Positions 1-64,000 of a stretch of 64,000 nt of DNA are shown here, piece by piece. Within the stretch, counting starts at the first letter, position 1; each line of letters opens with the position of its first letter. A program made the position numbers and the translations under genes. The stretch comes from Marinilabilia rubra (GTDB lineage: Bacteria > Bacteroidota > Bacteroidia > Bacteroidales > Marinilabiliaceae): the NCBI RefSeq assembly GCF_003121985.1, contig NZ_QEWP01000002.1, positions 248,001-312,000 on the forward strand, written 5' to 3'. Under the pieces are notes generated by a model. It had not been told where the DNA came from and did no database searches. It saw nothing but the letters and a program-made list of their open reading frames with translations.

Positions 1-1
1 T

Positions 2-76
2 TTAGGCAATTTAGATAAAGGAGATATTCAGATTAAGAAACTGAAAGGTTTCCAACCAATAACTGGATGTTTTTGA
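2..76 (+). CDS. C-terminal end of a gene cut by the window edge (uncertain)
   Basis: A reading frame enters from the left edge and stays open for 24 codons to a TGA at 74-76, ending in the residues KKLKGFQPITGCF. It lies about 100 bp upstream of kdsA on the same strand, so it could be the tail of the preceding gene. The fragment is too short to identify a family, and 24 open codons can occur by chance, so this is a tentative call. Confidence 0.35.
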   Translation, partial: LGNLDKGDIQIKKLKGFQPITGCF

Positions 77-179
77 AATTAACAAATGCAATATAATTAT
101 CTTACATTGTCAAACCTGAACTTCTACCTCTTTTGAAAACGAAAACACAGATTCACAACATATTATTTAAAATAAAATC

Positions 180-1001
180 ATGCAAATCAACACCATTCCA
201 CAAATAAAAAATTCCGATAGTGGCCAATTCTTTCTTTTTGCAGGTCCCTGCGCTATTGAAGGAGAAGATATGGCTTTAAAAATTGCGGAAAAAACAGCTA
301 AAATCACTGAAGATTTAAAAATCCCCTATGTCTTTAAAGGCTCTTACCGCAAAGCAAACCGATCACGCATTGATTCTTTTACGGGAATTGGGGATGAAAA
401 AGCATTGAAAGTCCTTCGGAAGGTTTCCGAGACGTTCAATCTTCCCACCATCACAGACATCCATTCTGCGCAGGAAGCAGAAATAGCTGCCGAATATGTT
501 GATGTTTTACAAATACCTGCTTTTTTATGCAGACAGACAGACATTCTGGTTGCAGCCGCGAAAACAGGAAAATTAGTCAACATCAAAAAAGGTCAGTTTT
601 TGGCTCCTGAAGCTATGATTTTTGCCATCAATAAAGTAAAGGATAGTGGAAATGACCAGGTAATGGTCACCGATCGCGGAACAACTTTTGGTTATCAGGA
701 TTTAATTGTGGATTACAGAGGCATTCCGACAATGCGCGAAATGGATGTTCCGGTTGTATTAGATATTACCCATTCTCTGCAGCAGCCCAATCAAACTTCG
801 GGCGTAACAGGTGGCAAGCCTGAATTAATAGAAACGGTAGCTAAAGCAGGTATTGCTGTTGGTTGTGACGGCATCTTCCTGGAAACACATTTCGATCCTC
901 AGAATGCCAAAAGTGATGGAGCTAACATGCTTCACCTGGACCATCTAAAAAACTTGTTGGAGAAGCTGGCAGCTATACGTGCTACCGTTAATAATTTTTA
1001 A
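180..1001 (+). CDS. kdsA: 3-deoxy-8-phosphooctulonate synthase (Kdo-8-P synthase)
   Basis: This enzyme condenses phosphoenolpyruvate with arabinose 5-phosphate to give Kdo 8-phosphate, the committed step of Kdo synthesis for lipopolysaccharide inner core, in the cytosol. The 273-residue protein has the usual family length. It opens the TIM barrel with FFLFAGPCAIEGEDMALKIA, followed by the substrate-binding KGSYRKANRSRIDSFTG segment near residue 55. VTDRGTTFGYQDLIVDYRG and the late GCDGIFLETHFDP motif are also in place. Seen in the sequence: full-length, uninterrupted frame with ATG start. No other LPS gene is visible beside it, and it ends just before a transposon-like repeat and a terminator. 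Confidence 0.97.
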   Translation: MQINTIPQIKNSDSGQFFLFAGPCAIEGEDMALKIAEKTAKITEDLKIPYVFKGSYRKANRSRIDSFTGIGDEKALKVLRKVSETFNLPTITDIHSAQEAEIAAEYVDVLQIPAFLCRQTDILVAAAKTGKLVNIKKGQFLAPEAMIFAINKVKDSGNDQVMVTDRGTTFGYQDLIVDYRGIPTMREMDVPVVLDITHSLQQPNQTSGVTGGKPELIETVAKAGIAVGCDGIFLETHFDPQNAKSDGANMLHLDHLKNLLEKLAAIRATVNNF

Positions 1002-1015
1002 CCTGCCTATTAATG

Positions 1016-1144
1016 CAATAGATCGTTAGACTTTTAGATTTAAGAGATATCGTAAAATGCTGACAATGGGCATTTTAACACAATCAATCCTAGATTTTCA
1101 AATAACTGATTAAAAGCATATTGCAAAAGATCAACGGAGTATTG
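1016..1144 (+). repeat. MITE family A, copy 1 (6-bp target duplication)
   Basis: A 129-bp element beginning CAATAGATCGTTAGAC and ending AACGGAGTATTG, so its two ends are imperfect inverted repeats (CAATAgaTCGTTA against CAATActCCGTTG-type). It is flanked on both sides by TTAATG, a perfect 6-bp target-site duplication. Four further copies lie at 22999, 37505, 49125 and 63783. It carries no coding sequence and sits between kdsA and the M48 gene. Confidence 0.85.
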
Positions 1145-1162
1145 TTAATGTATTCCACAAAA

Positions 1163-1198
1163 AAAACGCTGGCAGTTCCGATTCTGTCAGCGTTTTCT
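1163..1198. terminator. Bidirectional terminator between kdsA and the M48 protease gene
   Basis: An A-rich/T-rich flanked hairpin with arms AAAACGCTGGCAG and CTGTCAGCGTTTT lies between two convergent genes. Either strand reads a strong stem followed by a U-run, so it can serve both kdsA and the M48 gene, whose stop codon is 10 bp away. Confidence 0.8.
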
Positions 1199-1207
1199 TG
1201 TTTTATT

Positions 1208-2017
1208 TCAGTTCTTCCGGTAATATTTCATAGCCTCAGGCATAAACTCTCTCAAATTATTTATCCTGGTCTCATCAGAAGGGTGCGTACTCATAAATTC
1301 TGGAGGCTTTTGCCCTCCCTGATCAGCCATCCTTTTCCAGAAATCAACAGATTCTTGAGGATTATAGCCCGCCATTGCCATAAATATAAGGCCAAGTTTA
1401 TCTGCTTCACTTTCATGCGTGCGAGAATAAGGCAACATGTACCCCAATTGGCTTCCAAGGCCGTAGGCAGCCATAAAAATATTTTGAGTTTTTTCAGGTT
1501 TCTCATCAATGGCTACAGAAAGGGCGGCTCCCCCCAATTGGACAGTCATTTGCTGACTCATTCTTTCATTTCCGTGTCGCGCCACTGCATGGGCTATTTC
1601 GTGTCCCATTACAACCGCTAAACCTGTTTCATCTTTGGTGATGGGTAATATTCCGGTATAAATAACGACCTTTCCACCAGGCATACACCAGGCATTCGGA
1701 GTATCATCTTTAACAAGATTAAATTCCCAATAAAAGTGCTCCAATCTCTTTTTCATTCCATGGTTGGAAAAATATTTCTCTACGGCAATAGAAATTTTCT
1801 CCCCTACCCTTTTTACCATTGCACTTTGAGAATCATTTTTGGCAACTTCATTATTCTCCAGAAACTTGTTGTATTGAGTGAGACTCATTGCTACCATATC
1901 CGACTCGGGATATAGATTCAGCTGCTTACGACCTGTAATAGGTACCGTAGCACATGAAATGGCTATAGTCTGAATTAAAGCCATAGCTACAAATATTTTC
2001 AAAAATCTTTTTTTCAT
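1208..2017 (-). CDS. M48-family metalloprotease lipoprotein
   Basis: A zinc metallopeptidase of the M48 (Ste24/BepA/LoiP-like) family, expected in the periplasm attached to a membrane. The N-terminus is a lipoprotein signal with the Cys in IAISCATVP near residue 22. The zinc site HEIAH is at residues 139-143 (His139, Glu140, His143), inside GHEIAHAVARHGNERMS, and the third-ligand glutamate is in HESEADKLGL around residue 205. At 269 residues it has the size of the short single-domain members and lacks the TPR tail of BepA. In other bacteria such proteins degrade misassembled outer membrane proteins; that role here is inference. It is transcribed alone, convergent with kdsA. Confidence 0.92.
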   Translation of the reverse strand: MKKRFLKIFVAMALIQTIAISCATVPITGRKQLNLYPESDMVAMSLTQYNKFLENNEVAKNDSQSAMVKRVGEKISIAVEKYFSNHGMKKRLEHFYWEFNLVKDDTPNAWCMPGGKVVIYTGILPITKDETGLAVVMGHEIAHAVARHGNERMSQQMTVQLGGAALSVAIDEKPEKTQNIFMAAYGLGSQLGYMLPYSRTHESEADKLGLIFMAMAGYNPQESVDFWKRMADQGGQKPPEFMSTHPSDETRINNLREFMPEAMKYYRKN

Positions 2018-2184
2018 TTCCTTACAAGTTTAATGGTTTTGATAGTATACAGAAGTCAAGCATATTAATAAATACCTAACAAACCTTATGCCTTTAGAGT
2101 TTTATCTTATAAAAATAGAAATAAAACCAGACTTAGCCTTCTTTAAAGATTAAATATCAGAAGACCAGTTACACGCATAGAGGG

Positions 2185-2215
2185 TTTTGGTAGTTAATCA
2201 GTAAAATATATCTTT
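2185..2215 (+). promoter_or_regulatory. Bacteroidota-type promoter of the betaine-binding lipoprotein gene
   Basis: TTTG at 2185-2188, a 19-nt spacer and TATCTTTG at 2208-2215 match the Bacteroidota consensus TTTG-(19-21)-TAnnTTTG exactly. Transcription should begin near 2222, giving a leader of about 140 nt before the ATG at 2361. The 340-bp gap between the divergent M48 and betaine-binding genes holds nothing else recognisable. Confidence 0.65.
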
Positions 2216-2360
2216 GCAGCCTTCTTTTTGAATAGCCAAAATACTTTACCACTTACTGATTTATGGAAAGCTTTGGTAATTCTGTTTCTATAAATACCAG
2301 GACTTTTAAGATTAATCATCATTCATGACATTAATTTTTAATTAAATATTACGAATCATT

Positions 2361-3221
2361 ATGAAAAAAAGAAATTGTAGAAACTCTATCACTGTTTTTG
2401 CAGCGCTGGCATTCATGTTAATCTCAGGTTGTAATAAAAAAAAGGAGGAAGTAACCCTGTATTATGCCAACTGGGCAGAAACAGTTGCAATGACTAAAAT
2501 CACAGAACTGGCACTTGAAGATGTTGGAATTCCGGCAAAATCTATGCTTTTATCACCTGGCCCTGTATTTACCGCTTTGGCCCAGGGCGATGGAGATATA
2601 TTTCTGGAAGCCTGGCTTCCGCAAACACATGCTCATTACTGGGAGAGATTTGGAGATAAAATAGATAAAGTCGGAGTTTGCCTGGATTATGCCTCTACAG
2701 GCTTGGTTGTTCCTAAATACGTGGAGATTGATTCTATTACACAACTCAATGAATATAAGGAAAAATTTAACGGAGAAATTGTAGGCATCGGGAGTGGTTC
2801 CGGCGTTTACAAGGACACAGAGCATGCCATTGAAGCTTATGGGCTGGAATTTGATCAGCTAACATCAAGTGGTCCGGCGATGGTAGCCAGCATAAAAAAT
2901 GCCGCAGCAAGAGAAAAATGGATCGTTGTTACTGGTTGGAAACCTCACTATAAATGGGCAAAGTATGATTTAAAATACTTGAAAGACCCTAAAGGAATTT
3001 ATCCTTCAGAGAAAGGTTATATTGTCACCAGACAAGGTTTCACAGATGAACGGCCTGGTTTCAAAAAGTTTCTTGGGAATTTTTATTTCAACGAGAAGCA
3101 AATGTCTGAACTAATGCTTCTGTTTGAGGAAGAAAATAACGATGATGCTGCCGCAAAAAAATGGTATAAAGAAAATAAAGATTTGATTCAATCATGGATG
3201 CCGGAAGAGTGGCTTAAATAA
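2361..3221 (+). CDS. Glycine betaine/choline-type ABC transporter substrate-binding lipoprotein (ProX/OpuAC-like)
   Basis: A 286-residue periplasmic-type binding protein of the OpuAC family, which captures quaternary ammonium osmolytes for an ABC importer. The signal ends in a lipobox, LISGC, at about residue 24. The mature part carries family features such as LYYANWAETVAMTKI at the start, the DIFLEAWLPQTHAHYWE segment near residue 80, and VVTGWKPHYKWAKYDLKYL near residue 195. The tryptophans in these segments are the ones expected to form the aromatic cage around the trimethylammonium group. No ATPase or permease gene is adjacent on either side, so its partners must be elsewhere. A promoter precedes it and a hairpin follows it, so it is probably monocistronic. 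Confidence 0.9.
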   Translation: MKKRNCRNSITVFAALAFMLISGCNKKKEEVTLYYANWAETVAMTKITELALEDVGIPAKSMLLSPGPVFTALAQGDGDIFLEAWLPQTHAHYWERFGDKIDKVGVCLDYASTGLVVPKYVEIDSITQLNEYKEKFNGEIVGIGSGSGVYKDTEHAIEAYGLEFDQLTSSGPAMVASIKNAAAREKWIVVTGWKPHYKWAKYDLKYLKDPKGIYPSEKGYIVTRQGFTDERPGFKKFLGNFYFNEKQMSELMLLFEEENNDDAAAKKWYKENKDLIQSWMPEEWLK

Positions 3222-3227
3222 GCAAAG

Positions 3228-3259
3228 AATCTCCATTGCCTCTGAGGTAATGGAGATTT
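3228..3259 (+). terminator. Hairpin terminator after the betaine-binding gene
   Basis: Arms AATCTCCATTGCC and GGTAATGGAGATT around a short loop, 7 bp after the stop codon, followed by a modest T-rich run. The stem is nearly perfect. Confidence 0.6.
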
Positions 3260-3424
3260 CATTATATCTTATAGGGTTATTGATGACGCAATGCTGAAAG
3301 GCACTATTTTTATATCCACAGCTTCTAACCTCCCCTCAACAGATTACAAAAATCAGGCTATTGGATGATTCTCGAATTAATTCCAAAGTTGCATAAGATC
3401 ATCAACCAATAAAGTAAATAGAGG

Positions 3425-3512
3425 CTTTTGATTAGCCATTTTCATATAATCAAGTGCAAAGAAATCCGAATGTGATGTTTAATAGCCTTGAACTTAAGTG
3501 TTTGTTGATGTG
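3425..3512 (+). repeat. 88-bp dispersed repeat (family C), copy 1
   Basis: Shares its first stretch of over 40 bp, starting CTTTTGATTAGCCATTTTC, almost base for base with 63685-63772, and both copies have the same 88-bp length. Inside it, CAAGTGCAAAG and a later CCTTGaACTTAAG form a short inverted repeat. It lies in the 337-bp gap between the betaine-binding and brkB-like genes, which holds no other feature. Confidence 0.7.
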
Positions 3513-3596
3513 ATTATAAATTTTTCAGCAAATGAAATGTGCATTCTCCAGAGCCCCTAAATACGTGTATTTCAACACCCTCAGCAAGTATTTTTT

Positions 3597-4904
3597 TTAC
3601 AAATCTTTTAACAATTGATTTTCAGGTAAACCAGAGAGTACCTGTTCGTAGTGATCGATTTTCTTTCTTACAAGGTTAGCTTCATCAGTTTTTTCAAGAA
3701 TAGTTTCAGAGTACCCGGTATGCTCAATGCGATGCATCACATCTACAACGTTCATTTTATTGATATCATAGGCAGGCAATAAAATAATGTCATCTTTACT
3801 GTCGTTATCTACTTCTGCAAGAATTCCGGCTTCAAAAAGACTATAGACCAAATCGGTAACCAAACGAATGGGTAAGCGTAGTCTTTCTGCAATTTCAGAT
3901 ACGGAAAGATGAGCTTTCCCCTTTTCAAATTCCTTAACCACTTCCCTTACAATTAAAATGCTAACAAGCTTATGAGTATAAACACTCATATTGCGGGTAT
4001 CAACTTCAAACTCAAAACTTTTTTCATTTTGATGGGCAAAGGCAAGCTCTGCACCAAAAAGCACAATCATCCAACTTGCCTGCATCCAGATAAGGAAAAG
4101 TGGTAATGCGGCAAAACTACCATATATCGCATTGTAGCGTGATACCCCAACCTGAAAATAGATATACCCATATTGGGTCGCAAGAAAGAGAGTTCCGGCA
4201 ATTATACCCCCAAAAACAGCAGATATTGGCTTCACCTTGGTATTGGGCATAATCATAAAGAGCAAAGAAAAAACCAGCCACATCATTAAGTACGGTGCAA
4301 CCCACATTAAAATACTACTGGCAAAGCTAACAACTTGAATGTCCCTAAGACTGTTGGCAACAAAAACAACCAACCCACCTGAGGTAGCCAAAAGAACAAT
4401 TGCCACCATCATCATGGATACATAATCGCTGAATTTGCGGATAAAAGAGCGGGACCGTTTAACATCCCATATATCATTGAAAGACTCTTCAATGCCATTC
4501 ATCAGCCGCATAACGGCAAATAAAACTACCACTAATGAAATCCCGGCGATCATTCCTCCTTTAGTATTATCAAGGTATTCAAGAGCAAAGTCCTGGATCC
4601 ACTTAACAACCTCTTCATGTCCTATTAAACGCTTTTGAAGCTCCTCCTCCAGTGTTTCACGGAAACCAAACCCCTTAGCTATCCCAAAAGCCATAGCAGC
4701 AATTGGTACAACCGAGAGCAATGAAAAAAATGTAAGTGCCGATGCTTTAGTTGGCCCCTGATCAATAATAAAGCGACGAATGGCAAGCGAAGAAATTCGC
4801 AGGAACCGGATTAACCAAAAACGACTTTTGGTAATTTCATCCTTCCGCATTCTCCATATATCTTCAAGAAGAAATACTTTTATTTTATTTATTAGTGGCA
4901 ACAT
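3597..4904 (-). CDS. YihY/BrkB family inner-membrane protein
   Basis: An integral membrane protein of the YihY/BrkB (once 'ribonuclease BN') family, whose function is still unclear; envelope permeability or transport roles have been proposed. About 435 residues from the start chosen here. Six hydrophobic helices span roughly residues 45-300, with the family sequence GPTKASALTFFSLLSVVPIAAM at the first. A C-terminal soluble region from about residue 320 resembles a winged-helix fold (HLSVSEIAERLRLPIRLVTDLV), which is common in longer members. A frame extends upstream to 4937, but that would run into the RNase P RNA 3' end, so the ATG at 4904 is preferred; the ATG at 4850 is also possible. Confidence 0.9.
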   Translation of the reverse strand: MLPLINKIKVFLLEDIWRMRKDEITKSRFWLIRFLRISSLAIRRFIIDQGPTKASALTFFSLLSVVPIAAMAFGIAKGFGFRETLEEELQKRLIGHEEVVKWIQDFALEYLDNTKGGMIAGISLVVVLFAVMRLMNGIEESFNDIWDVKRSRSFIRKFSDYVSMMMVAIVLLATSGGLVVFVANSLRDIQVVSFASSILMWVAPYLMMWLVFSLLFMIMPNTKVKPISAVFGGIIAGTLFLATQYGYIYFQVGVSRYNAIYGSFAALPLFLIWMQASWMIVLFGAELAFAHQNEKSFEFEVDTRNMSVYTHKLVSILIVREVVKEFEKGKAHLSVSEIAERLRLPIRLVTDLVYSLFEAGILAEVDNDSKDDIILLPAYDINKMNVVDVMHRIEHTGYSETILEKTDEANLVRKKIDHYEQVLSGLPENQLLKDL

Positions 4905-4928
4905 GCTAAAAAGTATCAGAAAGTAAAA

Positions 4929-5295
4929 AAACAGCAAGCCTGTAAGCCGGATTCTGTCCCTGATAAAAAGGGGCTTGTCATTGATCTGCGGAACCAGTTA
5001 CCTAATCCCTTTAGCGACCTACCCTTCGCGGCATCTGTAAAAAGAACCGGAACGAGCCATTCCGTACTCAAATGAGTACCGCGATATACATGGTCTTGCA
5101 ACCTGCGGGGTGTACGGCACCTCATGTCACCACAAGATCCGGTGGGCTCTTACCCCACCTTTTCACCCTTACCTCTAAAGGCGGTAATTTTCTGCTACAC
5201 CTTCGTGACTTTACAGCCACCTTCCCGTTAAGAAGCGCAGTGCTCTGTGTTGTCCGGACTTTCCTCCCCTTTGGGCGACAAGCCGGCCTGCTGTT
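4929..5295 (-). ncRNA. rnpB: RNase P RNA, bacterial type A
   Basis: The catalytic RNA that matures tRNA 5' ends. Read on the minus strand, the 5' end pairs with the 3' end (AACAGCAGGCC at 5285-5295 with GGCTTGCTGTT at 4930-4940) to form helix P1. The universally conserved core GAGGAAAGTCCGGAC is present near 5265, the GTAAGGGTGAAAAGGTGGGGTAAGAG-type J11/12 region near 5150-5175, and the terminal ACAGAATCCGGCTTAC at 4943-4958. Length is about 367 nt, normal for the family. It lies between the SPOR-like and brkB-like genes, in the same direction as both, with its own -7 box just upstream. Confidence 0.97.
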
Positions 5296-5299
5296 AATA

Positions 5300-5307
5300 C
5301 AAATGTA
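5300..5307 (-). promoter_or_regulatory. -7 box of the rnpB promoter
   Basis: TACATTTG on the minus strand fits TAnnTTTG and places the start about 5 nt downstream, at the first base of the predicted P1 helix. No good -33 TTTG was found at the standard 19-21 nt distance, which lies inside the end of the upstream gene. Confidence 0.5.
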
Positions 5308-5315
5308 AAGAAAAA

Positions 5316-5948
5316 TTATTCAATCTGAGAAGAGGAATATTTATCAAAAAGCACTAAATGCGCTTGAGGATATCCCATGGATTTAATCCTTTCAAGTTGT
5401 TCTTTGGCTTCATCCCCTCTGAATTTTCCGACGGTATAACGATAAATTCGATCATCCATATAGAATTCCATAACATCATCGAATTCTTTAAAATGGCTAA
5501 CATAAACCGGATATCTGAAAGCGGCAAGTTGCACCGTATAAAATGCATTGTCATCCAGGGAAAATTGTTCGTTTCTGTAATTGCTGCCATTTAAGTTGTA
5601 TTCTCTTAAATCAACAACAAAACACTCGGAATAGCCTTTTGCCTTTATTTCCGGGATTTTCTCCCGGGCAGACTCAGCGGAACTAAATTCTCCTATGGTA
5701 TATCTTACATAGCCATCAGCACAATCAAACTCCCGGGCTTGATTGATGTTCTTAAAGTACCCCGGAAATTGAGGTGATTCCTGCAATGCCAATATCTGAA
5801 TGGCAAAATATGGAGCCGTGATTTCCTTCACGGGAACAATCTTTTTAGTCGTTCGCAGATGGGCTAATTTATCAGCAATTGCATCAAATAACAACGATTG
5901 TGTAATTACAATAGCACCTAATAAAGAATATTTTATAATTTTCTTCAT
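5316..5948 (-). CDS. SPOR-like repeat protein
   Basis: A 210-residue exported protein with an N-terminal hydrophobic signal or anchor and two similar repeats of about 70 residues, roughly 46-125 and 135-205. Each repeat has the beta-alpha-beta pattern of SPOR-type domains: FAIQILAL then YVRYTIGEFSSAESAREKI, and TVQLAAFRYP then IYRYTVGKFRGDEAKEQL. SPOR domains bind denuded peptidoglycan glycans, so a role in anchoring to the wall is inference. It is the last gene of the surface operon that begins with the giant adhesin, 36 bp after the PorE-like gene. Confidence 0.75.
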   Translation of the reverse strand: MKKIIKYSLLGAIVITQSLLFDAIADKLAHLRTTKKIVPVKEITAPYFAIQILALQESPQFPGYFKNINQAREFDCADGYVRYTIGEFSSAESAREKIPEIKAKGYSECFVVDLREYNLNGSNYRNEQFSLDDNAFYTVQLAAFRYPVYVSHFKEFDDVMEFYMDDRIYRYTVGKFRGDEAKEQLERIKSMGYPQAHLVLFDKYSSSQIE

Positions 5949-5984
5949 TGCTTTTGAGTCTATATTTTAAGTAAGGGTGGATTT

Positions 5985-8039
5985 CTACTGATTCAACATC
6001 TTCCACACAACAACTTCAATACGTCTGTTTTCCATATGTTTATTCTCATCGCATAATTTACCACGTTGGCAGTTATTGACAAGATAGCGCTCTCCATATC
6101 CCCTGGGAATCATATTTTGACCATCAATACCTTTGGTCATTAAAAATTCTTCAGCCTTCTCGGCTACTTTCTGAGAAGTCAGCAGGTTATTATATTTATT
6201 TCCACGAGCTTCGGTATGGGCGTTCAATTTTACAACAACATTGGGATTATTATTCAGATAAACAGCCAATTTATCCAATATTTTTCTTCCTTCATCCGTA
6301 ATGGTTTCACCCCGATATGGAATGACCATTGTTCCTATATCATCCAATACCACATCATCAAAGACAGGTGTCAGAGCTACCCCGTTTTGAGAAATTTGCT
6401 CAAGTTCCATAATATCAACGATCATGCTCTTTCCTTTAAAATCATCTCCTTTGTTAATGGAAATTTCAAAAGTCTGGCCCTCTTTACGATACTCATCAGG
6501 AATAATCAAATGAATCTTACCATTTCGGCCCGTTGTTCCCTGAACAACGATTTGTCCATTGCTATTATCTTTGACAACGATTCTTGCATTTTCAATGGGG
6601 GTTCCATTAAAGGTACTATTAACCACTGTAGAAAATGCATCAGGAAACTGTGATAAATCAACCTCTGGTTCGGGTTCAGAATCCGGTTCAGTCTGTTCCT
6701 TTTCCTGAACAACCACCTGGCCGGTTTCATCATAAAGCAAGCCGCCCATAGGAGCCATCTCAGACTCTTCTGATGAACCTTCTTCGGTTTCTTCATCGCT
6801 CCTGGGTTCAACATAGAAAATAACATCAGTTCCACCGTTTCCGATACGATTGGAGGATAAGAAACCTTGTTCCGGATCATTTGGGTCAATAACGTATCCA
6901 AAATCATCCTTATTAGAGTTAAAAGGTTTCATCATGTTCTCTACATCACTCCATGAAGTTCCTCCCTGATGAATAGCTTTAAAAACATCCAGTCCACCAA
7001 AACCCAGATGCCCGTCACTGGCAAAATAAAGATCATAAGTATCACTTACAAATGGGAACCGTTCTTCGCCAAATGTATTAATTCTGGACCCGAGGTTTTG
7101 AGGTTGACCAAAACGGCCATTAGGTCTTCGCTCAACAATATAAAGATCCGTACCACCGTGTCCGCCTTTCATATTGGAAGAGAATAGAAGGTATTTGTCA
7201 TCGGGAGTGACCGCCGGATAGGCGCAGTCATAATTATCACTATTAATACTTAATTCCTCTTCATTACCCCACTCAGATCCATCATAAGTAACCTGAAAGA
7301 TCTTAATTCTGCTCCCCCCCCCTCTAACTCTAACTGCCCGGGTATAATACATGATTTTCTCATCTGAGGTAAAAGCAATAGCTCCGACGTGATAATCAAA
7401 AACCAGATTTTCTGAAAGCAACCGTTGATCCTGAATTTCGCCATCCTGAATAGGTGAATAGTATAAATTCAAAAATTCCTTCCCGTATCGGTCTACTTCG
7501 TCACTATCACCGGATGAGGAGGAATAGACAACTCCATTTTTGTAGTATTGAATTCCAAAAGACTGACCAAAAGTAAGCAGTTCAGAAGGGTTAACAAGAA
7601 AATCAGTAACAAAACTGTCATTCTCCAGTGCCCATTCACAAGATCTTATCAACTCACGAATCTGCGCAGGGTTACCAATGCCTTTGTCAAGGCATTCATT
7701 GTAAAGATCAATGGCTCCCTGATAAAAGCCAAAACCGTGAGTAGCGGAAGCATAAGTGAATAAATCCTGACCTTTAAGGTTGTCTTCCAGCTCCATAAAG
7801 AGGTTAAAGGCCTCGTCAATGTTATTCAATTCATAATAACAGTTCGCTATCCTGATACGTGTTTGAACGCTGAGGTCTTCTCCCGCATCGCGGGCTTCCT
7901 CAAACATTTCAAGGGCCTTAAAATATTCTCCGTCCTCAAAGAAACTATTGCCTCGTCTGACTTGTCGGCTTTGACCCATTGCCACATTCGAAATCAGAAA
8001 AAGGAGCAATATAAATGAGGTTATATTAATTGACTTCAT
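5985..8039 (-). CDS. PorE-like TPR / PD40 propeller / OmpA-domain protein
   Basis: A 684-residue envelope protein with the domain order of PorE, the T9SS component thought to anchor the outer-membrane machinery to peptidoglycan. A signal peptide covers residues 1-22, TPR helices about 25-150, and PD40/WD40-like propeller repeats about 215-420 (AYPAVTPDDKYLLFSSN, ERFPFVSDTYDLYFASDG). An acidic linker rich in Glu and Pro spans about 420-470, and a carboxypeptidase-regulatory-like beta domain spans about 475-555. The OmpA peptidoglycan-binding domain covers 570-684, with VVKLNAHTEARGNKYNN and the NRRIEVVVWK ending. Genes of this kind often follow a PorP/SprF gene and a large type-B cargo, exactly as here. 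A run of nine G lies in the propeller region and could alter the frame by slippage. Confidence 0.9.
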   Translation of the reverse strand: MKSINITSFILLLFLISNVAMGQSRQVRRGNSFFEDGEYFKALEMFEEARDAGEDLSVQTRIRIANCYYELNNIDEAFNLFMELEDNLKGQDLFTYASATHGFGFYQGAIDLYNECLDKGIGNPAQIRELIRSCEWALENDSFVTDFLVNPSELLTFGQSFGIQYYKNGVVYSSSSGDSDEVDRYGKEFLNLYYSPIQDGEIQDQRLLSENLVFDYHVGAIAFTSDEKIMYYTRAVRVRGGGSRIKIFQVTYDGSEWGNEEELSINSDNYDCAYPAVTPDDKYLLFSSNMKGGHGGTDLYIVERRPNGRFGQPQNLGSRINTFGEERFPFVSDTYDLYFASDGHLGFGGLDVFKAIHQGGTSWSDVENMMKPFNSNKDDFGYVIDPNDPEQGFLSSNRIGNGGTDVIFYVEPRSDEETEEGSSEESEMAPMGGLLYDETGQVVVQEKEQTEPDSEPEPEVDLSQFPDAFSTVVNSTFNGTPIENARIVVKDNSNGQIVVQGTTGRNGKIHLIIPDEYRKEGQTFEISINKGDDFKGKSMIVDIMELEQISQNGVALTPVFDDVVLDDIGTMVIPYRGETITDEGRKILDKLAVYLNNNPNVVVKLNAHTEARGNKYNNLLTSQKVAEKAEEFLMTKGIDGQNMIPRGYGERYLVNNCQRGKLCDENKHMENRRIEVVVWKMLNQ
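7314..7322 (-). repeat. Poly-G9 tract inside the PorE-like gene
   Basis: Nine consecutive C on the plus strand are nine G in the coding strand, encoding the glycines in VRVRGGGSRIKIF. Mononucleotide G tracts of this length are slippage-prone, and a change of one base would shift the frame in the propeller domain. The tract stands out in an AT-rich gene. Confidence 0.9.
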
Positions 8040-8069
8040 ACTCTCTAGGTTTCAGTATAGAAGGAATAA

Positions 8070-9002
8070 TTAAAAATATCTGATTGAACGCATTCCCGGT
8101 CTTTTATTGAATGAAAAATCAAATTGAAGACTTATTTCATGCGTTCCATAATTATTGAATTGATTTAGTTCACTTATTGGATAATCAAATGAATACCTAA
8201 CAGTAAACTGATCGTTGATAATGTATTCACCTAAAAACACTACATCAGAAATGGTTCTGTAAGATAATCCCACCCATAATTGATCCATAAACATAACATT
8301 TCCGGATATGTCAAACTGCAAAGGGGCTCCATAAACCTGTCTCATCAATAAGGTTGGTTTAATTCGGATATCTTCCAATTCAAATACATATCCACCATAC
8401 AGGTACATATGCATATTTTTAGGATCGAGGTTGTTTTTAAATGTTTCGGAATCTCCATCAAACTGATCACTAAAAAATTTAGGGATAGAAAACCCTGCAA
8501 AGTAAGTATCTGAGAAAAAATAAGCACCAAATCCTACGTTAAAAGCGATTTTAGATTCCTTACTGTCAAAAACAGGATCGGACGGATCGTTAGTCTGAGC
8601 CTGAGTTCCGTCATAAACCAGTGAACTGGCGCCTAATTGAAGTCCAAAGGAAAGGAACCTTGAATCACGATCTAACTGCAGCTTATAGGAGGCAGCAGCA
8701 AATGCGTCTAAAGTGTTGCTTAATCCAATATGATCATTCACTATGGATAAACCAACACCCAGGTTCGTATCTTCTATAGGTCCATGAACATTTAATGCCT
8801 GGTTCATAGGTGCCCCATCGACTCCAAGCCATTGGTTGCGATGTATCAATAAACCACTAATGATATCGCGGGTGCCATTGTAAGCTGGATTTAAAAGTCC
8901 CTGATTGGCGATATAATGGTTAAATTGATACTGGTTCTGGGCCTTCAACGAAAGCCCAAGCCCAATAAACAAAATAAGTAAAATAAGTTGTCTTTTCTTC
9001 AT
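8070..9002 (-). CDS. PorP/SprF family type IX secretion membrane protein
   Basis: A 310-residue outer-membrane beta-barrel protein of the PorP/SprF family. Members sit next to large cargo proteins with type-B C-terminal domains and help export or anchor them at the cell surface; SprF does this for the gliding adhesin SprB. The signal peptide ends near residue 21 (LSLKAQ). The mature start QYQFNHYIANQGLLNPAYNGTRD is the typical family opening (asparagine- and glycine-rich, 'NPAYAG'-like). The rest is alternating beta strands ending in Phe (SFNKRPGMRSIRYF). Positioned 36 bp downstream of the giant adhesin gene and 30 bp upstream of the PorE-like gene, so co-transcription is very likely. Confidence 0.93.
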   Translation of the reverse strand: MKKRQLILLILFIGLGLSLKAQNQYQFNHYIANQGLLNPAYNGTRDIISGLLIHRNQWLGVDGAPMNQALNVHGPIEDTNLGVGLSIVNDHIGLSNTLDAFAAASYKLQLDRDSRFLSFGLQLGASSLVYDGTQAQTNDPSDPVFDSKESKIAFNVGFGAYFFSDTYFAGFSIPKFFSDQFDGDSETFKNNLDPKNMHMYLYGGYVFELEDIRIKPTLLMRQVYGAPLQFDISGNVMFMDQLWVGLSYRTISDVVFLGEYIINDQFTVRYSFDYPISELNQFNNYGTHEISLQFDFSFNKRPGMRSIRYF

Positions 9003-9038
9003 AGACTTAGGGTTTATTAAACGAATCCCTATAGGTTA

Positions 9039-12000
9039 TTATCTTCGTAATTCTATATAACCATTGAACTTCTTATTGACAATTTTGCCATCAACATTGG
9101 CAGTTATGGTATAAACATAGAAATAAACACCATTTGGTAAATCTTCTCCTATGGAAACCATAGAACTCATGTTGCTTGTACCATCCCAATCGTTGGCATA
9201 ATTCTTTCCGTCTGAGCGATAGACGATGGTTCCCCAACGATTGTAAACTTCAAGAGATGACTCCTCGGTAATAGAATTATTACTTTTTATTTCGAAATAC
9301 TCATTTTTGGTATCACCATTTGGGGAGAAAGCATTTGGAATAAAAATGGATTTGTCCTCTGAGAGGTCACTATTACCGACATAAACATAAATGAATGCGG
9401 TATCGACTCTTTCAGGATAATTAGTATTCCTTACTACATACTCAACTCCATAAGATCCATAGAATGAAGGCGCTTTATCGAAAGTGACAAGCCCTGTATG
9501 CCGATTAATGGTGAAATCACCAATAAATACTTCACTAAATACAGAATCAGGATCTTCACTTTTAGCAAAGAAATACTCTAAATACCCTTCATCAAATGAA
9601 GGATATTCAGCCTGGACAGTAATTGTATCCCTATTTTCTCCTTCCTTAAGATAAAGATGAACATCTTTGGCATCAATACTATCTTCAAGAATAGTTAAGG
9701 CATCATCTGTAACTTTTACAGATGGGCAGTCAGAGGAATAAATTCCATAAGTAAAATAGCTATCACCTCTCTGATCAATGGCGACCTCCCCATCTAAACC
9801 TACATTATAAACAGGTGAATCAGGAGAATCTTGTTTAACCACATATGTAAAATTATTATCTAATACAGCTAAATCCAGATCTAATGTAATATCGCCGCCA
9901 ACCATATACTTAGTATTAATTTCAATAGGACCAATGAGATCATCCCAAGTGACAGAATATGGCAAAATATGAGACTCAACAACTACAGTATCACTATAAT
10001 CTGAGAAACAACCATTAGAGAGATCCTCGCTCCTAATGAGATATTGACCTTCGGAAACCTCTTCAAATACCGGATTTGAAGCACCTCCATAAACAGGGGA
10101 TAATTCTGTAAGTTCATTCAAAGAATCGTGGGCATACAAATGGTAAATAATAGAATTACCACCAGGTCCTTGAACATTGATATCTACTTTTTTAAAGTCA
10201 TGACAATACCGAAATGTATCAGCAAGTAGTGTTGGTGCAGCAATCGGATCAGCAATCTCTATGGTGATTTTATTTGATGTTTCTTTCTCGCAACCACTAA
10301 CAGAGACAAAATACTCTCCTGAATCATTAATGGTCCATAGAAGAGAATCACCATTCTGAGTCAATTCGGCATCTTCCTCTGTTTGGTATAAAACATCATT
10401 TCCTAAATCATCACGAGTAATAATAGAATAATCCCATCCTCCAAAATCTTCACTTATATCATATCTAATATAACCTCCTTCTGTGGCACAAACATAAGAT
10501 TTATAATCAAATTCATTTACCAGTGGAATACTACCTTCTTCAATCCATATTGTATCAGATTGACTCATACAGGCACCATTTCTGGATGCAGAAATTGTAT
10601 ATTCCCCAGTTTCAACAATGCGAAATGGTGATTCTAAGCTGCCCGAATTAGCAAGAGACTCATCCAATTGTTCATTATTTGAATCAAAAAGATGGTAGGT
10701 AACTCCATCTCCTGGAGATTCAAGTAAAACTTCATGGTAAGCTTCACCACAGAGTGAGACCGTATCTTCATCTGCAATTACCGGGATATTGGGGCCACTG
10801 GCACTATAACTTACCTTAATGGTATCTTTCATGCTGGAAGTACAACCAGTATGCATATTTCTGGCGAAAACAGTATATACACCGCTATCAACCTCATTGA
10901 ATAAGATAGTATCTCCACTGAACTTACCTTCTCTTACATCAATCAAGCCCTCATTTTCTTTAATCAAATTATATTCAACTTCAAATTCAGAACCAGTTAA
11001 ACCGATAGAGGCGCCTTGACTGGAACCACAATATGTAGCATCTCCACTAAGCTCAAATGCTTTGGGTAATGGATTAAATACTATCCGAATACTATCCAAA
11101 ACTTTTAAACAGCCACTACCATCGTTAGCTTCAAGGTAGAAATAGCTATCAGTTGAAACCTCAGGAGAGAAATCAATAGGATTACCTGAACCATCAGATT
11201 GTGTTATACTATCGTAAAGTTCTCCAGACGAAGCATACCTTAATGCATAATTCACACCTGCTTCACTTGAACTAGTACTAATAGTTACAGCACTGTCACC
11301 CTGACAAATATTTGAGTCAACCGGGGTTAAACCAACATTGGCCATAGAACCAACAGTTATAATGCCAGTTAAATCATCATCATCAATCCGGACGTTACAA
11401 CCGGCCAGACTTTCGGCCATTACAAAGTAATCTCCATTATTATCCTGAATAGAATCGGGGAAACTTATATTTGGAAGTCCAGGACTTTCAACAGTAACAC
11501 TACTACTTGGAGAACTATTGCTCTCTCTATATAAGAAATAAGAAATATCCTCTTCAGGAGCTTGGATGGTAATTACTGCTTTTTCAGTTCCACAAACATC
11601 ACCGGTAACTGAAACTATATCAACGATTATATCAAGACTTCCATCCGGAGCAGTCAAATCATCAACAATTATGGTATCTTCAAATGCGGGTCTGATACAA
11701 CCCGTTACAGTATTCACAGCTGAAATTGTGTATGACGAGCTATCGCTAACGGTAAAGTGCAACGCACCTCCATCACCATTTTGGGGGCTACCATAATCCG
11801 CATCAGGATCTGCCCCGACATCAATTAACTGATATTCAACGCCGGACTGTGTACTTTCGATAATTAATTCAACACTTCCTCCTTCACAAAATAAAGTATC
11901 ACCTAAAATAGGACGATTTTCAGGAAGCGGAGTTGTGCTAATAGTAACGGTGTCACTAGGATCAGATGTACAACCAAGATCGTTGGTTTCCGCAATTACA

Positions 12001-15000
12001 TAATATTCACCAGTGCTTGTAAAATACTCAGTGCCGTCAGCATCGTTAAGGAAATTAACATCACTGCCAGATGCATCACCAACATGGGTTGCAACAACGG
12101 AACCTTCATGCATTAAGTAATAGGTGTGATCTTCCTCCTGACCGGAGAGTTGTAAATTAACACCAATACCACCAATACAATATGTTTCAGGTAGTGCAGT
12201 AAGAACACCTGAAGAGGGCTTATCAACCATCTCAACATCAACTACTCCATTCATAGGATAAATGCACCCGCTGGAAGTATTAACCTGAACACTGAATTGC
12301 CCCTCATCACTATAATTTCCAAAGCTAATAGCATTTCCATCACCGGTGATTGTATCGACAGGAGTACCATCAAGGATTAATTCATAGTCGAGACCTGTTT
12401 CTGAACCAGATAATATCAACTCCACGCCATCAGCATCACCATCACAATACAAACCATTATCCTCACCTGTGAGGTCAAAGATTGTAACTGCTTCTCCTTC
12501 AATAGTAAAAGCACCAATGACATCGGTAGTACAACCGAACGAGGACTGAGCAATAATAGTGTATTCTCCAACGAGAGAATAAGAATTATCAAAAGTAAAA
12601 GCACTTGTTACTCCACTTCCGCTCTTGACTTCCAAAACCTGGGTACCATTAAGAAGCAAGGTATAATCAACGGATTGCCATCCATCATGTAATCCGATAG
12701 AATAACCTGAACCAGAGTTACAATCTGAAACTGTGATTCCGGATTCAGCAGAACCACCATCAACTGACATAATATATTGATTGGGAAGAGGATGTTCTGT
12801 TATATCAAAAGAATCACTTAATTGATCACCATCAGGTGTAAGAGTTGCCCAAAAGGCTTTAACCCTAAAAGTTGTTGGAGTACTAACTCCTCCATTATCA
12901 TCAAGAACATCACTCCATGAAACAGAATTGGAACCATCATAAACAATTTGTGAATATCCGGCAACAGGAGTACCATCATCATAAACCAATTCATAGGTAA
13001 CGTCTTGCTGTGGATTAGTCACTTCTACTGTTGCTCCGGTTGAACCTTCACAATATTCTCCATCGGTTACCTGAACAATTGGTTGATCTACAGAATCAAA
13101 TACATTCATTATTACAGTCGAACTGTTCTCACATTGAACGGTTCCGTGATCTTCAGTCACAATTACGGTAACTTCGTCTCCGTCTTGTAATGTAGCATCC
13201 TGATAAACATAATCAACTCCGGGAGCTTGAACTGTAGAACCATTAACCTGAAACTCGTAGGATGTATAACCGGCGACAGCAGTAAATGTGACATTAGTTC
13301 CTTCAATAAAGAAAGCGGGATCAACATCAAGGGTAGCATCAGGGAGTTGGTGAATGACAACACTCAACGATTGAGCAGCACTTGAACATCCATTACCGTT
13401 ATCATCAATAGCAACTACCTCATAAAGTCCGTCATTATTTCCATTGTTTCCAATAAAGGAATAATTCTGAGTTGAAACACCAGGAATGACCGTTCCTTCA
13501 TAATACCAAACATACTCATAGCCAGAAGCATCGCTTCCGCTAATTACACCATCATCTCCCTGAGCAGAAAGTGTAACCTGGGTTCCATCACAATATTCAT
13601 TGCTACTTCCATCACTGGAAATGCTAACTGTTGGAGCAGGATTAACTGTAAGATAAACAGTATCTTTAACACTTACACAATTATTGGCATCTGTAACTGT
13701 TACAACATACTCCCCTTCAAAACTATTATCCACCGCACTAATGGAATAAACGGTTTCATCCTGTCCACTTAAGACAGAGGTTCCTTCAAATTCCCACTCT
13801 ACATTATATGGAGAGGCACCCCCGGAAATATTTGCAGTAAGATCATAATTCGGTGTTCCTTCACAAACAGAAATATCATTTCCCAAATCAACAATTGGCA
13901 AGTCATTAACAACTACGTCCGTTGTTGCCGAATTTTGGCAAGTATTACCATCCGTCACAACAAGAGTATAAGTACCTGCCTGACTTAAGGTTACTCCTGT
14001 AAGATCATGATCCATGTCAGTGGAAATCGGTAAATCAACAGAAGGATCATCTCCCGGGGCAAACCATTCGTAGCTCAATCCCGCATCGCCACCCTGAAGT
14101 GTAATTGTCTGTCCTTCACAAGAAGGTCCTGAATTGACAGCGGAAGCGTTAGGTAAACTGTGCACAACAATGGTTTCAGGATTAGAATCAGCAGTACATC
14201 CGGCTCCTGAACTAGCAGTTACATAAACTTCATCATTGTTTACAAATGAATTGGATGTATAAATATTACCAGCCCCATTCTGGACTTCAATGCCATTAAC
14301 ATAGAAAATGTAATTGCTGTACCCATTGGTGGCTTCAACAGAAAGATCACTGTTTTCGCAAACTTCATTAGTTCCTCCCGGGAACGAAAGATTAACAGTC
14401 GGGTTATCATTAACTGTCATTGTTACAGGTGCACTTGTGTTTTCACAACCATATTGATCAATTACCCTTACTGAAACTTCATCGCCATCAGCCAAGGTGC
14501 TGGTTACATATGTATTGTCTCCGGAAGGTGCAGCGATTGATGTACCATTAAGGAAGAATTCAAACTGATCTCCACCACCTGCAGTAAAAGTTACTTCATT
14601 TCCAATACAAATGGTGGTGGCAGAAGCAGATAAGGATGGAACAACTTCAGAAACAAAAATATCTACATATGCTGTATCTGAACAATTATTCCCATCAGTT
14701 ACTACAACTCCAATTTCCATACTTCCGGTACCGGGGGCATTTTGAGTAAATGTTGGATCATTTGTTGCCGCTCCCGCAGAAATCCCATCAACAAGAAATT
14801 CATAAGTATCTCCCCCGGAAGCAGTAAAGGATACCAATTCATTGGGACAGGCAGTGTCATCAGTTTGATCGCTATTAATTGCTGCAGTAGGTAATGGATC
14901 AAAATTAATGGTTTGATTTCCTGAAGTTCCGGAACACCCTGCCCCACTTTCAGCGACAACATACACTACAGAACCATCGCTTAATGCATCTGTAGTAAAG

Positions 15001-18000
15001 ATATTATTATTGCTATTCTGAACTTCTGAACCATTTACGTAATAAACATAATTAACAAACCCTGCTGTCGCTGTAAACTCAACAGTCTGCCCTATGCAAG
15101 GAGTATCGCCATTAGGAGAAGTAACAGAAAGGGCAACTACAGGATTTGAATTAACTGTCATTGTTATTGGAGCGGAAACGGCCTCACAACCATAAGTATC
15201 TACTACACGCGCAGTTACTTCATCCCCATCAGCAAGAGAAGAAGAAGTCCAGGTATCATTATTAGACAAAGCTTGTTGAACAGTTCCATTTAACAAGAAT
15301 TCATATTGAGATCCTCCTCCGGCAGTAAATGTAACAGAGGTTCCATCACAAATGGTACTGGCAGTAGCTGTCAAAGTAGGCGTAACCTCATGAACATTTA
15401 CCTGAACCTGGGCCATTGCAGAACAGGAGACACCATCTGTAACCGTAACGCTATAAACTCCCTGATCAGCAGTTGCAACAGGATCAATAACAAGTGAAGA
15501 ACCTGTTTGAGTAGTTCCATTGGGAAGTTCCCATACGTAACTATTAGAACCTGCTCCACCTGTTACATTTGCAGTAAGCGTTAAATTACTACCAACACAA
15601 ACATCCAAATCAGGGTCACCACTATTTATTTGAACAGTTGGATTTTCATTAACTGTAAGGGTCATATTGTCAGTAGTACTGACACAACCGTTATCATCTT
15701 CTACCGTGACATTATATGTTGCTCCATTATTGGTAAGTGCAACATCCGATCCGGTAAGAATCAATTGATTATTATTTTCACCCGAAATCACGCCACCGGC
15801 ATCCGACCAAATAAAGTTAACATAATTGCCGCTTCCACCTGCAGGTACAGCAGTAAGAGTTGCATCACTCCCTTCACAAGTGGCAACATCATCAACACTA
15901 ACCGTTGGAAGTTCGTTAACAATAACAAGGACATTACTAATTGTGGAACAACCTGTAATATTATCCAGAACAGTAACTTCATAGGTGCCAGCATCATTCA
16001 AATCAGCAGGATCAATGTCAAAAGTATTGGAAGTAAAAGGTAATCCTGAAGAAGCTCCCCCCCCATCAGGAGTAAATATCCAGCTGTAATTAAAATCACC
16101 TGATCCGCCGGAAGCATTTGCTGTAACAGTAAAGTTACCACCATCACAAACAGGCGCAACGGGGTCAATCGTAACAACAGGGTTCTCAAATACCTCAACA
16201 TCAACCGTTGCAGAATTTGTACATCCCGTTGATGTACTTTGAGTGGTAAGGGTATATGTGTAAACACCAGGAGTACCGGTCGTTGCATCATCGGAAACAG
16301 TAACATCCTGACCAGAAACTGCGCCAGTCAAACCAGGTCCCGACCAGGAGTAAGTATAATCAGGATTATCAGGGCCACCCTCCAACAAAAGATCATTGTC
16401 AGGTGAAGCACAAATATCATTTCCGGAAGGACTGACAGAGGGTAATGGATCAATGGTCAGTATCATTGCATCGGAAGCACTGGCACAACCATTACCATCA
16501 TTAACTACAACAGAATAAGTTGCCGCATCTGTATTATCAACAGATGTCAATGAATATGTATCTAAACCTATTCCGGAAGCAACCTGCACAGGACCTCCCC
16601 CATCATCTTTATACCAGGAGAAAGTATAAGGTCCTGTTGTCGTTGAACTGATTGTAGCCATAAGCGTTACATCACTATTTTCACAAGCAACTAAGTCGGG
16701 ACCAATACCAACAACTGGAATTTCGTTTACAATAACTTCGGTGGTAGTAATATTTTCACAAGAATTTCCATCAGTTACTCTCAATGTGTAAATTCCACTA
16801 TCATCAGGAAAAACATTGTTAAGTGTTAAATCCTGGGTACTTCCCAATAGATTATCATCGGGATCAAACCATTGATAAGAAACAAGTCCATCCGGATCAC
16901 CAACAAGGTCAATACTATTATTTCCATTTCCACACACAGGTCCTGTATTGGTGGCACTTGGAGATGGCAATGAATTAACAACTACTTCAGTATCGTCAGT
17001 CACAATACATCCATTATCATCGGTAACGGTAAGAGTGTAGATTCCCGCACGGGCAATAGTTGCCGGACCAAAAGAAGGATCTTCATCAACGGATGAAAAA
17101 CCATCAGGACCGCTCCAATTGAAGGAATAACTGCCTGATGTGGAAATGTCTCCTCCTGAAACTGAAGAGCTGAGCTGTATTGGATCATCGTCAATACAGT
17201 AAGGACCACCATTGCCAATGGCATCTATAACAGGAAGATCATTAACAATCATCGTTAAAGGGGAAGATTCAGCCTGGCATCCATTGGCATCTTCAACAAG
17301 CACTTTAACCAGGTCTCCGTTATTTAAGGTAACTGGTCCATATGTATCATCGGCCGAAAGCGCCTGAACTTCGACATATCCTGAACCATCGTCTACTGAG
17401 AATGCATAGTTTACACCACCTGTTGCAGTAAATTCAACTGGCGTACCCTGACAAACTTCAGTTCCGGGATTTGCAGAAATACCTGGTGTTACTGTATTCA
17501 CTGTCAAATCCAGTTGAACCTGATCAGTACACCCAGTGGCATCATAAGTAATGTTTAATGTATAGGTACCGGAGTGTGTGGCATCGTTAACATTATTAAT
17601 TGTAAAGGAATCTCCGGATTCACTTCCGTAAGGAGTGGTCCATGAAATAGTATAATCTGCAGGGAAAGCACCCGGTCCGCTTAATAAATTAGCATCAAAA
17701 GAAATATCATCACCGGCACATGCTTCGGTGGGACCAACAATTTCAACCTCTGGTTTCTCGTTTACAGTCAACTGAACACTATCCGTAGAAGAACAATTAT
17801 TAGAAGTGGAAGTATCAATTACTTCTAACGAAACAGTGTGATTACCGACAGCAGGGAGGCTTGCACCAGTTATGGTCAAACTTGAAGAAGTCTCCCCGGC
17901 AATAGGGTTTCCGTCTAAATACCACTGATAACTATATGAACCGGAGCCTGTAACGTTGGTTGAAAAGGAGACATCTTCCGCCTGGCAGACAGTTTGGTCA

Positions 18001-19307
18001 CCTTCAGGAATTGCAACAACAGGATTTTCGTGAATTATAAGTGTAGTAGACCCGGAAGAGGAAGCAGCACATCCTGTAATGTTATCAGTAACATCAACAA
18101 TGTATTCAATATCATCAACACCATAAGTTACGGCAGCTAAAACAGGATTTTCATCAGTGGATGAAAAGCCTGCAGGATTGGAAGTCCAGCTAAAGGAATA
18201 GTCACCACTGCCTCCACTTGGGTTTGCATACAAACCGACATTTGTTGCCCCGTCACAAACGGGACCATCATTGGTAGGAACAACTGTTGGCCTCTGTAAA
18301 ACAGTAACTGTAACAGTCGAAGTACTGGAACAACCTGTAGGTTTACTGGAATCAACAATTGTAAGGTCATAATCATAATCCCCGGCAGTACCAATGACCG
18401 AGGGGTCCGTAATGGTAATGCTGTGTCCTGTTTCACCTGCAGGATCAAGGCCTGGTCCGGACCAGGTATAAATATAATCGGCAGATTCAGGATTTCCATC
18501 CTCTAATTCAATGCTAATATTCTGACAAACAGGGTCATTAGTAGAAATTGGACTGGGGGATGGAACAGAATTAACGGATAAGGAAGGTGTTCCTGACATT
18601 TGTGTTTCGCAATCTACGTCATCATCATCCACATGTGCAACGACGTAGTAGGAATAATTACCTTCTGGTAAAGATGATTGAATAAAATTTATTGGATTTC
18701 CATTACCATTCCTGCCTACCGTATTTTGCAGAACACCATCTCTGTATAAATAATATAGATAACCAGACTCAGAGCCATCAAGTGTTAAAGTAGCTGTTTC
18801 ACCTAAACAAATTTCAGAATTGTCTATCGTTAAATTAAAATCAGTCGGATCCTTTCGAACAATGGTATAATCAAAATCGCCACCAAAAGTACCAAGACCT
18901 CTGCTAAAGCTGTATTCAATAACAAGAAACGTATTAAATAATCCCTCCGACGAAATTTGGGCAATGTCTAATTCAATACCATTATTGGGAGAGGATCCAA
19001 CGGGGTTTAAAAGATCATTTCGATAAACTTTGCTGCCTCCGCCGTCATAATAATACAAATCCCAAACGACAGAATTATAATCCCCAGGATCAGGCAAATT
19101 ACCGGGATTAACATAAATCTCCGGAGATGAAGATGACTCACAATAAGCATCGGCTAAATCATTTATTTTTCCTTCCTGTCCTCTTAAAACAGGGGGTAAA
19201 TCATTCTTCTTGCCACCACTTTCACGCCCCTGCCCATAGGCACTTCCATCAGAAAATGCTATCAACAAAGAAAAAATAAAAATAAAATACGGTAAACCTT
19301 TTCTCAT
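9039..19307 (-). CDS. Giant secreted Ig/PKD-like repeat adhesin with T9SS type-B sorting domain
   Basis: A 3422-residue surface protein. A signal peptide covers residues 1-26 (ending SAYGQ). Most of the rest is tandem Ig/PKD-like beta-sandwich modules of about 80-90 residues, several dozen by length. Their recurring pattern is a paired cysteine, a 'YxWxxPDG' core, 'AGTYTLVVTDxNGC' and a linking 'VNxLP'. The last hundred residues form the gliding-associated (CHU_C) sorting domain: IPNAFSPNGDTKNEYFEI, EVYNRWGTIVYRSDG, NDWDG and GVYFYVYTI, expected to direct export by the type IX system together with the PorP/SprF neighbour. No enzyme domain is visible, so adhesion or gliding is inference from architecture. 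A G8 run lies near the middle, and a promoter precedes the ATG by about 60 bp. Confidence 0.93.
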   Translation of the reverse strand: MRKGLPYFIFIFSLLIAFSDGSAYGQGRESGGKKNDLPPVLRGQEGKINDLADAYCESSSSPEIYVNPGNLPDPGDYNSVVWDLYYYDGGGSKVYRNDLLNPVGSSPNNGIELDIAQISSEGLFNTFLVIEYSFSRGLGTFGGDFDYTIVRKDPTDFNLTIDNSEICLGETATLTLDGSESGYLYYLYRDGVLQNTVGRNGNGNPINFIQSSLPEGNYSYYVVAHVDDDDVDCETQMSGTPSLSVNSVPSPSPISTNDPVCQNISIELEDGNPESADYIYTWSGPGLDPAGETGHSITITDPSVIGTAGDYDYDLTIVDSSKPTGCSSTSTVTVTVLQRPTVVPTNDGPVCDGATNVGLYANPSGGSGDYSFSWTSNPAGFSSTDENPVLAAVTYGVDDIEYIVDVTDNITGCAASSSGSTTLIIHENPVVAIPEGDQTVCQAEDVSFSTNVTGSGSYSYQWYLDGNPIAGETSSSLTITGASLPAVGNHTVSLEVIDTSTSNNCSSTDSVQLTVNEKPEVEIVGPTEACAGDDISFDANLLSGPGAFPADYTISWTTPYGSESGDSFTINNVNDATHSGTYTLNITYDATGCTDQVQLDLTVNTVTPGISANPGTEVCQGTPVEFTATGGVNYAFSVDDGSGYVEVQALSADDTYGPVTLNNGDLVKVLVEDANGCQAESSPLTMIVNDLPVIDAIGNGGPYCIDDDPIQLSSSVSGGDISTSGSYSFNWSGPDGFSSVDEDPSFGPATIARAGIYTLTVTDDNGCIVTDDTEVVVNSLPSPSATNTGPVCGNGNNSIDLVGDPDGLVSYQWFDPDDNLLGSTQDLTLNNVFPDDSGIYTLRVTDGNSCENITTTEVIVNEIPVVGIGPDLVACENSDVTLMATISSTTTGPYTFSWYKDDGGGPVQVASGIGLDTYSLTSVDNTDAATYSVVVNDGNGCASASDAMILTIDPLPSVSPSGNDICASPDNDLLLEGGPDNPDYTYSWSGPGLTGAVSGQDVTVSDDATTGTPGVYTYTLTTQSTSTGCTNSATVDVEVFENPVVTIDPVAPVCDGGNFTVTANASGGSGDFNYSWIFTPDGGGASSGLPFTSNTFDIDPADLNDAGTYEVTVLDNITGCSTISNVLVIVNELPTVSVDDVATCEGSDATLTAVPAGGSGNYVNFIWSDAGGVISGENNNQLILTGSDVALTNNGATYNVTVEDDNGCVSTTDNMTLTVNENPTVQINSGDPDLDVCVGSNLTLTANVTGGAGSNSYVWELPNGTTQTGSSLVIDPVATADQGVYSVTVTDGVSCSAMAQVQVNVHEVTPTLTATASTICDGTSVTFTAGGGSQYEFLLNGTVQQALSNNDTWTSSSLADGDEVTARVVDTYGCEAVSAPITMTVNSNPVVALSVTSPNGDTPCIGQTVEFTATAGFVNYVYYVNGSEVQNSNNNIFTTDALSDGSVVYVVAESGAGCSGTSGNQTINFDPLPTAAINSDQTDDTACPNELVSFTASGGDTYEFLVDGISAGAATNDPTFTQNAPGTGSMEIGVVVTDGNNCSDTAYVDIFVSEVVPSLSASATTICIGNEVTFTAGGGDQFEFFLNGTSIAAPSGDNTYVTSTLADGDEVSVRVIDQYGCENTSAPVTMTVNDNPTVNLSFPGGTNEVCENSDLSVEATNGYSNYIFYVNGIEVQNGAGNIYTSNSFVNNDEVYVTASSGAGCTADSNPETIVVHSLPNASAVNSGPSCEGQTITLQGGDAGLSYEWFAPGDDPSVDLPISTDMDHDLTGVTLSQAGTYTLVVTDGNTCQNSATTDVVVNDLPIVDLGNDISVCEGTPNYDLTANISGGASPYNVEWEFEGTSVLSGQDETVYSISAVDNSFEGEYVVTVTDANNCVSVKDTVYLTVNPAPTVSISSDGSSNEYCDGTQVTLSAQGDDGVISGSDASGYEYVWYYEGTVIPGVSTQNYSFIGNNGNNDGLYEVVAIDDNGNGCSSAAQSLSVVIHQLPDATLDVDPAFFIEGTNVTFTAVAGYTSYEFQVNGSTVQAPGVDYVYQDATLQDGDEVTVIVTEDHGTVQCENSSTVIMNVFDSVDQPIVQVTDGEYCEGSTGATVEVTNPQQDVTYELVYDDGTPVAGYSQIVYDGSNSVSWSDVLDDNGGVSTPTTFRVKAFWATLTPDGDQLSDSFDITEHPLPNQYIMSVDGGSAESGITVSDCNSGSGYSIGLHDGWQSVDYTLLLNGTQVLEVKSGSGVTSAFTFDNSYSLVGEYTIIAQSSFGCTTDVIGAFTIEGEAVTIFDLTGEDNGLYCDGDADGVELILSGSETGLDYELILDGTPVDTITGDGNAISFGNYSDEGQFSVQVNTSSGCIYPMNGVVDVEMVDKPSSGVLTALPETYCIGGIGVNLQLSGQEEDHTYYLMHEGSVVATHVGDASGSDVNFLNDADGTEYFTSTGEYYVIAETNDLGCTSDPSDTVTISTTPLPENRPILGDTLFCEGGSVELIIESTQSGVEYQLIDVGADPDADYGSPQNGDGGALHFTVSDSSSYTISAVNTVTGCIRPAFEDTIIVDDLTAPDGSLDIIVDIVSVTGDVCGTEKAVITIQAPEEDISYFLYRESNSSPSSSVTVESPGLPNISFPDSIQDNNGDYFVMAESLAGCNVRIDDDDLTGIITVGSMANVGLTPVDSNICQGDSAVTISTSSSEAGVNYALRYASSGELYDSITQSDGSGNPIDFSPEVSTDSYFYLEANDGSGCLKVLDSIRIVFNPLPKAFELSGDATYCGSSQGASIGLTGSEFEVEYNLIKENEGLIDVREGKFSGDTILFNEVDSGVYTVFARNMHTGCTSSMKDTIKVSYSASGPNIPVIADEDTVSLCGEAYHEVLLESPGDGVTYHLFDSNNEQLDESLANSGSLESPFRIVETGEYTISASRNGACMSQSDTIWIEEGSIPLVNEFDYKSYVCATEGGYIRYDISEDFGGWDYSIITRDDLGNDVLYQTEEDAELTQNGDSLLWTINDSGEYFVSVSGCEKETSNKITIEIADPIAAPTLLADTFRYCHDFKKVDINVQGPGGNSIIYHLYAHDSLNELTELSPVYGGASNPVFEEVSEGQYLIRSEDLSNGCFSDYSDTVVVESHILPYSVTWDDLIGPIEINTKYMVGGDITLDLDLAVLDNNFTYVVKQDSPDSPVYNVGLDGEVAIDQRGDSYFTYGIYSSDCPSVKVTDDALTILEDSIDAKDVHLYLKEGENRDTITVQAEYPSFDEGYLEYFFAKSEDPDSVFSEVFIGDFTINRHTGLVTFDKAPSFYGSYGVEYVVRNTNYPERVDTAFIYVYVGNSDLSEDKSIFIPNAFSPNGDTKNEYFEIKSNNSITEESSLEVYNRWGTIVYRSDGKNYANDWDGTSNMSSMVSIGEDLPNGVYFYVYTITANVDGKIVNKKFNGYIELRR
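16057..16064 (-). repeat. Poly-G8 tract inside the giant adhesin gene
   Basis: Eight G in the coding strand encode the FTPDGGGASSG segment of one Ig-like module about a third of the way into the protein. A slip of one base would truncate the protein before its sorting domain, preventing export. Confidence 0.9.
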
Positions 19308-19366
19308 GGCATATCGTTTAGGGTTTTGCTATTCCCGCCTGCACTAAATCTCCCCTACTTAACCTG

Positions 19367-19374
19367 CAAAATTA
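19367..19374 (-). promoter_or_regulatory. -7 box upstream of the surface operon; rest of gap empty
   Basis: TAATTTTG on the minus strand fits TAnnTTTG and would start transcription near 19360, about 53 nt before the adhesin ATG at 19307. A clear -33 element was not found. The remainder of the 520-bp gap up to 19827 is AT-rich, and I see no gene, RNA or repeat in it. Confidence 0.45.
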
Positions 19375-19827
19375 ATTTTATTCAGTTATTATTTAGAACT
19401 TTAGCTTCAAATATTTATCAACAACCCGGCAATATTGGGTTTTAAACCATTTAAAAACGAGAAAAAAAATCGCAAATAAACATTCGGTTAACAGATAAAC
19501 ACAACAAAAGTAAAAATATCAATTATTTCTTACTTGCTAATATACAGCCTTCTAAAACCAGAGCCTGATTGATCACAGTACAATTTTTATCAGCAAGGGT
19601 TTTAAAAAATAAACCTATTTAGAAATCATCTAAATTTCCTCATCGTTTTTACGGGGCAAATCAGCTTTTAGTTTCAAAATGCCCTTTAAATAAAGGTTTT
19701 TGAAAAAAAGAAAGCTTATACACGATAAACATTTCTTTAACTTCGCCATAGCCTAATTCAATTTCATCAACTTTCTAAATGCGTTCACCAATATCCAATA
19801 AGCACATCAAAATTTCTTAATAACCTT

Positions 19828-20472
19828 TTAGTTTAACAATTTCTCCAAAAGTTGCGGTTGCTCCTCAAGAGCCAGTCGGGCAATTTTCAAATAATCACTC
19901 AACCAATCCTGAAGAAGCAAAAGTTGTTTACGCTTTTTTTGTGTCATTTCTTTTGACAGTGTTTTAGCATGTTCAAACCGTGTATTTAACTCTTCAAGTT
20001 TCTCAAGATCAATAAGAATATTCTTCAAATCAAGCTTTTTTACTCCATAATTGGACAAAACCTCCATCCACTTTTCTTCTGCTAAAAGGTTTTTGCAAAA
20101 CATATAAACCTGTCGATACCAATCATCAAATTGCTTTTCCCTGGGACCTTCTAAGCCAAGTGTGCTTTTCACCAAATCTTCATGATCAAAAACAATTCTG
20201 CCAATTTTTACAATCCGCATGTATCGTTTTTGAATTTCCTTATACAGTTCATTCTTTTCTTTATTAAGCTGCTTACGTCTGCTTTGAGCGGCTTCCTGTT
20301 CCTGGTCAATCTGGCGAAGAAGTTCCAGCAACTCACGCCCACGCTCCATTTCTTTAAGGCCATAACCAAAAGAGGACAATGAAGAGACCAAGCTTTGATC
20401 GGAAAGACTCTGACCTAAAACATTATCTACTTTACTTACAAAGTTTTCAAAAGGTAACTTTGAATAATGCAT
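19828..20472 (-). CDS. Coiled-coil protein of unknown function
   Basis: A 214-residue, highly charged, soluble protein with no signal peptide. Helical heptad-like stretches cover about residues 55-90 (QIDQEQEAAQSRRKQLNKEK) and 150-200 (DLEKLEELNTRFEHAKTLSK), with a short aromatic region around 125-140 (DDWYRQVYMFCKNLL). I do not recognise the family. The start context (MHYSKLPFENFVSKV) is reasonable, and the frame is clean across 214 codons in an AT-rich area, which supports a real gene. It stands alone: about 520 bp separate it from the adhesin gene and about 1.4 kb of repeat-filled DNA from the Smr gene upstream. Confidence 0.75.
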   Translation of the reverse strand: MHYSKLPFENFVSKVDNVLGQSLSDQSLVSSLSSFGYGLKEMERGRELLELLRQIDQEQEAAQSRRKQLNKEKNELYKEIQKRYMRIVKIGRIVFDHEDLVKSTLGLEGPREKQFDDWYRQVYMFCKNLLAEEKWMEVLSNYGVKKLDLKNILIDLEKLEELNTRFEHAKTLSKEMTQKKRKQLLLLQDWLSDYLKIARLALEEQPQLLEKLLN

Positions 20473-20819
20473 AACTAACTTAAAATTATTATAGCTCTAA
20501 TAATTTTTCAATATCTGAATAATATTTTTATAAATCAAATTATTTATAAAGTTTTCTGCAATAAATTAGCAAACAATATTTGTTTTTAGAAAAAATAATT
20601 TCTTAGTAGATCAATATTTTTTATAAAAGATACCTTGAAAAAGATTCTACCTTGTAAATCATTAGGTTAAAAAAATATTCCAAAGAAATTAAATGAGAAG
20701 CAAAACTTAAAAAAACACAACTCCCACTTAAAACACTGACAAACAATCTACTAAAACCAGTGAGCGTATTCACGACAGGAAAACATCAACTTAAAACACT
20801 GGTTAACAAGCAAAAACAC

Positions 20820-20990
20820 CCTAGTGTCAAGTCAAGCATAGTCTGACGGCCCAAGCCTTGCTCTTTCGACCTAGTGCTTCTCAAAAAAAGACTCACGTAG
20901 CTACGGCTATGCTTACTTTTTTGTTGTTTTGCACAAGGTGAAAAATAGCGGCGGCTTACCCGACCTTCTACTCTTGACTTGGCACTAGGC
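20820..20990. repeat. 171-bp palindromic element with 17-bp terminal inverted repeats
   Basis: The ends CCTAGTGTCAAGTCAAG and CTTGACTTGGCACTAGG are inverted copies with one mismatch. A second inverted pair lies inside, meeting at the centre GTAGCTAC, with A-rich and T-rich arms around it. Such nested symmetry could fold as a long hairpin. Apparent open frames here follow the repeat and are not credible genes. The AT-rich 350 bp between it and the coiled-coil gene holds nothing else that I can see. Confidence 0.7.
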
Positions 20991-21185
20991 ATCTCATTAC
21001 ATTCACGTTAACCCACAGAATTAATTATCAAAAAAACCAAACACCACATCACACTCTGCAATAACCTGTATTTAAGAAACTTAAGCAACTTAAAAGCGGA
21101 GTATTTATAGTTATATAAGGACATGGGTCGCACCTTACAGGGACCTGATTCGGCCTTTCTTCGACCTCTGTTCGACTCCTTATAA

Positions 21186-21246
21186 GCCGAAGAAAGTTCG
21201 AAGAAGACTCGAAGAAGACTCGAAGAAAGTTCGAAGATGCATCGAA
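21186..21246 (+). repeat. Short tandem repeats of a TCGAAGAA-type unit
   Basis: Five or six imperfect 10-12-bp units of the kind TCGAAGAAGAC / TCGAAGAAAG follow one another. An opposing CGGCCTTTCTTCGACC about 40 bp upstream could pair with the first units. No function is evident. Confidence 0.65.
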
Positions 21247-21480
21247 TGAAACCCCAGGAAACCAATATTACAGTCGAAGAGGATTGCTTTAAATTAGGGG
21301 GCACTGAAAAATGCCTGGTGCATAATTTATAAAATTGAAATTACAGCTTGCTTAAACGATAAGTGCAAAGTAGAGAATGTTTTCCTTGCCCTCACCTAGA
21401 AGTTGATCGCGGCAGGCAAAATCATTTTCCCACCCCCGGTAGACTACCAGCATAAACCGGTATTAATAATTATATAAGAA

Positions 21481-21500
21481 CGGCGGATCAGTATCCGCCG
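21481..21500. other. Small perfect hairpin
   Basis: CGGCGGAT and ATCCGCCG form an 8-bp GC-rich stem around a 4-nt loop in otherwise AT-rich, gene-free DNA between 20990 and 21550. It lacks an adjoining T-run, so a terminator role is doubtful. Confidence 0.4.
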
Positions 21501-21549
21501 CATAGAATAATCCAAGAAGTAATATTTCATCAATCAGCTAACAAGACTC

Positions 21550-21879
21550 AGAAACTGTTTAAATTTTGTTTTTGGAGGACATTTTTGAATAATTGAGTTC
21601 TTGGACAAGTCAAAATTGACACCAATAGCAAAGCTATTTAGAGCCTGTCTATAAACTAAGCAAAATTTGGTTCTGGTCATGTGTTTGTCAAGAAAGTGCC
21701 AGTAACAAGGCTTGCGAAGCCCGGAAATACGCAGTTTACTTGAGTAAATGAGTAATTTTCGGGCAAGCGTAACGCAGTAAATGGTACTTTATGGACAAAC
21801 ACTATTTAAGGAAATTTTGACAAAGTATAAAAGCTCAAGACCAGAAAACATCCCAAAGGATAAAACTTAAACAGTTTCT
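21550..21879. repeat. 330-bp compound inverted repeat
   Basis: The first ~70 bp (beginning AGAAACTGTTTAAATTTTG) match the reverse complement of the last ~70 bp (which reads AGAAACTGTTTAAGTTTTA). Matches continue with gaps to TTGTCAAAATT. The centre contains the family B palindrome at 21681-21802. The element ends 5 bp before the stop codon of the Smr gene, so it may also act as that gene's 3' end. Confidence 0.7.
21681..21802 (+). repeat. ~120-bp palindrome (family B), copy 1
   Basis: Starts GTGTTTGTC and ends GACAAACAC, with arms of about 60 bp meeting at TTTACTTGAGTAAA. It contains AAGGCTTGCGAAGCC and later CAAGCGTAACGCAG, both shared with the copy at 63460-63579. A shortened copy lies at 34903-34998 and a half copy at 46211-46240. 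Confidence 0.75.
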
Positions 21880-21884
21880 CAAAC

Positions 21885-22946
21885 TTAAATGATAACCATT
21901 GTAGCCCCATAGCCATATTCCCGAAAAGAAGCATCCTGGAAGTTGTGTTTTTTGTAACGAGTATTAAGCAGTCTTCTTACCTCATGCTTCAGGGTTCCAT
22001 TACCAATACCATGTATAAAAACAATCTTTTGTCCCTTATTCTTTTCATTCTCCCGAATAACTTCATGAAAACGATCAACTTGCAATTTTAGCATATCCGC
22101 ATTTGATAGTCCCCTGGTATCATCCAGAAGTTCATGAATATGAAGATCAACCTCAATTATATCTGTGCGTTTTTTCCGGACCGGTTGTTCATTTTTTATT
22201 TTAAACTCACCTTTCTCTTTTAATGCTTTGCTGGTTTCCTTTTTTGAAAGGTTTTCCATCTGCCGCTCCAGTTCATTTTTTATCAAAGGCATCATAACGG
22301 CTTTTTCATAGAAGAAATCATTCTCTTTAAACCCTTTCTCCTTAAAAAACTTTTCAGCTCGTATTTTCATCGTCTGATTGAGAGGATCGAATAATTGATA
22401 GGGCTTATCTCTTTTATAGAGAATCAACTGAACCATCCATTTGGAATCTAACTTTGAAGCAGGAAAACCTCCGAGGTATTCTTTTGTATTTGCAGGGATT
22501 CTACCATTAAAAACTTCTCTGGCAAGGCCATCCTCACCCATTTCGGCAAACAAAAACAAGCAGTGATAATTACTATCATTAACCAAATGAAGATCAACAG
22601 TCTGCACATCATCTTTTATACCCGCATCAAGAAAAGCCAGATAAATCCTTGGATTGTTATCGTCATGCTGAGGCTCTTCTTCCACAAATTCATCATCTTC
22701 AATAGTAACGGACTTTTCCTCTTCAACCTTATTAACAATAAGAGGAGAGCGAACAGGAACAGGCTCTTCCTGCGAAGGCTCTTCGAGGCGCTCAACGACT
22801 ACAACTTCTGCAGATGGCATAGGAACTTCGAAACCTATTTCATCCTCCACATATATTATTTTTCCTTCGATTCTGGTAACATGGCCCCCACCAACATCAT
22901 TTAAAAACTTGACTTTATCTCCTAGTCTAATATCCTGATTCTTCAT
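21885..22946 (-). CDS. DUF2027 and Smr-domain protein
   Basis: A 353-residue cytosolic protein. Residues 1-60 form a small beta-barrel (RLGDKVKFLNDVGGGHVTRI), followed by an acidic Glu/Pro-rich linker to about residue 95. A DUF2027-type central domain (about 97-190) comes next, then a charged helical stretch. The Smr domain at 265-353 carries DLHIHELLDD and the GIGNGTLKHEVRRLL motif. Smr domains of the MutS2 type act as nucleases or bind stalled ribosomes; in this lone architecture the role is unknown. This two-domain form is a recurrent Bacteroidota gene. It is monocistronic, with a MITE copy 50 bp upstream. Confidence 0.88.
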   Translation of the reverse strand: MKNQDIRLGDKVKFLNDVGGGHVTRIEGKIIYVEDEIGFEVPMPSAEVVVVERLEEPSQEEPVPVRSPLIVNKVEEEKSVTIEDDEFVEEEPQHDDNNPRIYLAFLDAGIKDDVQTVDLHLVNDSNYHCLFLFAEMGEDGLAREVFNGRIPANTKEYLGGFPASKLDSKWMVQLILYKRDKPYQLFDPLNQTMKIRAEKFFKEKGFKENDFFYEKAVMMPLIKNELERQMENLSKKETSKALKEKGEFKIKNEQPVRKKRTDIIEVDLHIHELLDDTRGLSNADMLKLQVDRFHEVIRENEKNKGQKIVFIHGIGNGTLKHEVRRLLNTRYKKHNFQDASFREYGYGATMVII

Positions 22947-22998
22947 AAATGAAAACTTTTTTCTTTCCGGATCTTTAAAAACATCAATTACTCTTCCT

Positions 22999-23134
22999 CA
23001 ATACTCCGTTAGGCTTTTGTAAAAAGCTATAAATCAAATTTTTTGAATTATACCCATCATTATTTTTAAGCTCTGGTTATCGGCACCATATGGTTCGGCT
23101 TAAATCTAATGTCTAAAAATCTAACGATCTATTG
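22999..23134 (-). repeat. MITE family A, copy 2 (6-bp target duplication)
   Basis: Reverse-oriented 136-bp copy: CAATACTCCGTTAGG at the left and TAACGATCTATTG at the right. CTTCCT stands directly on both sides, a perfect 6-bp target-site duplication. It lies in the gap between the divergent Smr and queA genes. Confidence 0.85.
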
Positions 23135-23279
23135 CTTCCTGCAAAGGTAAAAAATATAAAGAGACATTTCAGATTTTGAATTTAACGGAAAGATAAGGTT
23201 CATAATACAATCAAATACCCCCATTGCATTTAGCAAAATCCTCCCCAGAAGTGAACCTCAATATTCTTTATTTTTTGAT

Positions 23280-23287
23280 TAAATTTG
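23280..23287 (+). promoter_or_regulatory. -7 box upstream of queA
   Basis: TAAATTTG fits TAnnTTTG and would give a start near 23294 and a leader of about 50 nt. The leader contains a short GCCC...GGGC hairpin. I found no convincing -33 element at the normal distance. Confidence 0.45.
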
Positions 23288-23342
23288 CATCTGTAATAAT
23301 TATCTGCAACGCCCCTGTTTTGAGGGCATATTTATTAAAAAT

Positions 23343-24551
23343 ATGGATATTTCAATCGAACAATATAACTATAGCCTACCCGATGAACGTATTGCCAAAT
23401 ACCCTCTGAAAAGAAGAGACCACTCAAGATTGCTGTTTTATAAAAACAATCGAATAACAGACAAACAATTCTACAATTTACCTGATTTGCTACCCTCTAC
23501 GGCAATGATGATATTCAACAACACTAAAGTAATCAGGGCAAGACTGCCATTTCACAAGCATACCGGGGCCAGAGTTGAAATCTTCTGTCTTGAACCGGCT
23601 TCACCAACCGATGTAGCATTGGCTTTCGGGCAAACAGAGGAAGTTACCTGGAATTGCATGGTGGGAAATAATAAAAAATGGAAAGTAGGAACTCTTGAAA
23701 AAGAATTGCAAATTAACAGCAAAACCATTGTTTTAAAAGCATCCAAAGAGCAAAAAACTTCAGATGGATTTATTATAAGATTTTCATGGAACAATTCCGA
23801 CTTCACGTTTTCGGAGCTTATGGAGGAGATAGGGAAAACACCAATTCCCCCATACCTGGAAAGAGAATCTGAAGAAATTGACACCGAGAGATATCAGACA
23901 GTATACTCTAAAGCACAAGGATCGGTAGCTGCACCAACAGCAGGACTTCACTTCACCCCCGAAATACTGGAAAACCTCAAAAGCGATGGCATAAAACTTG
24001 AAAATTTAACACTGCATGTTGGGGCAGGAACATTTCGTCCCGTAAAAAGTGAAACAATCGCAGATCACGAAATGCATACCGAACACTTCAGAATTTCATT
24101 AAACACCTTAAAATCTCTCAGAAGTCACAGGGGGCCAAAAATATCTGTTGGAACCACCTCCCTGCGCACCCTTGAATCATTGTACTGGGCTGGTGCATTA
24201 GCGGCTAAAAGTAAACCATTTCATCACATTGAACAATGGACCCCCTATAATAATAAAGATGTAAAACTTAGTTTCCGCGAAGCTATTGATTATTTGATTT
24301 CAGCGATTTCAAGCGAGAACAAGAACTATTATGAGGGTTCAACAGCCATAATAATTGTTCCAGGTTATCAAATCAGAGCTGTAGATGGATTACTCACCAA
24401 TTTCCATCAACCAAAAAGCACTCTACTACTTCTGGTTGCTGCTTTGGTTGGTGAAAAATGGAAAGAAATCTACAAACACGCGCTTGAAAATGATTATCGG
24501 TTCCTCAGCTATGGCGATTCATCCCTTCTTTGGGCTTCAACCTCCATCTGA
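23343..24551 (+). CDS. queA: tRNA preQ1(34) S-adenosylmethionine ribosyltransferase-isomerase
   Basis: QueA transfers and isomerises the ribosyl group of S-adenosylmethionine onto preQ1 at tRNA position 34, giving epoxyqueuosine. The 402-residue sequence shows the family opening YNYSLPDERIAKYPLKRRDH, then MMIFNNTKVIRARL near residue 55. The central QTVYSKAQGSVAAPTAGLHF is around 190, LHVGAGTFRPVK around 225, and LLTNFHQPKSTLLLLVAAL near 355. It is longer than the roughly 350-residue E. coli enzyme, as is common in Bacteroidota. Its last 15 bp overlap, tail to tail, the BFD-like gene on the other strand. No other queuosine gene is in the window. Confidence 0.95.
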   Translation: MDISIEQYNYSLPDERIAKYPLKRRDHSRLLFYKNNRITDKQFYNLPDLLPSTAMMIFNNTKVIRARLPFHKHTGARVEIFCLEPASPTDVALAFGQTEEVTWNCMVGNNKKWKVGTLEKELQINSKTIVLKASKEQKTSDGFIIRFSWNNSDFTFSELMEEIGKTPIPPYLERESEEIDTERYQTVYSKAQGSVAAPTAGLHFTPEILENLKSDGIKLENLTLHVGAGTFRPVKSETIADHEMHTEHFRISLNTLKSLRSHRGPKISVGTTSLRTLESLYWAGALAAKSKPFHHIEQWTPYNNKDVKLSFREAIDYLISAISSENKNYYEGSTAIIIVPGYQIRAVDGLLTNFHQPKSTLLLLVAALVGEKWKEIYKHALENDYRFLSYGDSSLLWASTSI

Positions 24552-24746
24552 TTCCTGTTTTTTCAATTCTACTTCCAGAATAGCCTCAATATCTGCGGCG
24601 CATGAACCGCAGATAGTGGCAGCATCTGTTTCATCCTGCACCTCTTCAAATGTAGTAAGATTCTTCTCTCTGATGGTTCGTACAATTTCATCTTTTGTTA
24701 GTTGCATGTGACGACAAACAATATCATTACCTTCAAAATCACTCAT
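24537..24746 (-). CDS. BFD-like [2Fe-2S]-binding small protein
   Basis: A 69-residue protein resembling the bacterioferritin-associated ferredoxin (BFD) fold. Cys11 lies in IVCRHMQLTKDEI, and Cys46 and Cys49 in ATICGSCAADIEAIL, with the usual helix between. The canonical first pair is CxC, but here the third position is His13, so the cluster would have Cys3His ligation, or the domain may be cluster-free. Ferredoxin-like electron transfer or a regulatory role is inferred. It converges on queA and overlaps its 3' end by 15 bp. Confidence 0.8.
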   Translation of the reverse strand: MSDFEGNDIVCRHMQLTKDEIVRTIREKNLTTFEEVQDETDAATICGSCAADIEAILEVELKKQESDGG

Positions 24747-24898
24747 AGTTTAATATTTTAAGTTGGTTAACTATAAACATCAAATCGAATATGTGGTTCA
24801 ATTGAACTCGTAATGTATATCTGGAAACACTTTACCTCTCCAAAATTGTAATTTTAACCCGATTTTTCTATATTTTATGATGAATAAAATCATTTATT

Positions 24899-25675
24899 AT
24901 GGGCTCTTTAATTAGTTTCCTTATAATATTTACATTGTCGGTTTTAATTACCAAAATTGCATCGCAGGCTCTCATTCACACAGGGTTGTCTAAAGAAGTT
25001 GCACAATTTCAGGCACGATCGGCCTTTACCGGTGTTGGTTTCACCACAGGCGAGGCTGAAAATATCGTCAATCATCCCGTTAGGCGGAAAATAGTAATGT
25101 CTTTAATGTTGATAGGAAATGTAGGAATTATCTCTGCCATGGCTTCCCTTATCCTGACATTCGTAAATAACAATCTGGAAAGTCAGGAAAATATATTGAG
25201 ATTAGCAATTATTTTGGGAGGACTATCCATTCTTTAATTTCTGGCCAAAAGCCAATGGGTTGAAAAAAGAATCGCCAGGATAATTGATTCTGCGTTAAAA
25301 AAATTCACCAATCTGGATATTAAAGATTACGTTGAACTCCTCAATCTAAACGGGGAATATGAAATTACGGTTATCAACACCCGCAGCTCTTCATGGATGA
25401 ATGATAAAAAACTAAAGGATTGTAATTTGAGAGAAGAAGGAATTAACATTATTGGAATAAGACGTAATTCCGGAAATTATATCGGAACTCCTCATGGAGA
25501 AACAAAAATAACAGAAGGAGACGAGCTTATTCTCTACGGCCGTAAAAAGTCCCTTCATAATCTGGAACAGAGAAAACAAGATAGTTCCGGACAATATGAA
25601 CATGAAAAGGCCAAAGAAGAGCAAAGCAAGGAAAGGTCTATTCAAGACAAGAAGGACGAGCAGTCTCAGACCTGA
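24899..25675 (+). pseudogene. TrkA-C-domain membrane protein gene interrupted by an in-frame TAA
   Basis: Two open stretches lie in the same frame. The first (residues 1-112) has two membrane helices and a SAFTGVGFTTGEAENI motif between them. The second carries a TrkA-C/RCK_C-like domain (NLREEGINIIGIRRNSGNYI, TKITEGDELILYGR) and a Lys/Glu-rich tail. A single TAA at 25235-25237 divides them. The codons after the stop continue sensibly (FLAKSQWVEKRIARI) with no shift of frame, so one base change would restore a 258-residue protein. It could be a genuine nonsense mutation, a sequencing error or readthrough; the intact family is thought to act in cation transport. Confidence 0.8.
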
Positions 25676-25956
25676 TTTTCTGTTCACTTTAATTTTTTCA
25701 TGGCCACTTCCGATCCCTGCAAACCTGAATCTAATATAGTTCGACATTGATCTCCATGAAATTTCCACCCAGTTAACATTCTAGATCTCAACTTACAAAA
25801 CCAAACCAGGTGATAATAGTGCATTTTCCTCCCTATTCACCGCATGATTGGAACAATTTTTGATAATTTAGTGGCGGTTATAAAAAAATCATTCTTCACT
25901 GCTGTTTTGGCAGTTTATAAAAAATAAAATCAAAAAATATAAAACACATTAGCCAC

Positions 25957-26952
25957 ATGGATCAAACTGTTGATATCAAAGAGCTAAATGAGCGCATTAA
26001 GCAGGAAAGCTCATTTGTGGATCTTCTTACAATTGAAATGAACAAGGTCATTGTTGGCCAGAAACATTTGGTTGAAAGCCTTCTTATCGGACTTCTGTCT
26101 GATGGCCACATCTTGCTGGAGGGAGTCCCAGGGCTTGCAAAGACGCTTGCAATCACCACCCTCTCAAAGGCAGTAACTGCAGATTTCAGCCGAATTCAGT
26201 TTACCCCGGACTTACTTCCGGCCGACCTTTTGGGTACGATGATTTACAGTCAGAAAAACGAAGAGTTTGTAGTAAAAAAAGGGCCAATTTTCACCAATTT
26301 TGTCCTGGCCGATGAGATCAACCGGGCACCGGCCAAAGTTCAGAGTGCGCTATTAGAGTCCATGCAGGAACGCCAGGTCACCATTGGGGATCATACATAT
26401 ACTCTGCCTAAACCATTTTTGGTAATGGCCACACAAAACCCAATTGAACAAGAAGGAACCTATCCGCTGCCGGAAGCACAGGTGGACCGTTTCATGCTTA
26501 AAGTGGTCATTGACTATCCTCAAAAAGCAGAAGAGCAGATGATTATTCGCCACAATCTGGCTCAAAAATTCCCTGAAGCAAGCAGCATTATTAAGCCGGA
26601 AGACATCATAAGAGCACGGGAAGTAGTCAAAGATGTTTATATGGACGAAAAAATTGAAAAATACATCATCGACATCGTTTTTGCCACCAGGTTTCCCGAT
26701 CAGTATAATCTTGATAAGTTTAAAGACATGATCAACTATGGGGGATCTCCACGTGCCAGTATCAGTCTGTCAATGGCAGCCAAGGCTTTTGCATTTATTA
26801 AGCGCAGGGGGTATGTAATACCGGAAGATGTGCGTGCTGTTTGTCATGATGTTCTGCGCCACCGCATTGGTCTCTCTTACGAAGCTGAAGCCAACAACAT
26901 TACTTCCGAGGAAATTATCAGTGAAATACTCAACACAGTTGAAGTACCTTAA
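25957..26952 (+). CDS. MoxR-family AAA+ ATPase
   Basis: A 331-residue AAA+ chaperone-like ATPase of the MoxR group, which works with von Willebrand factor A (VWA) proteins encoded beside it. Walker A is GVPGLAKT near residue 55 and Walker B is FVLADEINRAPAK near 115. Sensor 1 is MATQNPIEQEGTYPLPEAQ near 155, with arginine-finger and lid regions after residue 200 (GGSPRASISLSMAAKAFAF). It opens the eight-gene bat cluster, all on the plus strand. Such clusters were linked to aerotolerance in Bacteroides; the biochemical job is not settled. Confidence 0.95.
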   Translation: MDQTVDIKELNERIKQESSFVDLLTIEMNKVIVGQKHLVESLLIGLLSDGHILLEGVPGLAKTLAITTLSKAVTADFSRIQFTPDLLPADLLGTMIYSQKNEEFVVKKGPIFTNFVLADEINRAPAKVQSALLESMQERQVTIGDHTYTLPKPFLVMATQNPIEQEGTYPLPEAQVDRFMLKVVIDYPQKAEEQMIIRHNLAQKFPEASSIIKPEDIIRAREVVKDVYMDEKIEKYIIDIVFATRFPDQYNLDKFKDMINYGGSPRASISLSMAAKAFAFIKRRGYVIPEDVRAVCHDVLRHRIGLSYEAEANNITSEEIISEILNTVEVP

Positions 26953-27038
26953 ATAATGAGCAATTATCAATGAATAATGATCAATTTGATAGCTTTGATA
27001 ATTGATTACTGAAAACTGGTAATTGAAAACTGACAACC

Positions 27039-27908
27039 ATGGTGGAAGCAACTGATATAATAAAGCGCGTTCGTCAAATAGAAATTAAAACCCGCGGATT
27101 GTCCAGCAATATATTTGCCGGAGAATACCATTCTGCCTTCAAAGGTCGGGGCATGACTTTTAGCGAGGTACGAGAGTATCAATATGGCGACGACATTAGA
27201 AATATAGATTGGAATGTTACCGCCCGCTTTAACCATCCTTACGTCAAGGTTTTCGAGGAAGAGCGGGAGCTAACGGTGATGTTGATGATTGACGTATCAG
27301 GTTCACGCGAATTTGGTACAACCTGGCGTTTTAAAAAGAACGTTATCACAGAGATGGCAGCTGTTTTGGCTTTTTCTGCCATACAGAATAATGATAAAAT
27401 AGGGGTGGTCTTTTTCTCCGACAGGATTGAAAAATTCATACCACCCAAGAAAGGACGCAAGCACATATTGCACATTATTCGTGAACTTATCAGCTTCACC
27501 CCTGAGCATAGAGAAACCAATATTTCTGAAGCTTTACGATATCTCACCAACGCCATTAAGAAACGCTGTACTGCATTTGTGATATCTGATTTCATTGACG
27601 AAGGCTTTGAAGATGCTTTAAAAATTGCTAATCAAAAACACGATGTAGTAGCTTTGAGGGTTTTCGATCCGCGTGAAGCTGAAATGCCAAACATAGGCTT
27701 CATAAAACTTAGAGATGCTGAAACGGGAGAAAATTATTGGGCCAACACCGCCAACAAAAAAACCCGTGAAGCCTATAAAAAATGGTGGCACGAAAATCAG
27801 GAAAACCTCAGGACTGCTTTTTCCAAAAGTGGTGTAGATAATGTGGCAGTACCAACGAACGAAGACTATGTTAGAGCACTCATTTCTCTTTTCAAAAAAC
27901 GAGCATAA
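27039..27908 (+). CDS. DUF58 / VWA-like protein of the bat cluster
   Basis: A 289-residue soluble protein of the DUF58 family, a VWA-like fold regularly found directly after moxR. Family marks are GRGMTFSEVREYQYGDDIRNIDWNVT-type sequence near residue 35 and a modified metal-site motif MLMIDVSGSREFGT near 85. LRVFDPREAEMPNIGFI lies near 205. Starts at an ATG 86 bp after moxR and ends 1 bp before the ATG of the next gene, consistent with translational coupling. Confidence 0.9.
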   Translation: MVEATDIIKRVRQIEIKTRGLSSNIFAGEYHSAFKGRGMTFSEVREYQYGDDIRNIDWNVTARFNHPYVKVFEEERELTVMLMIDVSGSREFGTTWRFKKNVITEMAAVLAFSAIQNNDKIGVVFFSDRIEKFIPPKKGRKHILHIIRELISFTPEHRETNISEALRYLTNAIKKRCTAFVISDFIDEGFEDALKIANQKHDVVALRVFDPREAEMPNIGFIKLRDAETGENYWANTANKKTREAYKKWWHENQENLRTAFSKSGVDNVAVPTNEDYVRALISLFKKRA

Positions 27909-27909
27909 A

Positions 27910-28941
27910 ATGGGGAAAAAGATATCAATCCAAAAAACATCCGTTTTCTTAATTTTTCTGGGGATGATGTGGATTGGAAATCCTGTACTAACCAAGGGCC
28001 AGGATTTCTCTGTCTCGGCAACCCCAGACTCCACGCTGATGGTGATTGGCGGTCAAATGAACCTGACTCTTGAAGTAGCCCAACCGCCAAATATTAATAT
28101 AGTATTCCCCCAGTTTACCGACACCATTACCAAAAACATCGAAATAGTCGATACCAAAGGGCCGGACACTACTCAAATTGACCAAAACCGCATATTGATA
28201 AAGAAGGTCTTCCGGATTACATCTTTCGATAGCGGGTTGCACTATATTCCGCCCATGGAATTTGAATTGGCCTCGGCAGAGTTGGCCGGCAAAAAGAAAA
28301 CCAGATCCATCGGTTTGATGGTTGCCAATCCCTTTGAGAATGTGGATCCGCAAAAAGGCATAACCGACATTAAAGCGCCACGGGAAACCCCATTTATTCT
28401 TGCAGAGTTATTAAGATTTTTACCCTGGATTCTTGGGGGATTAGTCATAGCTCTTCTCATTGCAGCCGGAATATGGTTTTACATCAAACGGAAAAATCCG
28501 CTTAAAGGGCTGATTAAAGAAAAGCCTAAAGATCCGCCTCATGTTGTAGCTCTTAGGGAGCTTGATCATATCAAAAGTGAAAAGCTGTGGCAAAAAGGGC
28601 AGGTCAAAGAATTTTATTCCGAATTGACAGATGTACTCAGAGAATATCTCGAAGAACGATACAATATACCGGCTCCTGAGCAAATCACTTCCGAGATTAT
28701 GCAATCCCTGAAAACAGTGGATCTGCCGGATGAAAAGGTAAAAGATAAAATTCAGCAGGTACTTGAACTTGCTGATCTGGTAAAATTTGCAAAAATGGAC
28801 CCTCTTCCTGACGAAAATGATCTGTCACTCATGAATTCTTATTTCTTCGTAAATCAAACCAAGTATGAAGAACAGAAATCAACTGAGCAACAAGCAAAAG
28901 AACTAAAGGAAAGAGAGGAAAATCAGCCTGTTGAACAATAG
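27910..28941 (+). CDS. Single-pass membrane protein of the bat cluster
   Basis: A 343-residue envelope protein. A signal peptide covers about residues 1-30 (ending KGQDF), then a beta-rich extracytoplasmic domain with BatD-like features (TPDSTLMVIGGQMNLTLEV). A transmembrane helix lies near 175-200 (LLRFLPWILGGLVIALLIAA), followed by a cytoplasmic helical domain resembling DUF4381 tails (HVVALRELDHIKSEKLWQKG). The frame opens earlier at 27841, overlapping the DUF58 gene. The ATG at 27910 is preferred because it gives a proper signal peptide and a 1-bp junction. Genes of this type regularly sit between DUF58 and batA in Bacteroidota. Confidence 0.85.
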   Translation: MGKKISIQKTSVFLIFLGMMWIGNPVLTKGQDFSVSATPDSTLMVIGGQMNLTLEVAQPPNINIVFPQFTDTITKNIEIVDTKGPDTTQIDQNRILIKKVFRITSFDSGLHYIPPMEFELASAELAGKKKTRSIGLMVANPFENVDPQKGITDIKAPRETPFILAELLRFLPWILGGLVIALLIAAGIWFYIKRKNPLKGLIKEKPKDPPHVVALRELDHIKSEKLWQKGQVKEFYSELTDVLREYLEERYNIPAPEQITSEIMQSLKTVDLPDEKVKDKIQQVLELADLVKFAKMDPLPDENDLSLMNSYFFVNQTKYEEQKSTEQQAKELKEREENQPVEQ

Positions 28942-29061
28942 CAATGCTGGTTCAGATCCCCTTGCATAAGAAAAGGTTCTCAGATATATTGGAGTCGTTC
29001 AGGAATGCCATCTTTTCAAAAAGATATTGCTGGTTAGAAGACCTTAAAAGGAAAAACAAAC

Positions 29062-30051
29062 ATGAACTATACATTTCTGCATCCGCATTTTTTTTACTTT
29101 CTACTGCTTCTGTTGCCAATGATAGGCTGGTACATATGGAAACAGAAGGAGTTGAATGCATCCCTTCAAATTTCAACACTTAAAGGGTTCAGTCGGATAA
29201 AAAAATCCAGAAAAACCTATTTAAGGCACGTTCCCTTCGGACTAAGATGCCTGACCATTATATTTTTAATCATTGCTTTAGCCAGGCCACAATCAACAGA
29301 CAGTCACCGTGATGTTACCACGGAAGGCATTGACATAATGGTTTCTCTGGATATTTCGGGAAGTATGCAGGCAATGGATTTTAAGCCCAATCGGTTGGAA
29401 GCTGCCAAAGATGTAGCTACTGAATTTATAGCAGGAAGACCAAATGACAAAATGGGCCTTGTAGTTTTTGCAGCCGAAAGCTTCACGCAATGTCCGCTGA
29501 CTATTGATCATGCGGTGTTAACCAATCTAATTCAGGATGTACAAATTGGCATGCTGCAGGATGGTACTGCCATTGGACTGGGCCTGTCGACCGCTGTAAG
29601 CCGCATAAAGGAAAGTGATGCAAAAAGTAAAGTCATCATACTACTTACAGATGGCGTAAATAACCGTGGTGAAATTCATCCACTTACGGCTGCTGAAATA
29701 GCAAAAAGCTTTGGAGTCAGGGTTTACACAATTGGAGTGGGAAGTCATGGAACTGCCCCCTATCCCGTCAATACTGTATTTGGACAACAGGTACAGGACA
29801 TGGAGGTTAAGATTGATGAAAACATGCTCCAGGAAATTGCCGACATCACCGGAGGTGAGTATTTCAGGGCAACCGACAAAAGCAAGCTTCGTCAGATTTA
29901 TGAAGAGATTGACCAGATGGAAAAGACCAAAATTGAAGTAAAAGAGTACAGTAAGAGATCGGAAGAATTCCTGCCTTTTGCAATATTGGCATTGGCTTTC
30001 TTGCTGGCTGAAGTATTGTTAAGAAATACTGTTTTAAGAAATCTTCCATAA
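29062..30051 (+). CDS. batA: BatA, VWA-domain membrane protein
   Basis: A 329-residue inner-membrane protein with two N-terminal helices (about 1-25 and 55-75), a VWA domain and a C-terminal helix (about 300-320). The metal-ion-dependent adhesion site is intact: DISGSMQAMD near residue 95 (DxSxS) and the later TAIGLGLSTAV and LTDGVNNRG. BatA and BatB are thought to form complexes that the MoxR ATPase remodels. The 120-bp gap before it holds nothing recognisable. Confidence 0.93.
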   Translation: MNYTFLHPHFFYFLLLLLPMIGWYIWKQKELNASLQISTLKGFSRIKKSRKTYLRHVPFGLRCLTIIFLIIALARPQSTDSHRDVTTEGIDIMVSLDISGSMQAMDFKPNRLEAAKDVATEFIAGRPNDKMGLVVFAAESFTQCPLTIDHAVLTNLIQDVQIGMLQDGTAIGLGLSTAVSRIKESDAKSKVIILLTDGVNNRGEIHPLTAAEIAKSFGVRVYTIGVGSHGTAPYPVNTVFGQQVQDMEVKIDENMLQEIADITGGEYFRATDKSKLRQIYEEIDQMEKTKIEVKEYSKRSEEFLPFAILALAFLLAEVLLRNTVLRNLP

Positions 30052-30191
30052 CGCCGTTCTGACTTTGGAGTTTTGGATTCCGGGTTGTTAACTTTTAGAG
30101 GCTCAGGGCCATGCATCTTTGCCAAATTTCCGGCATATGTGAAATAAATAAACAACCGATTTTTAAGTTTAGCTAAATAAAAAACAACAAT

Positions 30192-31241
30192 ATGTTTCGA
30201 TTTGGACATCCTGAATATTTATACCTACTGGTAATTATACCGGTTTTGGCATTTTTGCAATTGTATTTTCAGATTCAGCGCAAAAAGAAACTGCAAAAAT
30301 TCGGAAACACTGAATTACTAAGCCATTTGATGCCTGATGTTTCATTCATAAGACCGGCAGTTAAGTTTTACCTGCTCTTACTGGCCATTGCTTCCATCAT
30401 CGTCACATTGGCATCACCTCAGTTTGGCACAAAGCTTGAAACTGTAAAAAGAAAAGGAATAGAGTTAATTATAGCGCTGGATGTATCAAACAGTATGAAC
30501 GCCACTGATGTTGAACCCAGTCGTCTGGACAGGGCCAAACTAGCCATTGAAAGATTAACGGGCAAACTAATCAATGACCGCATAGGACTCATTGTTTTTG
30601 CAGGTGAAGCGTACGTTCAATTACCAATCACAACCGATTATGCCTCGGCTCGGCTATTCCTGTCAAGCATAAATACCGATGTTGTACCCACTCAGGGAAC
30701 TGCCATTGGTTCTGCCATCAGACTGGCTTCAAATTCTTTCAGCCAGCAGGAAGATATCAACCGTGCAATCGTTGTAATTACCGATGGTGAAAATCACGAA
30801 AACGATGCGATTGAAGCTGCAGAAACCGCCATGGAAGAAGGCATCCAGGTTTATACCGTAGGAATGGGAAGTCCGGATGGAGCTCCAATTCCGGTGGGTG
30901 CTAATAACAGAAGTAATTTCATGAAAGACAGGCAGGGAAATGTGATTATAACAAAGATGAATACCAACCTGCTTAAAGAAATTGCTCAGGCCGGAAATGG
31001 AGAATACATTGCAGCCAACAACATTCGACGAGGCATTAATAATCTGATCGACGAACTTGGAGAACTGGAAAAAGCAGAAATTGAATCCAAAGTTTATTCC
31101 GATTACGACGACCAGTTTCAATACATTGCAGCGCTTGCATTGCTTATTCTAATCATCGAGTTTATAATTTTAGAGCGTAAGAACAAACTGCTCAAAAAAA
31201 TAGACCTTTTCACAGCAGAAGAGAAGCATAAAGAAGAATAA
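30192..31241 (+). CDS. batB: BatB, VWA-domain membrane protein
   Basis: A 349-residue paralogue of the preceding gene with the same layout: two N-terminal helices, a VWA domain with DVSNSMNATDVEPSRLDRAK near residue 95 and ITDGENHENDA near 195. A C-terminal transmembrane helix lies at about 310-330 (YIAALALLILIIEFIIL). The adhesion-site DxSxS and threonine positions are retained. It follows batA after 140 bp and precedes batC by 56 bp. Confidence 0.93.
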   Translation: MFRFGHPEYLYLLVIIPVLAFLQLYFQIQRKKKLQKFGNTELLSHLMPDVSFIRPAVKFYLLLLAIASIIVTLASPQFGTKLETVKRKGIELIIALDVSNSMNATDVEPSRLDRAKLAIERLTGKLINDRIGLIVFAGEAYVQLPITTDYASARLFLSSINTDVVPTQGTAIGSAIRLASNSFSQQEDINRAIVVITDGENHENDAIEAAETAMEEGIQVYTVGMGSPDGAPIPVGANNRSNFMKDRQGNVIITKMNTNLLKEIAQAGNGEYIAANNIRRGINNLIDELGELEKAEIESKVYSDYDDQFQYIAALALLILIIEFIILERKNKLLKKIDLFTAEEKHKEE

Positions 31242-31297
31242 CTATTAATCTATCAGAGATTATTTTTTTGAAGGAAGGACCAATAAACCGTTTTGCC

Positions 31298-32020
31298 ATG
31301 CAACTAAAATATATCATCTTAGTGTTTTTAATGATTTTGGGCTTTACCGTCACCATTTCAGCCCAAAGCGAAAGACGATTTATACGAGAGGGGAACGATT
31401 ATTTCGAAAACGAAAAGTACGTTGAATCGGAAGTAGAATTCCGAAAAGCCCTTGAGAAAACACCGGAAAGTTTTGAAGGACGCTTCAATCTGGGTGATGC
31501 CTTATTTAAGCAGGAAAAGGTAGATGAAGCCATTGAGCAATTTCAGGCTTTATCCAACAGCACAAAAGACAATAAACAGCTTTCGGATATCTACCACAAT
31601 ATCGGGAATGGCTTTTTCGCTAAAAAAGAACTGGAAAAGAGCATCGAGGCATACAAAGAAGCTTTACGAAATGATCCTACAGACGATGAAACCAGATACA
31701 ATCTGATTGTTGCCCAAAAGATGCTGGAAAACCAGAAACAAAACCAGGAACAAAACAAGGATAAAAACAAGGACCAGGAGCAAGAACAGGAGAAAAAAGA
31801 AAAAGAACAACAAAAGCAAAACCAGCAACAACAGCAACAGAACCAACAGCAGCAAGAACAGCAGCAGCAACAACAAAGACATCAACAGCAGGAACAAGGC
31901 ATATCCAAAGAAAATGCGGAAAGAATTCTGCAGTCTCTGGATCAGGATGAAAAAAAGTTGCAGGAAAAACTGAGGAAAGCCAAACAACAGCAGCAAAGAC
32001 AGATTGAGAAAAACTGGTAA
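31298..32020 (+). CDS. batC: BatC, TPR protein with a Gln-rich tail
   Basis: An exported TPR protein of about 240 residues. The signal peptide begins at the ATG at 31298 (MQLKYIILVFLMILGF) and ends near SAQ. A TTG 30 bp upstream is open but gives a poorer signal, so it is not used. Two to three TPR units lie at about 25-140 (AIEQFQALSNSTKDNKQLSD, KSIEAYKEALRNDPTDDETR). From about residue 150 the chain becomes Lys/Glu- then Gln-rich, with runs of up to six glutamines, and ends in a charged helix. The low-complexity tail is presumably disordered. Confidence 0.9.
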   Translation: MQLKYIILVFLMILGFTVTISAQSERRFIREGNDYFENEKYVESEVEFRKALEKTPESFEGRFNLGDALFKQEKVDEAIEQFQALSNSTKDNKQLSDIYHNIGNGFFAKKELEKSIEAYKEALRNDPTDDETRYNLIVAQKMLENQKQNQEQNKDKNKDQEQEQEKKEKEQQKQNQQQQQQNQQQQEQQQQQQRHQQQEQGISKENAERILQSLDQDEKKLQEKLRKAKQQQQRQIEKNW

Positions 32021-32053
32021 TCCGACAAATAAACAAAGACCAAATAACGAAAG

Positions 32054-33883
32054 ATGAAGTCTTACTTAATATACTTATTTGCAATTCTTATTTTCCCTGT
32101 TACAACAGGAGCACAGGATGTTGAATTTAAAGCCACCGGCCCAAATTCAGTTGTTCAGGGCGATCGCTTTCAATTGGTGTATAGCGTCAATCAGGAAGGC
32201 CAGGATTTAAGGGTACCGGATTTAAAGGATTTTCAAATCCTTATGGGTCCCACAACATCTCAGCGCTCCCAGATGCAAATTATAAATGGCAAAGTGAGCA
32301 GGGAGCAGGAATACTCCTATACCTATATTTTAAAAGCCAACTCAACGGGCTCTTATACAATACCCCCGGCTACCATTACTGTTGATGGAGAAAAATATAA
32401 GTCCAACAGTATTACCATAGAAGTAATAAAAGCCACTCAGCAACAAGAAAGACAATCTTCTGCCCCTTCCTCAAATAGCAACGGAGCGGTAGATGAGGAT
32501 GAGCTTTTTATTACCATGAGGGCCAATAAGACCAGTGTTTATCAGGATCAGCCGGTACTTCTTACCACAAGAATTTATACCCGGGTAAACCTGGAGGGTA
32601 TTTCGGATATTCAACATCCAACTTTTCGTAATTTCATTGCAGAAGACCTGTCAGGAACCGAAAACATTGAATGGTCTTTAGAAAATGTTAATGGTAAAAC
32701 CTACAGAGTAGGCACTTATAACCAAAAGATTTTATTTCCCCAGAGCAATGGAAAACTAAAAATTGAGCCCACATCTATTGAATTTTTGGTTAGAATAAGG
32801 CAGACCAGACAATCGAATAACATCTTTGACAACTTTTTTGATACGCACAGAACCATCCGCAAAACAGTCACGTCTGATGGAGTGACCATCAATGTAAAAC
32901 CACTTCCTTCTCCCCGCCCTGCTGATTTCTCCGGTTTTGTGGGAAAACTCACCATGGATGTTTCAGCTTCAAAAAAGAATGTTAATGTAAATGACGGAAT
33001 TACCTTGAAAACGGTAATCTCCGGGACCGGTAACCTAAAAGTTGCAGGTGAACCAACAATGAATATTCCTCCCGATTTTGATGTTTTTGACCCCAATACT
33101 TCAAGTAACCTTAGCGCAACTTCCTCAGGTCAAAAGGGGAGCAAAACTTACGAACAACTTATAATCCCCAGACATTCGGGCACATTCACCATCCCACCTA
33201 TAGAATACGTATATTTCGATCCCTCAATGGGACAATACAAAACCTTAAAAAGCCAGCCCATTACAATTGAAGTTGAGCAAAATGGTGAAGAAGTTGCTAC
33301 CAGTGAATCAACAACAACGGGGCCTGCAGTAAGGAACAGGGAAAGTGTCCAGTTTGTAGGAAAAGACATCAGATATATTAAAACAGGTGAAGCAAAGCTT
33401 AAGCCCGCAAACTCCTTCTTTTTCGGATCCTGGAAATTTGCACTCGGCTATATCATTCCATTTTTATTGTTTATTATTATCTCAGTAATATATCGAAAGA
33501 AAATTAAGGAAAACGCCAACATTCAACTGAAAAAGACCAAACAGGCTAACAAAGTAGCAAGAAAGCGCCTTAAGAAAGCGGCCCACCATCTCAAGGCAGG
33601 TAACAACGAAGCATTCTACGAAGAGTTATCAAAAGGTCTTTGGGGTTACATTAGCGACAAACTTGTAATTCCTTTTTCAGATCTTAATCGTGACAATGTT
33701 CGTCAGGAACTCGAATCGAATGGAGCTCAAACAGAAAACACTGAAAAACTGCTTGAGATTATTGACACCTGCGAGTATGCAAGATATGCCCCTGCCGGGG
33801 AAGAAAGTAAACGGGAAGAGCTTTATCAATCCGCTATTGGCGTTATTAGCAAATTGGAAAGCAATCTAAAGAAAGCAAAATAA
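32054..33883 (+). CDS. batD: BatD, oxygen-tolerance family membrane protein
   Basis: A 609-residue protein of the BatD family. A signal peptide covers about 1-21 (TTGAQ), then three or more beta-sandwich domains (ATGPNSVVQGDRFQLVYSVN; DELFITMRANKTSVYQDQPV; KNVNVNDGITLKTVISGTGN). A transmembrane helix lies near 465-485 (FALGYIIPFLLFIIISVI), followed by a cytoplasmic helical domain (KAGNNEAFYEELSKGLWGYI). It sits between the TPR genes batC and batE, spaced 33 and 86 bp, which fits one transcript. Interaction with the VWA proteins is inferred from the conserved neighbourhood. Confidence 0.93.
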   Translation: MKSYLIYLFAILIFPVTTGAQDVEFKATGPNSVVQGDRFQLVYSVNQEGQDLRVPDLKDFQILMGPTTSQRSQMQIINGKVSREQEYSYTYILKANSTGSYTIPPATITVDGEKYKSNSITIEVIKATQQQERQSSAPSSNSNGAVDEDELFITMRANKTSVYQDQPVLLTTRIYTRVNLEGISDIQHPTFRNFIAEDLSGTENIEWSLENVNGKTYRVGTYNQKILFPQSNGKLKIEPTSIEFLVRIRQTRQSNNIFDNFFDTHRTIRKTVTSDGVTINVKPLPSPRPADFSGFVGKLTMDVSASKKNVNVNDGITLKTVISGTGNLKVAGEPTMNIPPDFDVFDPNTSSNLSATSSGQKGSKTYEQLIIPRHSGTFTIPPIEYVYFDPSMGQYKTLKSQPITIEVEQNGEEVATSESTTTGPAVRNRESVQFVGKDIRYIKTGEAKLKPANSFFFGSWKFALGYIIPFLLFIIISVIYRKKIKENANIQLKKTKQANKVARKRLKKAAHHLKAGNNEAFYEELSKGLWGYISDKLVIPFSDLNRDNVRQELESNGAQTENTEKLLEIIDTCEYARYAPAGEESKREELYQSAIGVISKLESNLKKAK

Positions 33884-33969
33884 AGACCCTGATTATTATA
33901 CTGTTTATATATTTTCAAAGATAAAAACAGGTGTTACTTTTCAGGAATTTATCTAATAAAATAAGAAAT

Positions 33970-34722
33970 ATGAAGACCAGAATATATTTTCTCATATTGT
34001 TATTCGCTATGGCATTTAACGGATTTTCTCAAGACAACCGTTTCATCCAGGGTAATGAACTCTATACTGAAGGAAAATATGAAGAAGCCATAGAGATGTA
34101 CGAAGGCGTTTTACAATCAGGTCTCGAAAGTTCAGGGTTGTATTACAATCTTGGGAATTCATATTACAAATCAGGGCAGCTTCCGGAAGCCATCCTAAAT
34201 TATGAGCGAGCGCTCTTATTAGCTCCCCAGAATGAAGATATCAGATACAATCTGGAGTTGGCATACAGTCAAACTGCTGATGAAATAGACCAGGTCGGTA
34301 CTTTTTTCCTTACCAAATGGTTTCAAAACATCCGCAGTCTTAATGACTCTGATGGATGGGCCTTTTACTCAATTATAGCCTTTGTGATCTTTTTAATAGG
34401 CCTTGGTTTGTATTTGTTTGGCCGCAATGTTGCCCTCAAAAAAGCCGCGTTTGCCTTTGCAGTCATCTTTTTGATGGTTTCAGGGGCTACCCTCAGCTTT
34501 TCTTCACATCAAAAAACTAAGCTGGTGGAGAGAAGTCATGCCATCATTTTCACCCCAACTGTGAATATTAAGAGTTCTCCCGATCAAAGCGGTACAGATC
34601 TGTTTGTGCTGCATGAAGGCACAAAATTAGAACTGATCTCAAAATTGGGAGAATGGTGGAATGTCCGTCTTCAGGATGGCAGTGAAGGCTGGATCCATGA
34701 GTCGGATGTGAAAGTGATTTAG
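33970..34722 (+). CDS. batE: BatE, TPR and SH3-like domain membrane protein
   Basis: About 250 residues from the ATG at 33970, which starts a signal peptide (MKTRIYFLILLFAMAF, cleavage after FSQ). An upstream ATG at 33931 only adds a poor extension. TPR units occupy about 25-90 (GNELYTEGKYEEAIEMYEGV), two transmembrane helices about 125-180 (FYSIIAFVIFLIGLGLYLF), and a bacterial SH3 domain the C-terminus (IIFTPTVNIKSSPDQSGTDL, GSEGWIHESDV). It is the last gene of the cluster. SH3 domains of this kind bind peptidoglycan or peptides; the ligand is unknown here. Confidence 0.9.
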   Translation: MKTRIYFLILLFAMAFNGFSQDNRFIQGNELYTEGKYEEAIEMYEGVLQSGLESSGLYYNLGNSYYKSGQLPEAILNYERALLLAPQNEDIRYNLELAYSQTADEIDQVGTFFLTKWFQNIRSLNDSDGWAFYSIIAFVIFLIGLGLYLFGRNVALKKAAFAFAVIFLMVSGATLSFSSHQKTKLVERSHAIIFTPTVNIKSSPDQSGTDLFVLHEGTKLELISKLGEWWNVRLQDGSEGWIHESDVKVI

Positions 34723-34902
34723 GGTTTAGTGATTAGTTGACAGTGTGATAGCACGGAAATTTTTCCATATTGCTTAACGGGAAAGGCCTTGAGTTTTGAG
34801 ACAAATCAAAGAAATACAGGTCCTTATCCACAAAAAGTGCTGATGGGAATAAAAGCAATTATAATGTTTCAACTAATATCGCAAAGAACACATATACTTA
34901 GA

Positions 34903-34998
34903 GTCTGTCCATAATGTACCACTTGCTGCGTTATGCTTGCCGCCAAAATACTCATCTCGAAGCCTCGGGATTGCAACTGGCAAGTTCTGACCAGACAC
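34903..34998 (-). repeat. Family B palindrome, shortened reverse copy
   Basis: GTCTGTCCATAATGTACCA followed by TGCTGCGTTATGCTTGCC matches the reverse complement of 21681-21802. The right arm is shortened, ending CCAGACAC. It lies in the 440-bp gap between batE and the M3 peptidase gene; apart from this and the terminator that gap shows nothing. Confidence 0.65.
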
Positions 34999-35095
34999 AT
35001 GACTTTTAACAAACTTTCCCGACTTTATAGACGAGCACTACTTAGCGCCCGCAAGAAAACCTCTTTCTTATCAAAGCCTACTTATTAAAGGTCAC

Positions 35096-35140
35096 AAAAA
35101 AGGGCTGAAATGGTTCAACCACCATCTCAGCCCTTTTTTG
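35096..35140. terminator. Bidirectional terminator before the M3 peptidase 3' end
   Basis: AAAAAAGGGCTGA and TCAGCCCTTTTTTG form an 11-13-bp stem with A/T runs on both sides, between the convergent bat cluster and peptidase gene. It is a strong factor-independent signal for the minus-strand peptidase gene (stop at 35163). Confidence 0.85.
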
Positions 35141-35162
35141 TATTCTCAGTGAGAACAGGCTC

Positions 35163-37277
35163 TTATTCAAACCCCAACTTCTCAAGCAAAGGATCAATAG
35201 AAGGTTCCTGTCCACGGAACTTTTTGTACTGTACCATTCCTTCTCCTTCGCCAACTTCCTCAAGACAGTGCTTACGGAATTTGGCAGCAAGCTCTTTATT
35301 GAAAAGGTCCCCGGACTCTTTAAATGCATTGAAAGCATCGGAATCAAGAACCTCAGCCCACTTGTACACATAATATCCGGCTGAATACCCTCCGCTGAAG
35401 ATGTGTGCAAAATAAGTAGAGCGGTAACGAGGGAGGATTTCAGGAATCAGACCAATTTCATTCATAGAAGCATCTTCAAAAGCATTCACATCTTCAACCT
35501 TATCGTCAGTTGTCAATGTGTGCCAGTCCATATCCAAAAGTGAAGCTGCCAGGTACTCAACATTGGCAAATCCCTGATTAAACAGACTGCTGTTTTGAAT
35601 TTTCTCAATCAAATCGTCAGGAAGCACCTCTCCTGTCTCATAGTGCTTGGCATATTGACGAAGTACTTCCGGTTCTCCACACCAATTTTCCATGATTTGT
35701 GAAGGAAGTTCAACAAAGTCGCGGGGAACATTTCCGGCAGTACGGTCATATTTTCCTTCAGTAAACAGACCGTGCAAGCCATGTCCGAATTCATGAAAAA
35801 GGGTGTTTACTTCATCCCAGGTCAATAAAGAAGGGGTATCTCCAGTTGGCTTAGTGAAGTTGCAAACAATCGAAACAAGGGGATCAACAACTTCATTGTT
35901 CTCATGATCATAGCCGGCATCGCGGAAACCAGTACACCATGCTCCTACTCTTTTGCTCTTGCGTGGAAAATAATCAAGGTAAAGCAAACCAATATGCGAA
36001 CCATCAGCTTCTTTAACTTCAAAGACCTCAACATCCTCATGATAAACAGGGATATTGTTTACTGGCTCAAAAGTAATATCGTATAATTGATTAGCCACCC
36101 AAAACATACCATCCCGCACATTCTCGAGTTGAAAATAAGGCTTTAACTGCGATTCATCCAAATCATACTTCTGTTTCCTAAGCTTTTCTGAATAATACCA
36201 CCAATCCCAGGGAGCAAGGTCAAAGTTGCCTCCCTCGGCATCAATTATGGCCTGCATTTCGGCACGCTCTTGCTTAGAACGGTCAAGGGCCGGTTCCCAC
36301 AATTTCAGAATGAAATCATAAACAGCCTCAGGCTCCTTAGCCATATTCACATCAATCACATAGTCTGCATGGTTTTCAAAACCAAGAAGTTTGGCACGTT
36401 CTGCACGCAATGCAACAATTTTCTTAATAATATCCTTATTATCATACTCATCGTTGCGATCACCGCGCATAAAGTATCCACTGTAAAGTTTTTCTCTCAA
36501 CTCACGTTTTTTTCCATAAGTCAGGAAAGGAATCCAGCTGGGTTTTTGAGGTGTAAACATCCATTTCCCTTTGTAACCTGCAGCTTCAGCAGTTTCTGCC
36601 GCCGCATCTCTCACTCCCTTTGGAAGTCCGGCAAGATCAGCCTCATCTTCAATCACCAACTCAAAATTCTCATTGGTTTCGGCCAGCAGGTTTTCGCCGA
36701 ATTCCAATGTCTGAGATGACAATTTGGTGTTTATTTCTTTCAAACGCTCCTGATCTTCAGAATTAAGGTTCGCCCCGTTTCTTACAAAATCCTTGTAATA
36801 TTTGGTGGTCACACGCTTTTGAGAGTCATTCAGACCAGCTTCGTCCATGTTTTCATAGACGGCTTTCACACGTCCGAAAAGATCCATATTCATCATTATT
36901 GCATCACTGTGCTGCGAATACATAGGAGATACTTCACGTGCTATTGACTGAATACTATCATTGGTATCAGCAGAACGCAAAGGATAGAAAACACTGGTAA
37001 CTTTATCCAATAAAGCGCCGGATTGATCCAGGGCCAGAATGGTGTTTTCAAAATCAGGAGCCTCTGAACTTGATACGATTGCCTCAATTTCAGCTTTCTG
37101 TTGCTTCATACCCTCCTTAAAAGCAGGCATGTAATGCGATTCTTTAATTTTGTCGAATGGAGGCACCTGATGTGGTGTTTCGTACTCCGTAAAGAAGGGG
37201 TTCTCCTCCTCCTTTGGCCCGGACTGACAGGCTGCAAACATAAAAACAGCCACAGGCAGTAAAAACAATTTTCTCAT
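35163..37277 (-). CDS. dcp: M3-family oligopeptidase / peptidyl-dipeptidase lipoprotein
   Basis: A 704-residue zinc metallopeptidase of the M3 (Dcp/thimet) family, which trims short peptides. The lipoprotein signal ends in FAACQSG near residue 17, so the enzyme should sit in the periplasm facing the outer or inner membrane rather than in the cytosol. The zinc motif HEFGH is at residues 495-499, in VNTLFHEFGHGLHGLF. The third ligand lies downstream in the MENWCGEPEVL region, and substrate-binding tyrosines in FSGGYSAGYYVYKWAEV lie near residue 635. Monocistronic, with its own good promoter upstream and terminator downstream. Confidence 0.95.
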   Translation of the reverse strand: MRKLFLLPVAVFMFAACQSGPKEEENPFFTEYETPHQVPPFDKIKESHYMPAFKEGMKQQKAEIEAIVSSSEAPDFENTILALDQSGALLDKVTSVFYPLRSADTNDSIQSIAREVSPMYSQHSDAIMMNMDLFGRVKAVYENMDEAGLNDSQKRVTTKYYKDFVRNGANLNSEDQERLKEINTKLSSQTLEFGENLLAETNENFELVIEDEADLAGLPKGVRDAAAETAEAAGYKGKWMFTPQKPSWIPFLTYGKKRELREKLYSGYFMRGDRNDEYDNKDIIKKIVALRAERAKLLGFENHADYVIDVNMAKEPEAVYDFILKLWEPALDRSKQERAEMQAIIDAEGGNFDLAPWDWWYYSEKLRKQKYDLDESQLKPYFQLENVRDGMFWVANQLYDITFEPVNNIPVYHEDVEVFEVKEADGSHIGLLYLDYFPRKSKRVGAWCTGFRDAGYDHENNEVVDPLVSIVCNFTKPTGDTPSLLTWDEVNTLFHEFGHGLHGLFTEGKYDRTAGNVPRDFVELPSQIMENWCGEPEVLRQYAKHYETGEVLPDDLIEKIQNSSLFNQGFANVEYLAASLLDMDWHTLTTDDKVEDVNAFEDASMNEIGLIPEILPRYRSTYFAHIFSGGYSAGYYVYKWAEVLDSDAFNAFKESGDLFNKELAAKFRKHCLEEVGEGEGMVQYKKFRGQEPSIDPLLEKLGFE

Positions 37278-37356
37278 AAATGATCATTTAATTGCCAAAC
37301 CAGCAGAAAAGCCGGTTTTAGCAGGGTTATTTTTACAGTTTTTGTTGAACAACTTT

Positions 37357-37388
37357 CAAAAATAGATATTTAAAACTTTATCAACAAT
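37357..37388 (-). promoter_or_regulatory. Promoter of the M3 peptidase gene
   Basis: On the minus strand ATTG (37385-37388), a 20-nt spacer and TATTTTTG (37357-37364) match the Bacteroidota promoter form. The start would be near 37350, leaving a leader of about 70 nt before the ATG at 37277. Confidence 0.6.
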
Positions 37389-37473
37389 GACTTTTTGCAA
37401 TAACCAAAACAAGCAAAAGGCAACCTGTTTTCGTTATTCCGGAGTTAAATAGGGGTTGCCAAAAAGTCAAAAA

Positions 37474-37494
37474 TATATGCGTTTTTCAGCGCTC
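37474..37494 (+). repeat. 21-bp hairpin-bearing repeat (family D), copy 1
   Basis: TATATGCGTTTTTCAGCGCTC differs at one base from 63939-63959. It has a small inverted repeat GCGyT-TTTC-AGCGC. Both copies stand next to a MITE family A copy. Confidence 0.6.
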
Positions 37495-37504
37495 AATAAA
37501 TAAA

Positions 37505-37659
37505 TATAGATCGTTAGATTTTTAGATACCTGCCTGACGGCAGTCAGGTTAGATGTAAGATAATTCGTATCATGCTGACTTTCGGCACATCAATACAAAA
37601 GAAAGTGTTCTTACAATCAATTAATACCGAATCTATTGTAAAATTTTAACGGAGTATTG
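37505..37659 (+). repeat. MITE family A, copy 3 (degraded left end)
   Basis: TAGATCGTTAGATTTTTAGAT at the left and TTTTAACGGAGTATTG at the right. The outer left bases are altered, and no clean target duplication remains. An extra self-complementary segment (CTGCCTGACGGCAGTCAGG) is present near the left end. The rest of the 37660-38040 interval contains no gene that I can support. Confidence 0.75.
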
Positions 37660-38044
37660 AATAAGATAACTCAAAAAAAACGTCCTCATGCAGTGATAAT
37701 CTGGCCGAAGGTTCCGGAAAGTTATCGCATCAGACTTTAAATTTAAACCATTCCTGAAGACAGCAGAATTGAAGGTGGTATTTGGAGTGTAAAAGTAATC
37801 AATAGTATTCTCTTTTATTTGCTCGGGCTTCCGATGAACAGGTACAGGCTGCGCCGGCCTTTACTTTTTTTGTTCATGATTTTGCATACTTAAATAAGTA
37901 ATCACGATTTCCGCTTCGCTCCAATTCTTCAGCAAAAAAAAGGAAATAAAAAATGCCATCGCTTATAGAATTTCAAAACGAGATCGTCTTGATGCGAAAT
38001 GCAAGCCCAGAAAAACACTCTACTTCTGAAACGTTACAAAAAAG

Positions 38045-38080
38045 AAGCCCCTTCAATATCAATGTATTGAAGAGGCTTCT
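38045..38080 (-). terminator. Terminator after tRNA-Leu
   Basis: Immediately 3' of the tRNA on the minus strand: arms GAAGCC..TTCAATA and TATTGAA..GGCTTC around a 6-nt loop, followed by TTTTTTG on that strand. Confidence 0.8.
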
Positions 38081-38166
38081 GGTGCCCAGTAAAGGACTCG
38101 AACCTTCACGTCCATAAGGACACTAGTCCCTGAAACTAGCGCGTCTACCAATTCCGCCAACTGGGC
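38081..38166 (-). tRNA. tRNA-Leu (anticodon CAG)
   Basis: An 86-nt class II tRNA with encoded CCA. The acceptor stem GCCCAGT pairs with ACTGGGC. The D loop has TTGGTAGAC. The anticodon arm CTAGT-TTCAGGG-ACTAG gives CAG. A long variable arm (TGTCCTTATGGACG) is followed by the T arm GGTTCGAGTCC. It reads CUG leucine codons. Confidence 0.96.
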
Positions 38167-38204
38167 ATTACCTTCGTTTGCTTCTGTTTCGTTCAACAGC
38201 GGTG

Positions 38205-38235
38205 CAAATATAGAAACTTATATTTTTCTGACAAC
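38205..38235 (-). promoter_or_regulatory. Promoter of tRNA-Leu
   Basis: On the minus strand GTTG (38232-38235), a 19-nt spacer and TATATTTG (38205-38212): a full match to the Bacteroidota promoter pattern, with a start about 30 nt before the tRNA. Confidence 0.7.
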
Positions 38236-38301
38236 ACCACAACCGAACTTTTTTCCTCTACAAGAATGGTTATTATTACCGCATGTTCGAAATTACTTAA
38301 T

Positions 38302-38309
38302 TATATTTG
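38302..38309 (+). promoter_or_regulatory. -7 box upstream of the fucosidase gene
   Basis: TATATTTG fits TAnnTTTG and lies 48 bp before the ATG. The -33 position reads GTTCG rather than TTTG, so this is a weaker candidate. Confidence 0.4.
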
Positions 38310-38356
38310 TGTAATATTTAATTTAAGTCTAAATTCTTATTGAAATTTTTACAATA

Positions 38357-40177
38357 ATGAAGCACTGCAATATTAACTCCCTTAAAGGTCTTTGGATAAT
38401 AGTTTTTAGTCTTATTATCATCCCCCTTCACGCCCAAGAGCATACCAATAACCGCGCTAAGTGGTTCACAGATGCCCGTTTTGGCATGTTTATTCACTGG
38501 GGTATATACAGCGGGGCCGAAGGAGTCTGGAAGGGGGAGCAGATTCGTCATGACAACGATTATGCAGAATGGATATTTTACCGTAACAGCATTGAAAAAG
38601 AAGAGTATTTAAGTTTACTCGACCGCATTAATTGGAATGAGGTGAATCCGGAGGAATGGGTCATTCTGGCCAAAAAAGCAGGCATGAAATACATTACCCT
38701 TACTGCCAAGCATCATGACGGATTTGCATTGTGGGACAGCAAAGTATCAGATTATGACATTGCTGATCAAACCAAAGACAAAAGGGACATAGTAGCCGAA
38801 CTGGCGTCAGCCTGTCGAAAACACGGAATAAAGCTCGGCCTGTATTACTCTCATTGGGTGGACTGGGCACATCCCTATGGCTGGAATCACAGCAGGGAGA
38901 TTTACCCTTTAACCGATGAGCAATACGATGAATACTGGCAGCAAAAGGTAATCCCCCAAATGCGTGAATTACTCACTAATTATGGGAAAATTGATTTGAT
39001 TTGGTTCGATATGTGGATCCATCATTCCGAATCAATCATCACAAAAGACCAACTCGTGCAATTAAAAAGTCTGATTCGCGAATTACAACCACAATGCCTG
39101 GTTAATTCCAGACTCGGATTATCCATTGAAGAGGACAGCGATGTCGATTTCCGCACATTGGGAGACAACCAACTGGGTGAGGATAAGCTTGAATACCCTT
39201 GGCAATCTCCTGGTACCGTAGCCCATTCATGGGGCTATCATCGCAATGAATCCCAATGGAAATCAACCACCTCTCTTCTCAAAGCATTAATCGGAAACGT
39301 AAGTTTGAATGGAAATTACATGCTCAATATCGGCCCCAGGGCCAATGGAGATGTTCCGTATGAAATATCTCAACGCCTGTTGGACATAGGGCAATGGTTG
39401 AAAATTAATGGGGAAGCCATCTACGGAAGCGGTGCTTTTGATTTACCCAAAGATCAGCACGACTGGGGACATATGACTTACAGAGTGACGGATAACCACA
39501 CACACCGTTTGTTTTTGCATGTTTACAACTGGCCGCTATCCAATCGTCTGCCGGTAACGGGAATTAATACAGAACCTAAAAAAGTTTATCTGCTAAGTGA
39601 CAAACAAAAAGCTCCTCTCCCATTCAGCCACAACCAGGTTTTCACCGAGATCATGTTACCTCATCTTCATCCCGATAACTTAGCTTCGGTAGTGGTCATG
39701 GAATTTGACAGCAAACCCGACATCACATCAGATTTAGTGGCCGAAAACACTGATGGCGGGTTCTCTTTAACTCCCGGGAATACCATCTCTGAAGAAGGGG
39801 ATTTCAAAAAAACTTCCAAACAAAAATATGGTACCATCCCATCTCATTTAGAAATATCCGGAACTTATAAAACTCTGTGGAAAGTGTTTATCGATAAACC
39901 CGGAAAATACTCACTGGATGTATCATACAGTTATCAGGCTAACGAATCAGGAGGAGCTATCTGCATTAAGGCAGGTAAGAATGTGATAAAGCAAACTTTT
40001 TCTCCAACCGGACTTACGGTGGGTGAACCCAATGAAAACTGGCACATTGAAAAGTTTATGTCGCCTGAAACAGGCACCGTTAAGTTTACCGAACCGGGTA
40101 TTTATGAAATTTCAGTGAGAATAGAATCCGACAATGAACCGATTCATTTTCAGTATATATGGATGGAAAAGCAGTGA
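38357..40177 (+). CDS. GH29 alpha-L-fucosidase, secreted
   Basis: A 606-residue retaining alpha-L-fucosidase that releases fucose from glycans such as algal or host-type fucosides. The signal peptide ends near residue 27 (PLHAQ). The catalytic barrel shows family motifs: WFTDARFGMFIHWGIYSGAE near 36, MKYITLTAKHHDGFALWDS near 112, and IDLIWFDMW, in which Asp218 is the likely nucleophile. A beta-sandwich follows from about residue 355. The C-terminal part (about 460-606) resembles a carbohydrate-binding beta domain (SLDVSYSYQANESGGAICIK). No SusCD pair or other polysaccharide-degradation gene is adjacent, so it is not in a typical utilisation locus. The acid/base residue cannot be assigned by eye. 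Confidence 0.92.
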   Translation: MKHCNINSLKGLWIIVFSLIIIPLHAQEHTNNRAKWFTDARFGMFIHWGIYSGAEGVWKGEQIRHDNDYAEWIFYRNSIEKEEYLSLLDRINWNEVNPEEWVILAKKAGMKYITLTAKHHDGFALWDSKVSDYDIADQTKDKRDIVAELASACRKHGIKLGLYYSHWVDWAHPYGWNHSREIYPLTDEQYDEYWQQKVIPQMRELLTNYGKIDLIWFDMWIHHSESIITKDQLVQLKSLIRELQPQCLVNSRLGLSIEEDSDVDFRTLGDNQLGEDKLEYPWQSPGTVAHSWGYHRNESQWKSTTSLLKALIGNVSLNGNYMLNIGPRANGDVPYEISQRLLDIGQWLKINGEAIYGSGAFDLPKDQHDWGHMTYRVTDNHTHRLFLHVYNWPLSNRLPVTGINTEPKKVYLLSDKQKAPLPFSHNQVFTEIMLPHLHPDNLASVVVMEFDSKPDITSDLVAENTDGGFSLTPGNTISEEGDFKKTSKQKYGTIPSHLEISGTYKTLWKVFIDKPGKYSLDVSYSYQANESGGAICIKAGKNVIKQTFSPTGLTVGEPNENWHIEKFMSPETGTVKFTEPGIYEISVRIESDNEPIHFQYIWMEKQ

Positions 40178-40312
40178 ATCGTAAAAAACCGGATTTAGAA
40201 ACTCAATTACGGTTATCGCCGGTCAATTGAATATTTGAGGTAGGTTACAAAGACTTTTTAATTTTTTAAATAAAATGAACTCCGTGGTGTCAGGATAAAT
40301 CAAAAGGGTAAC

Positions 40313-41515
40313 TTATTTCAGCAGTTTTACAATAGATTGAGCGGCTTTTTGCGCGCCGCCAACCGGAATATCCGGACATTCAACCTTCCTGCCAATTGTG
40401 CTCAATATTTTACCGGCTAATAATTCGGGGGTGGTTCCGGAAAGCATTAATTTAACACCTGCGCCACGCTGAGAAAGAATTCTGGAAACATTAGCCTGTT
40501 CGCAATGTCCTTCCAAAGGAAAATATATAAATGGTTTTCGCAGGGCGGTTAATTCAAAAGTTGAAGTAGCTCCACCCTGAACTATTGCCAGATCGCAAGC
40601 TGCAAAATGTTCATATAGCCCGGGCACATAACCTTTAATCTCCACATCATCGGGTAAATCCATCGATTCCTCTAATAATCTGGGCCCGGTTACAAATACA
40701 GCGCGTAGATTGGGTATTTCCTGTTTGACAATAGTTACAGCCCTGCCACATAATTCAAGCAATTCCTTGCCAATGGCTGTACCTCCAATCGAACAGATAA
40801 GCAATGGTTCGTCCCCATAGCCAAGCTTCTTCCTGATTAGGTACTTGTCACGATACTGAGAGACATCAAAGGGGAAAATATACCCCACAAATGTGTAAAA
40901 AGCTTTGGCATATTCCCTTCGGTTGGGCAACATAAAACCAAACTTTTTATCAGGTATATCCTCCAATTCCCCTACAAACACCCCCAAGTCATATGAAGGC
41001 TTTTGTTCTGTGCCATATTCATGCGACCAAACACGATTCCAATAGTAAACTCCGAATTGTTCGAAAGGATTTTTTGTCATTGCATCAAGCCCTACAAAGT
41101 CAAATATCATTACAAAAGGGAACTTTTTCTTTTCGGGGTGTTTCCGCAAAGCCAGACTGATCTCATAGGTCTCGTCTCCAATGACAAGGTCATAACTTTT
41201 CGTAGAAATAAGATCGAAAAAAAAGTCAATATTCTTTTTCCATTCGCCCCTCGACTTAAGTAAATAGCTCAACAAATTTAATTTTGACCCTTGAGCTACC
41301 TTTTCTGCTGATACATTTTCGTTGGCATAATTCTCTACTCCGGGAACCAGTTTTTCGCCTGCCTCCTTCAATAATGTGGTCGCGGGATCGGCTGCGAGCC
41401 ACTCTATTTCGACTTCAGGCAGAAGTTTTCTCAACTGATTGGCAATGGCAATGTCTCTTGTAATATGTCCCAACCCAAGAGACCCGCTGATGTACAAAAC
41501 ATTTAATGGTCTCAT
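40313..41515 (-). CDS. MurG-like family glycosyltransferase (GT28-type fold)
   Basis: A 400-residue GT-B fold glycosyltransferase. The N-terminal acceptor loop is VLYISGSLGLGHITRDIAIA, close to the glycine-rich loop of MurG and diacylglycerol glucosyltransferases. The C-terminal donor half has ICSIGGTAIGKELLELCGRA near residue 240, CDLAIVQGGATSTFELTALR near 310 and FIYFPLEGHCEQANVSRIL near 330. The sugar donor and acceptor cannot be read from sequence; glycolipid or small-molecule glycosylation is possible. It has no evident operon partner, standing between the fucosidase gene (convergent) and the IS110 region. Confidence 0.85.
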   Translation of the reverse strand: MRPLNVLYISGSLGLGHITRDIAIANQLRKLLPEVEIEWLAADPATTLLKEAGEKLVPGVENYANENVSAEKVAQGSKLNLLSYLLKSRGEWKKNIDFFFDLISTKSYDLVIGDETYEISLALRKHPEKKKFPFVMIFDFVGLDAMTKNPFEQFGVYYWNRVWSHEYGTEQKPSYDLGVFVGELEDIPDKKFGFMLPNRREYAKAFYTFVGYIFPFDVSQYRDKYLIRKKLGYGDEPLLICSIGGTAIGKELLELCGRAVTIVKQEIPNLRAVFVTGPRLLEESMDLPDDVEIKGYVPGLYEHFAACDLAIVQGGATSTFELTALRKPFIYFPLEGHCEQANVSRILSQRGAGVKLMLSGTTPELLAGKILSTIGRKVECPDIPVGGAQKAAQSIVKLLK

Positions 41516-41683
41516 AATGAAAGGTGTTTTTACTTAAGTTACACTTATACAATAACGACAGTTAAAAATTGAGACTCACCCCTCCTCCCTCTTATAAACA
41601 ACAGAATACCAAAAAAATAACAGATGTTTTTTCAACAATAAATACTTCTGTTAGCCTGCTTTATTTATAAATTATCGTTAGGA

Positions 41684-41855
41684 GATGTTCAAATATCAAG
41701 AAATACAATCAACCGCAGATAAAATGGATGTAGGAAATAATGAAACGAGCAAGCTTGCGAGTTCAATACGACCATAAAAAATAAAAATAGTCGTATTAAT
41801 TATTTTCAAATCCATTTTATTGAGGACGGTTGTATTTTGCAGATAGTTGGACATC
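41684..41855. repeat. 172-bp inverted repeat beside the IS110 element
   Basis: Left arm GATGTTCAAATATC, then AAATACAATCAACCG and ATAAAATGGATGT, mirrored on the right by ATCCATTTTATTG, CGGTTGTATTT and GATAGTTGGACATC. The arms are about 55-65 bp with few mismatches. An inner hairpin AATACGAC...GTCGTATT sits near the centre. It contains no gene and ends about 70 bp before the IS110 leader. Confidence 0.75.
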
Positions 41856-41923
41856 GGAATAGATTATTTGTGAATAATGCAGTCCTCCCAAAAGCGAGGC
41901 TTTTTCCTTTTAGGTAAATACAT

Positions 41924-42097
41924 TAAGTTTGAGGTGCCGTGCAGTAGAGGCCGTTTCTAACACTGTTATTTAAATAACCATATGCAGTTTGGCTCTGGTT
42001 GTCGGTGATCCTTTAATTGATTGTGAGAAATCGTAAGGTAGACCACCCTAATTTAAATTAGTCAACCGGGCACGGCATAATTTTCCTCAAACCTAAT
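41924..42097 (+). ncRNA. Candidate bridge RNA in the IS110 leader
   Basis: The stretch just upstream of the transposase is closed by a long stem: TTAAGTTTGAGG and TGCCGTGC (41924-41943) pair with GCACGGCA and CCTCAAACCTAA (42071-42097). Between them lie further self-complementary parts, including GTTATTTAAATAAC and AATTTAAATT, suggesting internal loops. IS110-group elements are known to express such a noncoding RNA from this position, with loops that recognise donor and target DNA. The fold is seen in the sequence; expression and loop assignment are inferred. Confidence 0.6.
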
Positions 42098-42106
42098 TTT
42101 TCAATT

Positions 42107-43462
42107 ATGGGTAAAAGTACAAAAAAGACAAGAAGTAAAAAGCAAAATTTGAACGAGTTTAACATCGTTAACCCAAATGCCGCAGGTATTGATGTTTCAA
42201 GCAAAGATTATGTAGTAAGCGTTCCGGCAGATCGGGACAAAAAGCACATAAGAACATTTGGTGCATTTACCTGTGATTTGAAAATTATAGCCAATTGGCT
42301 TATTGAATGTGGGATAGACACAGTTGCAATGGAAAGTACCGGGGTGTATTGGAAGCAACTATTTGTAGTATTGCAAGAGCATGGTATTGAAGTCTTTTTG
42401 GTCAATTCCAGACATGTAAAGAATGTTACAGGCAAGAAGACAGATGAAGAGGATGCACATTGGATTATGCGATTGCATACCTGTGGTCTTTTAGTAAATA
42501 GTTTTCAGCCGGAAGAGGAAGTGCGAACACTAAGAGAAATTTTGCGGCAGCGGAAAAGTATAAATGATAATAAAAGCATTGCCGTAAACAAAATGGTCAA
42601 AGCTCTTAATAGCATGAATATTAAACTTAACATGGTTCTTAGTGATTTAACATCAGTCAGTGGACAAAAGATTATCAGTGCTATTAATTCCGGAGAGCGT
42701 TGTCCTGATGAGTTGATAAAATTAGTGCATTATAAAGTAAAAACTCCCAGAGAGGATATTTTAAAAGCATTGGAAGGTGTTTGGCGGGAAGAGTGCCTTT
42801 TTGAGTTAAAACTGGCTCAGGAGTATTATCAATTCCTTCAAAAACAAATGTCAGAATGTGACGAAAAAATAGAAGAGCAGCTGCTTCTAATTGCCGCCAA
42901 ATATAATGATGGCGATATCTCTGAACTTAAAAAAAAGGCAGCAAAAAAACATACCCGAAAGAATGATTTCAGCTTTAGTGTCAGGCCATACTTAAAAGGA
43001 ATACTTGGCATTGATGTTTGTGAAATATATGGTTTTAGTGATGAAACATCTTTGACTTTATTTGCAGAAACAGGAAGCAATCTTGATAGTTTTTCAACAG
43101 CAAACAGGTTTGCTTCTTGGGTGGGGCTTGCTCCAAATAATAAAATATCGGGAGGTAAAGTGATAAGTAGTCATCTACCGCGTAAAAAACATGCTATAAA
43201 AAGAGTCCTTATCCAGTCAGCAAATAGTCTTTACCGCAGTGATAATGCCTTGGGGGATTGTTATCGAAGGTTGAAGTCCAGAATCGGAGCAAAAGCAGCA
43301 AAATGTGCTATGGCCAGAAAATTAGCGATTATATATTACCATATGGTTACCAAAAAAGAGGCTTTTAATGTTGAGTTATTTGAGCAACATCAAGCCTCCT
43401 TTAAGGAAAAACGAATTAAATTTCTTGAAAAGCAACTATCTGAAATGAAGAAAGTTGCTTAG
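42107..43462 (+). CDS. IS110-family transposase
   Basis: A 451-residue recombinase with the two parts of the family. The N-terminal RuvC-like DEDD domain has Asp29 (GIDVSSKDYVV), Glu76 (AMESTGVYW), and Asp113 and Asp116 (KKTDEEDAHW). A helical coiled region follows. The C-terminal transposase_20 domain near 330-420 includes FASWVGLAPNNKISGGKVIS, where the catalytic serine is expected, and KKHAIKRVLIQSANSLYR. The frame is full-length and uninterrupted, so the element may still be active. It starts at an ATG directly after the structured leader. Confidence 0.95.
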   Translation: MGKSTKKTRSKKQNLNEFNIVNPNAAGIDVSSKDYVVSVPADRDKKHIRTFGAFTCDLKIIANWLIECGIDTVAMESTGVYWKQLFVVLQEHGIEVFLVNSRHVKNVTGKKTDEEDAHWIMRLHTCGLLVNSFQPEEEVRTLREILRQRKSINDNKSIAVNKMVKALNSMNIKLNMVLSDLTSVSGQKIISAINSGERCPDELIKLVHYKVKTPREDILKALEGVWREECLFELKLAQEYYQFLQKQMSECDEKIEEQLLLIAAKYNDGDISELKKKAAKKHTRKNDFSFSVRPYLKGILGIDVCEIYGFSDETSLTLFAETGSNLDSFSTANRFASWVGLAPNNKISGGKVISSHLPRKKHAIKRVLIQSANSLYRSDNALGDCYRRLKSRIGAKAAKCAMARKLAIIYYHMVTKKEAFNVELFEQHQASFKEKRIKFLEKQLSEMKKVA

Positions 43463-43742
43463 TTATGTATAAGGTAGGTTAAAACATTTTGACTATAATT
43501 TTCCTTCAGAGACTTTAATTTACTTTAATTTTGGCTTTAAATCAAGGGATAAAAGAGGCGTTGTATAAGCAAAAGGGAAATTAAAACCTGATCGATAAAT
43601 AAAACCCAACCTCATCTCCCCCTAAAAAATTGAATAAAAAAAGATTTGTTTTTTCCGGCAGTCTTTTACTCGTGGAAAACAAGCACTTGAACAATTGCCA
43701 AATAACATTTAAAAAGCGAACCAAACTATAGTCCATAAAAAA

Positions 43743-44891
43743 TCAGGAATACTTCCTTTTTAACCGGAACCTTTTCAGCCACACAACAAATCCCGTCACA
43801 GGTAATCCGGCCGCCATTAAAGCACCAATGAATACGATAATTTTGCCCCATATTCCAAGCACTGCCCCGGTGTGGATGTCGTAATTCATGCTGACAACTT
43901 TTTCTCCGTTATTCAGTTCTTCAAAGGATTTTTTACTCAATCGCGTGCCAGTTGATGTGTCATAGGTCTCGAGGGCAGAATCATAATATACCTCCCCTCT
44001 GTTCTTCACATAGGCAGCCACAGTGTTATCTTTTTTATTCAACTGGTAAATAAAAATATTGTAAGCATCAGGATGGTAACTTCGGGCATTCTGGTAAATA
44101 GTTTCGTAAACCTGAGTCATCTGATCGCCGGAAACTGCTGCAATTTTTTCAGCAGTGGCGGGTGGCTGGGTGCTGAGGTTAGCCACCATGTAGACCAGCG
44201 CCATAAACCACTTAAATGACCAGACCATTCCGGTGAGCGCCAGCAACAAAACAACCGGAAAACTGTAAATGCCGGTCACCACGTGCCAGTCACGGAAAAT
44301 GACCATTGAAACGCCTCGCCATCTTATGGTGAATTGCCGTTTACTGAATTTATTCCGCCGGGGCCACCACCAAATGACACCGGAGATGAGGCACAAAACA
44401 AACAGCACTACCGTCCAGCCTACAATTGGCTGACCGATATCTGTGCGCAGCCAGAAACTCCAGTGAAACATTTTTACCAATTGAAAAAATTCATATTTGT
44501 GGTTAATTTTTTTCTGAATCTCACCATTGAATGGATTTGCATAAACCACGAAATCGTACTCGCACCAGGAAAAATAACTTACTTTTTCCGGATTATATTT
44601 ATAAGCTTTAAAGCGCCAGGCACGATCCGGCTCCTTATAAGCATTCACATAATTCAATGGGTACTCACTTCCCAGGTCAGCCTGGACGATAGTCATCAGT
44701 GAATCCAGTGGCAACCTGCTCCCAGCAGGTTCTGCAACATGCATATCCTCCTCATACACGGCTTTGTATATCTCATCTTTGAAAGTATACATAGCCCCTG
44801 ATATGCTAATCAAAAAGACCAATAGCCCGGTTCCAAGCCCGAGCCATTGGTGTATCTTTTTTATGGTCGCTTTAAATCTTGAACGCGCCAT
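43743..44891 (-). CDS. xusC: PepSY-associated TM protein, XusC-like
   Basis: A 382-residue inner-membrane protein of the PepSY_TM family with four main helices: about 15-37 (WLGLGTGLLVFLISISGAMY), 140-165, 200-225 and 340-365. Extracytoplasmic PepSY-like portions lie between them. The histidine in KIHQWLGL of the first helix and IHTGAVLG near residue 335 are typical and may bind haem or a metal. Members often act as inner-membrane reductases for iron uptake. In the order TonB receptor, DUF4374 lipoprotein, PepSY protein it matches XusC of Bacteroides. Separated by only 7 bp from the gene before it, so operonic. Confidence 0.85.
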   Translation of the reverse strand: MARSRFKATIKKIHQWLGLGTGLLVFLISISGAMYTFKDEIYKAVYEEDMHVAEPAGSRLPLDSLMTIVQADLGSEYPLNYVNAYKEPDRAWRFKAYKYNPEKVSYFSWCEYDFVVYANPFNGEIQKKINHKYEFFQLVKMFHWSFWLRTDIGQPIVGWTVVLFVLCLISGVIWWWPRRNKFSKRQFTIRWRGVSMVIFRDWHVVTGIYSFPVVLLLALTGMVWSFKWFMALVYMVANLSTQPPATAEKIAAVSGDQMTQVYETIYQNARSYHPDAYNIFIYQLNKKDNTVAAYVKNRGEVYYDSALETYDTSTGTRLSKKSFEELNNGEKVVSMNYDIHTGAVLGIWGKIIVFIGALMAAGLPVTGFVVWLKRFRLKRKYS

Positions 44892-44898
44892 GCTTAAC

Positions 44899-46128
44899 TT
44901 AATTTAAGTTGTAGATTCCTTTGGCTTCCAGACCTTCAATAACTGCGCCTTTTTGAGCAGTGGCAGTTTCAGGATCAATTTCATAAACATGCGCATCGGT
45001 TGGTGTGCTGATACTCATGTACACTTTACCATTCTCAACCAGTGCAGGAGTGGCGTACTGGGCGCCATGAAGCGGCACATCAGATATCCCGGTTACAGTC
45101 GCGGCATTCAAATCAACTATTACCAATTTGCAAATGGGATTGTTGGGTGAAAATGCGCCCCACAGTGCCGAGTCGTCCGTTACGATGCGGGCAATAGCTT
45201 TACCATTTCCAACATAAGAGAAATGGACAATTTTACCCCCATTGGTAGCCTCTTCAATATTTAGAAAATAATCAGGGTCAAACTCAGTAGTCCCGCTTTT
45301 TATCCTTAAAATACCTGATGGTCGCGTTTGTTTAGTGAACCCCGCAGCCAGGGAGGAGGATGAAAAGGTATACAGGTCACCGTTATCTGTTTCAAGCAAT
45401 CCGGTAGCATTTCCGTAAACGCCTACCGGGCTGGTGCGGTTGTCGTAAATCGCTTTCTGAAACTCCATCTCCGGGTAGGAGAAAATGGCTACCTGTGCAG
45501 AATCTACGCTGGGGGTGGTGAAATCGCCAGAAGGTGAAAGCGGATAGAATGACACAAAAAGCCTGTCATCTCTTACCACCATTCCGGTAGGCCATTTCAC
45601 CAGGGTGTCTCCCTCTGGTTTGTAAATATCAGTTTCCACTTTGCGTTTTACCGATACGTTATCCACATCAATAACATGTAGGACCCGTTTGCTGTCTCCT
45701 GAACGCGGCACTTCCATCGCGAGCAGTGTATTTTCGTCCGCTGGAGCCATACAGTCAAGTGTTTTCTCAAAAACAAAACGACCGTACTCCTCCAATTCGC
45801 CCTGAGCATTCAGCCTGTAACCGATACAGTTATTGTCATCATAATACCCAATGCTGAAAACCGATTGGTCCACCTGTGCAAAATACCGCCAACCAGTCTG
45901 CTCAACACCCTGACCTTCAGAAGTTATAATACCATTCTCCAGGTTTGCGGTCTGAACAAGATAATCTGCTGCTTCATCATTTGACCCTAAAACCTGAAGA
46001 GCAACGACATAAGGCTTATCTTCGGTGGTTGTATCCGAGATTGAATCTTCCTCAGTACAGGAAGTTAATACTCCAGCCGTCAATACAAACAAAACGGTGT
46101 AAAAAAATAAATTAAACTGATTCCTCAT
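44899..46128 (-). CDS. xusB: DUF4374 surface lipoprotein, XusB-like
   Basis: A 409-residue lipoprotein; the lipobox LTSC is near residue 24, followed by an acidic stretch (TEEDSISDTTTEDK) of the type used for surface export in Bacteroidota. The body is predicted as a beta-propeller of repeated blades (YVVALQVLGSNDEAADYLVQ, FSIGYYDDNNCIGYRLNAQG). In Bacteroides XusB binds ferric enterobactin at the cell surface and feeds the XusA channel; the ligand here is not known. It sits between the receptor and PepSY genes, the same order as xusABC. Confidence 0.87.
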   Translation of the reverse strand: MRNQFNLFFYTVLFVLTAGVLTSCTEEDSISDTTTEDKPYVVALQVLGSNDEAADYLVQTANLENGIITSEGQGVEQTGWRYFAQVDQSVFSIGYYDDNNCIGYRLNAQGELEEYGRFVFEKTLDCMAPADENTLLAMEVPRSGDSKRVLHVIDVDNVSVKRKVETDIYKPEGDTLVKWPTGMVVRDDRLFVSFYPLSPSGDFTTPSVDSAQVAIFSYPEMEFQKAIYDNRTSPVGVYGNATGLLETDNGDLYTFSSSSLAAGFTKQTRPSGILRIKSGTTEFDPDYFLNIEEATNGGKIVHFSYVGNGKAIARIVTDDSALWGAFSPNNPICKLVIVDLNAATVTGISDVPLHGAQYATPALVENGKVYMSISTPTDAHVYEIDPETATAQKGAVIEGLEAKGIYNLN

Positions 46129-46210
46129 GATTTATTAATTTAATTGATTATTAACTAATTATAATCTTTATGTATAATAAGTAACGTTTGTTTTTAGACA
46201 TGTATCTGAT

Positions 46211-46240
46211 CATAAAGTGGTACTTTATGGACAGACAATA
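46211..46240 (+). repeat. Half copy of the family B palindrome
   Basis: CATAAAGTGGTACTTTATGG followed by ACAGACAATA matches the right end of the copy at 21681-21802 (GGTACTTTATGGACAAACAC). It lies in the 119-bp gap between the receptor and DUF4374 genes and can itself pair CATAAAGT with ACTTTATG. Confidence 0.55.
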
Positions 46241-46247
46241 ATTAAAT

Positions 46248-48638
46248 TCATTTTGAGATATAACATCTTAACTTGACATAAAACGAGCGTCCGGGCTTTT
46301 GCAGACGAAAATGATCGTATAATTTGCCATCCAAGAGGTTTCTAACTTCAAAGGCCACATTGTACTTCCCGTCATGTAGTGAATAGGTCATTTCTGCGTT
46401 GTGTGAAATCTGCCGTGGAATCACATATTTCCTCTCCGGGTCGCCCTGGCTGGGCCATTTCAGAAAATATTCCTCTACGAACCGGGAGTTCAGTTGCCCG
46501 CTTATGCGATCGTGGTCGCATAAAACGCTGAAAAATTCGGCCCCAAGCGCCAGATTCCCGAAAAGGTAAGGGATATTAGGAATCCGGTCGAGATATACAT
46601 TGCTTTTCCGCTGTCCTTCAAATTCTGTGTTATTGAGGATATTCTGGAAGGTACCGTTAATGCTGATAAAATAATTTCGCATCCAGGTATAGCGAATTTG
46701 AGCTTCCACTCCTGAACTCAGCACATCGCGTTGATTGACATACCGGCTGGTGGCTCCTTCAGCCTGGTTGCGGATGAAATCTTTGGCATCACGATAAAAC
46801 AGGTTTGCTTCGGTTTCAAGCAGGTGAATCCCCTCACGATAGCTCCAATTGATACCAAAGTTGGCATTTAAACTTTTTTCAGGTTCAAGGGCAGGATTGC
46901 TCAACAAGTTTAAACCGTCGCCAAACATCTCGTACCCTTCGGGCAACCTGTATGCTTTCTCCACGGATGTCTTCAACTGTGCGGTTTCACTGAAAAACCA
47001 GGTGACCGCCGCACCATAACCGGTATTATTGTAATCAGAGGAATAATTGGTCCGTTCCCCACTCCAATCCACATCAATCATATGAGAATGAAAATCATAG
47101 AATTTGGCAAACAGTGTAGTGCGGAGTTTTTCGTTAAAAAACTTACCGGTATATGACAGACCGTAAATTGATTTATTCAGTTTGTTGGGCTGACTAAAGG
47201 CAGTTTCGTATCTGCTTATCGGATCGCTTCCTTTGCGGTTAACTAATGAAAGTGTATAATTAAAGTCGATGTGTTGAGTGGTTTTAAACTGATACCGTAT
47301 ACCGGCATTCCCGATAAGCGTTTTGTCGTTGAACCGGAACAGTGTTTTCTGCCAGCTTGCCTCGCCAATATTTTCATCATTGTTTAACTGATATTCCCCT
47401 CTCCAGTTGTACCTGCGCGAACTGGTATCCGCTACCAAAAACTGACCGTCGGTGTATGACAGGTAGCTTTTTACATCCAGTCCATCTATAAAAAGGTCAT
47501 CTTTTTTATACTTCAAAAAAGGCGACAGCACTTCATCTTCCCGAAAAACCTCCCCATATGGCCGGTCCATACTCACACCATGCTGAATTTCGTTGTGATT
47601 GTCCGACAAGGTTGCCCCAACCAAAAACAGGTCAGTCCAGTTTCTTTGCCGGAAACCGCCCTCCACCTGGATCATTCGCGATTCGTATGCATCGTGAAAG
47701 CGAGGCAAATCCTGAGGTTCACCATAAGTTCCGGACTCAGGATCAACCACCTGTACCTCAACTTTGTAATCATTATCCGAATAGTTGTAAAAGCCTCTGG
47801 CATTAAAGGTCAATCCGTTGCTTTGGTTGTAATAATTGGCATTAAGAGCAACTCGGTGAGTATTAAATGACCCGAAGGAATAAGAGGCATCAATGAAATT
47901 TCTGATCGATTCTTTGGTAATGATATTCACGGCTCCGCCCAGAGCATCTGAGCCCAGATGAACCGGAACGACCCCCTTATACACTTCGGCACGGTCAATA
48001 AGATTAACGGGAATGTTATTAAATGTTAGTGATGTTCCGGCACTAACCAGTGGAATACCATCAACAAAGAATTTTACCTGATTGCCTGACAAGCCATTTA
48101 TGGCAAAATCAAATCCCGAGCCAAGTCCGCCTTCCTCGCGAACAATGAGCCCGGTAGTTTTACTCAGCACAAGATTCAAATCCTGGTTACTGTTGTGCAG
48201 TGATTCTACATTCACAGAATTGATGGCATAGGCCATTTCTTTTGCTTGTCTCACCTTGCTTTTACCAGCCACAACCACCTCTTGTAAATCGACTGAAGAC
48301 TCCTGTAAAACAATTTTAACTTCAGATGTTTTGCCTTCTATAACATCCACAATAACTTCATTGTCTTTGTAGCCGAGGTTTTTAATTTGCAGAATGTGTT
48401 TTCCCGGCTGGACATCATCAATAACAAAACGACCATCAACACCTGTGGCGGAACCATTTAATGACTCCGCTATAACTACCGAGACAAAAGGTAATGGCTG
48501 ATTTTGTGTATCGGTAACAATTCCCTCAATACCGGCTCCGGAATTTTGAGCCTGAGTACCCGCAACTAATAATCCGAACAACAAGGCTGCAAACAACTTT
48601 TTCATGCAACCAATCCATGCACTTTTCATTTCCTGCAT
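46248..48638 (-). CDS. xusA: TonB-dependent outer-membrane receptor, XusA-like
   Basis: A receptor of about 796 residues. After the signal peptide (KKLFAALLFGLLVAGTQAQ) come a carboxypeptidase-regulatory-like domain (GIEGIVTDTQNQPLPFVSVV), a plug (YAINSVNVESLHNSNQDLNL; VKFFVDGIPL; HLGSDALGGAVNII) and a 22-strand-type barrel ending in an aromatic residue motif (RSFYVKLRCYISK). It should import an iron chelate using TonB energy. The frame opens at 48770, but a strong promoter at 48668-48699 would start transcription near 48661, inside that extension. The ATG at 48638, preceded by AGGAAG, or that at 48605 is therefore right. First gene of the iron operon. Confidence 0.92.
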   Translation of the reverse strand: MQEMKSAWIGCMKKLFAALLFGLLVAGTQAQNSGAGIEGIVTDTQNQPLPFVSVVIAESLNGSATGVDGRFVIDDVQPGKHILQIKNLGYKDNEVIVDVIEGKTSEVKIVLQESSVDLQEVVVAGKSKVRQAKEMAYAINSVNVESLHNSNQDLNLVLSKTTGLIVREEGGLGSGFDFAINGLSGNQVKFFVDGIPLVSAGTSLTFNNIPVNLIDRAEVYKGVVPVHLGSDALGGAVNIITKESIRNFIDASYSFGSFNTHRVALNANYYNQSNGLTFNARGFYNYSDNDYKVEVQVVDPESGTYGEPQDLPRFHDAYESRMIQVEGGFRQRNWTDLFLVGATLSDNHNEIQHGVSMDRPYGEVFREDEVLSPFLKYKKDDLFIDGLDVKSYLSYTDGQFLVADTSSRRYNWRGEYQLNNDENIGEASWQKTLFRFNDKTLIGNAGIRYQFKTTQHIDFNYTLSLVNRKGSDPISRYETAFSQPNKLNKSIYGLSYTGKFFNEKLRTTLFAKFYDFHSHMIDVDWSGERTNYSSDYNNTGYGAAVTWFFSETAQLKTSVEKAYRLPEGYEMFGDGLNLLSNPALEPEKSLNANFGINWSYREGIHLLETEANLFYRDAKDFIRNQAEGATSRYVNQRDVLSSGVEAQIRYTWMRNYFISINGTFQNILNNTEFEGQRKSNVYLDRIPNIPYLFGNLALGAEFFSVLCDHDRISGQLNSRFVEEYFLKWPSQGDPERKYVIPRQISHNAEMTYSLHDGKYNVAFEVRNLLDGKLYDHFRLQKPGRSFYVKLRCYISK

Positions 48639-48667
48639 CAAACTTCCTTTTCTGAAATTGAACTGTG

Positions 48668-48699
48668 CAAACTTAAACTGAATAAAAACAGGCAACAAT
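48668..48699 (-). promoter_or_regulatory. Promoter of the xusABC-like operon
   Basis: On the minus strand ATTG (48696-48699), a 20-nt spacer and TAAGTTTG (48668-48675) fit the Bacteroidota form. No obvious Fur box was recognised beside it. Confidence 0.6.
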
Positions 48700-49030
48700 C
48701 CCCAAAAATTGGGGTTTAATTTTATCGCAAAACAGCCTTCAACAGAAAGCGAAATGCATTTTATCCACAATAAAAGTCACTAAAAAACTGACCATTAAAC
48801 TTGCTCACATACTACTGGAAAGTGACAACGAAATAGCTGGCAACAACTCATTTTAATAGCCATATTTTATTACTTGATGTTTCGGATTTAATTGCGGAGG
48901 GCGCCAAATAGATATTCCCACCCTCACTTTTTCGAAACAAGAGAAAGAATAGGATACACTGTGAAGAGATGCTTTGAAGGTTTCGTATAAATCTTAATTA
49001 CAGCCAAAAGCAGTTTATCCGACACCCCTC

Positions 49031-49074
49031 TGCCTGGCGAAGTTTCTTTCCTCGCAAAGAAACTTCGCCAGGCA
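49031..49074. repeat. Perfect 19-bp inverted repeat
   Basis: TGCCTGGCGAAGTTTCTTT and its exact reverse complement flank a 6-nt spacer. It lies in the 730-bp gap between the divergent receptor and MACPF genes. It has no T-run, and both neighbours point away, so it is not a terminator. The remainder of the gap holds the MITE copy at 49125 and nothing else seen. Confidence 0.7.
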
Positions 49075-49124
49075 TAAATATTTACCCAACAGAAAACGAC
49101 TAATTATTTATTAAAATAAAATAC

Positions 49125-49261
49125 CAACACTCCGTTAAACTCTTATAAAAGCTTAAATATCAAGCTCTTGAGAGCAAATGAGTTTTTTATCTTAAAGCCC
49201 GGATTATCAGTGTTATATGAGTTATCTTAAATCTTATATCTAAAAGTCTACCGATCTATTG
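49125..49261 (-). repeat. MITE family A, copy 4
   Basis: Reverse-oriented 137-bp copy, starting CAACACTCCGTTAAA and ending CTACCGATCTATTG. Along its whole length it closely matches the copy at 63783-63918. Flanking hexamers (AATACC, AAATGC) differ, so the target duplication has decayed or was never formed. Confidence 0.8.
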
Positions 49262-49368
49262 AAATGCAAAATCAGTTCATAATTCTTTTTCAAAAAGTCA
49301 AAAGGCATGCAACTAAAAGAAAAGTAAACCTTGATATAAAATAATTCAAATTTCAAAACCGAAAAACT

Positions 49369-51258
49369 ATGGTAAGAATTACAAGTCTATTGACATTACT
49401 GTTAATCTTATTAGGGAATAATTCCTTAGCCCAGGACCTGGCACCCGGAACAGACATTGTCGGATATGGATATGACATTTTTGGCGAATATGCCAATCAA
49501 AAGAGCAAGAAACGTTACTGTTTGTTCGAATATACCAACAACGAAGAAAAAGTAATAACAAGCAAAACATATCTTGTACCTAAGAATGTCATAGTTGAAA
49601 ACATATCCGAACACATTGTCAAAACCGTTTCCGGAGAAAGCATGCGCGAATATGCCCAAAGCCTTTCGGCCAAAGCCGGTCTGTCTGTCGACGCTTTTGC
49701 ATTCAGCGGATCTGTTGAGTCGAGCTTTAACAAGTCCGGCTCAGGTATGAAAAAACATTATTACCATACATACATGGATGCCAACACCAAGTGGCGTATT
49801 TCACTGGACATTAGAGGCGATTATGTTGATCCACTAAAAGAAATGCTGGAGCCCCGATTTGCCAATGATTTGAAAAACATGCCCGCGAAAACCCTTTTCG
49901 AAACTTACGGCACCCATTATATTGCTTCAGCTTATTTAGGCGGACGAGCTGACTTTAAAACAAAAACAGTCATGAGCTCTAAAACAAATACAGAGGAAAT
50001 TGGCATGGCTGTAGAAGCCAAATATCACGCTGTATCAGCCAATGCTTCGCTGGATAAAAAGCATAAACAAACTCTGTCTAATTCTAAAACCAAAACCCGA
50101 TTAACGGTTGTAGGTGGAAATTCGGAATATGCCAATAACATCAACGATCCTGTCACTTATGAAAAATGGGCAAGTGGCATTGCTGAAGCACCTGTTCTTT
50201 GTGATTTTGAAGAAGGAAGTTTACGCCCAATATGGGAACTTGCCGAAACAGAAGCAAGAAAAAATGAATTAAAAGCCGCTTTTAATAAATTGCTGCAGGA
50301 TTACCCTTTACCAGCAAAAATGGCCAATGTTGTTTCCCTAAAAGATGATGCCTACATGGTAAAAAACAAAGCCTGCGGCTTATTTTGGGATTTTGACGGC
50401 TCTAACCTGAATGCCAAAAAGTATTCGAAGTTAAAACTGAATAGAAAAGATTCCAGGTATGAAGACAAGCAGGGTTTTGATAGAATAATAAAATTAATTC
50501 CTAATGAAGAAAACCCTGAATTTGTCCGGATTCAGCCTCAGCATTACCCCACTTTCCTGCACCTGTCAAAAACTCAGGATTATATAAATCTGCATGCAGG
50601 TAATGAAATAAATCCGGGAAAAGATTTTAAACTTGAGCCCGTTGATGATGAAGATGGGTACTATTATATTAAAATTCGAAAAACAGACCAGTATCTTACA
50701 GCACCCGGAGGAACGGACACACAGGAAGATGCAGTAATTTCTCTAAACGATTTTACAGGGGAAGAAAACCAGAAATGGAAACTGGAAGAATTCGACCCCA
50801 AAAACATTGCATTCCCGGAAACAGCTTTTTATGCCGTCAAATCATTTGCAGCCGATAAATATTGGGATTTTCCCGGAAAATTTCCTGACATCAGTGGAAA
50901 TAAACTCCGATCCTATACCATGGGTAAACAGGAGGGAGACAGGGTTTACAAATTTGCGCGCCTTTCAGAAAGTGATGAATTTTTGATTCGTCCCGGTCAT
51001 GAAAGCAGCCGTGTACTTACTGCCAGAAAAGTTGGAGAACAATTGTTTGCATTCGACCAAAAGCGATCAGACAATCAGCTGTTTACCTTTGAATATGCCG
51101 GAAAACCAAGAGCATACAAAATCCGACACAAAGGAACCGGAAAATACATTCACCTAAGAAGCGACCGCACCAATATGAATGGCGCCGAGATAAAAATATA
51201 CCATGGTCAAGCAAATAAAGATTACCAAATGTGGGAATTGATATTCCACAAGAAATAA
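49369..51258 (+). CDS. Secreted MACPF pore-forming-type protein with beta-trefoil (ricin-like) tail
   Basis: A 629-residue exported protein with a signal peptide ending near residue 21 (NNSLAQ). Residues about 30-310 resemble a MACPF/CDC domain. The signature YGTHY is at 180-184 (ETYGTHYIASAYLGGRADF), with amphipathic stretches on either side able to form membrane hairpins (SAKAGLSVDAFAFSGSVESS). From about 330 to 629 the chain shows two ricin-type trefoil modules with QxW-like endings (ENQKWKLEEF; DYQMWELIFH) and WDFDG/WDFPG repeats. Known MACPF proteins of gut Bacteroidales kill related bacteria; others act on eukaryotic cells. Target and sugar specificity are unknown. Monocistronic, with a hairpin terminator downstream. 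Confidence 0.85.
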   Translation: MVRITSLLTLLLILLGNNSLAQDLAPGTDIVGYGYDIFGEYANQKSKKRYCLFEYTNNEEKVITSKTYLVPKNVIVENISEHIVKTVSGESMREYAQSLSAKAGLSVDAFAFSGSVESSFNKSGSGMKKHYYHTYMDANTKWRISLDIRGDYVDPLKEMLEPRFANDLKNMPAKTLFETYGTHYIASAYLGGRADFKTKTVMSSKTNTEEIGMAVEAKYHAVSANASLDKKHKQTLSNSKTKTRLTVVGGNSEYANNINDPVTYEKWASGIAEAPVLCDFEEGSLRPIWELAETEARKNELKAAFNKLLQDYPLPAKMANVVSLKDDAYMVKNKACGLFWDFDGSNLNAKKYSKLKLNRKDSRYEDKQGFDRIIKLIPNEENPEFVRIQPQHYPTFLHLSKTQDYINLHAGNEINPGKDFKLEPVDDEDGYYYIKIRKTDQYLTAPGGTDTQEDAVISLNDFTGEENQKWKLEEFDPKNIAFPETAFYAVKSFAADKYWDFPGKFPDISGNKLRSYTMGKQEGDRVYKFARLSESDEFLIRPGHESSRVLTARKVGEQLFAFDQKRSDNQLFTFEYAGKPRAYKIRHKGTGKYIHLRSDRTNMNGAEIKIYHGQANKDYQMWELIFHKK

Positions 51259-51285
51259 TAAGTGTTTGTCTCATAACCAATTGTG

Positions 51286-51315
51286 TACCGGTCGTTTTTT
51301 TTAAAAGGGCCGGTA
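51286..51315 (+). terminator. Terminator after the MACPF gene
   Basis: TACCGGTC and GGCCGGTA form an 8-bp stem around a T/A-rich loop, followed by TTCTTTTTG, 28 bp after the stop codon. Confidence 0.5.
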
Positions 51316-51425
51316 TTCTTTTTGATGAAATAGCATCTCTACAACTTCCAATTTTAATCAATCTATTGCTCTTTCAATTACTGCTCATCTCTATTTTGTA
51401 TCAAATCAGCAAAATCCCTTCAATA

Positions 51426-51491
51426 AGGGGTTATTACCCCCTGCACAAGGGGTTTTTATCCCTTACACCAGGGTTTTATTTCCAGATACAA
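51426..51491 (+). repeat. Three direct repeats with 22-bp period
   Basis: AGGGGTTATTACCCCCTGCAC, AGGGGTTTTTATCCCTTACAC and AGGGTTTTATTTCC start at 51426, 51448 and 51470, exactly 22 bp apart. A related single motif is found at 55232. The 22-bp period puts each AGGGG on the same helix face. It is in the convergent gap between the MACPF and propeller genes. Confidence 0.65.
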
Positions 51492-51581
51492 TCGTTCATT
51501 TAAAAAAAAATGTGGAACGTCATCCGATGCTAATACTCCAATTGTCAGAGAGAAACCCAGCTCGTCGACGTTTATTAACTT

Positions 51582-51718
51582 AAAAGGGGCTGTCCCAAAA
51601 GTTTAAAACACCAAAAGAGTGTCATGTTGAGCGCAAGCAGAACATCTGTTTGTCGAACGAAAATATTCTTCGACAAGCACAGAATGACATCAAATATAGA
51701 CTTTTGAGGCAGCCTTTT
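51582..51718. repeat. 137-bp MITE-like element flanked by TA
   Basis: The ends AAAAGGGGCTGTCCCAAAAGT and, reversed, AAAAGGCTGCCTCAAAAGT are imperfect terminal inverted repeats, with TA on each outer side. The inside is palindromic too (AATATT between CGAACGAA-type and TTCGACAAG-type arms). TA duplication is typical of IS630/Tc1-type transposition. The run of similarity between arms covers most of the element. Confidence 0.7.
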
Positions 51719-51751
51719 ATCTATCATGAAAGTTAACTCATTACAACACTC

Positions 51752-52750
51752 TTACTCATATTTTGGAACAGCAACAACTTCAAATTCTACATCAGGATAA
51801 CTTCCTGTTGGTGGAGCTACATCAAAATGTGCATTTACCAGATAAAGTCGGTCACCAAATTCGGCAACAGTGGTTGGGATACCAAAATTATCATCGGTTA
51901 TGGTGCCTGCCAGGGTTCCGGAAACAAAGTATTCGTTCAGCCTTATTTCAGTTACCTGATTCAACATGTTCTGAACCACGTAAAGCATCTTACCGTCAAG
52001 CAGAATCCCATCTGCGAAAGGAAGCAATGCTCCTCCCAAATCAATCAGCGAAGCTTCTCCTGTAGAGGGATTTATGTTATACAATTCACCCCGGCCGGTA
52101 TTAGCCAGAATTAAATGCTTGCCGTTGGGTGTCGCATCGATTCCGTTGGCAAAAGCCCCAAGTTGTGGAATCGCCGGATTTGGTTCCATACTGAAATCGC
52201 CGGTTAACGGCAAAGCAATTGCTTCAGCAGTTTCGGGCAAATTTCCATTGTTTAAAAGAGGAACTTTATATAGTACCGGCTCAAGTGAACTGGAGAAGTA
52301 GACCGCCTCCCTTGTAACCACTACATCGTTGATCATTGCAGTAAAGGGCTCTGCGAAGGGAATAGATGCAACGAGGTCACCTGTATTTGAATCATACACC
52401 GCACCCGATCCCCAAAAACCTTTGGCCGCATACAAATAGCCGGTTCTGGGATCAAGAGAAAGGCCTACTGTCTGATCCATTCCAGCTGGAGCGTAAAGAA
52501 TCTTTCCTTCTCCGGTTTGCAGGTTACCCTTGTAAATCTGTCCACTTGCCAGGGAGCCCACATAAAAGCAGTGTCTGGGGCCAGTAACAATTCCTTCCGG
52601 CTGAAATCCGTCGGGGAGCTCAATAACATCAGGGAATGCTTGTTTCGTAGCCGACTTAGTCATTTCCTGTAACTCGTCTTCGAAAAAGGTGTTTTCGTTA
52701 TCGCAAGATACAAGAAGTATCAATGCGATCAATAATACTAATCTTTTCAT
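51752..52750 (-). CDS. Beta-propeller (SMP-30/NHL-like) lipoprotein
   Basis: A 332-residue lipoprotein with the lipobox LLVSC near residue 15, then acidic residues. The mature protein has the repeated blades of a six-bladed propeller (LPDGFQPEGIVTGPRHCFYV; TVGLSLDPRTGYLYAAKGFW; FANGIDATPNGKHLILANTG; FADGILLDGKMLYVVQNMLN). These resemble SMP-30/gluconolactonase-like or strictosidine-synthase-like proteins. Catalytic metal ligands cannot be confirmed by eye, so a binding role is equally possible. It lies 137 bp downstream of the hybrid kinase gene, same strand, and may be under its control. Confidence 0.8.
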   Translation of the reverse strand: MKRLVLLIALILLVSCDNENTFFEDELQEMTKSATKQAFPDVIELPDGFQPEGIVTGPRHCFYVGSLASGQIYKGNLQTGEGKILYAPAGMDQTVGLSLDPRTGYLYAAKGFWGSGAVYDSNTGDLVASIPFAEPFTAMINDVVVTREAVYFSSSLEPVLYKVPLLNNGNLPETAEAIALPLTGDFSMEPNPAIPQLGAFANGIDATPNGKHLILANTGRGELYNINPSTGEASLIDLGGALLPFADGILLDGKMLYVVQNMLNQVTEIRLNEYFVSGTLAGTITDDNFGIPTTVAEFGDRLYLVNAHFDVAPPTGSYPDVEFEVVAVPKYE

Positions 52751-52886
52751 GGTAAAGGTATTTTTAGTTTCACCGAAAAGTTAGCTGAATACCAGAAAAT
52801 TACCTTGCACTATTGTTGCAAAGCCTTGCACATAACCCTGAATTCTGGACGAGAGGTTAATTTCGAGTTGCTAAGTGGTGAGGAGA

Positions 52887-55112
52887 CTAATTCGAATGTT
52901 TTTGACGCAAAGAATTTGGTGTCACCCCAAATTCTTTGGTAAAAATCCTTGAAAAATAAGCAGGATCTTTAAACCCAACCTTGTAAGCTATTTCCGAGAT
53001 ACTTAAATTGGTTTTTTGAATTTTTTCCCAGGCAACAGATATCCGGTAGAAGCTTATAAGATTTGATGCCGACAAGCCAGTTAATGCTTTTATTTTTCGG
53101 AACAGTTGAGAGCGAGACATCCCCAGCTGCCTGGAAAGTTCAACAGGATTAAAATCTTCATCCGAAAAACGTTTTTCAAGCACTTCCCTGGTTTTCATCA
53201 GAAACTGCTCATCGGGCCCCGGTTCTTTTTCCTGATGAATATCTGATACTATGGCCAGCGTTTTATATTTGGCTTTTAATTGATTGCGGTTTTCAATCAG
53301 CTTTTGCAAACGCACCAATAGTTCGCGGGGATTAAAAGGCTTGGTAATATAGGCATCTGCCCCCGTTTCAAATCCCTCAATCTGTGATGACTCATCACTC
53401 TTAGCTGTCAAAAGAACAATTGGAATATGACTTGTTTTGAAGTCTTTTTTCAGCGTTTTGCACACCTCGTACCCATTTTTACCGGGCATTAAAATGTCAG
53501 AAACAATAATGTCAGGAACTCTTTTAAGTGCGATATCAATTCCCTGAATCCCATTTACAGCCCGCTCAATTTGATAATATTTGCTGGTCACCGTTTCCAG
53601 ATAGGAAACTACGTCATCGTTATCTTCAATCAATAATAAATGCGGTAGTTCCTTTCGGGATTTCGTTTGGGGGGTTTGGAATTCCGGATTTTTTAATTCA
53701 TTGCCTGCGCTTTGAGCATATTCATTGGTTGGTTCTGTTTGAGCAGCCTTATTTGTGACGGGCAGCAGAACAACAATTGTAGTTCCTTCACCGGGTTGGC
53801 TGCTAATAAATAAATTTCCGTTTAGCAACTTTACAATTTCTTTTACTAAAAGTAATCCAATTCCAGCCCCCTCATTATGTTCTTCATTGTTTCTGTTAAC
53901 CCTGTAAAACCGGTTAAATATAAAAGGAATTTCCTCTTTTGAAATGCCAATTCCGGTATCTTTTATTACCAGTTTCAGTACACGACCCTGGAAGTATCTT
54001 TTATGGGGAAATAATGAATATCCCAGACCATCAAGCTTAAAATCTTCACTGAGTTCCGAAACCTTAAAACGGATGTGCGCATTCTCCTCAGAATACTTAA
54101 TCGCATTTATTAAAAGATTCCCCACTAAAGATTCCAGCTTTTCAGGATCAAAATCCATAATTAACTCCTTTGACGCAGTTTGAAAATTTAAGTCAATATT
54201 CTTTCCATTGGCTAAATGCTTATAAGGTTCAATAAGCTGACGAAAATAGAGGATAACATCAGTTTGGGTATTATTGACCTCCATCGTTTGTGCTTCAAGT
54301 TTTGAAAGATCGAGCATCTGATTAATCAATTGAAGAAGCCGGATAGCATTTCTTCGGATCATTGGAATAGGGTTCGAAAAACTTGTTTTCGATATTTTAG
54401 TATCCGGGTTGGTTAACCCAAGAATTACAGTAAGAGGCGTTTTGAATTCATGAGTTATCCCGGTGTAAAAGTTGGTTTTTATTTTATCCATTTCTTTTAA
54501 ATGCTCGGCTTCCATTTTTTGGGCACGAATACGCTCCTGAATGTAATTATTAAGATGGTCGTAAAAAACTTTGGCCACAACAAGCAAGTGAAGTACAAAA
54601 AGAATATGATTTATGGTCGGTGTAATTTCGGGAACTTTAGTAAGAAACGGCTGTAAGAATGCTGCAACAATAACCGAAGAAATATAAACAATAAAGATAT
54701 ACCGGATTTGACCTGGTTTCAAAAAAGATAAGGCATTAAGGGCACCTGCAAGACCAATAAAAACAACTCCGCCCGAGTATAAAATACCTCCAAAATAAAG
54801 CACCGCAGCAAAGGAAAAAAGCACATAAAAATAGAGGTTAACCAGTGCAAATATGTTTGTTTTACGATTTATAATCAGAAATAGCATCAAAATAATCAAT
54901 TCAATGAGTATGAAAATGCTCATCCAGACAGTAAGTTTATACAGTTGCAAATTCCAGAATACAAATGCCATAAATATCAGGAATGGAATGCCCGGAGCAA
55001 GAAAGTATACGAAGCGTTTTTTTTGAGCGAGATCCTCTAAAGAATCTCCTGTTGAAGAAAAGTGTTTCTCCAACCACTTACCCATCCCACTATCTGCAAA
55101 TTGAAAGTTCAT
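52887..55112 (-). CDS. Membrane hybrid histidine kinase with receiver and AraC-type HTH
   Basis: A 741-residue one-protein two-component system. Six membrane helices fill residues about 38-180; there is no large periplasmic sensor. Next come a HisKA domain with phospho-acceptor histidine in GITHEFKTPLTVILGL (about 220) and an HATPase with N box LLINAIKYSEEN, G1 IKDTGIGIS and G2 GAGIGLLLVKEIV. The receiver (about 490-605) has acidic residues LLIEDNDDVV and phospho-acceptor Asp in IIVSDILMPGKNG. A C-terminal AraC HTH (about 640-741) includes LSISEIAYKVGFKDPAYFSR. The signal is unknown. A motif at 55232 resembling the 22-bp repeats lies upstream of it. Confidence 0.93.
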   Translation of the reverse strand: MNFQFADSGMGKWLEKHFSSTGDSLEDLAQKKRFVYFLAPGIPFLIFMAFVFWNLQLYKLTVWMSIFILIELIILMLFLIINRKTNIFALVNLYFYVLFSFAAVLYFGGILYSGGVVFIGLAGALNALSFLKPGQIRYIFIVYISSVIVAAFLQPFLTKVPEITPTINHILFVLHLLVVAKVFYDHLNNYIQERIRAQKMEAEHLKEMDKIKTNFYTGITHEFKTPLTVILGLTNPDTKISKTSFSNPIPMIRRNAIRLLQLINQMLDLSKLEAQTMEVNNTQTDVILYFRQLIEPYKHLANGKNIDLNFQTASKELIMDFDPEKLESLVGNLLINAIKYSEENAHIRFKVSELSEDFKLDGLGYSLFPHKRYFQGRVLKLVIKDTGIGISKEEIPFIFNRFYRVNRNNEEHNEGAGIGLLLVKEIVKLLNGNLFISSQPGEGTTIVVLLPVTNKAAQTEPTNEYAQSAGNELKNPEFQTPQTKSRKELPHLLLIEDNDDVVSYLETVTSKYYQIERAVNGIQGIDIALKRVPDIIVSDILMPGKNGYEVCKTLKKDFKTSHIPIVLLTAKSDESSQIEGFETGADAYITKPFNPRELLVRLQKLIENRNQLKAKYKTLAIVSDIHQEKEPGPDEQFLMKTREVLEKRFSDEDFNPVELSRQLGMSRSQLFRKIKALTGLSASNLISFYRISVAWEKIQKTNLSISEIAYKVGFKDPAYFSRIFTKEFGVTPNSLRQKHSN

Positions 55113-55231
55113 GAGCGGATTTGAGATTATTGATTCAACTCATGGTTAGTGCCTGTACAATTTACGAAAAAAATCTGCGTAAAAGTGGATTATCGGATTA
55201 TGAACACGCCTCCTAATACACATAGTTCTCT

Positions 55232-55257
55232 ATTCCCTTAAACAAGGGGTTGATTTT
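55232..55257 (+). promoter_or_regulatory. Single copy of the AGGGGTT motif upstream of the hybrid kinase gene
   Basis: ATTCCCTTAAACAAGGGG followed by TTGATTTT matches the 22-bp repeats at 51448-51480 (ATCCCTTACACCAGGGTTTT) and contains the imperfect palindrome CCCTTAAACAAGGG. Its place, about 120 bp before the kinase start, suggests a binding site. Confidence 0.4.
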
Positions 55258-55288
55258 TGCTGAAGCACCTACACTGCAGTTTTGCCCT

Positions 55289-55675
55289 TCACTTCACGGA
55301 GCTTTTATGTCGACTCATCCAGGCAATGGCCCCCTGAATGGTCGAGAAGGGAGTAATGAACAAGTTGTTGTCAGCATGTCCAAGCATCATAATTAGCACC
55401 ACATTGTGTGGATCATTGGATACTACGGCTATTTTGAGGTTGTTATACAAATTTGCTCTTGTCCGCAAATTATTGGTTAGGAGATTTTGCTCATCTAAGT
55501 CATAATCCAGCAAAGCATTCCGGCAATCGAAAATCAATCCCGCCGTTTCTTTAAGAACATTGTCTTTTTGGGCCAGGTGATTGGAGAAAGACAATACATC
55601 TTCAATGGAAACTGAGCCGGTTTGCTCCTTAATCAAAATCTTTAAATCACTTTTATATTCAAGACTGGATGACAT
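55289..55675 (-). CDS. Small STAS/SpoIIAA-like protein, function unknown
   Basis: A 128-residue soluble protein with alternating beta strands and helices (LKILIKEQTGSVSIEDVLSF; GLIFDCRNALLDYDL; LKIAVVSNDPHNVVLIMML; FITPFSTIQGAIAWM). The pattern resembles STAS or SpoIIAA-like folds seen in many environmental Bacteroidota proteins. There is no signal peptide or clear catalytic residue. It is separate from the hybrid kinase by 176 bp on the same strand. Two adjacent palindromes stand 43-74 bp upstream of the ATG. Confidence 0.7.
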   Translation of the reverse strand: MSSSLEYKSDLKILIKEQTGSVSIEDVLSFSNHLAQKDNVLKETAGLIFDCRNALLDYDLDEQNLLTNNLRTRANLYNNLKIAVVSNDPHNVVLIMMLGHADNNLFITPFSTIQGAIAWMSRHKSSVK

Positions 55676-55717
55676 CTATACCAATTTTTAACAAAGTATT
55701 CAATTAGTATAGACGAC

Positions 55718-55749
55718 CGGTTGACCAAACCGTTGGAATATTGTTCCAA
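55718..55749. promoter_or_regulatory. Two abutting palindromes upstream of the STAS-like gene
   Basis: CGGTT-gacca-AACCG (55718-55732) is followed directly by TTGGAA-tattg-TTCCAA (55733-55749). Both are dyads with 5-nt centres, the form of operator half-site pairs. They lie about 45-75 bp upstream of the minus-strand ATG at 55675. Confidence 0.4.
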
Positions 55750-55901
55750 ATTTGTTTTACAATTACTATTCATCATTATACTACATGCCGATTAGTTTGG
55801 TGTATATAAATACTTTATCCTCCAAATCATTAAACATATATTAAAAATAATTGTCTGCCCGGCCCACTCCCCCTCGTTTGCAACGAGGGGGCAGGATAAA
55901 A

Positions 55902-56224
55902 TGCAATGCCTTTCCGGATATTTTTTTGAGCCAATGCACATGTGCAATCTGCTTATGGAGATTTTTTTGAGACAAAGCAGACGTGTAATTTGTTTTTGGA
56001 GATTTTTTTGAGCCGATACACGCGTGCAATGCCTTTCCGGAAAGTTTCTTTGAACCAATGCTCATGTGCAATCTGTTTACGGAAACTTTTTTAAGCCAAA
56101 ACAGACGTGCAATGTGTTTAGGGATATTTTTTTGAGCCAATGCACGCGTGCAATGCCTTTTCGGAAAGTTTTTTTATTCAAGGCGGGGTTACAATATATT
56201 TTTGGAGCTTTTTTTTGGTTTTGG
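55902..56224 (+). repeat. 41-bp tandem repeat array (about eight units)
   Basis: The unit begins TGCAATGCCTTTCCGGA, then T-rich TTTTTTTGAG, then CCAATGCACGCG. Unit starts fall at 55902, 55943, 55984, 56025, 56067, 56108, 56149 and 56190: spacing 41 throughout except one 42. Odd and even units differ in a regular way (GCCTTTCCGG against CTGnTTAnGG). No spacer alternation is seen, so this is a minisatellite and not a CRISPR array. It lies about 150 bp upstream of the DUF554 gene. Confidence 0.9.
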
Positions 56225-56310
56225 GTTAAGAGCTTCGGGTTTTGTGACACTGCCCTTCCACCCTGTACCCCTTTTTTTCTTTTTTTCTTTTTTCTTAGCC
56301 CGTGGAACCT

Positions 56311-56318
56311 TATTTTTG
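56311..56318 (+). promoter_or_regulatory. -7 box upstream of the DUF554 gene
   Basis: TATTTTTG fits TAnnTTTG, about 26 bp before the ATG. The -33 region is TTTC rather than TTTG, so confidence is limited. Confidence 0.4.
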
Positions 56319-56344
56319 CAGCGCATCCAATAAAATACCTATAA

Positions 56345-57049
56345 ATGACAGGAACTTTGGTCAATGTAGCGACTGTAATTGCCGGTAGCTTGCTCGGCAT
56401 TATGTTCAGGCACCGTTTGCCCCGACGGGTGGTAACAGTTGTATTTCATGGTATCGGTCTCTTCACCATCGGCCTGGGTGTTTCCATGTTTCAGGAGAGC
56501 CAATGGATCATAGTAGTGGTATTGGCGCTTTTGTTTGGCGGCATCACCGGTGGCGCTATCCGGCTTGAAGAACGCATCGAAGGCCTGTCTGAGTCTCTAA
56601 AACATAAGTTTCGTTTTCAGGACGAACGTTTTACCGAGGGGTTGATCACTGCGTTTCTGCTATTTTGCATGGGGTCTCTCACCATTTTGGGCGCCATCGA
56701 CGAGGGTGTGGGTAACGGTCCCGAATTGCTCATTACCAAAGCAGTGCTCGACGGATTTGCAGCCATGGCCTTGTCTGCCGCTATGGGCATAGGCGTATTA
56801 TTCTCTATTGTTCCGCTACTGGTTTACCAGGGGGGCATCACACTCTTGTCGATGTGGCTGGGTAATTTCTTTGCAGAGCAGGTGGTTAATGAACTAACCG
56901 CCACAGGTGGTGTTTTGCTGATAGGCTTGGGCATCAACATTCTTAAACTGGGAAAAATCAAAGTAACTGATTTGTTGCCGGCACTGCTTTTTGTGGTACT
57001 GTTTGCCTGGATGAAATACATTAACCTTTTTCCATTCTCACTTTTTTAA
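56345..57049 (+). CDS. DUF554 membrane protein (YdfK/YqgA-like)
   Basis: A 234-residue integral membrane protein of the DUF554 family, function unknown, possibly a transporter. It shows about seven hydrophobic segments. Family sequence appears at the start (GTLVNVATVIAGSLLGIMFR), in the middle (TAFLLFCMGSLTILGAIDEG; VLDGFAAMALSAAMGIGVLF) and near the end (GGVLLIGLGINILKLGKIKV). Compared with its surroundings the gene has higher GC. It is followed after 12 bp by the kinase-RapZ fusion, so the two may share a transcript. Confidence 0.9.
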   Translation: MTGTLVNVATVIAGSLLGIMFRHRLPRRVVTVVFHGIGLFTIGLGVSMFQESQWIIVVVLALLFGGITGGAIRLEERIEGLSESLKHKFRFQDERFTEGLITAFLLFCMGSLTILGAIDEGVGNGPELLITKAVLDGFAAMALSAAMGIGVLFSIVPLLVYQGGITLLSMWLGNFFAEQVVNELTATGGVLLIGLGINILKLGKIKVTDLLPALLFVVLFAWMKYINLFPFSLF

Positions 57050-57061
57050 ACCGATATCATT

Positions 57062-58498
57062 TTGAAAAATTCATATCCTCCTCAACTAAAGCAACTGTTT
57101 AAAGAATGGGCCGACGAATCGGTTGAGAGCTTTACGGCATTGCCCCCATCGGGTTCAAGCCGACATTATTTCCGCATTACAAGTGCCTCCAAAAATGTAC
57201 TCGGAGCCATCAATAACGATGTGAAAGAAAACCGGGCATTTCTGGCTTTCAGCAATCATTTTAGAAAACTGGGATTTCCGGTTCCGGAGATCTATCGTGT
57301 CAACGAATCAGAGGATTGCTACCTGCTTGAGGACTTTGGCAACACGACCCTCTACGACTGGCTTTCGACTTCCCGAACCGGGAAAACCATTCCGGATAAC
57401 ATTATAGATTTTTACAAACAATCGCTCGAGAACCTGATCCTGTTTCAGGTAGAAGGTGCTAAAGGCCTGGACTTCGGATACTGCTACCCGCGTCACAGCT
57501 TCGACAAACAATCCATGCTGTGGGACCTCCACTACTTTAAATACTATTTCCTTAAGCTGGCCAAAATCCCTTTCGATGAACAGTTGCTGGAGGATGATTT
57601 CAATGCTTTTGCCGATTATCTGCAACAGGCCGAAAGCAATTATTTTCTCTACCGCGATTTTCAGTCGAGAAACATCATGGTCACCGAAAATGGTCCGGCC
57701 TTTATCGACTATCAGGGCGGGCGCCGGGGAGCTTTGCAGTACGATCTGGCCTCGTTGCTTTACGATGCCAAAGCCGACCTGCCACATGAGGTGCGTGAGG
57801 AATTGCTCGATTTTTACATCTCGAAAGTAAAAGAAAAAACCAATATTGATGAAGATGCTTTTCGTAATTTCTTTACGGGATATGTCCTCATCCGCATTAT
57901 GCAGGCCATGGGAGCGTATGGCTTCAGGGGCTTTTACGAAAAAAAAGAACATTTTCTGAAAAGTATTCCCTATGCCCTTGAGAACCTGAAATACATTCTT
58001 AATAATTTCTCGTTACCGGTAAAATTGCCGGCACTGATGGATGCCCTCGAAAAGGTGACTCTTTCCGAACAATTGCAACAGATAAGTGTCTCCACCCAAT
58101 TAACGATTAGCATCAACAGTTTTTCATACCGCAGAGGAATTCCTGTTGACAGCTCGGGGCATGGGGGTGGATTTGTGTTCGATTGCCGATGCATTCATAA
58201 CCCCGGACGTTACGAAGAATATAAAAGTAAAACCGGACTGAGCCCCGAAGTCATTGCCTTTTTTGAGAAAGAAGACGAAATGAGTACTTATCTAAAGAGC
58301 GTATTTACACTGGCCGACCAGTCGGTAACCAAATACCTCGAACGTGGGTTCAAGAATTTGATGTTTAACTTTGGATGTACAGGAGGCCAGCACCGCTCGG
58401 TTTATTGTGCCGAAAATCTGGCCCTCTACTTACGCAAGAATTATCCTGTAAAGGTAGAGCTCAAACATATGGAAATGCCGGCATGGCCAAGGGAATAA
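57062..58498 (+). CDS. Fusion of an APH/AmgK-like sugar kinase and a RapZ C-terminal domain
   Basis: A 478-residue cytosolic protein. Residues about 1-320 are an aminoglycoside-phosphotransferase-fold kinase like AmgK, which phosphorylates amino sugars of cell-wall recycling. The catalytic loop YRDFQSRNIMV and metal site AFIDYQGGRRGALQYDLASLL are near 195-235. Residues about 345-478 match the C-terminal half of RapZ (SFSYRRGIPVDSSGHGGGFVFDCR; FNFGCTGGQHRSVYCAENLA), the part that senses glucosamine 6-phosphate. The N-terminal RapZ P-loop half is missing. Start is a TTG at 57062; no ATG is available between the previous stop and that codon. Coupled with DUF554 upstream. Confidence 0.88.
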   Translation: MKNSYPPQLKQLFKEWADESVESFTALPPSGSSRHYFRITSASKNVLGAINNDVKENRAFLAFSNHFRKLGFPVPEIYRVNESEDCYLLEDFGNTTLYDWLSTSRTGKTIPDNIIDFYKQSLENLILFQVEGAKGLDFGYCYPRHSFDKQSMLWDLHYFKYYFLKLAKIPFDEQLLEDDFNAFADYLQQAESNYFLYRDFQSRNIMVTENGPAFIDYQGGRRGALQYDLASLLYDAKADLPHEVREELLDFYISKVKEKTNIDEDAFRNFFTGYVLIRIMQAMGAYGFRGFYEKKEHFLKSIPYALENLKYILNNFSLPVKLPALMDALEKVTLSEQLQQISVSTQLTISINSFSYRRGIPVDSSGHGGGFVFDCRCIHNPGRYEEYKSKTGLSPEVIAFFEKEDEMSTYLKSVFTLADQSVTKYLERGFKNLMFNFGCTGGQHRSVYCAENLALYLRKNYPVKVELKHMEMPAWPRE

Positions 58499-58615
58499 AG
58501 CAAATTATTCCGTACCCCAAACAAAAGAAACACTTCAGGAGTTAAAGGAGAGTAAGAAATTCGGAGGTATCAAACCCGAAACCTCCTTAACAGGGAACGA
58601 CAAAAGAGAACGATT

Positions 58616-58741
58616 ATGAGTAAGAAGAAGTGTAAATCAAACAAAGAAAAAGAATTGAAGCCCTCACATAAGTTTGAATGCAAGAAGTGCGGGCACACAG
58701 CCAAGAAGAAAGACAAACTTTGTAAAGCAGAAAAAATTTAA
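58616..58741 (+). CDS. 41-residue lysine-rich zinc-ribbon-like protein
   Basis: A short frame (ATG at 58616, TAA at 58739-58741) encoding a basic peptide with FECKKCGHTAKKKDKLC. The CxxCGH pair and a later Cys, plus Cys6, could hold one zinc ion. It sits between the kinase-RapZ gene and mrpA, 9 bp before the mrpA ATG, and follows a small hairpin (GGAGGT...ACCTCC, 58563-58586). The clean cysteine spacing and tight junction with mrpA argue that it is real. Function is unknown. Confidence 0.65.
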   Translation: MSKKKCKSNKEKELKPSHKFECKKCGHTAKKKDKLCKAEKI

Positions 58742-58750
58742 CCATAACAT

Positions 58751-61084
58751 ATGGAACAACTGGCGATAGTATTGATAGGCTTAATATTTCTGATGGGCCT
58801 GATGGTGCCCCTTTTGCGCCCCTTGTTTAAGAACTATACGGGACGAATTCTTGCTCTTGTTCCATTTGCGTTATTTGGTGCACTTACCATCCTGTTTTTT
58901 ACCCTCCCCGACCAGACTTCCCGCATAATAGAAACAGGCTTCGGCTTTTTACCGGAGATGCAGTTCACTTTCCGCATTGACGGGGTAAGCCTTATTTTTG
59001 GTATGATGGTCAGTGGTATTGGGGGCCTGGTATTGGGCTATTCGTCATTTTATATGGCCAAATATGCCGGGCGTACCAAGTTTTACTTTTTTCTTGTATT
59101 GTTTATGGGAGCCATGCTGGGTCTGGTTTTTGCCGACAACCTGCTGGCTCTTTTTATTTTCTGGGAACTTACCAGTATCACCTCGTTTTTCCTCATAGGG
59201 TTTGATCACGACAAGGAAAAACCGCGACAAGCTTCACTTCAGGCACTTTTACTGACAGCCTTTGGCGGACTGTGTCTTTTGTTTGCCGTGATACTTATTG
59301 GCAATCTGGCAGGCACATACAGTCTGAGCGAACTGTATGATAAAGGATTTCGCTTTGGCGCTCATTCCGATTACCATCTGGTATTTCTGCTGGTCTCTGT
59401 GGCCGTTGCCACCAAATCGGCACAGTTTCCCTTTCATTTCTGGTTACCTGGCGCCATGAATGCTCCAACCCCCATAAGTGCTTATCTGCATTCAGCCACC
59501 ATGGTCAATGCCGGCATCTTTCTGTTATTGAGACTAAACCCCGTTCTGGGGGGCACTATTTTGTGGAAAAGTGCCCTTATTCTGGCGGGAGGTATCACTA
59601 TGTTTATTGGCGCTTTCTTCGCATTGGGTCAAAAAGATTTAAAACGCATTTTGGCATTCACAACCATCAGTGCACTGGGTACCATGGTTATGCTGATAGG
59701 AATGAATACTTCTGCCTCCATAAAAGCGGCACTGATCTTTTTCATTGTGCATGGTCTGTACAAAGGTGGTCTTTTCATGGTGGCCGGTATCATAGACAAA
59801 AACACCGGAACCCGCGACATCGACAAACTGGGAGGATTGCTAAAAACCATGCCCATAACCAGCATTGCAGGTATTTTGGCGCTTTTGAGCATGTCGGGAC
59901 TTCCGCCCATGCTGGGTTTTATCGGCAAAGAGCTGATTTACGACGCAAAAGTGCAGATACCCGAACTCTCCTGGTTGGTCATCCCCCTGGGAGTAGCAGC
60001 CAATATGATGATGGTTGCCATATCTGTGCTTGTGTTTTATGAAATATTTTTGTCCCGTCGCAATAAAAAACCCATTGCCCTGAAGCAACCGGAAAAACGA
60101 CTGCCCGGCAACTTTCTCGCTGGTCCTGTAGCCCTGGCACTTGTAGGTCTGGGATTAGGGATGGCCCCGGGCTGGCTTGAAGACACAATGGCCAATGCCA
60201 TGTACTTCATTCAATCGGAAGTAGTAGATATAGATCTGGCGCTCTGGCATGGTTTTAACCAGGTATTACTGCTCAGTATATTCACTGTTGCAATGGGTGT
60301 ATTAATATTTGTATTCCGACGCCCAATTGGCAAACTGGTACGAATCATTATTGGTTGGACCGACCAGTATCACCTGCCCGACCATTTCAACAAACTCATT
60401 AAGAATTATCTCAGTTTTGCAGGTAAACACACCAATCGTATTCAGCATGGTTATCATCGATATTACCTGATGACCTTCTTTGCAGCCACTTTTGTACTTG
60501 TGATATATCAGCTGTTTAGTGCGGATGACGGCTGGTTTCCTGTCAAACAAGTCTCTCCACTTCAAATACACGTAATCGTGGTTTTATTGGTGGCCATGAT
60601 GGGGGTAATCTTTGCAATTTTCACAAAGTCCCGCATTTCCGCCATCATATCACTCGGAGTACTCGGATATGGCATTTCAGTTCTTTACATGCTCTATGGT
60701 GCCGTAGATTTGGCCATCACGCAGTTTCTGGCCGAAACCGTTATAATGGTCATTTTTGTGATGGTGATTTATCATCTCCCCGACTTTGCAGTTCTCTCAA
60801 GTAAAAAGAGCCGTGTACGGGATGCTCTGATTGCTGCCGGAGTGGGTGTTATGATTACATTGATCGTACTGAAGGCGCGATTCATCAATCTGGAAACTCC
60901 GGTATCAGAATTCTTCGCTGAAAATAGTTTTCTTGAAGGTCATGGACGAAACATTGTCAATGTGATATTGGTGGATTTTAGAGCCCTGGATACGCTCGGA
61001 GAAATAACCGTTCTTGGATTGGCAGCAGCCGGAGTATTCTCCCTGCTGAGATTTGATCTGAAAGACAAAAACACAAAAAAATGA
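58751..61084 (+). CDS. mrpA: Na+/H+ antiporter subunit MrpA (MnhA)
   Basis: The 777-residue largest subunit of the Mrp multisubunit cation/proton antiporter. The N-terminal ~500 residues are a NuoL-like proton channel. The key glutamate is in FIFWELTSITSFFLIGFD near residue 140, the lysine in VATKSAQFPFHFWLPG near 225, and ISAYLHSATMVNAGIFLLLR follows. The C-terminal part has the MrpA-specific extension (DUF4040/MbhE-like: YGAVDLAITQFLAETVIMVIF). Length equals that of complete MrpA proteins. Its stop overlaps the mrpB start by 4 bp. It helps sodium and alkaline tolerance. Confidence 0.95.
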   Translation: MEQLAIVLIGLIFLMGLMVPLLRPLFKNYTGRILALVPFALFGALTILFFTLPDQTSRIIETGFGFLPEMQFTFRIDGVSLIFGMMVSGIGGLVLGYSSFYMAKYAGRTKFYFFLVLFMGAMLGLVFADNLLALFIFWELTSITSFFLIGFDHDKEKPRQASLQALLLTAFGGLCLLFAVILIGNLAGTYSLSELYDKGFRFGAHSDYHLVFLLVSVAVATKSAQFPFHFWLPGAMNAPTPISAYLHSATMVNAGIFLLLRLNPVLGGTILWKSALILAGGITMFIGAFFALGQKDLKRILAFTTISALGTMVMLIGMNTSASIKAALIFFIVHGLYKGGLFMVAGIIDKNTGTRDIDKLGGLLKTMPITSIAGILALLSMSGLPPMLGFIGKELIYDAKVQIPELSWLVIPLGVAANMMMVAISVLVFYEIFLSRRNKKPIALKQPEKRLPGNFLAGPVALALVGLGLGMAPGWLEDTMANAMYFIQSEVVDIDLALWHGFNQVLLLSIFTVAMGVLIFVFRRPIGKLVRIIIGWTDQYHLPDHFNKLIKNYLSFAGKHTNRIQHGYHRYYLMTFFAATFVLVIYQLFSADDGWFPVKQVSPLQIHVIVVLLVAMMGVIFAIFTKSRISAIISLGVLGYGISVLYMLYGAVDLAITQFLAETVIMVIFVMVIYHLPDFAVLSSKKSRVRDALIAAGVGVMITLIVLKARFINLETPVSEFFAENSFLEGHGRNIVNVILVDFRALDTLGEITVLGLAAAGVFSLLRFDLKDKNTKK

Positions 61085-61494
61085 AAAACCTTATACTGGA
61101 AAAAATAGTCACACTGTTTCTTTACATTATGGTTGGGTTTGCTTTCTTCCTTTTATTCAGAGGGCACAACCGGCCGGGTGGAGGATTCATTGCAGGCATC
61201 ATTGCTTCTGCCGGATTTCTGCTGTATGGCATTGTGTTTGGCTCCGAAAAAGTTTTGGAGAAGCTTCGCACAAACCCACGCTACATCATCGGCTCCGGTT
61301 TGCTGATTTCGTTTATTGCGACCATACTTCCCATGATGTTTGGCAACCCGCCACTAACAGGGATGTGGTTTGATGTTGCAGGATTGTATTTGGGCTCCCC
61401 GCTTTTGTTTGACATTGGCGTTTTTGTTCTGGTGTTTGGAGTCATTGTTTCAATTTTTACTAACATAATGGATGTACTGAAATGGAACTCGTAA
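61081..61494 (+). CDS. mrpB: Na+/H+ antiporter subunit MrpB
   Basis: A 137-residue protein with four transmembrane helices, of the MnhB/MbhH family. Typical start LILEKIVTLFLYIMVGFAFF and conserved HNRPGGGFIAGIIASAGFLLYGI near residue 30. The centre contains SFIATILPMMFGNPPLTGMW. ATG overlaps the mrpA stop (ATGA) and its own end overlaps mrpC by 13 bp, so the four genes are translationally coupled. Confidence 0.94.
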   Translation: MKNLILEKIVTLFLYIMVGFAFFLLFRGHNRPGGGFIAGIIASAGFLLYGIVFGSEKVLEKLRTNPRYIIGSGLLISFIATILPMMFGNPPLTGMWFDVAGLYLGSPLLFDIGVFVLVFGVIVSIFTNIMDVLKWNS

Positions 61495-61835
61495 TAGCCA
61501 TATTTATCGGATTACTATATGCCTGCGGCGTTTACCTTCTGTTGCGTCGCAGCATCGTTAAGTTAATTCTCGGGGTTTTTGTCATCAGCAATGCCACAAA
61601 CCTCATTATTTTCCTCTCCGGAGGCGTTACCAGGAGCGGCGTCAGTTTCATAGGTTCCGAAGCAGAAAAAGCTTCATTAGAAACAATGACCGACCCGCTG
61701 CCACAAGCATTGATACTTACAGCCATCGTTATAGGTCTGGGTATTGCAGCCTACATCCTGGCGCTGAAATACAAATATTTTGAAACCACGGGAACTCACG
61801 ATTTAGACCAACTCAGTAAGACCGACCAGAAATGA
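61482..61835 (+). CDS. mrpC: Na+/H+ antiporter subunit MrpC
   Basis: A 117-residue, three-helix subunit homologous to NuoK. Family features are LLYACGVYLLLRRSIVKLIL and GVFVISNATNLIIFLSGG in the first half and DPLPQALILTAIVIGLGIAA in the last helix. Overlaps mrpB by 13 bp and mrpD by 4 bp. Confidence 0.94.
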   Translation: MELVIAIFIGLLYACGVYLLLRRSIVKLILGVFVISNATNLIIFLSGGVTRSGVSFIGSEAEKASLETMTDPLPQALILTAIVIGLGIAAYILALKYKYFETTGTHDLDQLSKTDQK

Positions 61836-63334
61836 TAACAGCTTTACCCGTTTTTCTTCCACTGGCATTTATGATATTTGCCTTGCTCTTCCGCCATTAT
61901 CATGGGCGCGAATACATTGCCGTTGCTGCTTCAGGACTCAATGTTCTACTCTCCGTATTTTTGGTGTTTAAAGTCCATCAGACAGGCATGATAAGTGTCC
62001 AGATGGGCGACTGGCCAGCCCCCTACGGCATCACACTGATTGCCGATCGTTTCAGTGCCCTGATGGTATTGGTGGCTTCCATTGTATTTATGGCAGCCAT
62101 GGCTTATTCCGTCCATTCTCTGGATACACGCCGTAAAAGTTTCGGATTTTACATGTTTTCGTTTGGTATTCTGATGGGAGTCAATGGCAGTTTCCTTGCT
62201 GGCGACATCTTCAATTTGTATGTATGGTTTGAGGTTATGCTGATGGCTTCTTTCATTCTCATGAGCCATGGAGGGGACCGAAATCAACTTGAAGGTTCCA
62301 TCAAATACCTCATCCTGAATTTGATTTCGTCATTTTTATTTGTGGCCGGCATTGGATTGTTATATGGAAAACTGGGCACCCTAAACATGGCAGACATTGC
62401 CCAAAAACTCATGAATTTTGGCACCATGCCATCGGAGTTGAATCCGGCCTTTATACTGATATTTGTGGGTTTTGCCATTAAAGGGGCTTTGGTACCGTTC
62501 TTCTTCTGGCTGCCGGCTTCATATCACACTCCGCCTCCGGTGGTCACAGCCCTTTTTGCAGGGCTTCTAACCAAGGTTGGAATTTATTCGCTTATCCGGT
62601 TTTACACCTTATTCTTTCACCAGAATGCTGAATTTTGGCAGCCCCTGGTACTTTTAGTGGCCGTTTTAAGCATGGTTATCGGAGTAATCACCGCCACTTC
62701 GCAATTCGAATTCCGCAAAGTTCTCTCCTTCCACATCATCAGCCAGGTAGGTTATGTGGTTATGGGACTTGGTTTTTTCACCGTTGCAGGACTGGCAGGC
62801 GCCATATTCTTTCTGGCGCACAACATGATATCAAAAACCAACGCCTTTCTGGTAGCAGGTTATGTTCACAAACAGAAAGGCACTTTGGATCTTAAAACAC
62901 TTGGTGACTTTTACAAACAACACCCATTGTGGGCTGTTTTCTTTTTCATATCGGCCTTCAGTCTTGCAGGTCTTCCACCACTGAGTGGTTTCATTGGCAA
63001 GTATTTGCTGATTAAAGCCGGTATTGAAGCCGAATATACCATCATTGCCCTGATAGCACTATTTGTAGGTTTCTTTACCCTGTTCTCTATGGTTAAGATA
63101 TGGATGGAGGTATTTTGGAAAAAAACACCTGAAAATGAAGAAATAACTATTAAAAAAGAACAAAACGAAATTCCGGAAAACGTGAGATGGATGACCTGGG
63201 CATCAGGAGCCATGGCTCTGATTATAGTGCTTGCAGGGGTTTTTGCCACACCTGTTGTGGACTATTGTACCCAGGCCGCCCAATCTCTTATTAACCCTGA
63301 AGAGTATATTAACTTTGTTTTGAAAGGACAATAA
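61832..63334 (+). CDS. mrpD: Na+/H+ antiporter subunit MrpD
   Basis: A 500-residue NuoM/NuoN-like proton-translocating subunit with about 14 helices. The glutamate of the fifth helix is in FNLYVWFEVMLMASFILM near residue 137 and the lysine in FAIKGALVPFFFWLPASYHT near 220. ALFAGLLTKVGIYSLIRFYT and LAGLPPLSGFIGKYLLIKAG are also typical. It is the last mrp gene seen: the 666 bp after its stop contain only repeats, with no mrpE, mrpF or mrpG. Confidence 0.95.
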   Translation: MITALPVFLPLAFMIFALLFRHYHGREYIAVAASGLNVLLSVFLVFKVHQTGMISVQMGDWPAPYGITLIADRFSALMVLVASIVFMAAMAYSVHSLDTRRKSFGFYMFSFGILMGVNGSFLAGDIFNLYVWFEVMLMASFILMSHGGDRNQLEGSIKYLILNLISSFLFVAGIGLLYGKLGTLNMADIAQKLMNFGTMPSELNPAFILIFVGFAIKGALVPFFFWLPASYHTPPPVVTALFAGLLTKVGIYSLIRFYTLFFHQNAEFWQPLVLLVAVLSMVIGVITATSQFEFRKVLSFHIISQVGYVVMGLGFFTVAGLAGAIFFLAHNMISKTNAFLVAGYVHKQKGTLDLKTLGDFYKQHPLWAVFFFISAFSLAGLPPLSGFIGKYLLIKAGIEAEYTIIALIALFVGFFTLFSMVKIWMEVFWKKTPENEEITIKKEQNEIPENVRWMTWASGAMALIIVLAGVFATPVVDYCTQAAQSLINPEEYINFVLKGQ

Positions 63335-63459
63335 ATTATTTGTACGACAAAGGCAGGATAATAAAAAGGGAATTGTAAGCAAAAGTGCCCGAATGGAAGG
63401 AAAAATACGTATTTTATCAGGCTAAATAGTGCCAGCAAGAAAACTCATGCTTTTCATCT

Positions 63460-63579
63460 GTGTTTGCATGAAGGCGTCAAGTGCAAGGCTTGCGATGTCT
63501 GAAATTCAGGAGTTTACTTTCGTAAATGACTGTTTTAAAGACAAGCATAACGCAGCAATTGTCATTTTCATGCAAACAC
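63460..63579 (+). repeat. ~120-bp palindrome (family B), copy 2
   Basis: Begins GTGTTTGCATGAA and ends TTCATGCAAACAC. It contains AAGGCTTGCGATGTC and CAAGCATAACGCAG, matching 21681-21802 along its length, with the centre TTTACTTTCGTAAA. Lies in the non-coding tail after mrpD. Confidence 0.75.
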
Positions 63580-63624
63580 TAAATAGGAGCTGATGGAAAA
63601 GTCAAAAAAGGCAGAATTTCAAAG

Positions 63625-63668
63625 CCGCCCAATCGAAGGAGTATTGAGATACTTCGAGATTGTGGCGG
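63625..63668. repeat. 44-bp palindrome
   Basis: CCGCCCAATCGAAGGAGTAT pairs with ATACTTCGAGATTGTGGCGG, giving a long, slightly imperfect stem with a short loop. No T-run follows. Confidence 0.6.
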
Positions 63669-63684
63669 TGAAGTAAATTTTGTT

Positions 63685-63772
63685 CTTTTGATTAGCCATT
63701 TTCATATAATCAAGTGCAAAGAAATTCGAGTTTATTTTGAAATAACCTTGCACTTAAGTGTTTATTGAGGTG
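63685..63772 (+). repeat. 88-bp dispersed repeat (family C), copy 2
   Basis: Same length and same start as 3425-3512. Here the inverted pair is better kept (CAAGTGCAAAG with CCTTGCACTTAAG). It ends 10 bp before MITE copy 5. Confidence 0.7.
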
Positions 63773-63782
63773 TATTAAGGTT

Positions 63783-63918
63783 CAATAGATCGTTAGACTT
63801 TTAGATATAAGATTTAAGATAGATCATATAACACTGATAATCTGAGCTTTAAGACATAGAGTTATTCATCCGCAAGAGCTTGAACTTTAGACTTTTATAA
63901 AAGTTTAACGGAGTATTG
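63783..63918 (+). repeat. MITE family A, copy 5 (6-bp target duplication)
   Basis: A 136-bp copy from CAATAGATCGTTAGAC to TTTAACGGAGTATTG with AAGGTT directly on both sides: a perfect 6-bp target duplication. It has long similarity with copy 4. Confidence 0.85.
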
Positions 63919-63938
63919 AAGGTTTTAACAGCTAATAG

Positions 63939-63959
63939 TATATGCGCTTTTCAGCGCTC
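63939..63959 (+). repeat. 21-bp hairpin-bearing repeat (family D), copy 2
   Basis: TATATGCGCTTTTCAGCGCTC, one base different from 37474-37494, with a complete GCGCT-TTTC-AGCGC hairpin. Located 20 bp after MITE copy 5. Nothing else is visible to the window end. Confidence 0.6.
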
Positions 63960-64000
63960 CCTAAATAATTGAGGGTAGGTATCTTACCCCTGAATCCTCC

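Follow-up and report, generated by a model that had tools for sequence, protein, structure and literature searches.

Five copies of a short repeat lie in the window, by which we mean the whole 64-kb stretch of Marinilabilia rubra DNA that was analysed (Table 1). Direct reading and alignment bore out the initial annotation in the presence of five copies and in their ends being inverted repeats of each other. Four copies start where it had placed them; the third starts at 37504, not 37505. Genes neighboring the copies include those for DAHP synthase, an M48 peptidase, queuosine synthesis, an M3 peptidase, a fucosidase, a TonB receptor, a MACPF/lectin protein, and an antiporter-type subunit. The predicted protein encoded at 49369-51258 has MACPF and ricin-type lectin domains, and an ORF of 3422 aa (9039-19307) adjoins a PorP/SprF type IX secretion gene (8070-9002).

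Table 1. Copies of the repeat in the window, with their target site duplications (TSD) and mapped subfeatures.
Feature	Position	Strand	Details
MITE copy 1	1016..1144	+	129 bp; locus L017; nhmmer E 1.3e-24
Copy 1 TSD	1010-1015 / 1145-1150		TTAATG, perfect; direct reading
Copy 1 left terminal inverted repeat	1016..1036	+	CAATAGATCGTTAGACTTTTA
Copy 1 right terminal inverted repeat	1124..1144	-	reverse complement CAATACTCCGTTGATCTTTTG
MITE copy 2	22999..23134	-	136 bp; locus L018; nhmmer E 7.7e-29
Copy 2 TSD	22993-22998 / 23135-23140		CTTCCT, perfect; direct reading
MITE copy 3	37504..37659	+	156 bp; nhmmer E 3.6e-23
Copy 3 TSD	37499-37503 / 37660-37664		AATAA, 5 bp; direct reading
Palindrome nested in copy 3	37529-37548		CCTGCCTGACGGCAGTCAGG; 25 bp inside left end
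MITE copy 4	49125..49261	-	137 bp; nhmmer E 7e-29
Copy 4 TSD			AAATAC / AAATGC; 5/6 matching
MITE copy 5	63783..63918	+	136 bp; locus L019; nhmmer E 8.7e-32
Copy 5 TSD	63777-63782 / 63919-63924		AAGGTT, perfect; direct reading

Ends, Copy Number, and Distribution of the Repeat

Across the five window copies the shared ends are imperfect inverted repeats of ~20 bp (CAATAGATCGTTAGAYTTTT / CAATACTCCGTTAAACTTTT). In their alignment the left end reads CAATAGATCGTTAGAYTTTTA and the right end, as its reverse complement, CAATACTCCGTTAAACTTTTA; the two match over most of their length, the differences falling at positions 6 to 8, 14, and often 16, and copy 3 has a worn end (ATATAGATCG). At 18 of the 21 end positions, the pair seen most often is Watson-Crick or G-U; the exceptions are positions 6, 7, and 21. 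The palindromes CCTGCCTGACGGCAGTCAGG and TCCCGATGCTTCGGGA occur at repeated positions just inside the ends; in a 464-kb survey, 3/3 sites of the former and 5/13 of the latter lay inside a MITE, no more than 60 bp from its end.

Ends of this kind can pair into a long stem, and a family of functional structured RNAs or terminator-like hairpins (resembling REP or NEMIS-type repeats), maintained because of its fold, might present a similar picture. Two of nine folded strands were well below their shuffles (window copies 22999, z -3.35, and 63783, z -2.94), the remaining seven having z between -1.89 and -0.08, and where left and right ends differ at positions 8, 14, and 16, one of the strands could mostly still form G-U pairs. 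Against this, only 5 of 246 departures at Watson-Crick stem positions in 93 own-genome copies were compensatory, compared with 48 G-U, 70 A-C, and 123 other changes. Hence, pairing is not protected and we reject a structured RNA, which we regard as highly improbable. Subfamilies also differ in their interiors, some of which are broken by other repeats; an Rfam scan of the window returned RNase P and a tRNA, with no window copy matched at gathering score; and an RNA would leave the target duplications described below unexplained.

That the five copies belong to a large genomic family, as the initial annotation had proposed, was supported by an estimate of ~230 copies in the 5.38-Mb genome (95% interval 142 to 358). 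The estimate is scaled from 20 copies or fragments in 464 kb (400 kb from contig C1 plus the window), themselves drawn from 21 nhmmer hits after a remnant against another copy (C1 31295-31391) was excluded and the hit at 163419-163456 was extended to its right end. All 20 surveyed copies were intergenic by simple ORF calling, by which 84 to 88% of the DNA is coding, and they occurred in all four gene arrangements. Throughout the genome, the exact end pair, with 85 to 115 bp between end patterns, was found 38 times versus 0 for the backwards pattern; the left end at ≤2 mismatches 314 times versus 4 in the control; and the right end at ≤1 mismatch 169 times versus 5.

A set of 165 copies was parsed into elements, 93 of them from the own genome by locus number. 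The commonest length among these 93 was 136 bp (34 copies), inside the range of ~50 to 1000 bp that defines MITEs. The copies are too short to hold a transposase gene, and those surveyed lie between called ORFs. Nearest-neighbor identity among the 34 own copies of 136 bp ranged from 0.69 to 0.993, near-identical copies lying at different places; thus, old and recent copies coexist.

Exact end pairs were found in 4 of 100 genomes searched, namely the own genome, two others from its genus, and one from a different genus. At ≤2 mismatches the joint end pattern clearly exceeded the control in five of six relatives, G004 being near control (53 versus 47); at ≤1 mismatch, four of the five genomes reached via named loci showed an excess, the Maribellus genome having 4 versus 1 in the control. 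Among the matches listed (at least 76 loci), most named carriers belong to Marinilabiliales. They comprise Anaerophaga (including A. thermohalophila), Marinilabilia (including M. salmonicolor), Alkalitalea, Natronoflexus, and other Marinilabiliaceae, together with a Prolixibacteraceae MAG, Maribellus, and two Salinivirgaceae MAGs. NCBI taxonomy places Anaerophaga, Alkalitalea, Natronoflexus, and Maribellus in Marinilabiliales and Salinivirgaceae in Bacteroidales. The left end had no match in viral contigs.

Target Duplications, Empty Sites, and the Target Signature

The three perfect 6-bp duplications first noted beside the window copies (TTAATG, CTTCCT, and AAGGTT) were confirmed by direct reading. 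The initial annotation had allowed that these might be chance matches if other copies lacked duplications and relatives held no empty sites. When 88 copies from the own genome and relatives were located by their ends alone, 57 carried an exact duplication of 5 to 8 bp, compared with ~1.15 expected when right flanks were shuffled among copies, and empty sites were found at four insertions, within repeats. Six base pairs was indeed the commonest length (29 copies); it is not fixed, with 21 duplications of 5 bp, 6 of 7 bp, and 1 of 8 bp. The other 31 copies, among which window copy 4 was scored, lack an exact duplication of at least 5 bp, as expected for, and not proof of, worn or recombined copies. 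Counts were taken from these 88 copies; those from the parsed set of 165 (93 own) are biased, its copies having been admitted partly by having a duplication. At one locus (L043), a 136-bp copy flanked by a 6-bp duplication interrupts the right end of another copy, 135 bp long.

To find empty sites, the two flanks of each of 143 copies were aligned to every locus collected, overlaps being recomputed with unaligned bases included. At four insertions (L116/L119 counted once), the flanks meet in uninterrupted copies of a repeat, where they overlap by exactly the length of that insertion's duplication. Window copy 5 interrupts a different repeat, and intact copies of that repeat supply the empty site: the overlap is 6 in both L044 and L215, where the single site reads AAAGTT and AAGGTT, respectively. 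The L116/L119 insertion (AACTAT) has an overlap of 6 in L307, L152 (TAATAT) an overlap of 6 in six rows at five places (L292 and L193 being one place), and L271 (ATCTT) an overlap of 5 in five rows at four places (L291 and L123 being one place). Two rows were misfits, L041 with an implied overlap of 7 and 19 bases unaligned and L304 with an implied overlap of 13. The empty sites thus lay in uninterrupted repeat copies; none was found in orthologous DNA of a sister genome, where the one locus compared (window 46300-51300 against same-genus genomes) matched only in the MITE. Two sites (L254/L293 and L116/L119) are occupied in both Anaerophaga genomes, so those insertions predate their split.

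Other repeats were met beside or inside the copies. The family interrupted by copy 5, ~250 to 300 bp long, was seen at 63590-63970 of the window, at L044 3634-3875, and at L215 ~360-530; its ends in L044 (TAGGGACTGCTGAAAAAG...CGTTTTTCAGCGCTCCCTA) make it MITE-like itself, and a relic-like piece lies at ~37448-37498, beside copy 3. A third repeat of ~185 bp with ends AGTGTCAAGTCAAG, a motif with one match in the window, is nested in MITE copies (L033 900-1483 and a 311-bp copy in L044). Two mosaic copies (L049 1-230 and L132 1834-2290) have left ends on both sides of a trapped GC-rich, minisatellite-like stretch, which suggests recombination between copies.

A target signature was resolved from 126 insertions with duplications of 5 to 7 bp, a set admitted partly by duplication and at ≤4 mismatches per end, so that a few may be false. 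The target takes the form T-N3-[duplication]-N3-A, with the outer bases at a fixed distance from each junction. T stands at -4 in 86/126 insertions, versus 0.32 in nearby flanks (p 2e-16); for A at +4 the figures are 92/126 and 0.33 (p 1e-19), and 67 insertions have both. Offset 2 carries a weaker signal (0.49 and 0.56), and at offset 12 A reaches 0.53 on one side only. Admission by duplication does not favor particular bases outside it. The signal is present at 5-bp duplications (T in 36/54 and A in 41/54) and at 6-bp duplications (44/60 and 43/60); the 7-bp duplications are few (6/12 and 8/12). This suggests that contacts are fixed relative to the cut sites while the stagger is flexible.

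Taken as a whole, the repeats are almost certainly a mobile MITE-type transposon family that duplicates its target, the reading of the initial annotation, which the excess of duplications and the empty sites support. It is well supported as a new family of a well-known kind. In the mechanism we propose, a transposase would join the MITE ends to an AT-rich target with a staggered cut of 5 to 7 bp, usually 5 or 6, and repair of the gaps would yield the duplication. The enzyme would be of DDE type, probably bound as a symmetric pair that touches the target outside the cut and tolerant of a variable stagger, and insertions in genes would presumably be removed by selection.

The Search for a Mobilizing Enzyme

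The initial annotation placed the mobilizing enzyme outside the window, and a scan of 30 of the window's 65 ORFs ≥100 aa did not find it. The IS110-type transposase (42107-43462) was again the only one recognized in that scan, and IS110 elements are not known to make such target duplications.

The longer relative it had called for, with the same ends around a transposase, was not found in the own or relative loci read for outward-facing ends 0.5 to 6 kb apart. Of 413 such end pairs (500 to 6000 bp), two had an exact duplication of at least 5 bp, and neither was transposon-like. For 55 of 155 left ends at ≤2 mismatches in own-genome loci, no partner lay within 700 bp, and none of the 155 had a convincing partner at transposon length. 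Individual candidate spans held ordinary genes, as judged by reading their ORFs, and were rejected: L111 (oxidoreductase-like and YigZ-like), L112 (enoyl-CoA hydratase-like), L113, L114 (PfkB-like), L319 (aspartokinase-like), and L239 (a hipBA-like pair, without an exact duplication). A 584-bp element in L033 proved to be a MITE copy with other repeats nested inside. The end pair 1776 bp apart in L132, whose left end has 2 mismatches and whose right end has 1, resembles a coincidental match.

Transposase searches with NF033559, PF01609, PF00665, PF00872, and PF13612 likewise returned nothing with the MITE ends. The IS1634 family makes duplications of 5 to 6 bp, a length that would fit if the MITE had arisen from an IS1634-type element by internal deletion, and full-length members occur in some relatives, including the same-genus genome G002. 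However, the own genome has no IS1634 match at E ≤ 0.001, nor one to DDE_Tnp_1; in 30 IS1634 loci, end-like matches were few, all at 2 mismatches save two at 1, and no convincing end pair surrounded the transposase. We therefore consider this parentage very unlikely. Derivation from IS256 was rejected on the different ends (GAGACTGTTCAAAAA) and 8-bp duplication of the own-genome IS256, and derivation from IS3/rve on the single own-genome rve match, IS3-like by reading, which has no MITE end nearby within 1 mismatch. For IS982, also rejected, PF13612 had no match in the own genome or in 6 of 8 other genomes; five IS982-type matches (in G102 and G003) were flanked by scattered end-like matches only within 2 mismatches, and one fragment (L330) is bracketed by such look-alikes at a distance of 584 bp and lacks a duplication.

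The transposase could quite possibly, at a little under an even chance, be encoded in the own genome as a multicopy element collapsed into small contigs or lying in the unread part. Multicopy IS elements would tend to collapse in this way, 11 small contigs of the assembly read wholly as N, and 155 left ends were examined for partners versus 314 counted in the genome. Less probably, the enzyme is of a type outside current IS lists, one that contacts the target four bases outside the cuts with a stagger floating between 5 and 7 bp. It might be encoded by a stand-alone gene outside any IS, which, if true, would explain why no carrier locus read holds a full-length element with these ends.

Comparison with Known MITEs

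A keyword search of the open-licence literature, at the level of listings, did not find the family as already described. It adds a large MITE family for Marinilabiliales, whose clean target signature could serve to recognize its transposase, and ~230 copies without a visible parent make it a testable question how MITEs outlive or outrun their parents.

Within Bacteroidota, MITECca01 from a Cardinium endosymbiont (PMC9769881) is described as an element that, like ours, is short, lacks a transposase gene, and has inverted repeats, with 169 copies found mostly in intergenic regions or inside other mobile elements. Its parent IS982 element resides in the same genome, unlike in Marinilabilia rubra, which has no IS982-type match. 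By description rather than alignment, high-copy prokaryotic MITEs such as ERIC, Correia, and Chunjie (PMC10969869) are alike in numbering from tens to hundreds, in varying in size and sequence, in including truncated copies, and in lying between genes, in other hosts. The Porphyromonas gingivalis MITEs and BrickBuilt elements (PMC4596501), also from Bacteroidota, share intergenic placement, inverted repeats, and trapped internal repeats. They differ in having duplications of uneven length. Their ends resemble those of named IS elements of that species (GAGACCTT...) and, in the end sequences given there, bear no resemblance to CAATA...TATTG, and they number ~10 to 20 copies (19 for BrickBuilt) versus ~230 here.
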